Source: Utricularia gibba (taxonomy: Eukaryota > Streptophyta > Magnoliopsida > Lamiales > Lentibulariaceae). From it: 64,000 nucleotides of DNA. The stretch lies in contig NEEC01000007.1 in assembly GCA_002189035.1 (NCBI GenBank), forward strand, positions 3,640,654 to 3,704,653. The letters are read 5' to 3'. Positions 1-64,000 of this stretch are shown one piece after another (the stretch's first letter is position 1; every line of letters begins with the position of its first letter). The position numbers were made by a program, and so were the translations under genes. A model generated the notes under the pieces. It did no database searches and was not told the origin of the DNA. It saw only the letters and a list, made by a program, of their open reading frames with translations.

Positions 1-82
1 TTGGGCGGGTGATGTCGTTGTGAACTTCGTTCTGACCCAAGGTTCGGTCTGTCTCCTTTGCCAAATCTGGTCCTACTCGACG
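1..82 (+). repeat. Partial unit, type 2 B half
   Basis: The window opens inside a B half. TGTGAAC, TGTCTCC and CAAATCTGG are type 2 markers. It fits the end of the type 2 unit that would close a preceding eight-unit block. Confidence 0.85.
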
Positions 83-395
83 AAAATCGTGATGCAGTTA
101 TTGAAGTTAGGATTTCATGAGCACCCAAAATGCTTTTTCAATCGCATGCTTTGTAGTTGAGGAGGCGCTCTAGTGGGGCACGGTATCGGGCAAAAGGTCG
201 AGTCGGGCTCGCTCCCAGAGTCATTTTTAGCCTGTCAAAAAAAGTGATGCATTTATTAACGTTGGGTTTTAATAGGCTGCCTACATGGTTTCTCAAGGAA
301 AAGCTTGTCGTTTCTGGGCGGGTGATGTCTTTTGGAACTTCGTTCTGACCATAGGTTCGGTCTGACTCCTTTGCCACATCGGGTCCTACTCGACG
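83..395 (+). repeat. Type 1 unit, exemplar
   Basis: 313 bp. The diagnostic A-half reads AATGCTTTTTCAATCGC, then TTGTAGTTGAGGAGG, GCGCTCTAGTGG, GGGCACGG, CGGGCAAAAGG, GTCGGGCTCGC and TTTTTAGCCTGTC. The B half carries ACATGGTTTCTC, GTTTCTGGG, GATGTCTTTTGGAAC, GACCATAGG and CTGACTCC. GATGCA spacing is 155 bp (A) and 158 bp (B). Confidence 0.85.
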
Positions 396-552
396 AAAAT
401 CGTGATGCAGTTATTGAAGTTAGGATTTCATGAGCACCCAAAATGGTTTTCTCAACCGCATGCTTTATATTTGATAAGGTGCTCTCGTGGGGCAACGGTA
501 TCGAGTAGGAGGTCGAGTCGAGCTCGGGCCCATAGTCATTTGTAGCTCGGCA
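396..552 (+). repeat. Half-unit A, reference copy (type 2)
   Basis: This is the first 157 bp of a clean type 2 unit. It starts at AAAATCGTGATGCAG, carries AAAATGGTTTTCTCAA, a GCATGC palindrome, the marker GGTGCTCTCG, GAGTAGG, a CGA-rich stretch with CGAGCTCG and GGGCCC palindromes, and CATAGTC. It ends at the A-run before half B. Its start and the AATGGTTTTCTCAA block match half B at the same relative position, showing that the two halves descend from one ~157 bp monomer. Confidence 0.85.
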
Positions 553-709
553 AAAAACTTGATGCATTTATTAACGGTTGGTTTTAATAGGCTGCCTCAA
601 TGGTTTTCTCAAGGAAAAGCTTGTCGTTTTTGGGCGGGTGATGTCGTTGTGAACTTCGTTCTGACCAAGGTTCGGTCTGTCTCCTTTGCCAATCTGGTCC
701 TACTCGACG
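553..709 (+). repeat. Half-unit B, reference copy (type 2)
   Basis: This is the second 157 bp of the same unit. Its GATGCA at 561 corresponds to GATGCA at 404 in half A. Shared landmarks in order are TGATGCA-TTATT, the AATGGTTTTCTCAA block, GCTT, and a right end of the form GCC-AT-GTC-TA-CTCG-C-AAAA. Identity between halves looks like 50-60% by eye, so the duplication is old compared with the spread of the dimer. HindIII-type AAGCTT and TTCGTTCTGACC are constant landmarks here. Confidence 0.85.
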
Positions 710-2869
710 AAAATCGTGATGCAGTTATTGAAGTTAGGATTTCATGAGCACCCAAAATGCTTTTGTCAATCGCATGCTTTGTAGTTGAGGAGCGCTCTAG
801 TGGGGCACGGTATCGGGCAAAAGGTCGAGTCGGGCTCGCTCCCAGAGTCATTTTTAGCCTCAAAAAAAGTGATGCATTTATTAACGTTGGTTTTAATAGG
901 CTGCCTACATGGTTTCTCAAGGAAAAGCTTGTCGTTTCTGGGCGGGTGATGTCTTTTGGAACTTCGTTCTGACCATAGGTTCGGTCTGACTCCTTTGCCA
1001 CATCGGGTCCTACTCGACGAAAATCGTGATGCAGTTATTGAAGTTAGGATTCATGAGCACCCAAAATGGTTTTCTCAACCGCATGCTTTATATTTGATAA
1101 GGTCTCGTGGGGCAACGGTATCGAGCAGGAGGTCGAGTCGAGCTCGGGCCCAGAGTCATTTGTAGCCCGGCAAAAAAAATTGATGCATTTATTAACGTTG
1201 GTTTTTAGGCTGCCTACATGTTTCTCAAGGAAAAGCTTGTCGTTTCTGGGCGGGTGATGTCTTTTGGAACTTCGTTCTGACCAAGGTTCGGTCTGACTCC
1301 TTTGCCACATCGGGTCCTACTCGACGAAAATCGTGATGCAGTTATTGAAGTTAGGATTTCATGAGCACCCAAAATGGTTTTCTCAACCGCATGCTTTATA
1401 TTTGATAAGGCCTCTCGTGGGGCAACGGTATCGAGCAGGAGGTCGAGTCGAGCTCGGCCCAGAGTCATTTGTAGCCCGGCAAAAAAAATTGATGCATTTA
1501 TTAACGTTGGTTTTAGGCTGCCTACATGGTTTCTCAAGGAAAAGCTTGTCGTTTTTGGCGGGTGATGTCGTTGGAACTTCGTTCTGACCCAAGGTTCGGT
1601 CTGACTCCTTTGCCACATCGGGTCCTACTCGACGAAAATCGTGATGCAGTTATTGAAGTTAGGATTTCATGAGCACCCAAAATGGTTTTCTCAACCGCAT
1701 GCTTTATATTTGATAAGGCGCTCTCGTGGGGCAACGGTATCGAGCAGGAGGTCGAGTCGAGCTCGGGCCCATAGTCATTTGTAGCTCGGCAAAAAACTTG
1801 ATGCATTATTAACGTTGGTTTTAATAGACATGGTTTTCTCAAGGAAAAGCTTGTCGTTTTTGGCGGGTGATGTCGTTGGAACTTCGTTCTGACCCAAGGT
1901 TCGGTCTGACTCCTTTGCCACATCGGTCCTACTCGACGAAAATCGTGATGCAGTTATTGAAGTTAGGATTCATGAGCACCCAAAATGGTTTTCTCAACCG
2001 CATGCTTTATATTTGATAAGGCACTCTCGTGGGGCAACGGTATCGAGCAGGAGGTCGAGTCGAGCTCGGCCAGAGTCATTTGTAGCCCGGCAAAAAAATT
2101 GATGCATTTATTAACGTTCGGCTTTATTAGGCTGCCTACATGTTTCTCAAGGAAAAGCTTGTCGTTTCTGGCGGGTGATGTCTTTTGGAACTTCGTTCTG
2201 ACCAGGTTCGGTCTGACTCCTTTGCCACATCGGGTCCTACTCGACGAAAATCGTGATGCAGTTATTGAAGTTAGGATTTCATGAGCACCCAAAATGGTTT
2301 TCTCAACCGCATGCTTTATATTTGATAAGGTGCTCTCGTGGGGCAACGGTATCGAGTAGGAGGTCGAGTCGAGCTCGGGCCCATAGTCATTTGTAGCTCG
2401 GCAAAAAACTTGATGCATTTATTAACGGTTGGTTTTAATAGGCTGCCTCAATGGTTTTCTCAAGGAAAAGCTTGTCGTTTTGGGCGGGTGATGTCGTTGT
2501 GAACTTCGTTCTGACCCAAGGTTCGGTCTGTCTCCTTTGCCAATCTGGTCCTACTCGACGAAAATCGTGATGCAGTTATTGAAGTTAGGATTTCATGAGC
2601 ACCCAAAATGCTTTTGTCAATCGCATGCTTTGTAGTTGAGGAGGCGCTCTAGTGGGGCACGGTATCGGGCAAAAGGTCGAGTCGGGCTCGCCCAGAGTCA
2701 TTTTGCCTGTCAAAAAAAGTGATGCATTTATTAACGTTGGGTTTTAATAGGCTGCCTACATGGTTTCTCAAGGAAAAGCTTGTCGTTTCTGGGCGGTGAT
2801 GTCTTTTGGAACTTCGTTCTGACCATAGGTTCGGTCTGACTCCTTTGCCACATCGGGTCCTACTCGACG

Positions 2870-3184
2870 AAAATCGTGATGCAGTTATTGAAGTTAGGAT
2901 TTCATGAGCACCCAAAATGGTTTTCTCAACCGCATGCTTTATATTTGATAAGGTGCTCTCGTGGGGCAACGGTATCGAGTAGGAGGTCGAGTCGAGCTCG
3001 GGCCCATAGTCATTTGTAGCTCGGCAAAAAACTTGATGCATTTATTAACGGTTGGTTTTAATAGGCTGCCTCAATGGTTTTCTCAAGGAAAAGCTTGTCG
3101 TTTTTGGGCGGGTGATGTCGTTGTGAACTTCGTTCTGACCCAAGGTTCGGTCTGTCTCCTTTGCCAATCTGGTCCTACTCGACG
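2870..3184 (+). repeat. Type 2 unit, exemplar
   Basis: 315 bp. A-half markers are TTGATAAGGTGCTCTCG, GAGTAGG, GGGCCCATAGTC and AGCTCGGC. B-half markers are ACTTGATGCA, AACGGTTGG, CTCAATGGTTTTC, GATGTCGTTGTGAAC, GACCCAAGG, TGTCTCC and CCAATCTGG. Type 2 is usually the longest class, at 310-316 bp. Confidence 0.85.
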
Positions 3185-3497
3185 AAAATCGTGATGCAGT
3201 TATTGAAGTTAGGATTTCATGAGCACCCAAAATGCTTTTGTCAATCGCATGCTTTGTAGTTGAGGAGGCGCTCTAGTGGGGCACGGTATCGGGCAAAGGT
3301 CGAGTCGGGCTCGCTCCCAGAGTCATTTTTAGCCTGTCAAAAAAAGTGATGCATTTATTAACGTTGGGTTTTAATAGGCTGCCTACATGGTTTCTCAAGG
3401 AAAAGCTTGTCGTTTCTGGGCGGGTGATGTCTTTTGGAACTTCGTTCTGACCATAGGTTCGGTCTGACTCCTTTGCCACATCGGGTCCTACTCGACG

Positions 3498-3807
3498 AAA
3501 ATCGTGATGCAGTTATTGAAGTTAGGATTCATGAGCACCCAAAATGGTTTTCTCAACCGCATGCTTTATATTTGATAAGGCACTCTCGTGGGGCAACGGT
3601 ATCGAGCAGGAGGTCGAGTCGAGCTCGGGCCCAGAGTCATTTGTAGCCCGGCAAAAAAATTGATGCATTTATTAACGTTGGTTTATTAGGCTGCCTACAT
3701 GTTTCTCAAGGAAAAGCTTGTCGTTTCTGGGCGGGTGATGTCTTTTGGAACTTCGTTCTGACCAAGGTTCGGTCTGACTCCTTTGCCACATCGGGTCCTA
3801 CTCGACG
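3498..3807 (+). repeat. Type 3 unit, exemplar
   Basis: 310 bp. Markers are GGATTCATG (one T lost), GGCACTCTCG, GAGCAGG, GGGCCCAGAGTC, TAGCCCGGC, GTTGGTTTATTAGG and ACATGTTTCTC. The B half ends like type 1 but often with ACCAAGG instead of ACCATAGG. A sub-branch has GTTCGG in place of GTTGG and GGCTTTATT. Confidence 0.8.
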
Positions 3808-4118
3808 AAAATCGTGATGCAGTTATTGAAGTTAGGATTTCATGAGCACCCAAAATGGTTTTCTCAACCGCATGCTTTATATTTGATAAGGCGCTCTCGT
3901 GGGGCAACGGTATCGAGCAGGAGGTCGAGTCGAGCTCGGGCCCAGAGTCATTTGTAGCCCGGCAAAAAAATTGATGCATTTATTAACGTTGGTTTTAATA
4001 GGCTGCCTACATGGTTTCTCAAGGAAAAGCTTGTCGTTTCTGGCGGGTGATGTCGTTGGGAACTTCGTTCTGACCAAGGTTCGGTCTGACTCCTTTGCCA
4101 CATCGGTCCTACTCGACG

Positions 4119-4431
4119 AAAATCGTGATGCAGTTATTGAAGTTAGGATTCATGAGCACCCAAAATGGTTTTCTCAACCGCATGCTTTATATTTGATAAG
4201 GCGCTCTCGTGGGGCAACGGTATCGAGCAGGAGGTCGAGTCGAGCTCGGGCCCATAGTCATTTGTAGCTCGGCAAAAAACTTGATGCATTTATTAACGTT
4301 GGTTTTAATAGCTGCCTACATGGTTTTCTCAAGGAAAAGCTTGTCGTTTTTGGGCGGGTGATGTCGTTGTGAACTTCGTTCTGACCCAAGGTTCGGTCTG
4401 TCTCCTTTGCCAAATCTGGTCCTACTCGACG
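4119..4431 (+). repeat. H unit, exemplar (type 3 front, type 2 back)
   Basis: The unit begins with GGATTCATG and GAGCAGG as in type 3. It then carries CATAGTC, AGCTCGGC, ACTTG, TGTGAAC, TGTCTCC and CCAAATCTGG as in type 2. The dinucleotide before CTCTCG is CG. In the first 11 kb H units also share a disturbed AATAG-to-CATGG stretch in half B (for example AATAGCTGCC here). A recombination or conversion between type 3 and type 2 ancestors explains this best. Confidence 0.7.
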
Positions 4432-5057
4432 AAAATCGTGATGCAGTTATTGAAGTTAGGATTTCATGAGCACCCAAAATGGTTTTCTCAACCGCATGCT
4501 TTATATTTGATAAGGCACTCTCGTGGGGCAACGGTATCGAGCAGGAGGTCGAGTCGAGCTCGGCCCAGAGTCATTTGTAGCCCGGCAAAAAAAATTGATG
4601 CATTTATTAACGTTGGTTTATTAGGCTGCCTACATGGTTTCTCAAGGAAAGCTTGTCGTTTCTGGGCGGGTGATGTCTTTTGGAACTTCGTTCTGACCAT
4701 AGGTTCGGTCTGACTCCTTTGCCACATCGGGTCCTACTCGACGAAAATCGTGATGCAGTTATTGAAGTTAGGATTTCATGAGCACCCAAAATGGTTTTCT
4801 CAACCGCATGCTTTATATTTGATAAGGTGCTCTCGTGGGGCAACGGTATCGAGTAGGAGGTCGAGTCGAGCTCGGGCCCATAGTCATTTGTAGCTCGGCA
4901 AAAAACTTGATGCATTTATTAACGTTGGTTTTAATAGGCTGCCTCAATGGTTTTCTCAAGGAAAAGCTTGTCGTTTTTGGGCGGGTGATGTCGTTGTGAA
5001 CTTCGTTCTGACCCAAGGTTCGGTCTGTCTCCTTTGCCAATCTGGTCCTACTCGACG

Positions 5058-6619
5058 AAAATCGTGATGCAGTTATTGAAGTTAGGATTTCATGAGCACC
5101 CAAAATGCTTTTGTCAATCGCATGCTTTGTATTGAGGAGGCGCTCTAGTGGGGCACGGTATCGGGCAAAAGGTCGAGTCGGGCTCGCTCCCAGAGTCATT
5201 TTTAGCCTGCAAAAAAAGTGATGCATTTATTAACGTTGGGTTTTAATAGGCTGCCTACATGGTTTCTCAAGGAAAAGCTTGTCGTTTCTGGGCGGGTGAT
5301 GTCTTTTGGAACTTCGTTCTGACCATAGGTTCGGTCTGACTCCTTTGCCACATCGGGTCCTACTCGACGAAAATCGTGATGCAGTTATTGAAGTTAGGAT
5401 TCATGAGCACCCAAAATGGTTTTCTCAACCGCATGCTTTATATTTGATAAGGCACTCTCGTGGGGCAACGGTATCGAGCAGGAGGTCGAGTCGAGCTCGG
5501 CCCAGAGTCATTTGTAGCCCGGCAAAAAAAATTGATGCATTTATTAACGTTCGGCTTTATTAGGCTGCCTACATAGTTTCTCAAGGAAAAGCTTGTCGTT
5601 TCTGGGCGGGTGATGTCTTTTGGAACTTCGTTCTGACCAAGGTTCGGTCTGACTCCTTTGCCACATCGGGTCCTACTCGACGAAAATCGTGATGCAGTTA
5701 TTGAAGTTAGGATTCATGAGCACCCAAAATGGTTTTCTCAACCGCATGCTTTATATTTGATAGGAGGCGCTCTCGTGGGGCAACGGTATCGAGCAGGAGG
5801 TCGAGTCGAGCTCGGGCCCATAGTCATTTGTAGCTCGGCAAAAAACTTGATGCATTTATTAACGTTGGGTTTTAATAGCTGCCTACATTGTTTTCTCAAG
5901 GAAAAGCTTGTCGTTTTTGGGCGGGTGATTTCGTTGTGAACTTCGTTCTGACCCAAGGTTCGGTCTGTCTCCTTTGCCAAATCGGGTCCTACTCGACGAA
6001 AATCGTGATGCAGTTATTGAAGTTAGGATTTCATGAGCACCCAAAATGGTTTTCTCAACCGCATGCTTTATATTTGATAAGGCACTCTCGTGGGGCAACG
6101 GTATCGAGCAGGAGGTCGAGTCGAGCTCGGCCCAGAGTCATTTGTAGCCCGGCAAAAAAATTGATGCATTTATTAACGTTCGGCTTTATTAGGCTGCCTA
6201 CATGTTTCTCAAGGAAAAGCTTGTCGTTTCTGGGCGGGTGATGTCTTTTGGAACTTCGTTCTGACCATAGGTTCGGTCTGACTCCTTTGCCACATCGGGT
6301 CCTACTCGACGAAAATCGTGATGCAGTTATTGAAGTTAGGATTTCATGAGCACCCAAAATGGTTTTTCAACCGCATGCTTTATATTTGATAAGGTGCTCT
6401 CGTGGGGCAACGGTATCGAGTAGGAGGTCGAGTCGAGCTCGGGCCCATAGTCATTTGTAGCTCGGCAAAAAATTGATGCATTTATTAACGGTTGGTTTTA
6501 ATAGGCTGCCTATGGTTTTCTCAAGGAAAAGCTTGTCGTTTTGGCGGGTGATGTCGTTGTGAACTTCGTTCTGACCCAAGGTTCGGTCTGTCTCCTTTGC
6601 CAATCGGTCCTACTCGACG
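5058..6619 (+). repeat. Higher-order repeat, copy 3, shortened to five units
   Basis: Unit starts and types: 5058 (1), 5370 (3), 5683 (H), 5999 (3), 6312 (2). Length 1562 bp, about 935 bp less than copy 2, which is three whole units. Loss in whole units points to unequal exchange in register. The H unit at 5683 has the mixed marker TTGATAGGAGGCGC and GATTTCGTTG. Confidence 0.7.
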
Positions 6620-9093
6620 AAATCGTGATGCAGTTATTGAAGTTAGGATTTCATGAGCACCCAAAATGTTTTCTCAATCGCATGCTTTGTATTTGAGGAG
6701 GCGCTCGTGGGCACGGTATCGGGCGAGGTCGAGTCGGCTCGCCCAGAGTCATTTTTAGCCTGCAAAAAAATGATGCATTTATTAACGTTGGGTTTTAATA
6801 GGCTGCCTACATGGTTTCTCAAGGAAAAGCTTGTCGTTTCTGGCGGGTGATGTCTTTTGGAACTTCGTTCTGACCAAGGTTCGGTCTGACTCCTTTGCCA
6901 CATCGGGTCCTACTCGACGAAAATCGTGATGCAGTTATTGAAGTTAGGATTTCATGAGCACCCAAAATGGTTTTCTCAACCGCATGCTTTATATTTGATA
7001 AGGTGCTCTCGTGGGGCAACGGTATCGAGTAGGAGGTCGAGTCGAGCTCGGGCCCATAGTCATTTGTAGCTCGGCAAAAAAACTTGATGCATTTATTAAC
7101 GGTTGGTTTTAATAGGCTGCCTCAATGGTTTTCTCAAGGAAAAGCTTGTCGTTTTTGGGCGGGTGATGTCGTTGTGAACTTCGTTCTGACCCAAGGTTCG
7201 GTCTGTCTCCTTTGCCAATCTGGTCCTACTCGACGAAAATCGTGATGCAGTTATTGAAGTTAGGATTTCATGAGCACCCAAAATGTTTTGTCAATCGCAT
7301 GCTTTGTAGTTGAGGAGGCGCTCTAGTGGGGCACGGTATCGGGCAAAAGGTCGAGTCGGCTCGCTCCCAGAGTCATTTTTAGCCTGTCAAAAAAAGTGAT
7401 GCATTTATTAACGTTGGGTTTTAATAGGCTGCCTACATGGTTTCTCAAGGAAAAGCTTGTCGTTTCTGGGCGGGTGATGTCTTTTGGAACTTCGTTCTGA
7501 CCATAGGTTCGTCTGACTCCTTTGCCACATCGGGTCCTACTCGACGAAAATCGTGATGCAGTTATTGAAGTTAGGATTCATGAGCACCCAAAATGGTTTT
7601 CTCAACCGCATGCTTTATATTTGATAAGGCACTCTCGTGGGGCAACGGTATCGAGCAGGAGGTCGAGTCGAGCTCGGGCCCAGAGTCATTTGTAGCCCGG
7701 CAAAAAAAAATTGATGCATTTATTAACGTTGGCTTTATTAGGCTGCCTACATATTTCTCAAGGAAAAGCTTGTCGTTTCTGGCGGGTGATGTCTTTTGGA
7801 ACTTCGTTCTGACCCAAGGTTCGGTCTGACTCCTTTGCCACATCGGGTCCTACTCGACGAAAATCGTGATGCAGTTATTGAAGTTAGGATTTCATGAGCA
7901 CCCAAAATGGTTTTCTCAACCGCATGCTTTATATTTGATAAGGCACTCTCGTGGGGCAACGGTATCGAGCAGGAGGTCGAGTCGAGCTCGGCCCAGAGTC
8001 ATTTGTAGCCCGGCAAAAAAAATTGATGCATTTATTAACGTTGGCTTTATTAGGCTGCCTACATAGTTTCTCAAGGAAAAGCTTGTCGTTTCTGGCGGGT
8101 GATGTCGTTGGAACTTCGTTCTGACCCAAGGTTCGGTCTGACTCCTTTGCCACATCGGGTCCTACTCGACGAAAATCGTGATGCAGTTATTGAAGTTAGG
8201 ATTTCATGAGCACCCAAAATGGTTTTCTCAACCGCATGCTTTATATTTGAAGGCTCTCGTGGGGCAACGGTATCGAGCAGAGGTCGAGTCGAGCTCGGGC
8301 CCATAGTCATTTGTAGCTCGGCAAAAAACTTGATGCATTATTAACGTTGGTTTTAATAGCATTGTTTTCTCAAGGAAAAGCTTGTCGTTTTTGGGCGGGT
8401 GATGTCGTTTGGAACTTCGTTCTGACCAAGGTTCGGTCTGTCCTTTGCCAAATCGGTCCTACTCGACGAAAATCGTGATGCAGTTATTGAAGTTAGGATT
8501 TCATGAGCACCCAAAATGTTTTTCAACCGCATGCTTTATATTTGATAAGGCACTCTGGGGCAACGGTATCGAGCAGGAGGTCGAGTCGAGCTCGGGCCCA
8601 GAGTCATTTGTAGCCCGGCAAAAAAAATTGATGCATTTATTAACGTTCGGCTTTATTAGGCTGCCTACATAGTTTCTCAAGGAAAAGCTTGTCGTTTCTG
8701 GGCGGGTGATGTCTTTTGGAACTTCGTTCTGACCATAGGTTCGGTCTGACTCCTTTGCCACATCGGGTCCTACTCGACGAAAATCGTGATGCAGTTATTG
8801 AAGTTAGGATTTCATGAGCACCCAAAATGGTTTTCTCAACCGCATGCTTTATATTTGATAAGGTGCTCTCGTGGGGCAACGGTATCGAGTAGGAGGTCGA
8901 GTCGAGCTCGGGCCCATAGTCATTTGTAGCTCGGCAAAAAACTTGATGCATTTATTAACGTTGGTTTTAATAGGCTGCCTCAATGGTTTTCTCAAGGAAA
9001 AGCTTGTCGTTTTTGGGCGGGTGATGTCGTTGTGAACTTCGTTCTGACCCAAGGTTCGGTCTGTCTCCTTTGCCAATCTGGTCCTACTCGACG
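6620..9093 (+). repeat. Eight-unit higher-order repeat, copy 4
   Basis: Unit starts and types: 6620 (1, with several small deletions), 6920 (2), 7236 (1), 7547 (3), 7860 (3), 8172 (H, 297 bp), 8469 (3), 8780 (2). Length 2474 bp. Confidence 0.72.
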
Positions 9094-11593
9094 AAAATCG
9101 TGATGCAGTTATTGAAGTTAGGATTTCATGAGCACCCAAAATGCTTTTGTCAATCGCATGCTTTGTAGTTGAGGAGGCGCTCTAGTGGGGCACGGTATCG
9201 GCAAAAGGTCGAGTCGGCTCGCTCCCAGAGTCATTTTTAGCCTGCAAAAAAATTGATGCATTTATTAACGTTGGGTTTTAATAGGCTGCCTACATGGTTT
9301 CTCAAGGAAAAGCTTGTCGTTTCTGGGCGGGTGATGTCTTTTGGAACTTCGTTCTGACCATAGGTTCGGTCTGACTCCTTTGCCACATCGGGTCCTACTC
9401 GACGAAAATCGTGATGCAGTTATTGAAGTTAGGATTTCATGAGCACCCAAAATGGTTTTCTCAACCGCATGCTTTATATTTGATAAGGTGCTCTCGTGGG
9501 GCAACGGTCGAGTAGGAGGTCGAGTCGAGCTCGGGCCCATAGTCATTTGTAGCTCGGCAAAAAACTTGATGCATTTATTAACGTTGGTTTTAATAGGCTG
9601 CCTCAATGGTTTTCTCAAGGAAAAGCTTGTCGTTTTTTGGGCGGGTGATGTCGTTGTGAACTTCGTTCTGACCCAAGGTTCGGTCTGTCTCCTTTGCCAA
9701 TCTGGTCCTACTCGACGAAAATCGTGATGCAGTTTATTGAAGTTAGGATTTCATGAGCACCCAAAATGTTTTTGTCAATCGCATGCTTTGTAGTTGAGGA
9801 GGCGCTCTAGTGGGGCACGTATCGGGCAAAAGGTCGAGTCGGGCTCGCTCCCAGAGTCATTTTTAGCCTGTCAAAAAAAGTGATGCATTTATTAACGTTG
9901 GTTTTAATAGGCTGCCTACATGGTTTCTCAAGGAAAAGCTTGTCGTTTCTGGGCGGGTGATGTCTTTTGGAACTTCGTTCTGACCATAGGTTCGGTCTGA
10001 CTCCTTTGCCACATCGGGTCCTACTCGACGAAAATCGTGATGCAGTTATTGAAGTTAGGATTCATGAGCACCCAAAATGGTTTTCTCAACCGCATGCTTT
10101 ATATTTGATAAGGCACTCTCGTGGGGCAACGGTATCGAGAGCAGGAGGTCGAGTCGAGCTCGGGCCCAGAGTCATTTGTAGCCCGGCAAAAAAATTGATG
10201 CATTTATTAACGTTGGTTTTATTAGGCTGCCTACATAGTTTCTCAAGGAAAAGCTTGTCGTTTCTGGGCGGGTGATGTCTTTTGGAACTTCGTTCTGACC
10301 AAGGTTCGGTCTGACTCCTTTGCCACATCGGGTCCTACTCGACGAAAATCGTGATGCAGTTATTGAAGTTAGGATTCATGAGCACCCAAAATGGTTTTCT
10401 CAACCGCATGCTTTTATATTTGATAAGGCACTCTCGTGGGCAACGGTATCGAGCAGGAGGTCGAGTCGAGCTCGGCCCAGAGTCATTTGTAGCCCGGCAA
10501 AAAAAATTGATGCATTTATTAACGTTCGGCTTTATTAGGCTGCCTACATAGTTTCTCAAGGAAAAGCTTGTCGTTTCTGGCGGGTGATGTCGTTGGGAAC
10601 TTCGTTCGGACCCAAGGTTCTGTCTGACTCCTTTGCCACATCGGGTCCTACTCGACGAAAATCGTGATGCAGTTATTGAAGTTAGGATGTCATGAGCACC
10701 CAAAATGGTTTTCTCAACCGCATGCTTTATATTTGAGGAGGCGCTCTCGTGGGGCAACGGTATCGAGCAGGAGGTCGAGTCGAGCTCGGGCCCATAGTCA
10801 TTTGTAGCTCGGCAAAAAACTTGATGCATTTATTAACGTTGGTTTTAATATGCCTACATTGTTTTCTCAAGGAAAAGCTTGTCGTTTTTTGGGCGGGTGA
10901 TTTCGTTGTGAACTTCGTTCTGACCCAAGGTTCGGTCTGTCTCCTTTGCCAAATCGGTCCTACTCGACGAAAATCGTGATGCAGTTATTGAAGTTAGGAT
11001 TTCATGAGCACCCAAAATGGTTTTCTCAACCGCATGCTTTATATTTGAGGCGCTCTCGTGGGGCAACGGTATCGAGCAGGAGGTCGAGTCGAGCTCGGGC
11101 CCAGAGTCATTTGTAGCCGGCAAAAAAATTGATGCATTTATTAACGTTGGTTTTAATAGGCTGCCTACATGGTTTCTCAAGGAAAAGCTTGTCGTTTCTG
11201 GGCGGGTGATGTCTTTTGGAACTTCGTTCTGACCATAGGTTCGGTCTGACTCCTTTGCCACATCGGGTCCTACTCGACGAAAATCGTGATGCAGTTATTG
11301 AAGTTAGGATTTCATGAGCACCCAAAATGGTTTTCTCAACCGCATGCTTTATATTTGATAAGGTGCTCTCGTGGGGCAACGGTATCGAGTAGGAGGTCGA
11401 GTCGAGCTCGGGCCCATAGTCATTTGTAGCTCGGCAAAAAACTTGATGCATTTATTAACGGTTGGTTTTAATAGGCTGCCTCAATGGTTTTCTCAAGGAA
11501 AAGCTTGTCGTTTTTGGGCGGGTGATGTCGTTGTGAACTTCGTTCTGACCAAGGTTCGGTCTGTCTCCTTTGCCAATCTGGTCCTACTCGACG
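9094..11593 (+). repeat. Eight-unit higher-order repeat, copy 5
   Basis: Unit starts and types: 9094 (1), 9405 (2), 9718 (1), 10031 (3), 10345 (3), 10658 (H), 10970 (3-like), 11280 (2). Length 2500 bp. The H unit shares GATTTCGTTG and ACATTGTTTTC with the H unit at 5683. Confidence 0.72.
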
Positions 11594-14500
11594 AAAATCG
11601 TGATGCAGTTATTGAAGTTAGGATTTCATGAGCACCCAAAATGTTTTGTCAATCGCATGCTTTGTAGTTGAGGAGGCGCTCTAGTGGGGCACGGTATCGG
11701 GCAAAAGGTCGAGTCGGGCTCGCTCCCAGAGTCATTTTAGCCTGCAAAAAAAGTGATGCATTTATTAACGTTGGGTTTTAATAGGCTGCCTACATGGTTT
11801 CTCAAGGAAAAGCTTGTCGTTTCTGGGCGGGTGATGTCTTTTGGAACTTCGTTCTGACCATAGGTTCGGTCTGACTCCTTTGCCACATCGGGTCCTACTC
11901 GACGAAAATCGTGATGCAGTTATTGAAGTTAGGATTCATGAGCACCCAAAATGGTTTTCTCAACCGCATGCTTTATATTTGATAAGGCACTCTCGTGGGC
12001 AACGGTATCGAGCAGGAGGAGAGTCGAGCTCGGCCCAGAGTCATTTGTAGCCCGGCAAAAAAATTGATGCATTTATTAACGTTCGGTTTATTAGGCTGCC
12101 TACATAGTTTCTCAAGGAAAAGCTTGTCGTTTCTGGGCGGGTGATGTCTTTTGGAACTTCGTTCTGACCAAGGTTCGGTCTGACTCCTTTGCCACATCGG
12201 GTCCTACTCGAAAATCGTGATGCAGTTATTGAAGTTAGGATTCATGAGCACCCAAAATGGTTTTCTCAACCGCATGCTTTATATTTGATAGGCGCTCTCG
12301 TGGGGCAACGGTATCGAGCAGGAGGTCGAGTCGAGCTCGTCCCAGAGTCATTTGTAGCCGGCAAAAAAATTGATGCATTTATTAACGTTGGTTTATTAGG
12401 CTGCCTACATGTTTTCTCAAGGAAAAGCTTGTCGTTGGGCGGGTGATGTCGTTGGGAACTTCGTTCCCCAAGGTTCGTCTGACTCCTTTGCCACATCGGG
12501 TCCTACTCGACGAAAATCGTGATGCAGTTATTGAAGTTAGGATTCATGAGCACCCAAAATGGTTTTCTCAACCGCATGCTTTATATTTGAGGAGGCGCTC
12601 GTGGGCAACGGTATCGAGCAGGAGGTCGAGTCGAGCTCGGGCCCATAGTCATTTGTAGCTCGGCAAAAAACTTGATGCATTTATTAACGTTGGGTTTTAA
12701 TAGGCTGCCTACATGTTTTCTCAAGGAAAAGCTTGTCGTTTTTGGGCGGGTGATGTCGTTGTGAACTTCGTTCTGACCCAAGGTTCGGTCTGTCTCCTTT
12801 GCCAAATCTGGTCCTACTCGACGAAAATCGTGATGCAGTTATTGAAGTTAGGATTTCATGAGCACCCAAAATGGTTTTCTCAACGCATGCTTTATTTGAG
12901 GAGGCGCTCTAGTGGGGCAACGGTATCGAGCAAAGGTCGAGTCGGCTCGCCCAGAGTCATTTTTAGCCTGTCAAAAAAATGATGCATTTATTAACGTTGG
13001 GTTTAATAGGCTGCCTACATGGTTTCTCAAGGAAAAGCTTGTCGTTTCTGGGCGGTGATGTCTTTTGGAACTTCGTTCTGACCATAGGTTCGGTCTGACT
13101 CCTTTGCCACATCGGGTCCTACTCGACGAAAATCGTGATGCAGTTATTGAAGTTAGGATTTCATGAGCACCCAAATGGTTTTCTCAACCGCATGCTTTAT
13201 ATTTGATAAGGTGCTCTCGTGGGGCAACGGTATCGAGTAGGAGGTCGAGTCGAGCTCGGGCCCATAGTCATTTGTAGCTCGGCAAAAAACTTGATGCATT
13301 TATTAACGTTGGTTTTAATAGGCTGCCTCAATGGTTTTCTCAAGGAAAAGCTTGTCGTTTTTGGGCGGGTGATGTCGTTGTGAACTTCGTTCTGACCAAG
13401 GTTCGGTCTGTCTCCTTTGCCAATCTGGTCCTACTCGACGAAAATCGTGATGCAGTTATTGAAGTTAGGATTTCATGAGCACCCAAAATGCTTTTGTCAG
13501 CATGCTTTATAGTTTGAGGAGGCGCTCTAGTGGGCACGGTATCGGCAAAAGGTCGAGTCGGGCTCGCTCCAGAGTCATTTTAGCCGTCAAAAAAAGTGAT
13601 GCATTTATTAACGTTGGGTTTTAATAGGCTGCCTACATGGTTTCTCAAGGAAAAGCTTGTCGTTTCTGGGCGGTGATGTCTTTTGGAACTTCGTTCTGAC
13701 CATAGGTTCGGTCTGACTCCTTTGCCACATCGGGTCCTACTCGACGAAAATCGTGATGCAGTTATTGAAGTTAGGATTCATGAGCACCCAAAATGGTTTT
13801 CTCAACCGCATGCTTTATATTTGATAAGGCACTCTCGTGGGGCAACGGTATCGAGCAGGAGGTCGAGTCGAGCTCGGCCCAGTCATTTGTAGCCCGGCAA
13901 AAAAATTGATGCATTTATTAACGTTCGGTTTATTAGGCTGCCTACATAGTTTCTCAAGGAAAAGCTTGTCGTTTTGGGCGGGTGATGTCTTTTGGAACTT
14001 CGTTCTGACCATAGGTTCGGTCTGACTCCTTTGCCACATCGGGTCCTACTCGACGAAAATCGTGATGCAGTTATTGAAGTTAGGATTTCATGAGCACCCA
14101 AAATGGTTTTCTCAACCGCATGCTTTATATTTGATAAGGCTCTCGTGGGGCAACGGTATCGAGTAGGAGGTCGAGTCGAGCTCGGGCCCATAGTCATTTG
14201 TAGCTCGGCAAAAAACTTGATGCATTTATTAACGGTTGGTTTTAATAGGCTGCCTCAATGGTTTTCTCAAGGAAAAGCTTGTCGTTTTTGGCGGGGTGAT
14301 GTCGTTGTGAACTTCGTTCTGACCCAAGGTTCGGTCTGTCTCCTTTGCCAATCTGGTCCTACTCGACGAAAATCGTGATGCAGTTATTGAAGTTAGGATT
14401 TCATGAGCACCCAAAATGCTTTTGTCAATCGCATGCTTTGTAGTTGAGGAGGCGCTCTAGTGGGGCACGGTATCGGCAAAAGGTCGAGTCGGGCTCGCTC

Positions 14501-17473
14501 CCAGAGTCATTTTTAGCCTGTCAAAAAAAGTGATGCATTTATTAACGTTGGGTTTTAATAGGCTGCCTACATGGTTTCTCAAGGAAAAGCTTGTCGTTTC
14601 TGGGCGGGTGATGTCTTTTGGAACTTCGTTCTGACCATAGGTTCGGTCTGACTCGCCACATCGGGTCCTACTCGACGAAAATCGTGATGCAGTTATTGAA
14701 GTTAGGATTTCATGAGCACCCAAAATGGTTTTCTCAACCGCATGCTTTATATTTGATAAGGTGCTCTCGTGGGGCAACGGTATCGAGTAGGAGGTCGAGT
14801 CGAGCTCGGGCCCATAGTCATTTGTAGCTCGGCAAAAAACTTGATGCATTTATTAACGGTTGGTTTTAATAGGCTGCCTCAATGGTTTTCTCAAGGAAAA
14901 GCTTGTCGTTTTTGGGCGGGTGATGTCGTTGTGAACTTCGTTCTGACCCAAGGTTCGGTCTGTCTCCTTTGCCAATCTGGTCCTACTCGACGAAAATCGT
15001 GATGCAGTTATTGAAGTTAGGATTTCATGAGCACCCAAAATGCTTTTTCAACGCATGCTTTGTAGTTGAGGAGGCGCTCTAGTGGGGCACGGTATCGGGC
15101 AAAAGGTCGAGTCGGGCTCGCTCCAGAGTCATTTTAGCCTGTCAAAAAAAGTGATGCATTTATTAACGTTGGGTTTTAATAGGCTGCCTACATGGTTTCT
15201 CAAGGAAAAGCTTGTCGTTTCTGGGCGGGTGATGTCTTTTGGAACTTCGTTCTGACCATAGGTTCGGTCTGACTCCTTTGCCACATCGGGTCCTACTCGA
15301 CGAAAATCGTGATGCAGTTATTGAAGTTAGGATTCATGAGCACCCAAAATGGTTTTCTCAACCGCATGCTTTATATTTGATAAGGCACTCTCGTGGGGCA
15401 ACGGTATCGAGCAGGAGGTCGAGTCGAGCTCGGGCCCAGAGTCATTTGTAGCCCGGCAAAAAATTGATGCATTTATTAACGTTGGTTTAATAGGCTGCCT
15501 ACATGGTTTCTCAAGGAAAAGCTTGTCGTTTTGGGCGGGTGATGTCTTTTGGAACTTCGTTCTGACCAGGTTCGGTCTGACTCCTTTGCCACATCGGTCC
15601 TACTCGACGAAAATCGTGATGCAGTTATTGAAGTTAGGATTCATGAGCACCCAAAATGGTTTTCTCAACCGCATGCTTTATATTTGATAAGGCACTCTCG
15701 TGGGGCAACGGTATCGAGCAGGAGGTCGAGTCGAGCTCGGGCCCAGAGTCATTTGTAGCCCGGCAAAAAAATTGATGCATTTATTAACGTTGGTTTAATA
15801 GGCTGCCTACATGGTTTCTCAAGGAAAAGCTTGTCGTTTCTGGGCGGGTGATGTCTTTTGGAACTTCGTTCTGACCAAGGTTCGGTCTGACTCCTTTGCC
15901 ACATCGGGTCCTACTCGACGAAAATCGTGATGCAGTTATTGAAGTTAGGATTCATGAGCACCCAAAATTTTTCTCAACGCATGCTTTATATTTGAGGAGG
16001 CGCTCTCGTGGGGCACGGTATCGAGCAAAAGGTCGAGTCGGGCTCGTCCCAGAGTCATTTTTAGCCCGTCAAAAAATTGATGCATTTATTAACGTTGGGT
16101 TTAATAGGCTGCCTACATGGTTTCTCAAGGAAAAGCTTGTCGTTTCTGGGCGGGTGATGTCTTTTGGAACTTCGTTCTGACCATAGGTTCGGTCTGACTC
16201 CTTTGCCACATCGGGTCCTACTCGACGAAAATCGTGATGCAGTTATTGAAGTTAGGATTTCATGAGCACCCAAAATGGTTTTCTCAACCGCATGCTTTAT
16301 ATTTGATAAGGTGCTCTCGTGGGGCAACGGTATCGAGCAGGAGGTCGAGTCGAGCTCGGCCCATAGTCATTTGTAGCTCGGCAAAAAACTTGATGCATTT
16401 ATTAACGGTTGGTTTTAATAGGCTGCCTCAATGGTTTTCTCAAGGAAAGCTTGTCGTTTTGGGCGGGTGATGTCTTTTGAAACTTCGTTCTGACCAGTTC
16501 GGTCTGACTCCTTTGCCACATCGGGTCCTACTCGACGAAAATCGTGATGCAGTTATTGAAGTTAGGATTCATGAGCACCCAAAATGGTTTTCTCAACCGC
16601 ATGCTTTATATTTGATAAGGCACTCTCGTGGGGCAACGGTATCGAGCAGGAGGTCGAGTCGAGCTCGGTCCCAGAGTCATTTGTAGCCCGGCAAAAAAAA
16701 TTGATGCATTTATTAACGTTGGTTTATTAGGCTGCCTACATGTTTCTCAAGGAAAAGCTTGTCGTTTCTGGCGGGTGATGTCGTTGGAACTTCGTTCTGA
16801 CCCAAGGTTCGGTCTGACTCCTTTGCCACATCGGGTCCTACTCGACGAAAATCGTGATGCAGTTATTGAAGTTAGGATTCATGAGCACCCAAAATGGTTT
16901 TCTCAACCGCATGCTTTATATTTGAGGAGGCTCTCGTGGGGCAACGGTATCGAGCAGGAGGTCGAGTCGAGCTCGGGCCCATAGTCATTTGTAGCTCGGC
17001 AAAAAACTTGATGCATTTATTAACGTTGGTTTTAATAGGCTGCCTACATTGTTTTCTCAAGGAAAAGCTTGTCGTTTTTGGGCGGGTGATGTCGTTGTGA
17101 ACTTCGTTCTGACCAAGGTTCGGTCTGACTCCTTTGCCACATCGGGTCCTACTCGACGAAAATCGTGATGCAGTTATTGAAGTTAGGATTTCATGAGCAC
17201 CCAAAATGGTTTTCTCAACCGCATGCTTTATATTTGATAAGGTGCTCTCGTGGGGCAACGGTATCGAGTAGGAGGTCGAGTCGAGCTCGGGCCCATAGTC
17301 ATTTGTAGCTCGGCAAAAAACTTGATGCATTTATTAACGGTTGGTTTTAATAGGCTGCCTCAATGGTTTTCTCAAGGAAAAGCTTGTCGTTTTTGGCGGG
17401 TGATGTCGTTGTGAACTTCGTTCTGACCCAAGGTTCGGTCTGTCTCCTTTGCCAAATCTGGTCCTACTCGACG
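11594..17473 (+). repeat. Satellite block with broken higher-order order
   Basis: Unit starts and types: 11594 (1), 11905 (3), 12211 (3), 12513 (H), 12824 (1h), 13129 (2), 13441 (1), 13747 (3), 14056 (2), 14369 (1), 14678 (2), 14993 (1), 15303 (3), 15610 (3), 15921 (1h), 16228 (2 front, 3 back), 16538 (3), 16848 (H), 17159 (2). Pieces of the eight-unit order remain (1-2-1-3-3 at 14369-15920), but whole units are missing or replaced. Confidence 0.65.
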
Positions 17474-17981
17474 AAAATCGTGATGCAGTTATTGAAGTTA
17501 GGATTTCATGAGCACCCAAAATGCTTTTGTCAATCGCATGCTTTGTAGTTGAGGAGGCGCTCTAGTGGGGCACGGTATCGGGCAAAAGGTCGAGTCGGGC
17601 TCGCTCCAGAGTCATTTTTAGCCCAAAAAAAGTGATGCATTTATTAACGTTGGGTTTTAATAGGCTGCCTACATGGTTTCTCAAGGAAAAGCTTGTCGTT
17701 TCTGGGGGTGATGTCTTTTGGAACTTCGTTCTGACCATAGGTTCGGTCTGACTCCTTTGCCACATCGGGTCCTACTCGACGAAAATCGTGATGCAGTTAT
17801 TGAAGTTAGGATTTCATGAGCACCCAAAATGGTTTTCTCAACCGCATGCTTTATATTTGATAAGGTGCTCTCGTGGGGCAACGGTATCGAGTAGGAGGTC
17901 GAGTCGAGCTCGGGCCATAGTCATTTGTAGCTCGGCAAAAAACTTGATGCATTTATTAACGTTGGTTTTAATAGGCTGCCT

Positions 17982-18195
17982 CAATGGTTTCTCAAGGAAA
18001 AGCTTGTCGTTTTGGCGGGTGATGTCGTTGTGAACTTCGTTCTGACCAAGGTTCGGTCTGTCCTTTGCCAATGGTTTTCTCAAGGAAAAGCTTGTCGTCT
18101 TTTGGGCGGGTGATAGTCGTTGGCAAAAAACTGAACTTCGTTCTGAAAAGCCAAGGTTCGGTCTGACTCCTTTGCCAAATCGGTCCTACTCGACG
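17982..18195 (+). repeat. Partial internal duplication of a B half with small insertions
   Basis: The B segment starting CAATGG at 17982 runs to TTTGCCA at 18070 and then restarts at CAATGG (18069). About 105 bp is therefore present twice, and the unit is 414 bp long. The joint shares CAAT between TTGCCAATC and CTCAATGG. Copy two carries extra bases: a 9 bp GCAAAAAAC at 18123-18131 that equals the normal A/B junction, an extra C in GTCGTCTTTTGGG, an extra A in GATAGTCG, and an AAAG in TTCTGAAAAGCC. Confidence 0.8.
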
Positions 18196-19441
18196 AAAAT
18201 CGTGATGCAGTTATTGAAGTTAGGATTTCATGAGCACCCAAAATGGTTTTTCAACGCATGCTTTATATTTGATATAAGCGCTCTAGTGTGGGCACGGGTA
18301 TCGGCAAAAGGTCGAGTCGGGCTCGCCCCAGTCATTTTGTAGCCCGCAAAAAAATGATGCATCATTTATAACGTTGGGTTTTAATAGGCTGCCTACATGG
18401 TTTCTCAAGGAAAAGCTTGTCGTTTCTGGGCGGGTGATGTCTTTTGGAACTTCGTTCTGACCATAGGTTCGGTCTGACTCCTTTGCCACATCGGGTCCTA
18501 CTCGACGAAAATCGTGATGCAGTTATTGAAGTTAGGATTTCATGAGCACCCAAAATGGTTTTCTCAACCGCATGCTTTATATTTGATAAGGTGCTCTCGT
18601 GGGGCAACGGTATCGAGTAGGAGGTCGAGTCGAGCTCGGGCCCATAGTCATTTGTAGCTCGGCAAAAAACTTGATGCATTTATTAACGGTTGGTTTTAAT
18701 AGGCTGCCTCAATGGTTTTCTCAAGGAAAAGCTTGTCGTTTTTGGGCGGGTGATGTCGTTGTGAACTTCGTTCTGACCCAAGGTTCGGTCTGTCTCCTTT
18801 GCCAAATCTGGTCCTACTCGACGAAAATCGTGATGCAGTTATTGAAGTTAGGATTTCATGAGCACCCAAAATGCTTTTCAATCGCATGCTTTGTAGTTGA
18901 GGAGGCGCTCTAGTGGGGCACGGTATCGGGCAAAAGGTCGAGTCGGGCTCGCCCAGAGTCATTTTAGCCTGTCAAAAAAAGTGATGCATTTATTAACGTT
19001 GGGTTTTAATAGGCTGCCTACATGGTTTCTCAAGGAAAAGCTTGTCGTTTCTGGGCGGGTGATGTCTTTTGGAACTTCGTTCTGACCATAGGTTCGGTCT
19101 GACTCCTTTGCCACATCGGGTCCTACTCGACGAAAATCGTGATGCAGTTATTGAAGTTAGGATTTCATGAGCACCCAAAATGGTTTTCTCAACCGCATGC
19201 TTTATATTTGATAAGGTGCTCTCGTGGGGCAACGGTATCGAGTAGGAGGTCGAGTCGAGCTCGGGCCCATAGTCATTTGTAGCTCGGCAAAAAACTTGAT
19301 GCATTTATTAACGGTTGGTTTTAATAGGCTGCCTCAAGGTTTTCTCAAGGAAAAGCTTGTCGTTTTTGGGGGTGATGTCTGTGAACTTCGTTCTGACCAA
19401 GGTTCGGTCTGTCTCCTTTGCCAATCTGGTCCTACTCGACG

Positions 19442-19765
19442 AAAATCGTGATGCAGTTATTGAAGTTAGGATTTCATGAGCACCCAAAATGCTTTTTCTC
19501 GATGTCGTCTGTGAACTTCGTTCTGACCCAAAAAAAAATTGTTCGGTCTGCCTCTCCTTTGCCAATCTGGTCCTACTCGACGAACGAAAATCGTGATGCA
19601 GTTATTGAAGTTAGGATTTCATGAGCACCTCAAAAAAAAACTTGATGCATTTATTAACGGTTGGTTTTAATAGGCTGCTTTTTTTTGGGCGGGTGATGTC
19701 GTTGTGAACTTCGTTCTGACCCAAGGTTCGGTCTGTCTCCTTTGCCAATCTGGTCCTACTCGACG
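19442..19765 (+). repeat. Two truncated units with homopolymer runs at the joints
   Basis: The 145 bp unit at 19442 jumps from CTTTTTCTC in half A (about 19500) to GATGTCGTCTGTGAAC in half B. It then has a nine-A run at 19530-19538 and a duplicated CGAACG before the next anchor. The 179 bp unit at 19587 jumps from GAGCACCT to a nine-A run at 19632-19640. In half B it jumps from GGCTGC to an eight-T run at 19679-19686. Together they amount to about one normal unit length. Confidence 0.8.
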
Positions 19766-20999
19766 AAAATCGTGATGCAGTTATTGAAGTTAGGATTTCA
19801 TGAGCACCCAAAATGCTTTTTCAATCGCATGCTTTATATTTGAGGAGGCGCTCTAGTGGGGCACGGTATCGGGCAAAAGGTCGAGTCGGGCTCGCTCCCA
19901 GAGTCATTTTTTAGCCTGTCAAAAAAAAGTGATGCATTTATTAACGTTGGTTTTAATAGGCTGCCTACATGTTTCTCAAGGAAAAGCTTGTCGTTTCTGG
20001 GCGGGTGATGTCTTTTGGAACTTCGTTCTGACCATAGGTTCGGTCTGACTCCTTTGCCACATCGGGTCCTACTCGACGAAAATCGTGATGCAGTTATTGA
20101 AGTTAGGATTTCATGAGCACCAAAATGGTTTTCTCAACCGCATGCTTTATATTTGATAAGGTGCTCTCGTGGGGCAACGGTATCGAGTAGGAGGTCGAGT
20201 CGAGCTCGGGCCCATAGTCATTTGTAGCTCGGCAAAAAACTTGATGCATTTATTAACGTTGGTTTTAATAGGCTGCCTCATGGTTTTCTCAAGGAAAAGC
20301 TTGTCGTTTTTGGGCGGGTGATGTCGTTGTGAACTTCGTTCTGACCCAAGGTTCGGTCTGTCTCCTTTGCCAAATCTGGTCCTACTCGACGAAAATCGTG
20401 ATGCAGTTATTGAAGTTAGGATTTCATGAGCACCAAATTGGCATGCTTTGTAGTTGAGGAGGCGCTCTAGTGGGGCAACGGTATCGGGCAAAGGTCGAGT
20501 CGGGCTCGCCCAGAGTCATTTTAGCCTGTCAAAAAAAGTGATGCATTTATTAACGTTGGTTTTAATAGGCTGCCTACATGGTTTCAAGGAAAAGCTTGTC
20601 GTTTCTGGGCGGGTGATGTCTTTTGGAACTTCGTTCTGACCATAGGTTCGGTCTGACTCCTTTGCCACATCGGGTCCTACTCGACGAAAATCGTGATGCA
20701 GTTATTGAAGTTAGGATTTCATGAGCACCCAAAATGGTTTTCTCAACCGCATGCTTTATATTTGATAAGGCACTCTCGTGGGGCAACGGTATCGAGCAGG
20801 AGGTCGAGTCGAGCTCGGGCCATAGTCATTTGTAGCTCGGCAAAAAACTTGATGCATTTATTAACGGTTGGTTTTAATAGGCTGCCTCATGGTTTTCTCA
20901 AGGAAAAGCTTGTCGTTTTTGGGCGGGTGATGTCGTTGTGAACTTCGTTCTGACCCAAGGTTCGGTCTGTCTCCTTTGCCAATCTGGTCCTACTCGACG

Positions 21000-22855
21000 A
21001 AAATCGTGATGCAGTTATTGAAGTTAGGATTTCATGAGCACCCAAAATGCTTTTTCAATCGCATGCTTTGTAGTTGAGGAGGCGCTCTAGTGGGGCACGG
21101 TATCGGGCAAAAGGTCGAGTCGGGCTCGCTCCAGAGTCATTTTTAGCCGGCAAAAAAGTGATGCATTTATTAACGTTGGGTTTTAATAGGCTGCCTACAT
21201 GGTTTCTCAAGGAAAAGCTTGTCGTTTCTGGGCGGGTGATGTCTTTTGGAACTTCGTTCTGACCATAGGTTCGGTCTGACTCCTTTGCCACATCGGGTCC
21301 TACTCGACGAAAATCGTGATGCAGTTATTGAAGTTAGGATTTCATGAGCACCCAAAATGGTTTTCTCAACCGCATGCTTTATATTTGATAAGGCACTCTC
21401 GTGGGGCAACGGTATCGAGCAGGAGGTCGAGTCGAGCTCGGGCCCAGAGTCATTTGTAGCCCGGCAAAAAATTGATGCATTTATTAACGTTGGTTTAATA
21501 GGCTGCCTACAAGTTTCTCAAGGAAAAGCTTGTCGTTTCTGGGCGGGTGATGTCTTTTGGAACTTCGTTCTGACCATAGTTCGGTCTGACTCCTTTGCCA
21601 CATCGGGTCCTACTCGACGAAAATCGTGATGCAGTTATTGAAGTTAGGATTCATGAGCACCCAAAATGGTTTCTCAACCGCATGCTTTATATTTGATAAG
21701 GCGCTCTCGTGGGGCAACGGTATCGAGCAGGAGGTCGAGTCGAGCTCGGGCCCAGTCATTTGTAGCTCGGCAAAAAAATTGATGCATTTATTAACGTTGG
21801 TTTAATAGGCTGCCTACATGGTTTCTCAAGGAAAAGCTTGTCGTTTCTGGGCGGGTGATGTCTTTTGGAACTTCGTTCTGACCATAGTTCGGTCTGACTC
21901 CTTTGCCACATCGGGTCCTACTCGACGAAAATCGTGATGCAGTTATTGAAGTTAGGATTTCATGAGCACCCAAAATGGTTTTCTCAACCGCATGCTTTAT
22001 ATTGATAAGGCGCTCTCGTGGGGCAACGGTATCGAGCAGGAGGTCGAGTCGAGCTCGGGCCCAGAGTCATTTGTAGCCGGCAAAAAAATTGATGCATTTA
22101 TTAACGTTGGTTTTAATAGGCTGCCTACATGTTTCTCAAGGAAAAAGCTTGTCGTTTGGCGGGTGATGTCGTTGGGAACTTCGTTCTGACCAAGGTTCGG
22201 TCTGACTCCTTTGCCACATCGGGTCCTACTCGACGAAAATCGTGATGCAGTTATTGAAGTTAGGATTCATGAGCACCCAAAATGGTTTTCTCAACCGCAT
22301 GCTTTATATTTGATAGGCGCTCTCGTGGGGCAACGGTATCGAGCAGGAGGTCGAGTCGAGCTCGGCCCAGAGTCATTTGTAGCCGGCAAAAAACTTGATG
22401 CATTTATTAACGTTGGGTTTTAATAGGCCCTACATGTTTTCTCAAGGAAAAGCTTGTCGTTTTTGGGCGGGTGATGTCTTGGAACTTCGTTCTGACCAAG
22501 GTTCGGTCTGTCTCCTTTGCCACATCGGTCCTACTCGACGAAAATCGTGATGCAGTTATTGAAGTTAGGATTTCATGAGCACCCAAAATGGTTTTCTCAA
22601 CCGCATGCTTTATATTTGATAAGGTGCTCTCGTGGGGCAACGGTATCGAGTAGGAGGTCGAGTCGAGCTCGGGCCCATAGTCATTTGTAGCTCGGCAAAA
22701 AACTTGATGCATTTATTAACGGTTGGTTTTAATAGGCTGCCTCAATGGTTTTCTCAAGGAAAAGCTTGTCGTTTTTGGCGGGTGATGTCGTTGTGAACTT
22801 CGTTCTGACCCAAGGTTCGGTCTGTCTCCTTTGCCAAATCTGGTCCTACTCGACG
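21000..22855 (+). repeat. Six-unit higher-order repeat, copy 1
   Basis: Unit starts and types: 21000 (1), 21310 (3), 21620 (3), 21928 (3), 22236 (H), 22541 (2). Length 1856 bp. The H unit has GATAGGCGCTCTCG and TAGCCGGCAAAAAACTTG, both repeated in the H unit of the next copy. Confidence 0.72.
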
Positions 22856-24709
22856 AAAATCGTGATGCAGTTATTGAAGTTAGGATTTCATGAGCACCCA
22901 AAATGCTTTTGTCAATCGCATGCTTTGTAGTTGAGGAGGCGCTCTAGTGGGGCACGGTATCGGGCAAAAGGTCGAGTCGGCTCGCCCAGAGTCATTTTAG
23001 CCGTCAAAAAAATGATGCATTTATTAACGTTGGGTTTTAATAGGCTGCCTACATGGTTTCTCAAGGAAAAGCTTGTCGTTTCTGGCGGGTGATGTCTTTT
23101 GAACTTCGTTCTGACCATAAGGTTCGGTCTGACTCCTTTGCCACATCGGGTCCTACTCGACGAAAATCGTGATGCAGTTATTGAAGTTAGGATTCATGAG
23201 CACCCAAAATGGTTTTCTCAACCGCATGCTTTATATTTGATAAGGCCTCTCGTGGGGCAACGGTATCGAGCAGGAGGTCGAGTCGAGCTCGGGCCCAGTC
23301 ATTTGTAGCCCGGCAAAAAATTGATGCATTTATTAACGTTGGTTTAATAGGCTGCCTAATGTTTCTCAAGGAAAAGCTTGTCGTTTTGGGCGGTGATGTC
23401 TTTTGGAACTTCGTTCTGACCAAGGTTCGGTCTGACTCCTTTGCCACATCGGGTCCTACTCGACGAAAATCGTGATGCAGTTATTGAAGTTAGGATTTCA
23501 TGAGCACCCAAAATGGTTTTCTCAACCGCATGCTTTATATTTGATAAGGCGCTCTCGTGGGGCAACGGTATCGAGCAGGAGGTCGAGTCGAGCTCGGGCC
23601 AGAGTCATTTGTAGCCCGGCAAAAAAATTGATGCATTTATTAACGTTTGGTTTTAATAGGCTGCCTACATGGTTTCTCAAGGAAAAGCTTGTCGTTTCTG
23701 GGCGGGTGATGTCTTTTGGAACTTCGTTCTGACCATAGGTTCGGTCTGACTCCTTTGCCACATCGGGTCCTACTCGACGAAAATCGTGATGCAGTTATTG
23801 AAGTTAGGATTCATGAGCACCCAAAATGGTTTTCTCAACCGCATGCTTTATATTTGATAAGGCACTCTCGTGGGGCAACGGTATCGAGCAGGAGGTCGAG
23901 TCGAGCTCGGGCCAGAGTCATTTGTAGCCGGCAAAAAAATTGATGCATTTATTAACGTTGGTTTTAATAGGCTGCCTACATGTTTCTCAAGGAAAAGCTT
24001 GTCGTTTCTGGGCGGGTGATGTCGTTGGGAACTTCGTTCTGACCAGGTTCGGTCTGACTCCTTTGCCATCGGGTCCTACTCGACGAAAATCGTGATGCAG
24101 TTATTGAAGTTAGGATTCATGAGCACCCAAAATGGTTTTTCTCAACGCATGCTTTATATTTGATAGGCGCTCTCGTGGGGCAACGGTATCGAGCAGGAGG
24201 TCGAGTCGAGCTCGGGCCCAGAGTCATTTGTAGCCGGCAAAAAACTTGATGCATTTATTAACGTTGGTTTTAATAGGCTGCCTACATGTTTTCTCAAGGA
24301 AAAGCTTGTCGTTTTTGGGCGGGTGATGTCTTGTGAACTTCGTTCTGACCATAGGTTCGGTCTGACTCCTTTGCCAATCGGGTCCTACTCGACGAAAATC
24401 GTGATGCAGTTATTGAAGTTAGGATTTCATGAGCACCCAAAATGGTTTTCTCAACCGCATGCTTTATATTTGATAAGGTGCTCTCGTGGGGCAACGGTAT
24501 CGAGTAGGAGGTCGAGTCGAGCTCGGGCCCATAGTCATTTGTAGCTCGGCAAAAAACTTGATGCATTTATTAACGGTTGGTTTTAATAGGCTGCCTCAAT
24601 GGTTTTCTCAAGGAAAAGCTTGTCGTTTTTGGGCGGGTGATGTCGTTGTGAACTTCGTTCTGACCCAAGGTTCGGTCTGTCTCCTTTGCCAATCTGGTCC
24701 TACTCGACG
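22856..24709 (+). repeat. Six-unit higher-order repeat, copy 2
   Basis: Unit starts and types: 22856 (1), 23163 (3), 23466 (3), 23780 (3), 24086 (H), 24395 (2). Length 1854 bp, only 2 bp different from copy 1 and in identical order. Confidence 0.72.
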
Positions 24710-26238
24710 AAAATCGTGATGCAGTTATTGAAGTTAGGATTTCATGAGCACCAAAATGGTTTTCAATCGCATGCTTTGTAGTTGAGGAGGCGCTCTAGTG
24801 GGGCACGGTATCGGCAAAAGGTCGAGTCGGGCTCGCTCCCAGAGTCATTTTTAGCCTGTCAAAAAAATGATGCATTTATTAACGTTGGGTTTTAATAGGC
24901 TGCCTACATGGTTTCTCAAGGAAAAGCTTGTCGTTTCTGGCGGGTGATGTCTTTTGGAACTTCGTTCTGACCATAGGTTCGGTCTGACTCCTTTGCCACA
25001 TCGGGTCCTACTCGACGAAAATCGTGATGCAGTTATTGAAGTTAGGATTTCATGAGCACCCAAAATGGTTTTCTCAACATGCTTTATATTTGATAAGGTG
25101 CTCTCGTGGGGCAACGGTATCGAGTAGGAGGTCGAGTCGAGCTCGGCCCATAGTCATTTGTAGCTCGGCAAAAAACTTGATGCATTTATTAACGTTGGTT
25201 TTAATAGGCTGCCTCAATGTTTTCTCAAGGAAAAGCTTGTCGTTTTTGGGCGGGTGATGTCGTTGTGAACTTCGTTCTGACCAAGGTTCGGTCTGTCTCC
25301 TTTGCCAAATCTGGTCCTACTCGACGAAAATCGTGATGCAGTTATTGAAGTTAGGATTTCATGAGCACCCAAAATGGTTTTCAAGCATGCTTTATATTTG
25401 AGGAGGCGCTCTCGTGGGGCAACGGTATCGAGTAGGAGGTCGAGTCGAGCTCGCCCATAGTCATTTGTAGCTCGGCAAAAAACTTGATGCATTTATTAAC
25501 GGGTTTTAATAGGCTGCCTACATGGTTTCTCAAGGAAAAGCTTGTCGTTTTTGGGCGGGTGATGTCGTTGTGAACTTCGTTCTGACCATAGGTTCGGTCT
25601 GTCCTTTGCCACATCGGGTCCTACTCGACGAAAATCGTGATGCAGTTATTGAAGTTAGGATTTCATGAGCACCCAAAATGGTTTTCTCAACCGCATGCTT
25701 TATATTTGATAAGGCGCTCTCGTGGGGCAACGGTATCGAGCAGGAGGTCGAGTCGAGCTCGGGCCCAGTCATTTGTAGCTCGGCAAAAAATTGATGCATT
25801 TATTAACGTTGGTTTTTAATAGGCTGCCTACATGGTTTCTCAAGGAAAAGCTTGTCGTTTTTGGCGGGTGATGTCGTTTGAACTTCGTTCTGACCAAGGT
25901 TCGGTCTGACTCCTTTGCCACATCGGTCCTACTCGACGAAAATCGTGATGCAGTTATTGAAGTTAGGATTTCATGAGCACCCAAAATGGTTTTTTCAACG
26001 CATGCTTTATTTGATAGGCGCTCTCGTGGGGCACGGTATCGGCAAAGGGTCGAGTCGGCTCGCTCCCAGAGTCATTTGTAGCCGGCAAAAAATTTGCATT
26101 TTAACGTTGGTTTTAATAGGCTGCCTACATGGTTTCTCAAGGAAAAGCTTGTCGTTTCTGGGCGGTGATGTCTTTTGGAACTTCGTTCTGACCATAGGTT
26201 CGGTCTGACTCCTTTGCCACATCGGGTCCTACTCGACG
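24710..26238 (+). repeat. Satellite block, mixed unit types
   Basis: Unit starts and types: 24710 (1), 25018 (2), 25327 (type 2 body with type 1 GAGGAGG), 25631 (3), 25939 (1h with GATAGGCGC). The unit at 25939 has an irregular B start near 26091 (TTTGCATTTTAACG). Confidence 0.65.
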
Positions 26239-29200
26239 AAAATCGTGATGCAGTTATTGAAGTTAGGATTTCATGAGCACCCAAAATGGTTTTCTCAACC
26301 GCATGCTTTATATTTGATAAGGTGCTCTCGTGGGGCAACGGTATCGAGTAGGAGGTCGAGTCGAGCTCGGGCCCATAGTCATTTGTAGCTCGGCAAAAAA
26401 CTTGATGCATTTATTAACGTTGGTTTTAATAGGCTGCCTCATGGTTTTCTCAAGGAAAAGCTTGTCGTTTTTGGGCGGGTGATGTCGTTGTGAACTTCGT
26501 TCTGACCCAAGGTTCGGTCTGACTCCTTTGCCAAATCGGTCCTACTCGACGAAAATCGTGATGCAGTTATTGAAGTTAGGATTTCATGAGCACCCAAAAT
26601 GCTTTTCAATCGCATGCTTTGTATTGAGGAGGCGCTCTAGTGGGGCACGGTATCGGTCGAGTCGGGCTCGCCCAGAGTCATTTTTAGCCGGCAAAAAAAT
26701 GATGCATTTATTAACGTTGGGTTTTAATAGGCTGCCTACATGGTTTCTCAAGGAAAGCTTGTCGTTTCTGGGCGGGTGATGTCTTTTGGAACTTCGTTCT
26801 GACCATAGGTTCGGTCTGACTCCTTTGCCACATCGGGTCCTACTCGACGAAAATCGTGATGCAGTTATTGAAGTTAGGATTTCATGAGCACCAAAATGGT
26901 TTCTCAACCGCATGCTTTATATTTGATAAGGTGCTCTCGTGGGGCAACGGTATCGAGTAGGAGGTCGAGTCGAGCTCGGGCCCATAGTCATTTGTAGCTC
27001 GGCAAAAAACTTGATGCATTTATTAACGGTTGGTTTTAATAGGCTGCTTTTTCTCAAGGAAAAGCTTGTCGTTTTTGGCGGGTGATGTCGTTGTGAACTT
27101 CGTTCTGACCAAGGTTCGGTCTGTCTCCTTTGCCAATCTGGTCCTACTCGACGAAAATCGTGATGCAGTTATTGAAGTTAGGATTTCATGAGCACCCAAA
27201 ATGCTTTTTTCAATCGCATGCTTTGTAGTTGAGGAGGCGCTCTAGTGGGGCACGGTATCGGGCAAAAGGTCGAGTCGGGCTCGCTCCAGAGTCATTTTTA
27301 GCCTGTCAAAAAATTGATGCATTTATTAACGTTGGGTTTTAATAGGCTGCCTACATGGTTTCTCAAGGAAAAGCTTGTCGTTTCTGGGCGGTGATGTCTT
27401 TTGGAACTTCGTTCTGACCATAGGTTCGGTCTGACTCCTTTGCCACATCGGGTCCTACTCGACGAAAATCGTGATGCAGTTATTGAAGTTAGGATTTCAT
27501 GAGCACCCAAAATGGTTTTCTCAACCGCATGCTTTATATTTGATAAGGCTCTCGTGGGGCAACGGTATCGAGCAGGAGGTCGAGTCGAGCTCGGGCCCAT
27601 AGTCATTTGTAGCCGGCAAAAAACTTGATGCATTTATTAACGTTGGTTTTAATAGGCTGCCTCAATGGTTTCTCAAGGAAAAGCTTGTCGTTTTTGGGCG
27701 GTGATGTCGTTGGGAACTTCGTTCTGACCCAAGGTTCGGTCTGACTCCTTTGCCAAATCGGTCCTACTCGACGAAAATCGTGATGCAGTTATTGAAGTTA
27801 GGATTTCATGAGCACCCAAAATGGTTTTTCAACGCATGCTTTATATTTGAGGAGGCTCTCGTGGGGCACGGTATCGAGCAGGAGGTCGAGTCGAGCTCGG
27901 CCCAGTCATTTGTAGCTCGGCAAAAAATTGATGCATTTATTAACGTTGGGTTTTAATAGGCCCTACATGTTTTCTCAAGGAAAAGCTTGTCGTTTTTGGG
28001 CGGGTGATGTCGTTGTGAACTTCGTTCTGACCAAGGTTCGGTCTGACTCCTTTGCCACATCGGGTCCTACTCGACGAAAATCGTGATGCAGTTATTGAAG
28101 TTAGGATTTCATGAGCACCCAAAATGGTTTTCTCAACCGCATGCTTTATATTTGATAAGGTGCTCTCGTGGGGCAACGGTATCGAGTAGGAGGTCGAGTC
28201 GAGCTCGGGCCCATAGTCATTTGTAGCTCGGCAAAAAACTTGATGCATTTATTAACGGTTGGTTTAATAGGCTGCCTCAATGTTTTTCAAGGAAAAGCTT
28301 GTCGTTTTTGGCGGGTGATGTCGTTGTGAACTTCGTTCTGACCCAAGGTTCGGTCTGTCTCCTTTGCCAAATCTGGTCCTACTCGACGAAAATCGTGATG
28401 CAGTTATTGAAGTTAGGATTTCATGAGCACCCAAAATGCTTTTGTCAATCGCATGCTTTGTAGTTGAGGAGGCGCTCTAGTGGGGCACGGTATCGGGCAA
28501 AAGGTCGAGTCGGGCTTCCCCAGAGTCATTTTTAGCCTGTCAAAAAAAGTGATGCATTTATTAACGTTGGGTTTTAATAGGCTGCCTACATGTTTCTCAA
28601 GGAAAAGCTTGTCGTTTCTGGGCGGTGATGTCTTTGGAACTTCGTTCTGACCATAGGTTCGGTCTGACTCCTTTGCCACATCGGGTCCTACTCGACGAAA
28701 ATCGTGATGCAGTTATTGAAGTTAGGATTTCATGAGCACCCAAAATGGTTTTCTCAACCGCATGCTTTATTTTGATAAGGTGCTCTCGTGGGGCAACGGT
28801 ATCGAGTAGGAGGTCGAGTCGAGCTCGGGCCCATAGTCATTTGTAGCTCGGCAAAAAACTTGATGCATTTATTAACGGTTGGTTTAATAGGCTGCCTCAA
28901 TGGTTTTCTCAAGGAAAAGCTTGTCGTTTTTGGGCGGGTGATGTCGTTGTGAACTTCGTTCTGACCAAGGTTCGGTCTGTCTCCTTTGCCAAATCTGGTC
29001 CTACTCGACGAAAATCGTGATGCAGTTATTGAAGTTAGGATTTCATGAGCACCCAAAATGGTTTTCTCAATCGCATGCTTTGTATTTGAGGAGGCGCTCT
29101 AGTGGGGCACGGTATCGAGCAAAAGGTCGAGTCGAGCTCGCCCAGAGTCATTTGTAGCCGGCAAAAAATTGATGCATTTATTAACGTTGGTTTTAATAGG

Positions 29201-32200
29201 CTGCCTACATGGTTTCTCAAGGAAAAGCTTGTCGTTTCTGGGCGGGTGATGTCTTTTGGAACTTCGTTCTGACCAGGTTCGGTCTGACTCCTTTGCCACA
29301 TCGGGTCCTACTCGACGAAAATCGTGATGCAGTTATTGAAGTTAGGATTTCATGAGCACCCAAAATGGTTTTCTCAACCGCATGCTTTATATTTGATAAG
29401 GCGCTCTCGTGGGGCAACGGTATCGAGTAGGAGGTCGAGTCGAGCTCGGGCCCATAGTCATTTGTAGCTCGGCAAAAAACTTGATGCATTTATTAACGTT
29501 GGTTTTAATAGGCTGCCTCAATGGTTTCTCAAGGAAAAGCTTGTCGTTTTTGGGCGGGTGATGTCGTTGGAACTTCGTTCTGACCAAGGTTCGGTCTGAC
29601 TCCTTTGCCAATCGGTCCTACTCGACGAAATCGTGATGCAGTTATTGAAGTTAGGATTTCATGAGCACCCAAATGGTTTTCTCAACGCATGCTTTTATTT
29701 GAGGAGGCGCTCTCGTGGGGCACGGTATCGCAGGTCGAGTCGAGCTCGCCCAGAGTCATTTGTAGCCCGGCAAAAAAATTGATGCATTTATTAACGTTGG
29801 TTTAATAGGCTGCCTACATGTTTTCTCAAGGAAAAGCTTGTCGTTTTGGGCGGGTGATGTCTTTGGAACTTCGTTCTGACCAAGGTTCGGTCTGACTCCT
29901 TTGCCACATCGGTCCTACTCGACGAAAATCGTGATGCAGTTATTGAAGTTAGGATTCATGAGCACCCAAAATGGTTTTCTCAACCGCATGCTTTATATTT
30001 GATAAGGCCTCTCGTGGGGCAACGGTATCGAGCAGGAGGTCGAGTCGAGCTCGGGCCCATAGTCATTTGTAGCTCGGCAAAAAATTGATGCATTTATTAA
30101 CGTTGGTTTTAATAGGCTGCCTCAATGGTTTTCTCAAGGAAAAGCTTGTCGTTTTTGGGCGGGTGATGTCGTTGTGAACTTCGTTCTGACCCAAGGTTCG
30201 GTCTGTCTCCTTTGCCAATCGGTCCTACTCGACGAAAATCGTGATGCAGTTATTGAAGTTAGGATTTCATGAGCACCCAAAATGCTTTTCTCAACGCATG
30301 CTTTATATTGAGGAGGCGCTCTCGTGGGGCACGGTATCGGCAAAAGGTCGAGTCGAGCTCGCTCCAGAGTCATTTTTAGCCCGCAAAAAAATGATGCATT
30401 TATTAACGTTGGGTTTAATAGGCTGCCTACATGGTTTCTCAAGGAAAAGCTTGTCGTTTCTGGGCGGTGATGTCTTTTGGAACTTCGTTCTGACCATAGG
30501 TTCGGTCTGACTCCTTTGCCACATCGGGTCCTACTCGACGAAAATCGTGATGCAGTTATTGAAGTTAGGATTTCATGAGCACCCAAAATGGTTTTCTCAA
30601 CCGCATGCTTTATATTTGATAAGGTGCTCTCGTGGGGCAACGGTATCGAGTAGGAGGTCGAGTCGAGCTCGGGCCATAGTCATTTGTAGCTCGGCAAAAA
30701 AATTGATGCATTTATTAACGTTGGTTTTAATAGGCTGCCTCAATGGTTTTTCAAGGAAAAGCTTGTCGTTTTTGGGCGGGTGATGTCGTTGTGAACTTCG
30801 TTCTGACCCAAGGTTCGGTCTGTCTCCTTTGCCAAATCTGGTCCTACTCGACGAAAATCGTGATGCAGTTATTGAAGTTAGGATTTCATGAGCACCCAAA
30901 ATGCTTTTCAACGCATGCTTTATAGTTGAGGAGGCGCTCTCGTGGGGCACGGTATCGAGCAGGAGGTCGAGTCGAGCTCGTAGTCATTTGTAGCCGGCAA
31001 AAAATTGATGCATTTATTAACGTTGGGTTTTAATAGGCTGCTACATGTTTCTCAAGGAAAAGCTTGTCGTTTTGGGCGGGTGATGTCTTTGGAACTTCGT
31101 TCTGACCATAGGTTCGGTCTGACTCCTTTGCCACATCGGGTCCTACTCGACGAAAATCGTGATGCAGTTATTGAAGTTAGGATTCATGAGCACCCAAAAT
31201 GGTTTTCTCAACCGCATGCTTTATATTTGATAAGGTGCTCTCGTGGGGCAACGGTATCGAGTAGGAGGTCGAGTCGAGCTCGGGCCCATAGTCATTTGTA
31301 GCTCGGCAAAAAACTTGATGCATTTATTAACGGTTGGTTTTAATAGGCTGCCTCAATGGTTTTCTCAAGGAAAAGCTTGTCGTTTTTGGCGGGTGATGTC
31401 GTTGTGAACTTCGTTCTGACCAAGGTTCGGTCTGTCTCCTTTGCCAAATCTGGTCCTACTCGACGAAAATCGTGATGCAGTTATTGAAGTTAGGATTTCA
31501 TGAGCACCCAAAATGCTTTTCAATCGCATGCTTTGTAGTTGAGGAGGCGCTCTAGTGGGGCACGGTATCGGGCAAAAGGTCGAGTCGGGCTCGCTCCCAG
31601 AGTCATTTTTAGCCTGGCAAAAAATGATGCATTTATTAACGTTGGGTTTTAATAGGCTGCCTACATGGTTTTCTCAAGGAAAAGCTTGTCGTTTCTGGCG
31701 GGTGATGTCTTTTGGAACTTCGTTCTGACCATAGGTTCGGTCTGACTCCTTTGCCACATCGGGTCCTACTCGACGAAAATCGTGATGCAGTTATTGAAGT
31801 TAGGATTTCATGAGCACCCAAAATGGTTTTCTCAACCGCATGCTTTATATTTGATAAGGCGCTCTCGTGGGGCAACGGTATCGAGTAGGAGGTCGAGTCG
31901 AGCTCGGGCCCATAGTCATTTGTAGCTCGGCAAAAAACTTGATGCATTTATTAACGGTTGGTTTTAATAGGCTGCCTCATGGTTTTCTCAAGGAAAAGCT
32001 TGTCGTTTTTGGGCGGTGATGTCGTTGTGAACTTCGTTCTGACCCAAGGTTCGGTCTGTCTCCTTTGCCAAATCGGTCCTACTCGACGAAAATCGTGATG
32101 CAGTTATTGAAGTTAGGATTTCATGAGCACCCAAAATGCTTTTCAACGCATGCTTTAGTTGAGGAGGCGCTCTAGTGGGGCACGGTATCGGCAAGGTCGA

Positions 32201-35200
32201 GTCGGGCTCGCCCAGAGTCATTTTTAGCCCAAAAAAGTTGATGCATTTATTAACGTTGGTTTTAATAGGCTGCCTACATGGTTTCAAGGAAAAGCTTGTC
32301 GTTTCTGGGCGGGTGATGTCTTTTGAACTTCGTTCTGACCAAGGTTCGGTCTGACTCCTTTGCCACATCGGGTCCTACTCGACGAAAATCGTGATGCAGT
32401 TATTGAAGTTAGGATTTCATGAGCACCCAAAATGGTTTTCTCAACCGCATGCTTTATATTTGATAAGGCGCTCTCGTGGGGCAACGGTATCGAGTAGGAG
32501 GTCGAGTCGAGCTCGGGCCATAGTCATTTGTAGCTCGGCAAAAAATTGATGCATTTATTAACGTTGGTTTTAATAGGCTGCCTCAATGGTTTTCTCAAGG
32601 AAAAGCTTGTCGTTTTTGGGCGGGTGATGTCGTTGTGAACTTCGTTCTGACCCAAGGTTCGGTCTGTCTCCTTTGCCAATCGGTCTACTCGACGAAAATC
32701 GTGATGCAGTTATTGAAGTTAGGATTTCATGAGCACCCAAAATGCTTTTCAACGCATGCTTTATTGAGGAGGCGCTCTCGTGGGGCACGGTATCGAGCAA
32801 AGGTCGAGTCGGGCTCGCCCCAGAGTCATTTGTAGCCCGGCAAAAAAATTGATGCATTTATTAACGTTGGTTTAATAGGCTGCCTACATGTTTCTCAAGG
32901 AAAAGCTTGTCGTTTTTGGGCGGGTGATCTTTTGGAACTTCGTTCTGACCATAGGTTCGGTCTGACTCCTTTGCCACATCGGGTCCTACTCGACGAAAAT
33001 CGTGATGCAGTTATTGAAGTTAGGATTCATGAGCACCCAAAATGGTTTTCTCAACCGCATGCTTTATATTTGATAAGGCACTCTCGTGGGGCAACGGTAT
33101 CGAGCAGGAGGTCGAGTCGAGCTCGGGCCCAGAGTCATTTGTAGCCGGCAAAAAATTGATGCATTTATTAACGTTGGTTTTAATAGGCTGCCTCAATGGT
33201 TTCTCAAGGAAAAGCTTGTCGTTTTTGGGCGGGTGATGTCGTTGGGAACTTCGTTCTGACCAAGGTTCGGTCTGTCTCCTTTGCCAAATCGGTCCTACTC
33301 GACGAAAATCGTGATGCAGTTATTGAAGTTAGGATTCATGAGCACCCAAAATGCTTTTGTCAATCGCATGCTTTGTAGTTGAGGAGGCGCTCTAGTGGGG
33401 CACGGTATCGGGCAAAGGTCGAGTCGGGCTCGCTCCCAGAGTCATTTTTAGCCTGTCAAAAAAGTGATGCATTTATTAACGTTGGGTTTTAATAGGCTGC
33501 CTACATGGTTTCTCAAGGAAAAGCTTGTCGTTTCTGGGGGTGATGTCTTTTGGAACTTCGTTCTGACCATAGGTTCGGTCTGACTCCTTTGCCACATCGG
33601 GTCCTACTCGACGAAAATCGTGATGCAGTTATTGAAGTTAGGATTTCATGAGCACCCAAAATGGTTTTCTCAACCGCATGCTTTATATTTGATAAGGTGC
33701 TCTCGTGGGGCAACGGTATCGAGTAGGAGTCGAGTCGAGCTCGGGCCCATAGTCATTTGTAGCTCGGCAAAAAACTTGATGCATTTATTAACGGTTGGTT
33801 TTAATAGGCTGCCTCAATGGTTTTCTCAAGGAAAAGCTTGTCGTTTTTGGGCGGTGATGTCGTTGTGAACTTCGTTCTGACCCAAGGTTCGGTCTGTCTC
33901 CTTTGCCAAATCTGGTCCTACTCGACGAAAATCGTGATGCAGTTATTGAAGTTAGGATTTCATGAGCACCCAAAATGCTTTTTCAATCGCATGCTTTGTA
34001 GTTGAGGAGGCGCTCTAGTGGGCACGGTATCGGGCAAAAGGTCGAGTCGGGCTCGCCCAGAGTCATTTTAGCCTGTCAAAAAAATGATGCATTTATTAAC
34101 GTTGGGTTTTAATAGGCTGCCTACATGGTTTCTCAAGGAAAAGCTTGTCGTTTCTGGGCGGGTGATGTCTTTTGGAACTTCGTTCTGACCATAGGTTCGG
34201 TCTGACTCCTTTGCCACATCGGTCCTACTCGACGAAAATCGTGATGCAGTTATTGAAGTTAGGATTTCATGAGCACCCAAAATGGTTTTCTCAACCGCAT
34301 GCTTTATATTTGATAAGGCACTCTCGTGGGGCAACGGTATCGAGTAGGAGGTCGAGTCGAGCTCGGGCCATAGTCATTTGTAGCTCGGCAAAAAAATTGA
34401 TGCATTTATTAACGGTTGGTTTTAATAGGCTGCCTCAATGGTTTTCTCAAGGAAAAGCTTGTCGTTTTTGGCGGGTGATGTCGTTGTGAACTTCGTTCTG
34501 ACCCAGGTTCGGTCTGTCTCCTTTGCCAAATCTGGTCCTACTCGACGAAAATCGTGATGCAGTTATTGAAGTTAGGATTTCATGAGCACCCAAAATGCTT
34601 TTGTCAATCGCATGCTTTGTAGTTGAGGAGGCGCTCTAGTGGGGCACGGTATCGGGCAAAGGTCGAGTCGGGCTCGCTCCAGAGTCATTTTTAGCCTGTC
34701 AAAAAAAGTGATGCATTTATTAACGTTGGGTTTTAATAGGCTGCCTACATGGTTTCTCAAGAAAAAGCTTGTCGTTTCTGGCGGGTGATGTCTTTTGGAA
34801 CTTCGTTCTGACCATAGGTTCGGTCTGACTCCTTTGCCACATCGGGTCCTACTCGACGAAAATCGTGATGCAGTTATTGAAGTTAGGATATATGAGCACC
34901 CAAAATGGTTTTTCAACCGCATGCTTTATATTTGATAAGGCACTCTCGTGGGGCAACGGTATCGAGAGTAGGAGGTCGAGTCGAGCTCGGGCCCATAGTC
35001 ATTTGTAGCTCGGCAAAAAACTTGATGCATTTATTAACGTTGGTTTTAATAGGCTGCTAATGGTTTTCTCAAGGAAAAGCTTGTCGTTTTTGGGCGGGTG
35101 ATGTCGTTGTGAACTTCGTTCTGACCCAAGGTTCGGTCTGTCTCCTTTGCCAATCTGGTCCTACTCGACGAAAATCGTGATGCAGTTATTGAAGTTAGGA

Positions 35201-35792
35201 TTTCATGAGCACCCAAAATGCTTTTTCAATCGCATGCTTTGTATTGAGGAGGCGCTCTAGTGGGGCACGGTATCGGCAAAAGGTCGAGTCGGGCTCGCAC
35301 CCCAGAGTCATTTGTAGCCCGGCAAAAAAATTGATGCATTTATTAACGTTGGTTTAATAGGCTGCCTACATGTTTCTCAAGGAAAAGCTTGTCGTTTTTG
35401 GGCGGGTGATGTCGTTTGGAACTTCGTTCTGACCATAGGTTCGGTCTGACTCCTTTGCCACATCGGGTCCTACTCGACGAAAATCGTGATGCAGTTATTG
35501 AAGTTAGGATTCATGAGCACCCAAAATGGTTTTCTCAACCGCATGCTTTATATTTGATAAGGCACTCTCGTGGGGCAACGGTATCGAGCAGGAGGTCGAG
35601 TCGAGCTCGGGCCAGAGTCATTTGTAGCTCGGCAAAAAATTGATGCATTTATTAACGGTTGGTTTTAATAGGCTGCCTCAATGGTTTTCTCAAGGAAAAG
35701 CTTGTCGTTTTTGGGCGGGTGATGTCGTTGGGAACTTCGTTCTGACCCAAGGTTCGGTCTGTCTCCTTTGCCAAATCTGGTCCTACTCGACG
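26239..35792 (+). repeat. Two-unit (2-1) higher-order region, ~620 bp period
   Basis: Thirty-one units alternate. Starts in the type 2 slot: 26239, 26850, 27465, 28077, 28698, 29318, 29925 (H), 30541, 31153, 31776, 32385, 32996 (3), 33614, 34235, 34859, 35480 (3). Starts in the type 1 slot: 26552, 27154, 27774, 28389, 29011, 29628, 30235, 30854, 31466, 32089, 32695, 33305, 33928, 34548, 35171. Several type 1-slot units (27774, 29628, 30854) are mosaics with GCTCTCG instead of GCTCTAG. Type 2 units are mostly 309-314 bp, type 1 units mostly 296-312 bp. Confidence 0.72.
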
Positions 35793-36722
35793 AAAATCGT
35801 GATGCAGTTATTGAAGTTAGGATTTCATGAGCACCCAAAATGCTTTTGTCAATCGCATGCTTTGTAGTTGAGGAGGCGCTCTAGTGGGGCACGGTATCGG
35901 GCAAAAGGTCGAGTCGGGCTCGCTCCCAGAGTCATTTTTAGCCTGTCAAAAAAATGATGCATTTATTAACGTTGGTTTTAATAGGCTGCCTACATGGTTT
36001 CTCAAGGAAAAGCTTGTCGTTTCTGGGCGGGTGATGTCTTTTGGAACTTCGTTCTGACCATAGGTTCGGTCTGACTCCTTTGCCACATCGGGTCCTACTC
36101 GACGAAAATCGTGATGCAGTTATTGAAGTTAGGATTCATGAGCACCCAAAATGGTTTTCTCAACGCATGCTTTATATTTGATAAGGCACTCTCGTGGGGC
36201 AACGGTATCGAGCAGGAGGTCGAGTCGAGCTCGGGCCCAGAGTCATTTGTAGCCCGGCAAAAAAATTGATGCATTTATTAACGTTGGTTTAATAGGCTGC
36301 CTACATGTTTTCAAGGAAAAGCTTGTCGTTTGGGCGGGTGATGTCTTTTGGAACTTCGTTCTGACCAGGTTCGGTCTGACTCCTTTGCCACATCGGTCCT
36401 ACTCGACGAAAATCGTGATGCAGTTATTGAAGTTAGGATTTCATGAGCACCCAAAATGGTTTTCAACCGCATGCTTTATATTTGATAAGGCGCTCTCGTG
36501 GGGCAACGGTATCGAGTAGGAGGTCGAGTCGAGCTCGGGCCCATAGTCATTTGTAGCTCGGCAAAAAACTTGATGCATTTATTAACGTTGGTTTTAATAG
36601 GCTGCCTACATGGTTTTCTCAAGGAAAAGCTTGTCGTTTTTGGGCGGGTGATGTCTTTTGGAACTTCGTTCTGACCATAGGTTCGGTCTGACTCCTTTGC
36701 CACATCGGGGTCCTACTCGACG
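35793..36722 (+). repeat. Satellite block, units 1-3-2
   Basis: Unit starts and types: 35793 (1), 36105 (3), 36409 (2 front with type 1/3-like B end). This is a transition from the 2-1 alternation to the type 3 run. Confidence 0.65.
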
Positions 36723-38267
36723 AAAATCGTGATGCAGTTATTGAAGTTAGGATTCATGAGCACCCAAAATGGTTTTCTCAACCGCATGCTTTATTTGATA
36801 AGGCACTCTCGTGGGGCAACGGTATCGAGCAGGAGGTCGAGTCGAGCTCGGGCCCAGAGTCATTTGTAGCCCGGCAAAAAAATTGATGCATTTATTAACG
36901 TTGGTTTATTAGGCTGCCTACATGTTTCTCAAGGAAAAGCTTGTCGTTTCTGGGCGGGTGATGTCTTTTGGAACTTCGTTCTGACCAAGGTTCGGTCTGA
37001 CTCCTTTGCCACATCGGGTCCTACTCGACGAAAATCGTGATGCAGTTATTGAAGTTAGGATTCATGAGCACCAAAATGGTTTTCTCAACCGCATGCTTTA
37101 TATTTGATAAGGCACTCTCGTGGGGCAACGGTATCGAGCAGGAGGTCGAGTCGAGCTCGGCCCAGAGTCATTTGTAGCCCGGCAAAAAAATTGATGCATT
37201 TATTAACGTTGGCTTTATTAGGCTGCCTACATAGTTTCTCAAGGAAAAGCTTGTCGTTTCTGGGCGGGTGATGTCTTTTGGAACTTCGTTCTGACCATAG
37301 GTTCGGTCTGACTCCTTTGCCACATCGGGTCCTACTCGACGAAAATCGTGATGCAGTTATTGAAGTTAGGATTCATGAGCACCCAAAATGGTTTTCTCAA
37401 CCGCATGCTTTATATTTGATAAGGCACTCTCGTGGGGCAACGGTATCGAGCAGGAGGTCGAGTCGAGCTCGGGCCCAGAGTCATTTGTAGCCGGCAAAAA
37501 AATTGATGCATTTATTAACGTTGGTTTATTAGGCTGCCTACATAGTTTCTCAAGGAAAAGCTTGTCGTTTTGGGCGGGTGATGTCTTTTGGAACTTCGTT
37601 CTGACCAAGGTTCGGTCTGACTCCTTTGCCACATCGGGTCCTACTCGACGAAAATCGTGATGCAGTTATTGAAGTTAGGATTCATGAGCACCCAAAATGG
37701 TTTTCTCAACCGCATGCTTTATATTTGATAAGGCCTCTCGTGGGGCAACGGTATCGAGCAGGAGGTCGAGTCGAGCTCGGGCCCAGAGTCATTTGTAGCC
37801 CGGCAAAAAAATTGATGCATTTATTAACGTTGGTTTATTAGGCTGCCTACATGTTTCTCAAGGAAAAGCTTGTCGTTTCTGGGCGGGTGATGTCTTTTGG
37901 AACTTCGTTCTGACAAGGTTCGGTCTGACTCCTTTGCCACATCGGGTCCTACTCGACGAAAATCGTGATGCAGTTATTGAAGTTAGGATTCATGAGCACC
38001 CAAAATGGTTTTCTCAACCGCATGCTTTATATTTGATAAGGCACTCTCGTGGGGCAACGGTATCGAGCAGGAGGTCGAGTCGAGCTCGGGCCCATAGTCA
38101 TTTGTAGCTCGGCAAAAAATTGATGCATTTATTAACGTTGGTTTTAATAGGCTGCCTCAATGGTTTCTCAAGGAAAAGCTTGTCGTTTTTGGCGGGTGAT
38201 GTCGTTGTGAACTTCGTTCTGACCCAAGGTTCGGTCTGACTCCTTTGCCAATCGGTCCTACTCGACG
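36723..38267 (+). repeat. Type 3 run closed by an H unit
   Basis: Unit starts and types: 36723 (3), 37031 (3), 37342 (3), 37651 (3), 37959 (H). The type 3 units share GGATTCATG and GTTTATTAGG or GCTTTATTAGG. This looks like an extended form of the 3-3-3-H part of the six-unit block. Confidence 0.7.
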
Positions 38268-41046
38268 AAAATCGTGATGCAGTTATTGAAGTTAGGATTT
38301 CATGAGCACCCAAAATGCTTTTTCAACGCATGCTTTGTATTTGAGGAGGCGCTCTAGTGGGGCACGGTATCGGGCAGGTCGAGTCGGGCTCGCTCCCAGA
38401 GTCATTTTTAGCCGGCAAAAAAATTGATGCATTTATTAACGTTGGGTTTTAATAGGCTGCCTACATGGTTTCTCAAGGAAAAGCTTGTCGTTTCTGGGCG
38501 GTGATGTCTTTTGGAACTTCGTTCTGACCATAGGTTCGGTCTGACTCCTTTGCCACATCGGGTCCTACTCGACGAAAATCGTGATGCAGTTATTGAAGTT
38601 AGGATTTCATGAGCACCCAAAATGGTTTTCTCAACCGCATGCTTTATATTTGATAAGGTGCTCTCGTGGGGCAACGGTATCGAGTAGGAGGTCGAGTCGA
38701 GCTCGGGCCCATAGTCATTTGTAGCTCGGCAAAAAACTTGATGCATTTATTAACGTTGGTTTTAATAGGCTGCCTCAATGGTTTTCTCAAGGAAAAGCTT
38801 GTCGTTTTTGGGCGGTGATGTCGTTGTGAACTTCGTTCTGACCCAAGGTTCGGTCTGTCTCCTTTGCCACATCGGTCCTACTCGACGAAAATCGTGATGC
38901 AGTTATTGAAGTTAGGATTTCATGAGCACCCAAAATGGTTTTAACGCATGCTTTGTATTGAGGAGGCGCTCTAGTGGGGCACGGTATCGGGCAAGGTCGA
39001 GTCGGCTCGCTCCCAGAGTCATTTTAGCCAAAAAAATTGATGCATTTATTAACGTTGGGTTTTAATAGGCTGCCTACATGGTTCTCAAGGAAAAGCTTGT
39101 CGTTTCTGGGCGGGTGATGTCTTTGGAACTTCGTTCTGACCATAGGTTCGGTCTGACTCCTTTGCCACATCGGGTCCTACTCGACGAAAATCGTGATGCA
39201 GTTATTGAAGTTAGGATTTCATGAGCACCCAAAATGGTTTTCTCAACCGCATGCTTTATATTTGATAAGGTGCTCTCGTGGGGCAACGGTATCGAGTAGG
39301 AGGTCGAGTCGAGCTCGGGCCCATAGTCATTTGTAGCTCGGCAAAAAACTTGATGCATTTATTAACGGTTGGTTTTAATAGGCTGCCTCAAGTTTTCTCA
39401 AGGAAAAGCTTGTCGTTTTTGGGCGGGTGATGTCGTTGTGAACTTCGTTCTGACCCAAGGTTCGGTCTGACTCCTTTGCCAATCGGTCCTACTCGACGAA
39501 AATCGTGATGCAGTTATTGAAGTTAGGATTTCATGAGCACCCAAAATGGTTTTTCAACGCATGCTTTATATTTGAGGAGGCGCTCTAGTGGGGCACGGTA
39601 TCGGCAAAGGTCGAGTCGAGCTCGGCCCAGAGTCATTTGTAGCCCGGCAAAAAAATTGATGCATTTATTAACGTTGGTTTAATAGGCTGCCTACATGTTT
39701 CTCAAGGAAAAGCTTGTCGTTTCTGGGCGGGTGATGTCGTTTGGAACTTCGTTCTGACCATAGGTTCGGTCTGACTCCTTTGCCACATCGGGTCCTACTC
39801 GACGAAAATCGTGATGCAGTTATTGAAGTTAGGATTCATGAGCACCCAAAATGGTTTTCTCAACCGCATGCTTTATATTTGATAAGGCACTCTCGTGGGG
39901 CAACGGTATCGAGCAGGAGGTCGAGTCGAGCTCGGGCCCAGAGTCATTTGTAGCTCGGCAAAAAAATTGATGCATTTATTAACGTTGGTTTTAATAGGCT
40001 GCCTCAATGGTTTCTCAAGGAAAAGCTTGTCGTTTTTGGCGGGTGATGTCGTTGGAACTTCGTTCTGACCCAAGGTTCGGTCTGACTCCTTTGCCAAATC
40101 TGGTCCTACTCGACGAAAATCGTGATGCAGTTATTGAAGTTAGGATTTCATGAGCACCCAAAATGGTTTTCAACCGCATGCTTTATATTTGAGGAGGCGC
40201 TCTCGTGGGGCAACGGTATCGAGCAGGAGGTCGAGTCGAGCTCGGGCCCAGAGTCATTTGTAGCCCGGCAAAAAATTGATGCATTTATTAACGTTGGGTT
40301 TTAATAGGCTGCCTACATGGTTTCTCAAGGAAAAGCTTGTCGTTTCTGGGCGGGTGATGTCTTTTGGAACTTCGTTCTGACCATAGGTTCGGTCTGACTC
40401 CTTTGCACATCGGGTCCTACTCGACGAAAATCGTGATGCAGTTATTGAAGTTAGGATTTCATGAGCACCCAAAATGGTTTTCTCAACCGCATGCTTATTT
40501 GATAAGGCACTCTCGTGGGGCAACGGTATCGAGCAGGAGGTCGAGTCGAGCTCGGGCCCAGAGTCATTTGTAGCCGGCAAAAAAATTGATGCATTTATTA
40601 ACGTTCGGTTTTTAGGCTGCCTACATAGTTTCTCAAGGAAAAGCTTGTCGTTTCTGGGCGGTGATGTCTTTGGAACTTCGTTCTGACCATAGGTTCGGTC
40701 TGACTCCTTTGCCACATCGGGTCCTACTCGACGAAAATCGTGATGCAGTTATTGAAGTTAGGATTCATGAGCACCCAAAATGGTTTTCTCAACCGCATGC
40801 TTTTATATTTGATAAGGTGCTCTCGTGGGGCAACGGTATCGAGCAGGAGGTCGAGTCGAGCTCGGCCCATAGTCATTTGTAGCTCGGCAAAAAAATTGAT
40901 GCATTTATTAACGTTGGTTTTAATAGGCTGCCTACATGGTTTTCTCAAGGAAAAGCTTGTCGTTTTTGGGCGGGTGATGTCTTTGGAACTTCGTTCTGAC
41001 CATAGGTTCGGTCTGACTCCTTTGCCACATCGGGTCCTACTCGACG
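38268..41046 (+). repeat. Satellite block, 1-2 dimers then 3-3-3-H
   Basis: Unit starts and types: 38268 (1), 38575 (2), 38888 (1), 39187 (2), 39499 (1h), 39805 (3), 40116 (3 with GAGGAGG), 40427 (3), 40734 (H; GGTGCTC but GAGCAGG). Confidence 0.65.
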
Positions 41047-42593
41047 AAAATCGTGATGCAGTTATTGAAGTTAGGATTCATGAGCACCAAAATGGTTTTC
41101 TCAACCGCATGCTTTATATTTGATAAGGCACTCTCGTGGGGCAACGGTATCGAGCAGGAGGTCGAGTCGAGCTCGGGCCCAGAGTCATTTGTAGCCCGGC
41201 AAAAAATTGATGCATTTATTAACGTTGGCTTTATTAGGCTGCCTACATGTTTCTCAAGGAAAAGCTTGTCGTTTCTGGGGCGGGTGATGTCTTTTGGAAC
41301 TTCGTTCTGACCATAGGTTCGGTCTGACTCCTTTGCCACATCGGGTCCTACTCGACGAAAATCGTGATGCAGTTATTGAAGTTAGGATATCATGAGCACC
41401 CAAAATGGGTTTTCTCAACCGCATGCTTTATATTTGATAAGGCACTCTCGTGGGGCAACGGTATCGAGCAGGAGGTCGAGTCGAGCTCGGGCCCAGAGTC
41501 ATTTGTAGCCGGCAAAAAATTGATGCATTTATTAACGTTGGTTTATTAGGCTGCCTAATAGTTTCTCAGGAAAAGCTTGTCGTTTTGGGCGGGTGATGTC
41601 TTTGGAACTTCGTTCTGACCAAGGTTCGGTCTGACTCCTTTGCCACATCGGGTCCTACTCGACGAAAATCGTGATGCAGTTATTGAAGTTAGGATTCATG
41701 AGCACCCAAAATGGTTTTCTCAACCGCATGCTTTTATTTGATAAGGCACTCTCGTGGGGCAACGGTATCGAGCAGGAGGTCGAGTCGAGCTCGGGCCCAG
41801 AGTCATTTGTAGCCCGGCAAAAATTGATGCATTTATTAACGTTGGTTTATTAGGCTGCCTACATGTTTTCTCAAGGAAAAGCTTGTCGTTTCTGGGCGGG
41901 TGATGTCTTTTGGAACTTCGTTCTGACCATAGGTTCGGTCTGACTCCTTTGCCACATCGGGTCCTACTCGACGAAAATCGTGATGCAGTTATTGAAGTTA
42001 GGATTCATGAGCACCCAAAATGGTTTTCTCAACCGCATGCTTTATATTTGATAAGGCACTCTCGTGGGGCAACGGTATCGAGCAGGAGGTCGAGTCGAGC
42101 TCGGCCCAGAGTCATTTGTAGCCCGGCAAAAAATTGATGCATTTATTAACGTTCGGCTTTTATTAGGCTGCCTACATGTTTCTCAAGGAAAAGCTTGTCG
42201 TTTCTGGGCGGGTGATGTCTTTTGGAACTTCGTTCTGACCAAGGTTCGGTCTGACTCCTTTGCCACATCGGGTCCTACTCGACGAAAATCGTGATGCAGT
42301 TATTGAAGTTAGGATTCATGAGCACCCAAAATGGTTTTCTCAACCGCATGCTTTATATTTGATAAGGCACTCTCGTGGGGCAACGGTATCGAGCAGGAGG
42401 TCGAGTCGAGCTCGGGCCAGAGTCATTGTAGCCCGGCAAAAAATTGATGCATTTATTAACGTTCGGCTTTATTAGGCTGCCTACATAGTTTCTCAAGGAA
42501 AAGCTTGTCGTTTCTGGCGGGTGATGTCGTTGGGAACTTCGTTCGGACCCAAGGTTCGTCTGACTCCTTTGCCACATCGGGTCCTACTCGACG
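41047..42593 (+). repeat. Type 3 homogeneous run
   Basis: Unit starts 41047, 41358, 41665, 41974 and 42285, all type 3. All carry GGCACTCTCG, GAGCAGG and a CCAGAG or CAGAG form. The last ends with the rare GTTCGGACCCAAGG also found at 10605. Confidence 0.72.
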
Positions 42594-42857
42594 AAAATCG
42601 TGATGCAGTTATTGAAGTTAGGATTTCATGAGCACCCAAAGGCATGCTTCGCTCTAGTGGGCACGGTATCGAGCAGGTCGAGTCGGGCTCGCCCAGAGTC
42701 ATTTGTAGCCGGCAAAAAATTGATGCATTTATTAACGTTGGATTAGGCTGCCTAGTTTCTCAAGGAAAAGCTTCGTTTCTGGGCGGGTGATGTCGTTGGA
42801 ACTTCGTTCTGACCCAAGGTTCTGTGACTCCTTTGCCACATCGGGTCCTACTCGACG
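42594..42857 (+). repeat. Deleted unit, 264 bp
   Basis: Half A is cut from GAGCACCCAAA to GGCATGCTTCGCTCTAG, losing the AATGGTTTTCTCAA block and the TTTGATAAGG stretch. Half B has further losses at GTTGGATTAGG, GCCTAGTTTC, AAGCTTCG and TTCTGTGACTCC. It combines a type 1 CTCTAG and GGGCACGG with a type 3 GAGCAGG. Confidence 0.8.
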
Positions 42858-45800
42858 AAAATCGTGATGCAGTTATTGAAGTTAGGATTCATGAGCACCC
42901 AAAATGGTTTTCTCAACCGCATGCTTTATATTTGATAAGGCGCTCTCGTGGGGCAACGGTATCGAGTAGGAGGTCGAGTCGAGCTCGGGCCCATAGTCAT
43001 TTGTAGCTCGGCAAAAAACTTGATGCATTTATTAACGTTGGGTTTTAATAGGCCTACATGTTTTCTCAAGGAAAAGCTTGTCGTTTCTGGCGGGTGATGT
43101 CGTTGGAACTTCGTTCTGACCCAAGGTTCGTCTGACTCCTTTGCCACATCGGGTCCTACTCGACGAAAATCGTGATGCAGTTATTGAAGTTAGGATTCAT
43201 GAGCACCCAAAATGGTTTTCTCAACCGCATGCTTTATATTTGATAAGGGCTCTCGTGGGGCAACGGTATCGAGCAGGAGGTCGAGTCGAGCTCGGGCCCA
43301 GAGTCATTTGTAGCCCGGCAAAAATTGATGCATTTATTAACGTTCGATTAGGCTGCCTACATAGTTTCTCAAGGAAAAGCTTGTCGTTTCTGGCGGGTGA
43401 TGTCGTTGGGAACTTCGTTCGACCCAAGGTTCGACTGACTCCTTTGCCACATCGGGTCCTACTCGACGAAAATCGTGATGCAGTTATTGAAGTTAGGATT
43501 CATGAGCACCCAAAATGGTTTTCTCAACCGCATGCTTTATATTTGAGGAGGCGCTCTCGTGGGGCAACGGTATCGAGTAGGAGGTCGAGTCGAGCTCGGG
43601 CCCATAGTCATTTGTAGCTCGGCAAAAAACTTGATGCATTTATTAACGTTGGGTTTTAATAGGCTGCCTACATGTTTCTCAAGGAAAAGCTTGTCGTTTG
43701 GCGGGTGATGTCGTTGGGAACTTCGTTCTGACCCAAGGTTCGGTCTGACTCCTTTGCCACATCGGTCCTACTCGACGAAAATCGTGATGCAGTTATTGAA
43801 GTTAGGATTTCATGAGCACCCAAAATGGTTTTCTCAACCGCATGCTTTATATTTGATAAGGCACTCTCGTGGGGCAACGGTATCGAGCAGGAGGTCGAGT
43901 CGAGCTCGGGCCCAGAGTCATTTGTAGCCCGGCAAAAAAATTGATGCATTTATTAACGTTGGTTTTAGGCTGCCTACATAGTTTTCTCAAGGAAAAGCTT
44001 GTCGTTTCTGGCGGGTGATGTCGTTGGGAACTTCGTTCTGACCAAGGTTCACTGACTCCTTTGCCACATCGGGTCCTACTCGACGAAAATCGTGATGCAG
44101 TTATTGAAGTTAGGATTCATGAGCACCCAAAATGGTTTTCTCAACCGCATGCTTTATATTTGATAGGCGCTCTCGTGGGGCAACGGTATCGAGTAGGAGG
44201 TCGAGTCGAGCTCGGGCCCATAGTCATTTGTAGCTCGGCAAAAAACTTGATGCATTTATTAACGTTGGGTTTTAATAGGCTGCCTACATGTTTTCTCAAG
44301 GAAAAGCTTGTCGTTTTGGGCGGGTGATGTCGTTGGAACTTCGTTCTGACCAAGGTTCGGTCTGACTCCTTTGCCACATCGGGTCCTACTCGACGAAAAT
44401 CGTGATGCAGTTATTGAAGTTAGGATTTCATGAGCACCCAAAATGGTTTTCTCAACGCATGCTTTCGGAGGCGCTCTCGTGGGGCAACGGTATCGGGCAA
44501 AGGTCGAGTCGAGCTCGGCCAGAGTCATTTGTAGCCCGGCAAAAAATTGATGCATTTATTAACGTTGGTTTTAGGGCTGCCTACATGTTTTCTCAAGGAA
44601 AAGCTTGTCGTTTCTGGGCGGGTGATGTCGTTGGAACTTCGTTCTGACCCAGGTTCGTCTGACTCCTTTGCCAATCGGGTCCTACTCGACGAAAATCGTG
44701 ATGCAGTTATTGAAGTTAGGATTCATGAGCACCCAAAATGGTTTTCTCAACCGCATGCTTTATATTTGAGGAGGCGCTCTCGTGGGGCAACGGTATCGAG
44801 CAGGAGGTCGAGTCGAGCTCGGGCCCATAGTCATTTGTAGCCGGCAAAAAAATGATGCATTTATTAACGTTGGGTTTATAGGCTGCCTACATGTTTTCTC
44901 AAGGAAAAGCTTGTCGTTTCTGGCGGGTGATGTCGTTGGAACTTCGTTCTGACCCAAGGTTCGGTCTGACTCCTTTGCCACATCGGGTCCTACTCGACGA
45001 AAATCGTGATGCAGTTATTGAAGTTAGGATTCATGAGCACCCAAAATGGTTTTCTCAACCGCATGCTTTATATTTGATAAGGCGCTCTCGTGGGGCAACG
45101 GTATCGAGCAGGAGGTCGAGTCGAGCTCGGGCCCAGAGTCATTTGTAGCCCGGCAAAAATTGATGCATTTATTAACGTTCGGTTATTAGGCTGCCTACAT
45201 AGTTTCTCAAGGAAAAGCTTGTCGTTTCTGGCGGGTGATGTCGTTGGGAACTTCGTTCTGACCCAAGGTTCGGTCTGACTCCTTTGCCACATCGGGTCCT
45301 ACTCGACGAAAATCGTGATGCAGTTTTGAAGTTAGGATTCATGAGCACCCAAAATGGTTTTCTCAACCGCATGCTTTATATTTGATAGGGCTCTCGTGGG
45401 GCAACGGTATCGAGCAGGAGGTCGAGTCGAGCTCGGGCCCATAGTCATTTGTAGCTCGGCAAAAAACTTGATGCATTTATTAACGTTGGTTTAATAGGCT
45501 GCCTACATAGTTTTCTCAAGGAAAAGCTTGTCGTTTTTGGGCGGGTGATGTCGTTGTGAACTTCGTTCTGACCCAAGGTTCGGTCTGTCTCCTTTGCCAA
45601 ATCGGTCCTACTCGACGAAAATCGTGATGCAGTTATTGAAGTTAGGATTTCATGAGCACCCAAAATGGTTTTCTCAACCGCATGCTTTATATTGATAAGG
45701 CGCTCTCGTGGGGCAACGGTATCGAGCAGGAGGTCGAGTCGAGCTCGGCCCATAGTCATTTGTAGCTCGGCAAAAAACTTGATGCATTTATTAACGGTTG

Positions 45801-45928
45801 GTTTTAATAGGCTGCCTAATGGTTTTCTCAAGGAAAAGCTTGTCGTTTTGGCGGGTGATGTCGTTGTGAACTTCGTTCTGACCCAAGGTTCGGTCTGTCT
45901 CCTTTGCCAAATCTGGTCCTACTCGACG
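42858..45928 (+). repeat. Satellite block, local 2-3 alternation and mosaics
   Basis: Unit starts and types: 42858 (2), 43166 (3), 43469 (2 with GAGGAGG), 43778 (3), 44086 (2 with GATAGG), 44396 (1h), 44692 (H with GAGGAGG), 45000 (3), 45309 (H; CAGTTTTGAAG, a rare change in the conserved core), 45618 (H). The first five alternate 2 and 3 with a 611-617 bp period, and the type 2 members share GTTGGGTTTTAATAGG and ACATGTTT. Confidence 0.62.
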
Positions 45929-47771
45929 AAAATCGTGATGCAGTTATTGAAGTTAGGATTTCATGAGCACCCAAAATGCTTTTTCAACGCATGCTTTGTA
46001 GTTGAGGAGGCGCTCTCGTGGGGCAACGGTATCGGGCAGGTCGAGTCGGGCTCGGTCCAGAGTCATTTTTAGCCGGCAAAAAATGATGCATTTATTAACG
46101 TTGGGTTTTAATAGGCTGCTACATGGTTTCTCAAGGAAAAGCTTGTCGTTTCTGGGGGTGATGTCTTTTGAACTTCGTTCTGACCATAGGTTCGGTCTGA
46201 CTCCTTTGCCACATCGGGTCCTACTCGACGAAAATCGTGATGCAGTTATTGAAGTTAGGATTCATGAGCACCCAAAATGGTTTTCTCAACCGCATGCTTT
46301 ATATTTGATAAGGCGCTCTCGTGGGGCAACGGTATCGAGCAGGAGGTCGAGTCGAGCTCGGGCCAGAGTCATTTGTAGCGGCAAAAAATTGATGCATTTA
46401 TTAACGTTGGTTTATTAGGCTGCCTACATGGTTTCTCAAGGAAAAGCTTGTCGTTTCTGGGCGGGTGATGTCTTTTGGAACTTCGTTCTGACCCATAGGT
46501 TCGGTCTGACTCCTTTGCCACATCGGGTCCTACTCGACGAAAATCGTGATGCAGTTATTGAAGTTAGGATATCATGAGCACCCAAAATGGTTTTCTCAAC
46601 CGCATGCTTTATATTTGATAAGGCACTCTCGTGGGGCAACGGTATCGAGCAGGAGGTCGAGTCGAGCTCGGTCCCAGAGTCATTTGTAGCCCGGCAAAAA
46701 AATTGATGCATTTATTAACGTTCGGCTTTATTAGGCTGCCTACATAGTTTCTCAAGGAAAAGCTTGTCGTTTCTGGCGGGTGATGTCGTTTGGAACTTCG
46801 TTCTGACCAAGGTTCGTCTGACTCCTTTGCCACATCGGGTCCTACTCGACGAAAATCGTGATGCAGTTATTGAAGTTAGGATTTCATGAGCACCCAAAAT
46901 GGTTTTCTCAACCGCATGCTTTATATTTGATAAGGCGCTCTCGTGGGGCAACGGTATCGAGCAGGAGGTCGAGTCGAGCTCGGGCCCAGAGTCATTTGTA
47001 GCCGGCAAAAAACTTGATGCATTTATTAACGTTGGTTTAATAGGCTGCCTAATGGTTTCTCAAGGAAAAGCTTGTCGTTTCTGGGCGGGTGATGTCTTTT
47101 GGAACTTCGTTCTGACCAAGTTCGGTCTGACTCCTTTGCCATCGGGTCCTACTCGACGAAAATCGTGATGCAGTTATTGAAGTTAGGATTCATGAGCACC
47201 CAAAATGGTTTTCTCAACCGCATGCTTTATATTTGATAAGGCACTCTCGTGGGGCAACGGTATCGAGCAGGAGGTCGAGTCGAGCTCGGGCCCTAGTCAT
47301 TTGTAGCTCGGCAAAAAACTTGATGCATTTATTAACGTTGGGTTTAATAGGCTGCCTACATGTTTTCTCAAGGAAAAGCTTGTCGTTTGGGCGGGTGATG
47401 TCGTTGTGAACTTCGTTCTGACCAAGGTTCGGTCTGTCTCCTTTGCCAATCGGGTCCTACTCGACGAAAATCGTGATGCAGTTATTGAAGTTAGGATTCA
47501 TGAGCACCAAAATGGTTTTCTCAACCGCATGCTTTATATTTGATAAGGTGCTCTCGTGGGGCAACGGTATCGAGCAGGAGGTCGAGTCGAGCTCGGGCCC
47601 ATAGTCATTTGTAGCCGGCAAAAATTGATGCATTTATTAACGTTGGTTTTAATAGGCTGCCTCAATGGTTTCTCAAGGAAAGCTTGTCGTTTTTGGCGGT
47701 GATGTCGTTGTGAACTTCGTTCTGACCCAAGGTTCGGTCTGTCTCCTTTGCCACATCGGTCCTACTCGACG
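45929..47771 (+). repeat. Six-unit higher-order repeat, distant copy
   Basis: Unit starts and types: 45929 (1), 46231 (3), 46540 (3), 46852 (3), 47159 (H), 47467 (2 with GAGCAGG). Length 1843 bp. The order equals that at 21000 and 22856, more than 21 kb away. Confidence 0.65.
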
Positions 47772-50700
47772 AAAATCGTGATGCAGTTATTGAAGTTAGG
47801 ATTCATGAGCACCCAAAATGCTTTTTTCAATCGCATGCTTTGTATTGAGGAGGCGCTCTAGTGGGGCACGGTATCGGCAAAGGTCGAGTCGGGCTCGCCC
47901 AGAGTCATTTTTAGCCGAAAAAAACTGATGCATTTATTAACGTTGGGTTTTAATAGGCTGCCTACATGGTTTCTCAAGGAAAAGCTTGTCGTTTCTGGGC
48001 GGGTGATGTCTTTTGGAACTTCGTTCTGACCAAGGTTCGGTCTGACTCCTTTGCCACATCGGTCCTACTCGACGAAAATCGTGATGCAGTTATTGAAGTT
48101 AGGATTTCATGAGCACCCAAAATGGTTTTCTCAACCGCATGCTTTATATTTGATAAGGCGCTCTCGTGGGGCAACGGTATCGAGTAGGAGGTCGAGTCGA
48201 GCTCGGGCCCATAGTCATTTGTAGCTCGGCAAAAAACTTGATGCATTTATTAACGTTGGTTTTAATAGGCTGCCTCAATGGTTTTTCAAGGAAAAGCTTG
48301 TCGTTTTTGGGCGGGTGATGTCGTTGTGAACTTCGTTCTGACCCAAGGTTCGGTCTGACTCCTTTGCCAAATCGGTCCTACTCGACGAAAATCGTGATGC
48401 AGTTATTGAAGTTAGGATTTCATGAGCACCCAAAATGGTTTTCTCAACCGCATGCTTTATATTTGATAAGGCGCTCTCGTGGGGCAACGGTATCGAGCAG
48501 GAGGTCGAGTCGAGCTCGGGCCCAGAGTCATTTGTAGCCGGCAAAAAATTGATGCATTTATTAACGTTGGTTTTTAATAGGCTGCCTACAATGTTTTTCT
48601 CAAGGAAAAGCTTGTCGTTTTTGGGCGGGTGATGTCGTTGGAACTTCGTTCTGACCAAGGTTCGGTCTGACTCCTTTGCCACATCGGGTCCTACTCGACG
48701 AAAATCGTGATGCAGTTATTGAAGTTAGGATTTCATGAGCACCCAAAATGGTTTTCTCAACCGCATGCTTTATATTTGATAAGGCGCTCTCGTGGGGCAA
48801 CGGTATCGAGTAGGAGGTCGAGTCGAGCTCGGGCCCATAGTCATTTGTAGCTCGGCAAAAAACTTGATGCATTTATTAACGGTTGGTTTTAATAGGCTGC
48901 CTCAATGGTTTTCTCAAGGAAAAGCTTGTCGTTTTTGGGCGGGTGATGTCGTTGTGAACTTCGTTCTGACCCAAGGTTCGGTCTGTCTCCTTTGCCAAAT
49001 CTGGTCCTACTCGACGAAAATCGTGATGCAGTTATTGAAGTTAGGATTTCATGAGCACCCAAAATGCTTTTCTCAACGCATGCTTTGTATTGAGGAGGCG
49101 CTCTAGTGGGGCACGGTATCGCAAGGTCGAGTCGGGCTCGGCCCAGAGTCATTTTTAGCCAAAAAAATGATGCATTTATTAACGTTGGGTTTTAATAGGC
49201 TGCCTACATGGTTTCTCAAGGAAAAGCTTGTCGTTTCTGGGTGGTGATGTCTTTTGGAACTTCGTTCTGACCATAGGTTCGGTCTGACTCCTTTGCCACA
49301 TCGGGTCCTACTCGACGAAAATCGTGATGCAGTTATTGAAGTTAGGATTTCATGAGCACCCAAAATGGTTTTCTCAACCGCATGCTTTATATTTGATAAG
49401 GTGCTCTCGTGGGGCAACGGTATCGAGTAGGAGGTCGAGTCGAGCTCGGGCCCATAGTCATTTGTAGCTCGGCAAAAAACTTGATGCATTTATTAACGTT
49501 GGTTTTAAAGGCTGCCTCAATGGTTTCTCAAGGAAAAGCTTGTCGTTTTTGGGCGGGTGATGTCGTTGTGAACTTCGTTCTGACCCAAGGTTCGGTCTGA
49601 CTCCTTTGCCAAATCGGTCCTACTCGACGAAAATCGTGATGCAGTTATTGAAGTTAGGATATCATGAGCACCCAAAATGTTTTCTCAACCGCATGCTTTA
49701 TATTTGATAAGGCGCTCTCGTGGGGCAACGGTATCGAGCAGGAGGTCGAGTCGAGCTCGGGCCCAGAGTCATTTGTAGCCAAAAAAAATTGATGCATTTA
49801 TTAACGTTGGGTTATTAGGCTGCCTACATGTTTCTCAAGGAAAAGCTTGTCGTTTTGGGCGGGTGATGTCTTTTGGAACTTCGTTCTGACCATAGGTTCG
49901 GTCTGACTCCTTTGCCACATCGGGTCCTACTCGACGAAAATCGTGATGCAGTTATTGAAGTTAGGATTCATGAGCACCCAAAATGGTTTTCTCAACCGCA
50001 TGCTTTATATTTGATAAGGCACTCTCGTGGGGCAACGGTATCGAGCAGGAGGTCGAGTCGAGCTCGGGCCAGAGTCATTTGTAGCCCGGCAAAAAAATTG
50101 ATGCATTTATTAACGTTGGTTTTAATAGGCTGCCTACATGTTTCTCAAGGAAAAGCTTGTCGTTTTTGGGCGGGTGATGTCGTTTGGAACTTCGTTCTGA
50201 CCAAGTTCGGTCTGACTCCTTTGCCACATCGGGTCCTACTCGACGAAAATCGTGATGCAGTTATTGAAGTTAGGATTCATGAGCACCCAAAATGGTTTTC
50301 TCAACCGCATGCTTTATATTTGATAAGGCGCTCTCGTGGGGCAACGGTATCGAGCAGGAGGTCGAGTCGAGCTCGGCCCAGAGTCATTTGTAGCCCAAAA
50401 AAATTGATGCATTTATTAACGTTGGTTTTAATAGGCTGCCTACAATGGTTTTCTCAAGGAAAAGCTTGTCGTTTCTGGGCGGTGATGTCTTTTGGAACTT
50501 CGTTCTGACCATAGGTTCGGTCTGACTCCTTTGCCACATCGGGTCCTACTCGACGAAAATCGTGATGCAGTTATTGAAGTTAGGATTCATGAGCACCCAA
50601 AATGGTTTTCTCAACCGCATGCTTTATATTTGATAAGGCTCTCGTGGGGCAACGGTATCGAGCAGGAGGTCGAGTCGAGCTCGGGCCCATAGTCATTTGT

Positions 50701-53700
50701 AGCTCGGCAAAAAATTGATGCATTTATTAACGTTGGTTTTAATAGGCTGCCTACATGTTTTCTCAAGGAAAAGCTTGTCGTTTTGGGCGGGTGATGTCGT
50801 TGGAACTTCGTTCTGACCAAGGTTCGTCTGTCTCCTTTGCCAAATCGGTCCTACTCGACGAAAATCGTGATGCAGTTATTGAAGTTAGGATTTCATGAGC
50901 ACCCAAAATGGTTTTCTCAACCGCATGCTTTATATTTGATAAGGCGCTCTCGTGGGGCAACGGTATCGAGTAGGAGGTCGAGTCGAGCTCGGGCCCATAG
51001 TCATTTGTAGCTCGGCAAAAAACTTGATGCATTTATTAACGTTGGTTTTAATAGGCTGCCTCAATGGTTTCTCAAGGAAAAGCTTGTCGTTTTTGGCGGG
51101 TGATGTCGTTGGAACTTCGTTCTGACCCAAGGTTCGGTCTGACTCCTTTGCCAAATCGGTCCTACTCGACGAAAATCGTGATGCAGTTATTGAAGTTAGG
51201 ATTTCATGAGCACCCAAAATGGTTTTCAACGCATGCTTTTATTTGAGGAGGCGCTCTAGTGGGGCAACGGTATCGGCAAAAGGTCGAGTCGGGCTCGCTC
51301 CCAGAGTCATTTGTAGCCGGCAAAAATTGATGCATTTATTAACGTTGGGTTTAATAGGCTGCCTACATGGTTTCTCAAGGAAAAGCTTGTCGTTTCTGGC
51401 GGGTGATGTCTTTTGGAACTTCGTTCTGACCAAGGTTCGGTCTGACTCCTTTGCCACATCGGGTCCTACTCGACGAAAATCGTGATGCAGTTATTGAAGT
51501 TAGGATTCATGAGCACCCAAAAATGGTTTTCTCAACCGCATGCTTTATATTTGATAAGGCGCTCTCGTGGGCAACGGTATCGAGCAGGAGGTCGAGTCGA
51601 GCTCGGGCCCAGAGTCATTTGTAGCCGGCAAAAAACTTGATGCATTTATTAACGTTGGTTTTAGGCTGCCTGGTTTCTCAAGGAAAAGCTTGTCGTTTTT
51701 GGCGGTGATGTAACTTCGTTCTGACCAAGGTTCGGTCTGACTCCTTTGCCATCGGGTCCTACTCGACGAAAATCGTGATGCAGTTATTGAAGTTAGGATT
51801 TCATGAGCACCCAAAATGGTTTTCTCAACCGCATGCTTTATATTTGATAAGGTGCTCTCGTGGGGCAACGGTATCGAGTAGGAGGTCGAGTCGAGCTCGG
51901 GCCCATAGTCATTTGTAGCTCGGCAAAAAACTTGATGCATTTATTAACGTTGGTTTTAATAGGCTGCCTCAATGGTTTTCTCAAGGAAAAGCTTGTCGTT
52001 TTGGCGGGTGATGTCGTTGTGAACTTCGTTCTGACCCAAGGTTCGGTCTGTCTCCTTTGCCAATCGGTCCTACTCGACGAAAATCGTGATGCAGTTATTG
52101 AAGTTAGGATTCATGAGCACCCAAAATGCTTTTGTCAATCGCATGCTTTAGTTTGAGGAGGCGCTCTAGTGGGGCACGGTATCGGCAAAAGGTCGAGTCG
52201 GGCTCGCTCCCAGAGTCATTTTTAGCCTGTCAAAAAAAGTGATGCATTTATTAACGTTGGTTTTAATAGGCTGCCTACATGGTTTCTCAAGGAAAAGCTT
52301 GTCGTTTCTGGGCGGTGATGTCTTTTGGAACTTCGTTCTGACCATAGGTTCGGTCTGACTCCTTTGCCACATCGGGTCCTACTCGACGAAAATCGTGATG
52401 CAGTTATTGAAGTTAGGATTTCATGAGCACCCAAAATGGTTTTCTCAACCGCATGCTTTATATTTGATAAGGCTCTCGTGGGCAACGGTATCGAGTAGGA
52501 GGTCGAGTCGAGCTCGGGCCCATAGTCATTTGTAGCTCGGCAAAAAACTTGATGCATTTATTAACGGTTGGTTTTAATAGGCTGCCTCAATGTTTTTCTC
52601 AAGGAAAAGCTTGTCGTTTTTGGGCGGGTGATGTCGTTGTGAACTTCGTTCTGACCCAAGGTTCGGTCTGTCTCCTTTGCCAATCGGTCCTACTCGACGA
52701 AAATCGTGATGCAGTTATTGAAGTTAGGATTCATGAGCACCCAAAATGGTTTTCTCAACCGCATGCTTTATATTTGATAAGGCGCTCTCGTGGGGCAACG
52801 GTATCGAGCAGGAGGTCGAGTCGAGCTCGGCCCAGAGTCATTTGTAGCTCGGCAAAAAAATTGATGCATTTATTAACGTTGGTTAATAGGCTGCCTACAT
52901 GTTTCTCAAGGAAAAGCTTGTCGTTTCTGGGCGGGTGATGTCTTTGGAACTTCGTTCTGACCATAGGTTCGGTCTGACTCCTTTGCCACATCGGGTCCTA
53001 CTCGACGAAAATCGTGATGCAGTTATTGAAGTTAGGATTCATGAGCACCCAAAATGGTTTTCTCAACCGCATGCTTTATATTTGATAAGGCACTCTCGTG
53101 GGGCAACGGTATCGAGCAGGAGGTCGAGTCGAGCTCGGGCCCAGAGTCATTTGTAGCCGGCAAAAAAATTGATGCATTTATTAACGTTGGCTTTATAGGC
53201 TGCCTACATGTTTTCTCAAGGAAAAGCTTGTCGTTTTGGGCGGGTGATGTCGTTTGGAACTTCGTTCTGACCAAGGTTCGGTCTGACTCCTTTGCCACAT
53301 CGGGTCCTACTCGACGAAAATCGTGATGCAGTTATTGAAGTTAGGATTTCATGAGCACCCAAAATGGTTTTCTCAACCGCATGCTTTATATTTGATAAGG
53401 CGCTCTCGTGGGGCAACGGTATCGAGCAGGAGGTCGAGTCGAGCTCGGCCCAGTCATTTGTAGCCGGCAAAAAAATTGATGCATTTATTAACGGTTGGTT
53501 TTAATAGGCTGCCTGGTTTCTCAAGGAAAAGCTTGTCGTTTTGGGCGGGTGATGTCTTTGGAACTTCGTTCTGACCAAGGTTCGGTCTGACTCCTTTGCC
53601 ACATCGGGTCCTACTCGACGAAAATCGTGATGCAGTTATTGAAGTTAGGATTCATGAGCACCCAAAATGGTTTTCTCAACCGCATGCTTTATATTTGATA

Positions 53701-56700
53701 AGGCTCTCGTGGGGCAACGGTATCGAGCAGGAGGTCGAGTCGAGCTCGGGCCCAGAGTCATTTGTAGCCGGCAAAAAATTGATGCATTTATTAACGTTGG
53801 TTTAATAGGCTGCCTACATGTTTTCTCAAGGAAAAGCTTGTCGTTTTTGGGCGGGTGATGTCGTTGGAACTTCGTTCTGACCCAAGGTTCGGTCTGTCTC
53901 CTTTGCCAAATCGGTCCTACTCGACGAAAATCGTGATGCAGTTATTGAAGTTAGGATTTCATGAGCACCCAAAATGGTTTTCTCAACCGCATGCTTTATA
54001 TTTGATAAGGTGCTCTCGTGGGGCAACGGTATCGAGTAGGAGGTCGAGTCGAGCTCGGGCCCATAGTCATTTGTAGCTCGGCAAAAAAATTGATGCATTT
54101 ATTAACGGTTGGTTTTAATAGGCTGCCTCAATGGTTTCTCAAGGAAAAGCTTGTCGTTTTTGGCGGGTGATGTCGTTGGAACTTCGTTCTGACCAAGGTT
54201 CGGTCTGACTCCTTTGCCACATCGGTCCTACTCGACGAAAATCGTGATGCAGTTATTGAAGTTAGGATTTCATGAGCACCCAAAATGGTTTTCTCAACGC
54301 ATGCTTTGTATTGAGGAGGCGCTCTAGTGGGGCACGGTATCGGGCAAGGTCGAGTCGGGCTCGCTCCCAGAGTCATTTTAGCCGCAAAAAATTGATGCAT
54401 TTATTAACGTTGGGTTTTAATAGGCTGCCTACATGTTTCTCAAGGAAAAGCTTGTCGTTTCTGGGCGGGTGATGTCTTTGGAACTTCGTTCTGACCATAG
54501 GTTCGGTCTGACTCCTTTGCCACATCGGGTCCTACTCGACGAAAATCGTGATGCAGTTATTGAAGTTAGGATTTCATGAGCACCCAAAATGGTTTTCTCA
54601 ACCGCATGCTTTATATTTGATAAGGCACTCTCGTGGGGCAACGGTATCGAGCAGGAGGTCGAGTCGAGCTCGGGCCCAGAGTCATTTGTAGCCGGCAAAA
54701 AATTGATGCATTTATTAACGTTGGTTTTTAGGCTGCCTCAATGGTTTCTCAAGGAAAAGCTTGTCGTTTTTGGGCGGGTGATGTCGTTGGAACTTCGTTC
54801 TGACCAAGGTTCGGTCTGACTCCTTTGCCACATCGGTCCTACTCGACGAAAATCGTGATGCAGTTATTGAAGTTAGGATTTCATGAGCACCCAAAATGGT
54901 TTTCTCAACCGCATGCTTTATATTTGATAAGGTGCTCTCGTGGGGCAACGGTATCGAGTAGGAGGTCGAGTCGAGCTCGGGCCCATAGTCATTTGTAGCT
55001 CGGCAAAAAACTTGATGCATTTATTAACGTTGGTTTTAATAGGCTGCCTACATGGTTTTCTCAAGGAAAAGCTTGTCGTTTTGGGCGGGTGATGTCGTTG
55101 GAACTTCGTTCTGACCCAAGGTTCGGTCTGACTCCTTTGCCACATCGGGTCCTACTCGACGAAAATCGTGATGCAGTTATTGAAGTTAGGATTTCATGAG
55201 CACCCAAAATGGTTTTCTCAACGCATGCTTTATATTTGAGGAGGCGCTCTAGTGGGGCACGGTATCGGGCAAAAGGTCGAGTCGGGCTCGCTCCCAGAGT
55301 CATTTTTAGCCCAAAAAAATGATGCATTTATTAACGTTGGGTTTTAATAGGCTGCCTACATGGTTTTCAAGGAAAAGCTTGTCGTTTCTGGGGGTGATGT
55401 CTTTTGGAACTTCGTTCTGACCATAGGTTCGGTCTGACTCCTTTGCCACATCGGGTCCTACTCGACGAAATCGTGATGCAGTTATTGAAGTTAGGATTTC
55501 ATGAGCACCCAAAATGGTTTTCTCAACCGCATGCTTTATATTTGATAAGGCGCTCTCGTGGGGCAACGGTATCGAGCAGGAGGTCGAGTCGAGCTCGGCC
55601 CATAGTCATTTGTAGCTCGGCAAAAAAATTGATGCATTTATTAACGTTGGTTTTAATAGGCTGCCTCATGGTTTTCTCAAGGAAAAGCTTGTCGTTTTTG
55701 GGCGGGTGATGTCGTTGTGAACTTCGTTCTGACCAAGGTTCGGTCTGTCTCCTTTGCCAATCGGTCCTACTCGACGAAAATCGTGATGCAGTTATTGAAG
55801 TTAGGATTCATGAGCACCCAAAATGGTTTTCTCAACCGCATGCTTTATATTTGATAAGGCACTCTCGTGGGGCAACGGTATCGAGCAGGAGGTCGAGTCG
55901 AGCTCGGGCCCAGAGTCATTTGTAGCCCGGCAAAAAAATTGATGCATTTATTAACGTTGGCTTTATTAGGCTGCCTACATGTTTCTCAAGGAAAAGCTTG
56001 TCGTTTCTGGCGGGTGATGTCTTTTGGAACTTCGTTCTGACCAAGGTTCGGTCTGACTCCTTTGCCACATCGGGTCCTACTCGACGAAAATCGTGATGCA
56101 GTTATTGAAGTTAGGATTCATGAGCACCCAAAATGGTTTTCTCAACCGCATGCTTTATATTTGATAAGGCACTCTCGTGGGGCAACGGTATCGAGCAGGA
56201 GGTCGAGTCGAGCTCGGGCCCAGAGTCATTTGTAGCCCGGCAAAAAAATTGATGCATTTATTAACGTTCGGTTTATAGGCTGCCTACATAGTTTCTCAAG
56301 GAAAAGCTTGTCGTTTCTGGCGGGTGATGTCGTTTGGAACTTCGTTCTGACCCAAGGTTCGGTCTGACTCCTTTGCCACATCGGGTCCTACTCGACGAAA
56401 ATCGTGATGCAGTTATTGAAGTTAGGATTCATGAGCACCCAAAATGGTTTTCTCAACCGCATGCTTTATATTTGATAAGGTGCTCTCGTGGGCAACGGTA
56501 TCGAGTAGGAGGTCGAGTCGAGCTCGGGCCCATAGTCATTTGTAGCTCGGCAAAAAACTTGATGCATTTATTAACGTTGGTTTTAATAGGCTGCCTCAAT
56601 GGTTTTCTCAAGGAAAAGCTTGTCGTTTTGGGCGGGTGATGTCGTTGTGAACTTCGTTCTGACCCAAGGTTCGGTCTGTCTCCTTTGCCAAATCTGGTCC

Positions 56701-56709
56701 TACTCGACG
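47772..56709 (+). repeat. Satellite block, mixed order
   Basis: Unit starts and types: 47772 (1), 48075 (2), 48388 (3), 48701 (2), 49017 (1), 49318 (2), 49630 (3), 49937 (3), 50246 (3), 50556 (H), 50861 (2), 51172 (1h), 51476 (3, 293 bp with a deletion near 51711), 51769 (2), 52080 (1), 52389 (2), 52700 (3), 53008 (3), 53317 (3), 53621 (3), 53927 (2), 54238 (1), 54542 (3), 54849 (2), 55162 (1), 55468 (H), 55777 (3), 56087 (3), 56398 (2). A 3-3-3-H-2 piece at 49630-51171 resembles the six-unit block. Confidence 0.62.
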
Positions 56710-57115
56710 AAAATCGTGATGCAGTTATTGAAGTTAGGATTTCATGAGCACCCAAAATGCTTTTTCAACGCATGCTTTGTATTTGAGGAGGCGCTCTAGT
56801 GGGGCACGGTATCGGGCAAAGGTCGAGTCGGGCTCGCCCCAGAGTCATTTTTAGCCAAAAAATTGATGCATTTATTAACGTCTGCCTACATAAGGCTCAA
56901 CGGTATCGAGTAGGAGGTCGAGTCGAGCTCGGGCCCATAGTCATTTGTAGCTCGGCAAAAAACTTGATGCATTTATTAACGGTTGGTTTTAATAGGCTGC
57001 CTCAATGGTTTTCTCAAGGAAAAGCTTGTCGTTTTTGGGCGGGTGATGTCGTTGTGAACTTCGTTCTGACCCAAGGTTCGGTCTGACTCCTTTGCCAATC
57101 GGGTCCTACTCGACG
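56710..57115 (+). repeat. Fused partial units with deletion junction
   Basis: A type 1 unit starts normally, but its B half stops after TTATTAACG at 56880. A short CTGCCTACAT follows, then AAGGCTCAACGG, which belongs to half A of a type 2 unit, and the type 2 sequence continues to 57115. The 406 bp between anchors therefore holds two partial units, with about 220 bp missing. Confidence 0.8.
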
Positions 57116-60100
57116 AAAATCGTGATGCAGTTATTGAAGTTAGGATTTCATGAGCACCCAAAATGGTTTTGTCAACGCATGCTTTGTATTGAGGGGCGCT
57201 CTAGTGGGGCACGGTATCGGGCAAAAGGTCGAGTCGAGCTCGCTCCAGAGTCATTTTTAGCCCAAAAAAATTGATGCATTTATTAACGTTGGGTTTTAAT
57301 AGGCTGCCTACATGGTTTCTCAAGGAAAAGCTTGTCGTTTCTGGGCGGGTGATGTCTTTTGGAACTTCGTTCTGACCATAGGTTCGGTCTGACTCCTTTG
57401 CCACATCGGGTCCTACTCGACGAAAATCGTGATGCAGTTATTGAAGTTAGGATTTCATGAGCACCCAAAATGGTTTTCTCAACCGCATGCTTTATATTTG
57501 ATAAGGTGCTCTCGTGGGGCAACGGTATCGAGCAGGAGGTCGAGTCGAGCTCGGGCCCATAGTCATTTGTAGCTCGGCAAAAAATTGATGCATTTATTAA
57601 CGTTGGTTTTAATAGGCTGCCTCAATGGTTTTCTCAAGGAAAAGCTTGTCGTTTTTGGGCGGGTGATGTCGTTGTGAACTTCGTTCTGACCCAAGGTTCG
57701 GTCTGACTCCTTTGCCAAATCGGTCCTACTCGACGAAAATCGTGATGCAGTTATTGAAGTTAGGATTTCATGAGCACCCAAAATGGTTTTCTCAACGCAT
57801 GCTTTATTGAGGAGGCGCTCTCGTGGGGCAACGGTATCGGCAGGAGGTCGAGTCGGGCTCGCTCCCAGAGTCATTTGTAGCCCGGCAAAAAAATTGATGC
57901 ATTTATTAACGTTGGGTTTTAATAGGCTGCCTACATGGTTTCTCAAGGAAAAGCTTGTCGTTTCTGGGCGGGTGATGTCTTTTGGAACTTCGTTCTGACC
58001 ATAGGTTCGGTCTGACTCCTTTGCCACATCGGGTCCTACTCGACGAAAATCGTGATGCAGTTATTGAAGTTAGGATTTCATGAGCACCCAAAATGGTTTT
58101 CTCAACCGCATGCTTTATATTTGATAAGGTGCTCTCGTGGGGCAACGGTATCGAGTAGGAGGTCGAGTCGAGCTCGGGCCCATAGTCATTTGTAGCTCGG
58201 CAAAAAACTTGATGCATTTATTAACGTTGGTTTTAATAGGCTGCCTCAATGGTTTTCTCAAGGAAAAGCTTGTCGTTTTTGGGCGGGTGATGTCGTTGTG
58301 AACTTCGTTCTGACCCAAGGTTCGGTCTGTCTCCTTTGCCAAATCGGTCCTACTCGACGAAAATCGTGATGCAGTTATTGAAGTTAGGATTTCATGAGCA
58401 CCCAAAATGGTTTTCAACGCATGCTTTATATTGAGGAGGCGCTCTCGTGGGGCAACGGTATCGAGCAGGAGGTCGAGTCGAGCTCGCCCAGAGTCATTTG
58501 TAGCCGGCAAAAAAATTGATGCATTTATTAACGTTGGGTTTTAATAGGCTGCCTACATGGTTTCTCAAGGAAAAGCTTGTCGTTTCTGGGCGGGTGATGT
58601 CTTTTGGAACTTCGTTCTGACCATAGGTTCGGTCTGACTCCTTTGCCACATCGGGTCCTACTCGACGAAAATCGTGATGCAGTTATTGAAGTTAGGATTT
58701 CATGAGCACCCAAAATGGTTTTCTCAACCGCATGCTTTATATTTGATAAGGCGCTCTCGTGGGGCAACGGTATCGAGTAGGAGGTCGAGTCGAGCTCGGG
58801 CCATAGTCATTTGTAGCTCGGCAAAAAACTTGATGCATTTATTAACGTTGGTTTTAATAGGCTGCCTCAATGGTTTTCTCAAGGAAAAGCTTGTCGTTTT
58901 TGGCGGGTGATGTCGTTGTGAACTTCGTTCTGACCCAAGGTTCGGTCTGACTCCTTTGCCACATCGGTCCTACTCGACGAAAATCGTGATGCAGTTATTG
59001 AAGTTAGGATTTCATGAGCACCCAAAATGGTTTTCTCAACCGCATGCTTTATATTTGATAAGGCGCTCTCGTGGGGCAACGGTATCGAGTAGGAGGTCGA
59101 GTCGAGCTCGGGCCCATAGTCATTTGTAGCTCGGCAAAAAACTTGATGCATTTATTAACGTTGGTTTTAATAGGCTGCCTCAATGGTTTCTCAAGGAAAA
59201 GCTTGTCGTTTTTGGGCGGGTGATGTCGTTGTGAACTTCGTTCTGACCAAGGTTCGGTCTGACTCCTTTGCCAATCGGTCCTACTCGACGAAAATCGTGA
59301 TGCAGTTATTGAAGTTAGGATTCATGAGCACCCAAAATGGTTTTCTCAACGCATGCTTTATTGAGGAGGCGCTCTCGTGGGGCAACGGTATCGAGCAAAA
59401 GGTCGAGTCGAGCTCGGCCCAGAGTCATTTGTAGCCGGCAAAAAAATTGATGCATTTATTAACGTTGGTTTTTAATAGGCTGCCTACATGGTTTCTCAAG
59501 GAAAAGCTTGTCGTTTCTGGGCGGGTGATGTCTTTTGGAACTTCGTTCTGACCATAGGTTCGGTCTGACTCCTTTGCCACATCGGGTCCTACTCGACGAA
59601 AATCGTGATGCAGTTATTGAAGTTAGGATTTCATGAGCACCCAAAATGGTTTTCTCAACCGCATGCTTTATATTTGATAAGGTGCTCTCGTGGGGCAACG
59701 GTATCGAGTAGGAGGTCGAGTCGAGCTCGGGCCCATAGTCATTTGTAGCTCGGCAAAAATTGATGCATTTATTAACGTTGGTTTTAATAGGCTGCCTCAA
59801 TGTTTTCTCAAGGAAAAGCTTGTCGTTTTGGGGCGGGTGATGTCGTTGTGAACTTCGTTCTGACCAAGGTTCGGTCTGACTCCTTTGCCAATCGGTCCTA
59901 CTCGACGAAAATCGTGATGCAGTTATTGAAGTTAGGATTTCATGAGCACCCAAAATGGTTTTCAACCGCATGCTTTATATTTGATAAGGCTCTCGTGGGG
60001 CAACGGTATCGAGCAGGAGGTCGAGTCGAGCTCGGCCCAGAGTCATTTGTAGCCCGGCAAAAAAATTGATGCATTTATTAACGTTGGTTATTAGGCTGCC

Positions 60101-63100
60101 TACATGTTTCTCAAGGAAAAGCTTGTCGTTTCTGGGCGGGTGATGTCTTTTGGAACTTCGTTCTGACCAGGTTCGGTCTGACTCCTTTGCCACATCGGGT
60201 CCTACTCGACGAAAATCGTGATGCAGTTATTGAAGTTAGGATTTCATGAGCACCCAAAATGGTTTTCTCAACCGCATGCTTTATATTTGATAAGGCACTC
60301 TCGTGGGGCAACGGTATCGAGCAGGAGGTCGAGTCGAGCTCGGGCCAGAGTCATTTGTAGCCGGCAAAAAAATTGATGCATTTATTAACGTTGGTTTATT
60401 AGGCTGCCTACATGTTTCTCAAGGAAAGCTTGTGTCGTTTGGGCGGGTGATGTCGTTTGGAACTTCGTTCTGACCCAAGGTTCGGTCTGACTCCTTTGCC
60501 ACATCGGGTCCTACTCGACGAAAATCGTGATGCAGTTATTGAAGTTAGGATTCATGAGCACCCAAAATGGTTTTCTCAACCGCATGCTTTATATTTGATA
60601 AGGCGCTCTCGTGGGCAACGGTATCGAGCAGGAGGTCGAGTCGAGCTCGGGCCCAGAGTCATTTGTAGCTCGGCAAAAAATTGATGCATTTATTAACGGT
60701 TGGTTTTAATAGGCTGCCTATGGTTTTCTCAAGGAAAAGCTTGTCGTTTTTGGCGGGTGATGTCGTTGTGAACTTCGTTCTGACCCAAGGTTCGGTCTGT
60801 CTCCTTTGCCATCGGTCCTACTCGACGAAAATCGTGATGCAGTTATTGAAGTTAGGATTTCATGAGCACCCAAAATGCTTTTGTCAATCGCATGCTTTGT
60901 ATTGAGGAGGCGCTCTAGTGGGGCACGGTATCGGGCAAAAGGTCGAGTCGGGCTCGCTCCCAGAGTCATTTTAGCAAAAAAATGATGCATTTATTAACGT
61001 TGGGTTTTAATAGGCTGCCTACATGGTTTCTCAAGGAAAAGCTTGTCGTTTCTGGGGGTGATGTCTTTTGGAACTTCGTTCTGACCATAGGTTCGGTCTG
61101 ACTCCTTTGCCACATCGGGTCCTACTCGACGAAAATCGTGATGCAGTTATTGAAGTTAGGATTTCATGAGCACCCAAAATGGTTTTCTCAACCGCATGCT
61201 TTATATTTGATAAGGTGCTCTCGTGGGGCAACGGTATCGAGTAGGAGGTCGAGTCGAGCTCGGGCCCATAGTCATTTGTAGCTCGGCAAAAAACTTGATG
61301 CATTTATTAACGTTGGTTTTAATAGGCTGCCTCAATGGTTTTCTCAAGGAAAAGCTTGTCGTTTTTGGGCGGGTGATGTCGTTGTGAACTTCGTTCTGAC
61401 CAAGGTTCGGTCTGACTCCTTTGCCAAATCGGTCCTACTCGACGAAAATCGTGATGCAGTTATTGAAGTTAGGATTTCATGAGCACCCAAAATGGTTTTC
61501 AAACGCATGCTTTGTATTTGAGGAGGGCTCTCGTGGGGCAACGGTATCGAGCAAAAGGTCGAGTCGGGCTCGCCCAGAGTCATTTGTAGCCGGCAAAAAA
61601 ATGATGCATTTATTAACGTTGGGTTTTTAATAGGCTGCCTACATGGTTTCTCAAGGAAAAGCTTGTCGTTTCTGGGCGGGTGATGTCTTTTGGAACTTCG
61701 TTCTGACCAAGGTTCGGTCTGACTCCTTTGCCACATCGGGTCCTACTCGACGAAAATCGTGATGCAGTTATTGAAGTTAGGATTTCATGAGCACCCAAAA
61801 TGGTTTTCTCAACCGCATGCTTTATATTTGATAAGGCGCTCTCGTGGGCAACGGTATCGAGCAGGAGGTCGAGTCGAGCTCGGGCCCATAGTCATTTGTA
61901 GCTCGGCAAAAAACTTGATGCATTTATTAACGTTGGTTTTTAATAGGCTGCCTAATGGTTTCTCAAGGAAAAGCTTGTCGTTTTTGGGCGGGTGATGTCG
62001 TTGTGAACTTCGTTGACCCAAGGTTCGGTCTGACTCCTTTGCCAGGTCCTACTCGACGAAAATCGTGATGCAGTTATTGAAGTTAGGATTCATGAGCACC
62101 CAAAATGGTTTTCTCAACCGCATGCTTTATATTTGATAAGGCGCTCTCGTGGGGCAACGGTATCGAGCAGGAGGTCGAGTCGAGCTCGGCCCAGAGTCAT
62201 TTGTAGCCCGGCAAAAAATTGATGCATTTATTAACGTTGGTTTTAATAGGCTGCCTACATGGTTTCTCAAGGAAAAGCTTGTCGTTTCTGGGCGGGTGAT
62301 GTCTTTTGGAACTTCGTTCTGACCAAGGTTCGGTCTGACTCCTTTGCCACATCGGGTCCTACTCGACGAAAATCGTGATGCAGTTATTGAAGTTAGGATT
62401 CATGAGCACCCAAAATGGTTTTCTCAACCGCATGCTTTATATTTGATAAGGCCTCTCGTGGGGCAACGGTATCGAGCAGGAGGTCGAGTCGAGCTCGGGC
62501 CCATAGTCATTTGTAGCCCGGCAAAAAATTGATGCATTTATTAACGTTGGTTTAATAGGCTGCCTACATGTTTCTCAAGGAAAAGCTTGTCGTTTTTGGG
62601 CGGGTGATGTCGTTGGAACTTCGTTCTGACCAAGGTTCGGTCTGACTCCTTTGCCACATCGGGTCCTACTCGACGAAAATCGTGATGCAGTTATTGAAGT
62701 TAGGATTTCATGAGCACCCAAAATGGTTTTCTCAACCGCATGCTTTATATTTGATAAGGCGCTCTCGTGGGCAACGGTATCGAGTAGGAGGTCGAGTCGA
62801 GCTCGGGCCATAGTCATTTGTAGCTCGGCAAAAAATTGATGCATTTATTAACGTTGGTTTTAATAGGCTGCCTACATGTTTTCTCAAGGAAAAGCTTGTC
62901 GTTTTTGGCGGGTGATGTCGTTGTGAACTTTCGTTCTGACCAAGGTTCGGTCTGACTCCTTTGCCACATCGGGTCCTACTCGACGAAAATCGTGATGCAG
63001 TTATTGAAGTTAGGATTTCATGAGCACCCAAAATGGTTTTCAACGCATGCTTTATATTTGAGGAGGCGCTCTTGGGGCAACGGTATCGCAGGTCGAGTCG

Positions 63101-64000
63101 AGCTCGCCCAGAGTCATTTGTAGCCGGCAAAAAAATGATGCATTTATTAACGTTGGGTTTTAATAGGCTGCCTACATGTTTCTCAAGGAAAAGCTTGTCG
63201 TTTTGGGCGGTGATGTCTTTTGGAACTTCGTTCTGACCATAGGTTCGGTCTGACTCCTTTGCCACATCGGGTCCTACTCGACGAAAATCGTGATGCAGTT
63301 ATTGAAGTTAGGATTTCATGAGCACCCAAAATGGTTTTCTCAACCGCATGCTTTATATTTGATAAGGTGCTCTCGTGGGGCAACGGTATCGAGTAGGAGG
63401 TCGAGTCGAGCTCGGGCCCATAGTCATTTGTAGCTCGGCAAAAAACTTGATGCATTTATTAACGGTTGGTTTTAATAGGCTGCCTCAATGGTTTTCTCAA
63501 GGAAAAGCTTGTCGTTTTTGGCGGGTGATGTCGTTGTGAACTTCGTTCTGACCCAAGGTTCGGTCTGTCTCCTTTGCCAATCTGGTCCTACTCGACGAAA
63601 ATCGTGATGCAGTTATTGAAGTTAGGATTTCATGAGCACCCAAAATGCTTTTCAATCGCATGCTTTGTAGTTGAGGAGGCGCTCTAGTGGGGCACGGTAT
63701 CGGCAAAAGGTCGAGTCGGGCTCGCCCAGAGTCATTTTTAGCCTGAAAAAATTGATGCATTTATTAACGTTGGGTTTTAATAGGCTGCCTACATGGTTTC
63801 TCAAGGAAAAGCTTGTCGTTTCTGGCGGGTGATGTCTTTTGGAACTTCGTTCTGACCATAGGTTCGGTCTGACTCCTTTGCCACATCGGGTCCTACTCGA
63901 CGAAAATCGTGATGCAGTTATTGAAGTTAGGATTCATGAGCACCAAAATGGTTTTCTCAACCATGCTTTATATTTGATAAGGTGCTCTCGTGGGGCAACG
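57116..64000 (+). repeat. Satellite block, mostly 1-2 alternation with mosaics
   Basis: Unit starts and types: 57116 (1), 57423 (2 with GAGCAGG), 57736 (1h), 58046 (2), 58360 (1h), 58668 (2), 58980 (2), 59291 (1h), 59599 (2), 59908 (3), 60212 (3), 60521 (3 front, 2 back), 60828 (1), 61132 (2), 61445 (1), 61753 (2 back, GAGCAGG), 62059 (3), 62369 (H), 62676 (2), 62986 (1h), 63284 (2), 63598 (1), 63903 (2, cut by the window end). Confidence 0.62.

Follow-up and report, generated by a model that had tools for sequence, protein, structure and literature searches.

Nested eight- and 21-unit repeats in a dimeric satellite array of Utricularia gibba

The putative centromeric regions of Utricularia gibba are described in PMC8333044 as being without satellite repeats, with four chromosomes regarded as putatively entire. 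The deposited assembly of this species comprises 101 Mb (records NEEC01000001-518; PMC6982007). Satellite arrays in general are usually proposed to grow by unequal crossing-over, slippage and gene conversion, and a higher-order repeat, as defined for TRASH, consists of blocks of at least three units in which paired units have no more than five differences (PMC10199239). Arabidopsis has local higher-order repeats (PMC10199239), and the higher-order repeat described here in a U. gibba satellite, Sat1A, is thus a known kind of thing.

The Sat1A array and related satellites in the genome

Investigation of the window, the whole 64-kb stretch of DNA analysed (positions 1..64000, forward strand), with Tandem Repeats Finder (TRF) and unit anchors (n = 208) revealed head-to-tail dimeric units of ~310 bp, which were named Sat1A. 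The array covers at least 218 kb of contig C213, starting at about position 3,486,181, with the window as its final 64 kb, and Sat1A has the long head-to-tail arrays, single unit and high copy number of satellite DNA. When the two half-units are aligned, 106 of 142 positions match (score 71.7, shuffled maximum 38.4), and the unit is thus an old dimer, in agreement with the internally dimeric satellite of the original prediction. Unit typing on 38 diagnostic sites, carried out independently of that prediction, sorted the units into three main types (A, B and C) and hybrids. An Rfam scan of window positions 1-3000 matched nothing. The ~310-bp register is broken at window positions 17781, 19441-19764, 42593 and 56709, with spacings of 414, 145 + 179, 264 and 406 bp, respectively, which may represent partial units or joins.

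Contig C213 (3,704,653 bp) opens with CCCTAAA plant telomere repeats and ends, together with the window, inside the array, which occupies the inner end of an arm that bears a telomere; the start of the array adjoins a coding stretch matching RVT_2, a reverse transcriptase of the Ty1-copia type (E 4.6e-42). At C213:3500654-3501653, satellite sequence with very many short deletions and in jumbled order was observed, resembling a failed consensus and not real sequence.

The genome examined comprised 100.09 Mb in 516 contigs. Among these are a plastid contig that carries rbcL and a mitochondrial one, the COX1 of which reads LLLLCCSALVEVG; according to PMC3141634, cytochrome c oxidase has two contiguous cysteines in Utricularia and in some Genlisea. 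A 35-base Sat1A probe gave 7,863 matches genome-wide at no more than 2 mismatches, equivalent to ~2.4 Mb at one match per unit. A sister family, Sat1B, with 67-79% identity to Sat1A in the alignments made, had 6,515 sites that match one 24-base probe exactly (~2.0 Mb); it was observed on C7, C8, C33, C60, C260 and C300 with a unit length near that of Sat1A (305-314 bp by TRF), and could be a marker of the second parental genome of polyploid U. gibba. Sat2, with units of ~340 bp (334-347 bp) and no detected similarity to Sat1, gave 3,512 exact probe matches (~1.2 Mb) and is present on C32 and C49 as well as at the inner ends of the telomere-bearing contigs C244 and C451 (telomere to Sat2) and C480 (Sat2 to telomere), which have the same telomere-arm-satellite layout as C213.

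Together the three satellites amount to ~5.6 Mb, in contigs other than the chromosome-scale C1-C4 (8.50, 6.19, 5.35 and 3.85 Mb), where exact probes for Sat1 and Sat2 had no site among the matches listed (in contig order). Telomere repeats are present at both ends of C3 and C4 and only at the start of C1 and C2. The sizes of ten contigs (C1, C2, C280, C350, C360, C390, C409, C470, C505 and C515) are exact multiples of 2,500 (8,500,000 and 6,192,500 for example), which, together with the missing end telomere of C1 and C2, was probably caused by truncation in polishing. One end of contig C460 (880 kb) carries Sat1A and the opposite end a Sat1 variant in inverted orientation, and samples taken at 100-850 kb contained no satellite, so that Sat1 blocks are not simply present once per chromosome. 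Similarly, C510 (382 kb) has satellite in opposite orientation at both ends and none in the samples between them; both contigs represent either satellite blocks flanking non-satellite sequence or misassembly.

Eight-unit blocks, the 21-unit super-repeat and their extent

The original prediction described an eight-unit repeat in four copies with the order 1-2-1-3-3-H-3-2. The block starts and lengths obtained here (Table 1) reproduce this repeat, and the independent typing arrives at the same order, with 1 corresponding to C, 2 to A, 3 to B and H to a hybrid unit. The unit in the sixth slot clustered as F, A or E depending on the block; since substitutions between whole blocks are so few, it is essentially one hybrid unit in all of them.

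Table 1. Blocks formed by the first 42 Sat1A units of the window (window positions)
Block	Position	Strand	Unit order	Length (bp)	Super-repeat closed by block	Basis
Eight-unit h1	82..2559	+	CACBBFBA	2478		Unit typing, block alignment
Eight-unit h2	2560..5056	+	CACBBABA	2497		Unit typing, block alignment
Five-unit	5057..6617	+	CBABA		82-6617 (6536 bp)	Unit typing, block alignment
Eight-unit h3	6618..9092	+	DACBBFBA	2475		Unit typing, block alignment
Eight-unit h4	9093..11592	+	CACBBEDA	2500		Unit typing, block alignment
Five-unit, diverged	11593..13127	+	CBNEG		6618-13127 (6510 bp)	Diagnostic sites, block alignment

The four reported copies make up the 8-mer pairs in two consecutive 8+8+5 super-repeats, and the 21 units directly upstream of the window (CACBBEBA CACBBEBA CBFBA) form a third such block, giving a total of six 8-mers within three super-repeats of 21 units and ~6.5 kb each. 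Blocks h1-h4 differ pairwise by 3-16 substitutions per ~2.46 kb, compared to 67-150 at other offsets, and with the upstream pair included the differences among the six blocks are graded from 3 to 19, with 3 and 4 between 8-mers within a super-repeat and 5 and 7 between super-repeats in register. Counting substitutions only, identity between consecutive 21-unit copies is 99.67% and 98.87%, one more 21-unit step upstream (array units 279-299) aligns at 97.2%, and the diverged five-unit block differs from the other five-unit blocks by 46-48 substitutions. Blocks h1 and h2 are separated by 3 substitutions over eight units and by 36 gap events, together a mean of ~4.9 differences per unit, which is within the TRASH definition of a higher-order repeat.

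The eight-unit order had been expected to give an identity maximum at lag 8, and would have been abandoned if lag 8 were no higher than lags 1-7. Over units 1-37, identity at lag 8 (94.8%) is above that at lags 1-7 (90.3-93.4%), so that the order stands in this respect, but lags 21 (97.0%) and 29 (96.6%) are higher still. The 38 diagnostic sites alone give 84.3% at lag 8, 52.6-73.4% at lags 1-7, 94.4% at lag 21 and 93.4% at lag 29.

The 8+8+5 order is limited to ~20 kb of the array. The best lag, determined for successive 50-unit stretches over 164 kb, shifts among 30, 22, 21, 14, 28, 16, 10, 2 and others, and the single array-wide period of the human alpha-satellite type is therefore absent; over the entire window the best lag is 2, which points to alternation of A with C and of A with B. 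Because other local periods dominate elsewhere, the array is a mosaic of local duplications with no array-wide order. Regarding the minimum of three amplification levels originally proposed, a multi-unit order over the dimer is present, but the period of ~2.48 kb is not the highest one and does not hold generally, and with the ~6.5-kb super-repeat and the other periods elsewhere there are more than three levels, the upper ones being local. A separate 28-unit repeat of ~8.1 kb was observed upstream of the window (C213 units 123-174, ~3.58-3.60 Mb), with copies differing by 90 substitutions over 8005 aligned bases.

Origin of the order and a possible centromeric role

The eight-unit order could in principle be a chance outcome of a few unit types simply alternating, and a perfect 8/8 type match at lag 8 was obtained in some Markov-1 simulations of unit succession (maximum 8, mean 5.8); however, the 18/21 type matches at lag 21 lie above all 300 simulations (15/21 or fewer), and the blocks have a much higher nucleotide identity to each other than is seen at other offsets. 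With the same units in random order (2000 orderings), identity at lag 8 on the diagnostic sites averaged 63.5%, the highest value being 78.1%, and matching-unit runs sum to 2393, compared to 221-346 in shuffles. Chance order was rejected as extremely improbable. Assembly artefacts, either overlapping read layouts joined in series or collapsed repeats expanded again, would account for some or all block copies in another way. Indels far exceed substitutions between copies, as between h1 and h2; the share of cells with a deletion is 5.81% for type-discriminating columns, 2.03% for homopolymers with a length of at least 3 and 0.43% for plain columns, deletions being 13 times commoner at type-discriminating than at plain columns, as would be expected from the consensus of mixed, error-prone long reads; and the stretch near 3.5007 Mb of C213 looks shredded. 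Given this deletion pattern, the length differences between blocks are largely consensus error and not biology; within the array the assembly is unreliable, and the copy number is uncertain. False duplication would nevertheless leave no substitutions, whereas those among the six blocks are graded, which argues against simple false duplication, as do the substitutions of the diverged five-unit block, and the nested order with several distinct periods along the array likewise speaks against artefact. Artefactual copies are thus considered improbable.

The Sat1A stretch is, with good probability, a locally amplified, nested, high-copy plant satellite that would have grown by out-of-register recombination, a centromeric or pericentromeric domain being its probable setting. 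In this history a ~157-bp monomer would have given rise to the ~310-bp dimer, and the dimer units would have diverged into the three main types and recombinant hybrids; multi-unit segments may then have been duplicated repeatedly, whether by exchange out of register between sister chromatids or by break-induced replication, with the 8-unit block and the 8+8+5 block, recognisable three times, as products. Regarding location, it is somewhat probable that the C213 array itself is part of a centromeric or pericentromeric domain, and a putative centromeric role for the satellite is likely. It is possible, if rather doubtful, that the array is real but non-centromeric, a pericentromeric or interstitial heterochromatin block grown by the same recombination. 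The oppositely oriented Sat1 arrays that flank ~0.8 Mb of other sequence in C460, and the similar C510, are consistent with such a block, as is the fact that the matches listed include no site of Sat1 or Sat2 in C1-C4, which implies that a chromosome can do without these satellites; but the arrays are located at non-telomeric ends of arm-sized contigs (C213, and C244, C451 and C480 for Sat2), as breaks of the assembly at centromeres would give. A tentative suggestion is that U. gibba has mixed centromeres, with large nested arrays of Sat1A, Sat1B or Sat2 on some chromosomes while the chromosomes assembled from telomere to telomere have satellite-free centromeres; the published absence of satellites would then reflect which chromosomes were assembled completely.

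Comparison with known satellite systems

Like human alpha-satellite higher-order repeats, Sat1A is built from distinct types of unit that follow one another in a set order, nested and hybrid variants included, but it is a plant sequence without a single array-wide period. The CENP-B box NTTCGNNNNANNCGGGN had no exact match on either strand of window positions 1-5000. Similarly to CEN178 of Arabidopsis thaliana (PMC10199239), Sat1A is made of plant monomers of about nucleosome length, arranged head to tail over long arrays in which multi-unit segments are locally duplicated with many periods; it differs in its ~157-bp monomer, which is fixed as a ~310-bp dimer, in the species and in a far less accurate assembly. 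The nested blocks are ordinary behaviour for a centromere-type satellite, nested local duplication of units being the route by which centromere arrays of plants and animals are thought to grow, seen here in one of the smallest plant genomes.

Less expected, in view of the absence of satellites stated in PMC8333044, is the presence of three abundant satellites outside the chromosome-scale sequences. The four chromosome-scale sequences agree with that description, having no satellite site among the matches listed; unlike the centromeres described there, ~5.6 Mb of satellite is present here in other contigs, in several cases at inner arm ends. This wider point matters more than the nested duplication itself: with these satellites located outside the four sequences on which the centromeres were discussed, satellite-free and satellite-based centromeres become testable within one species.
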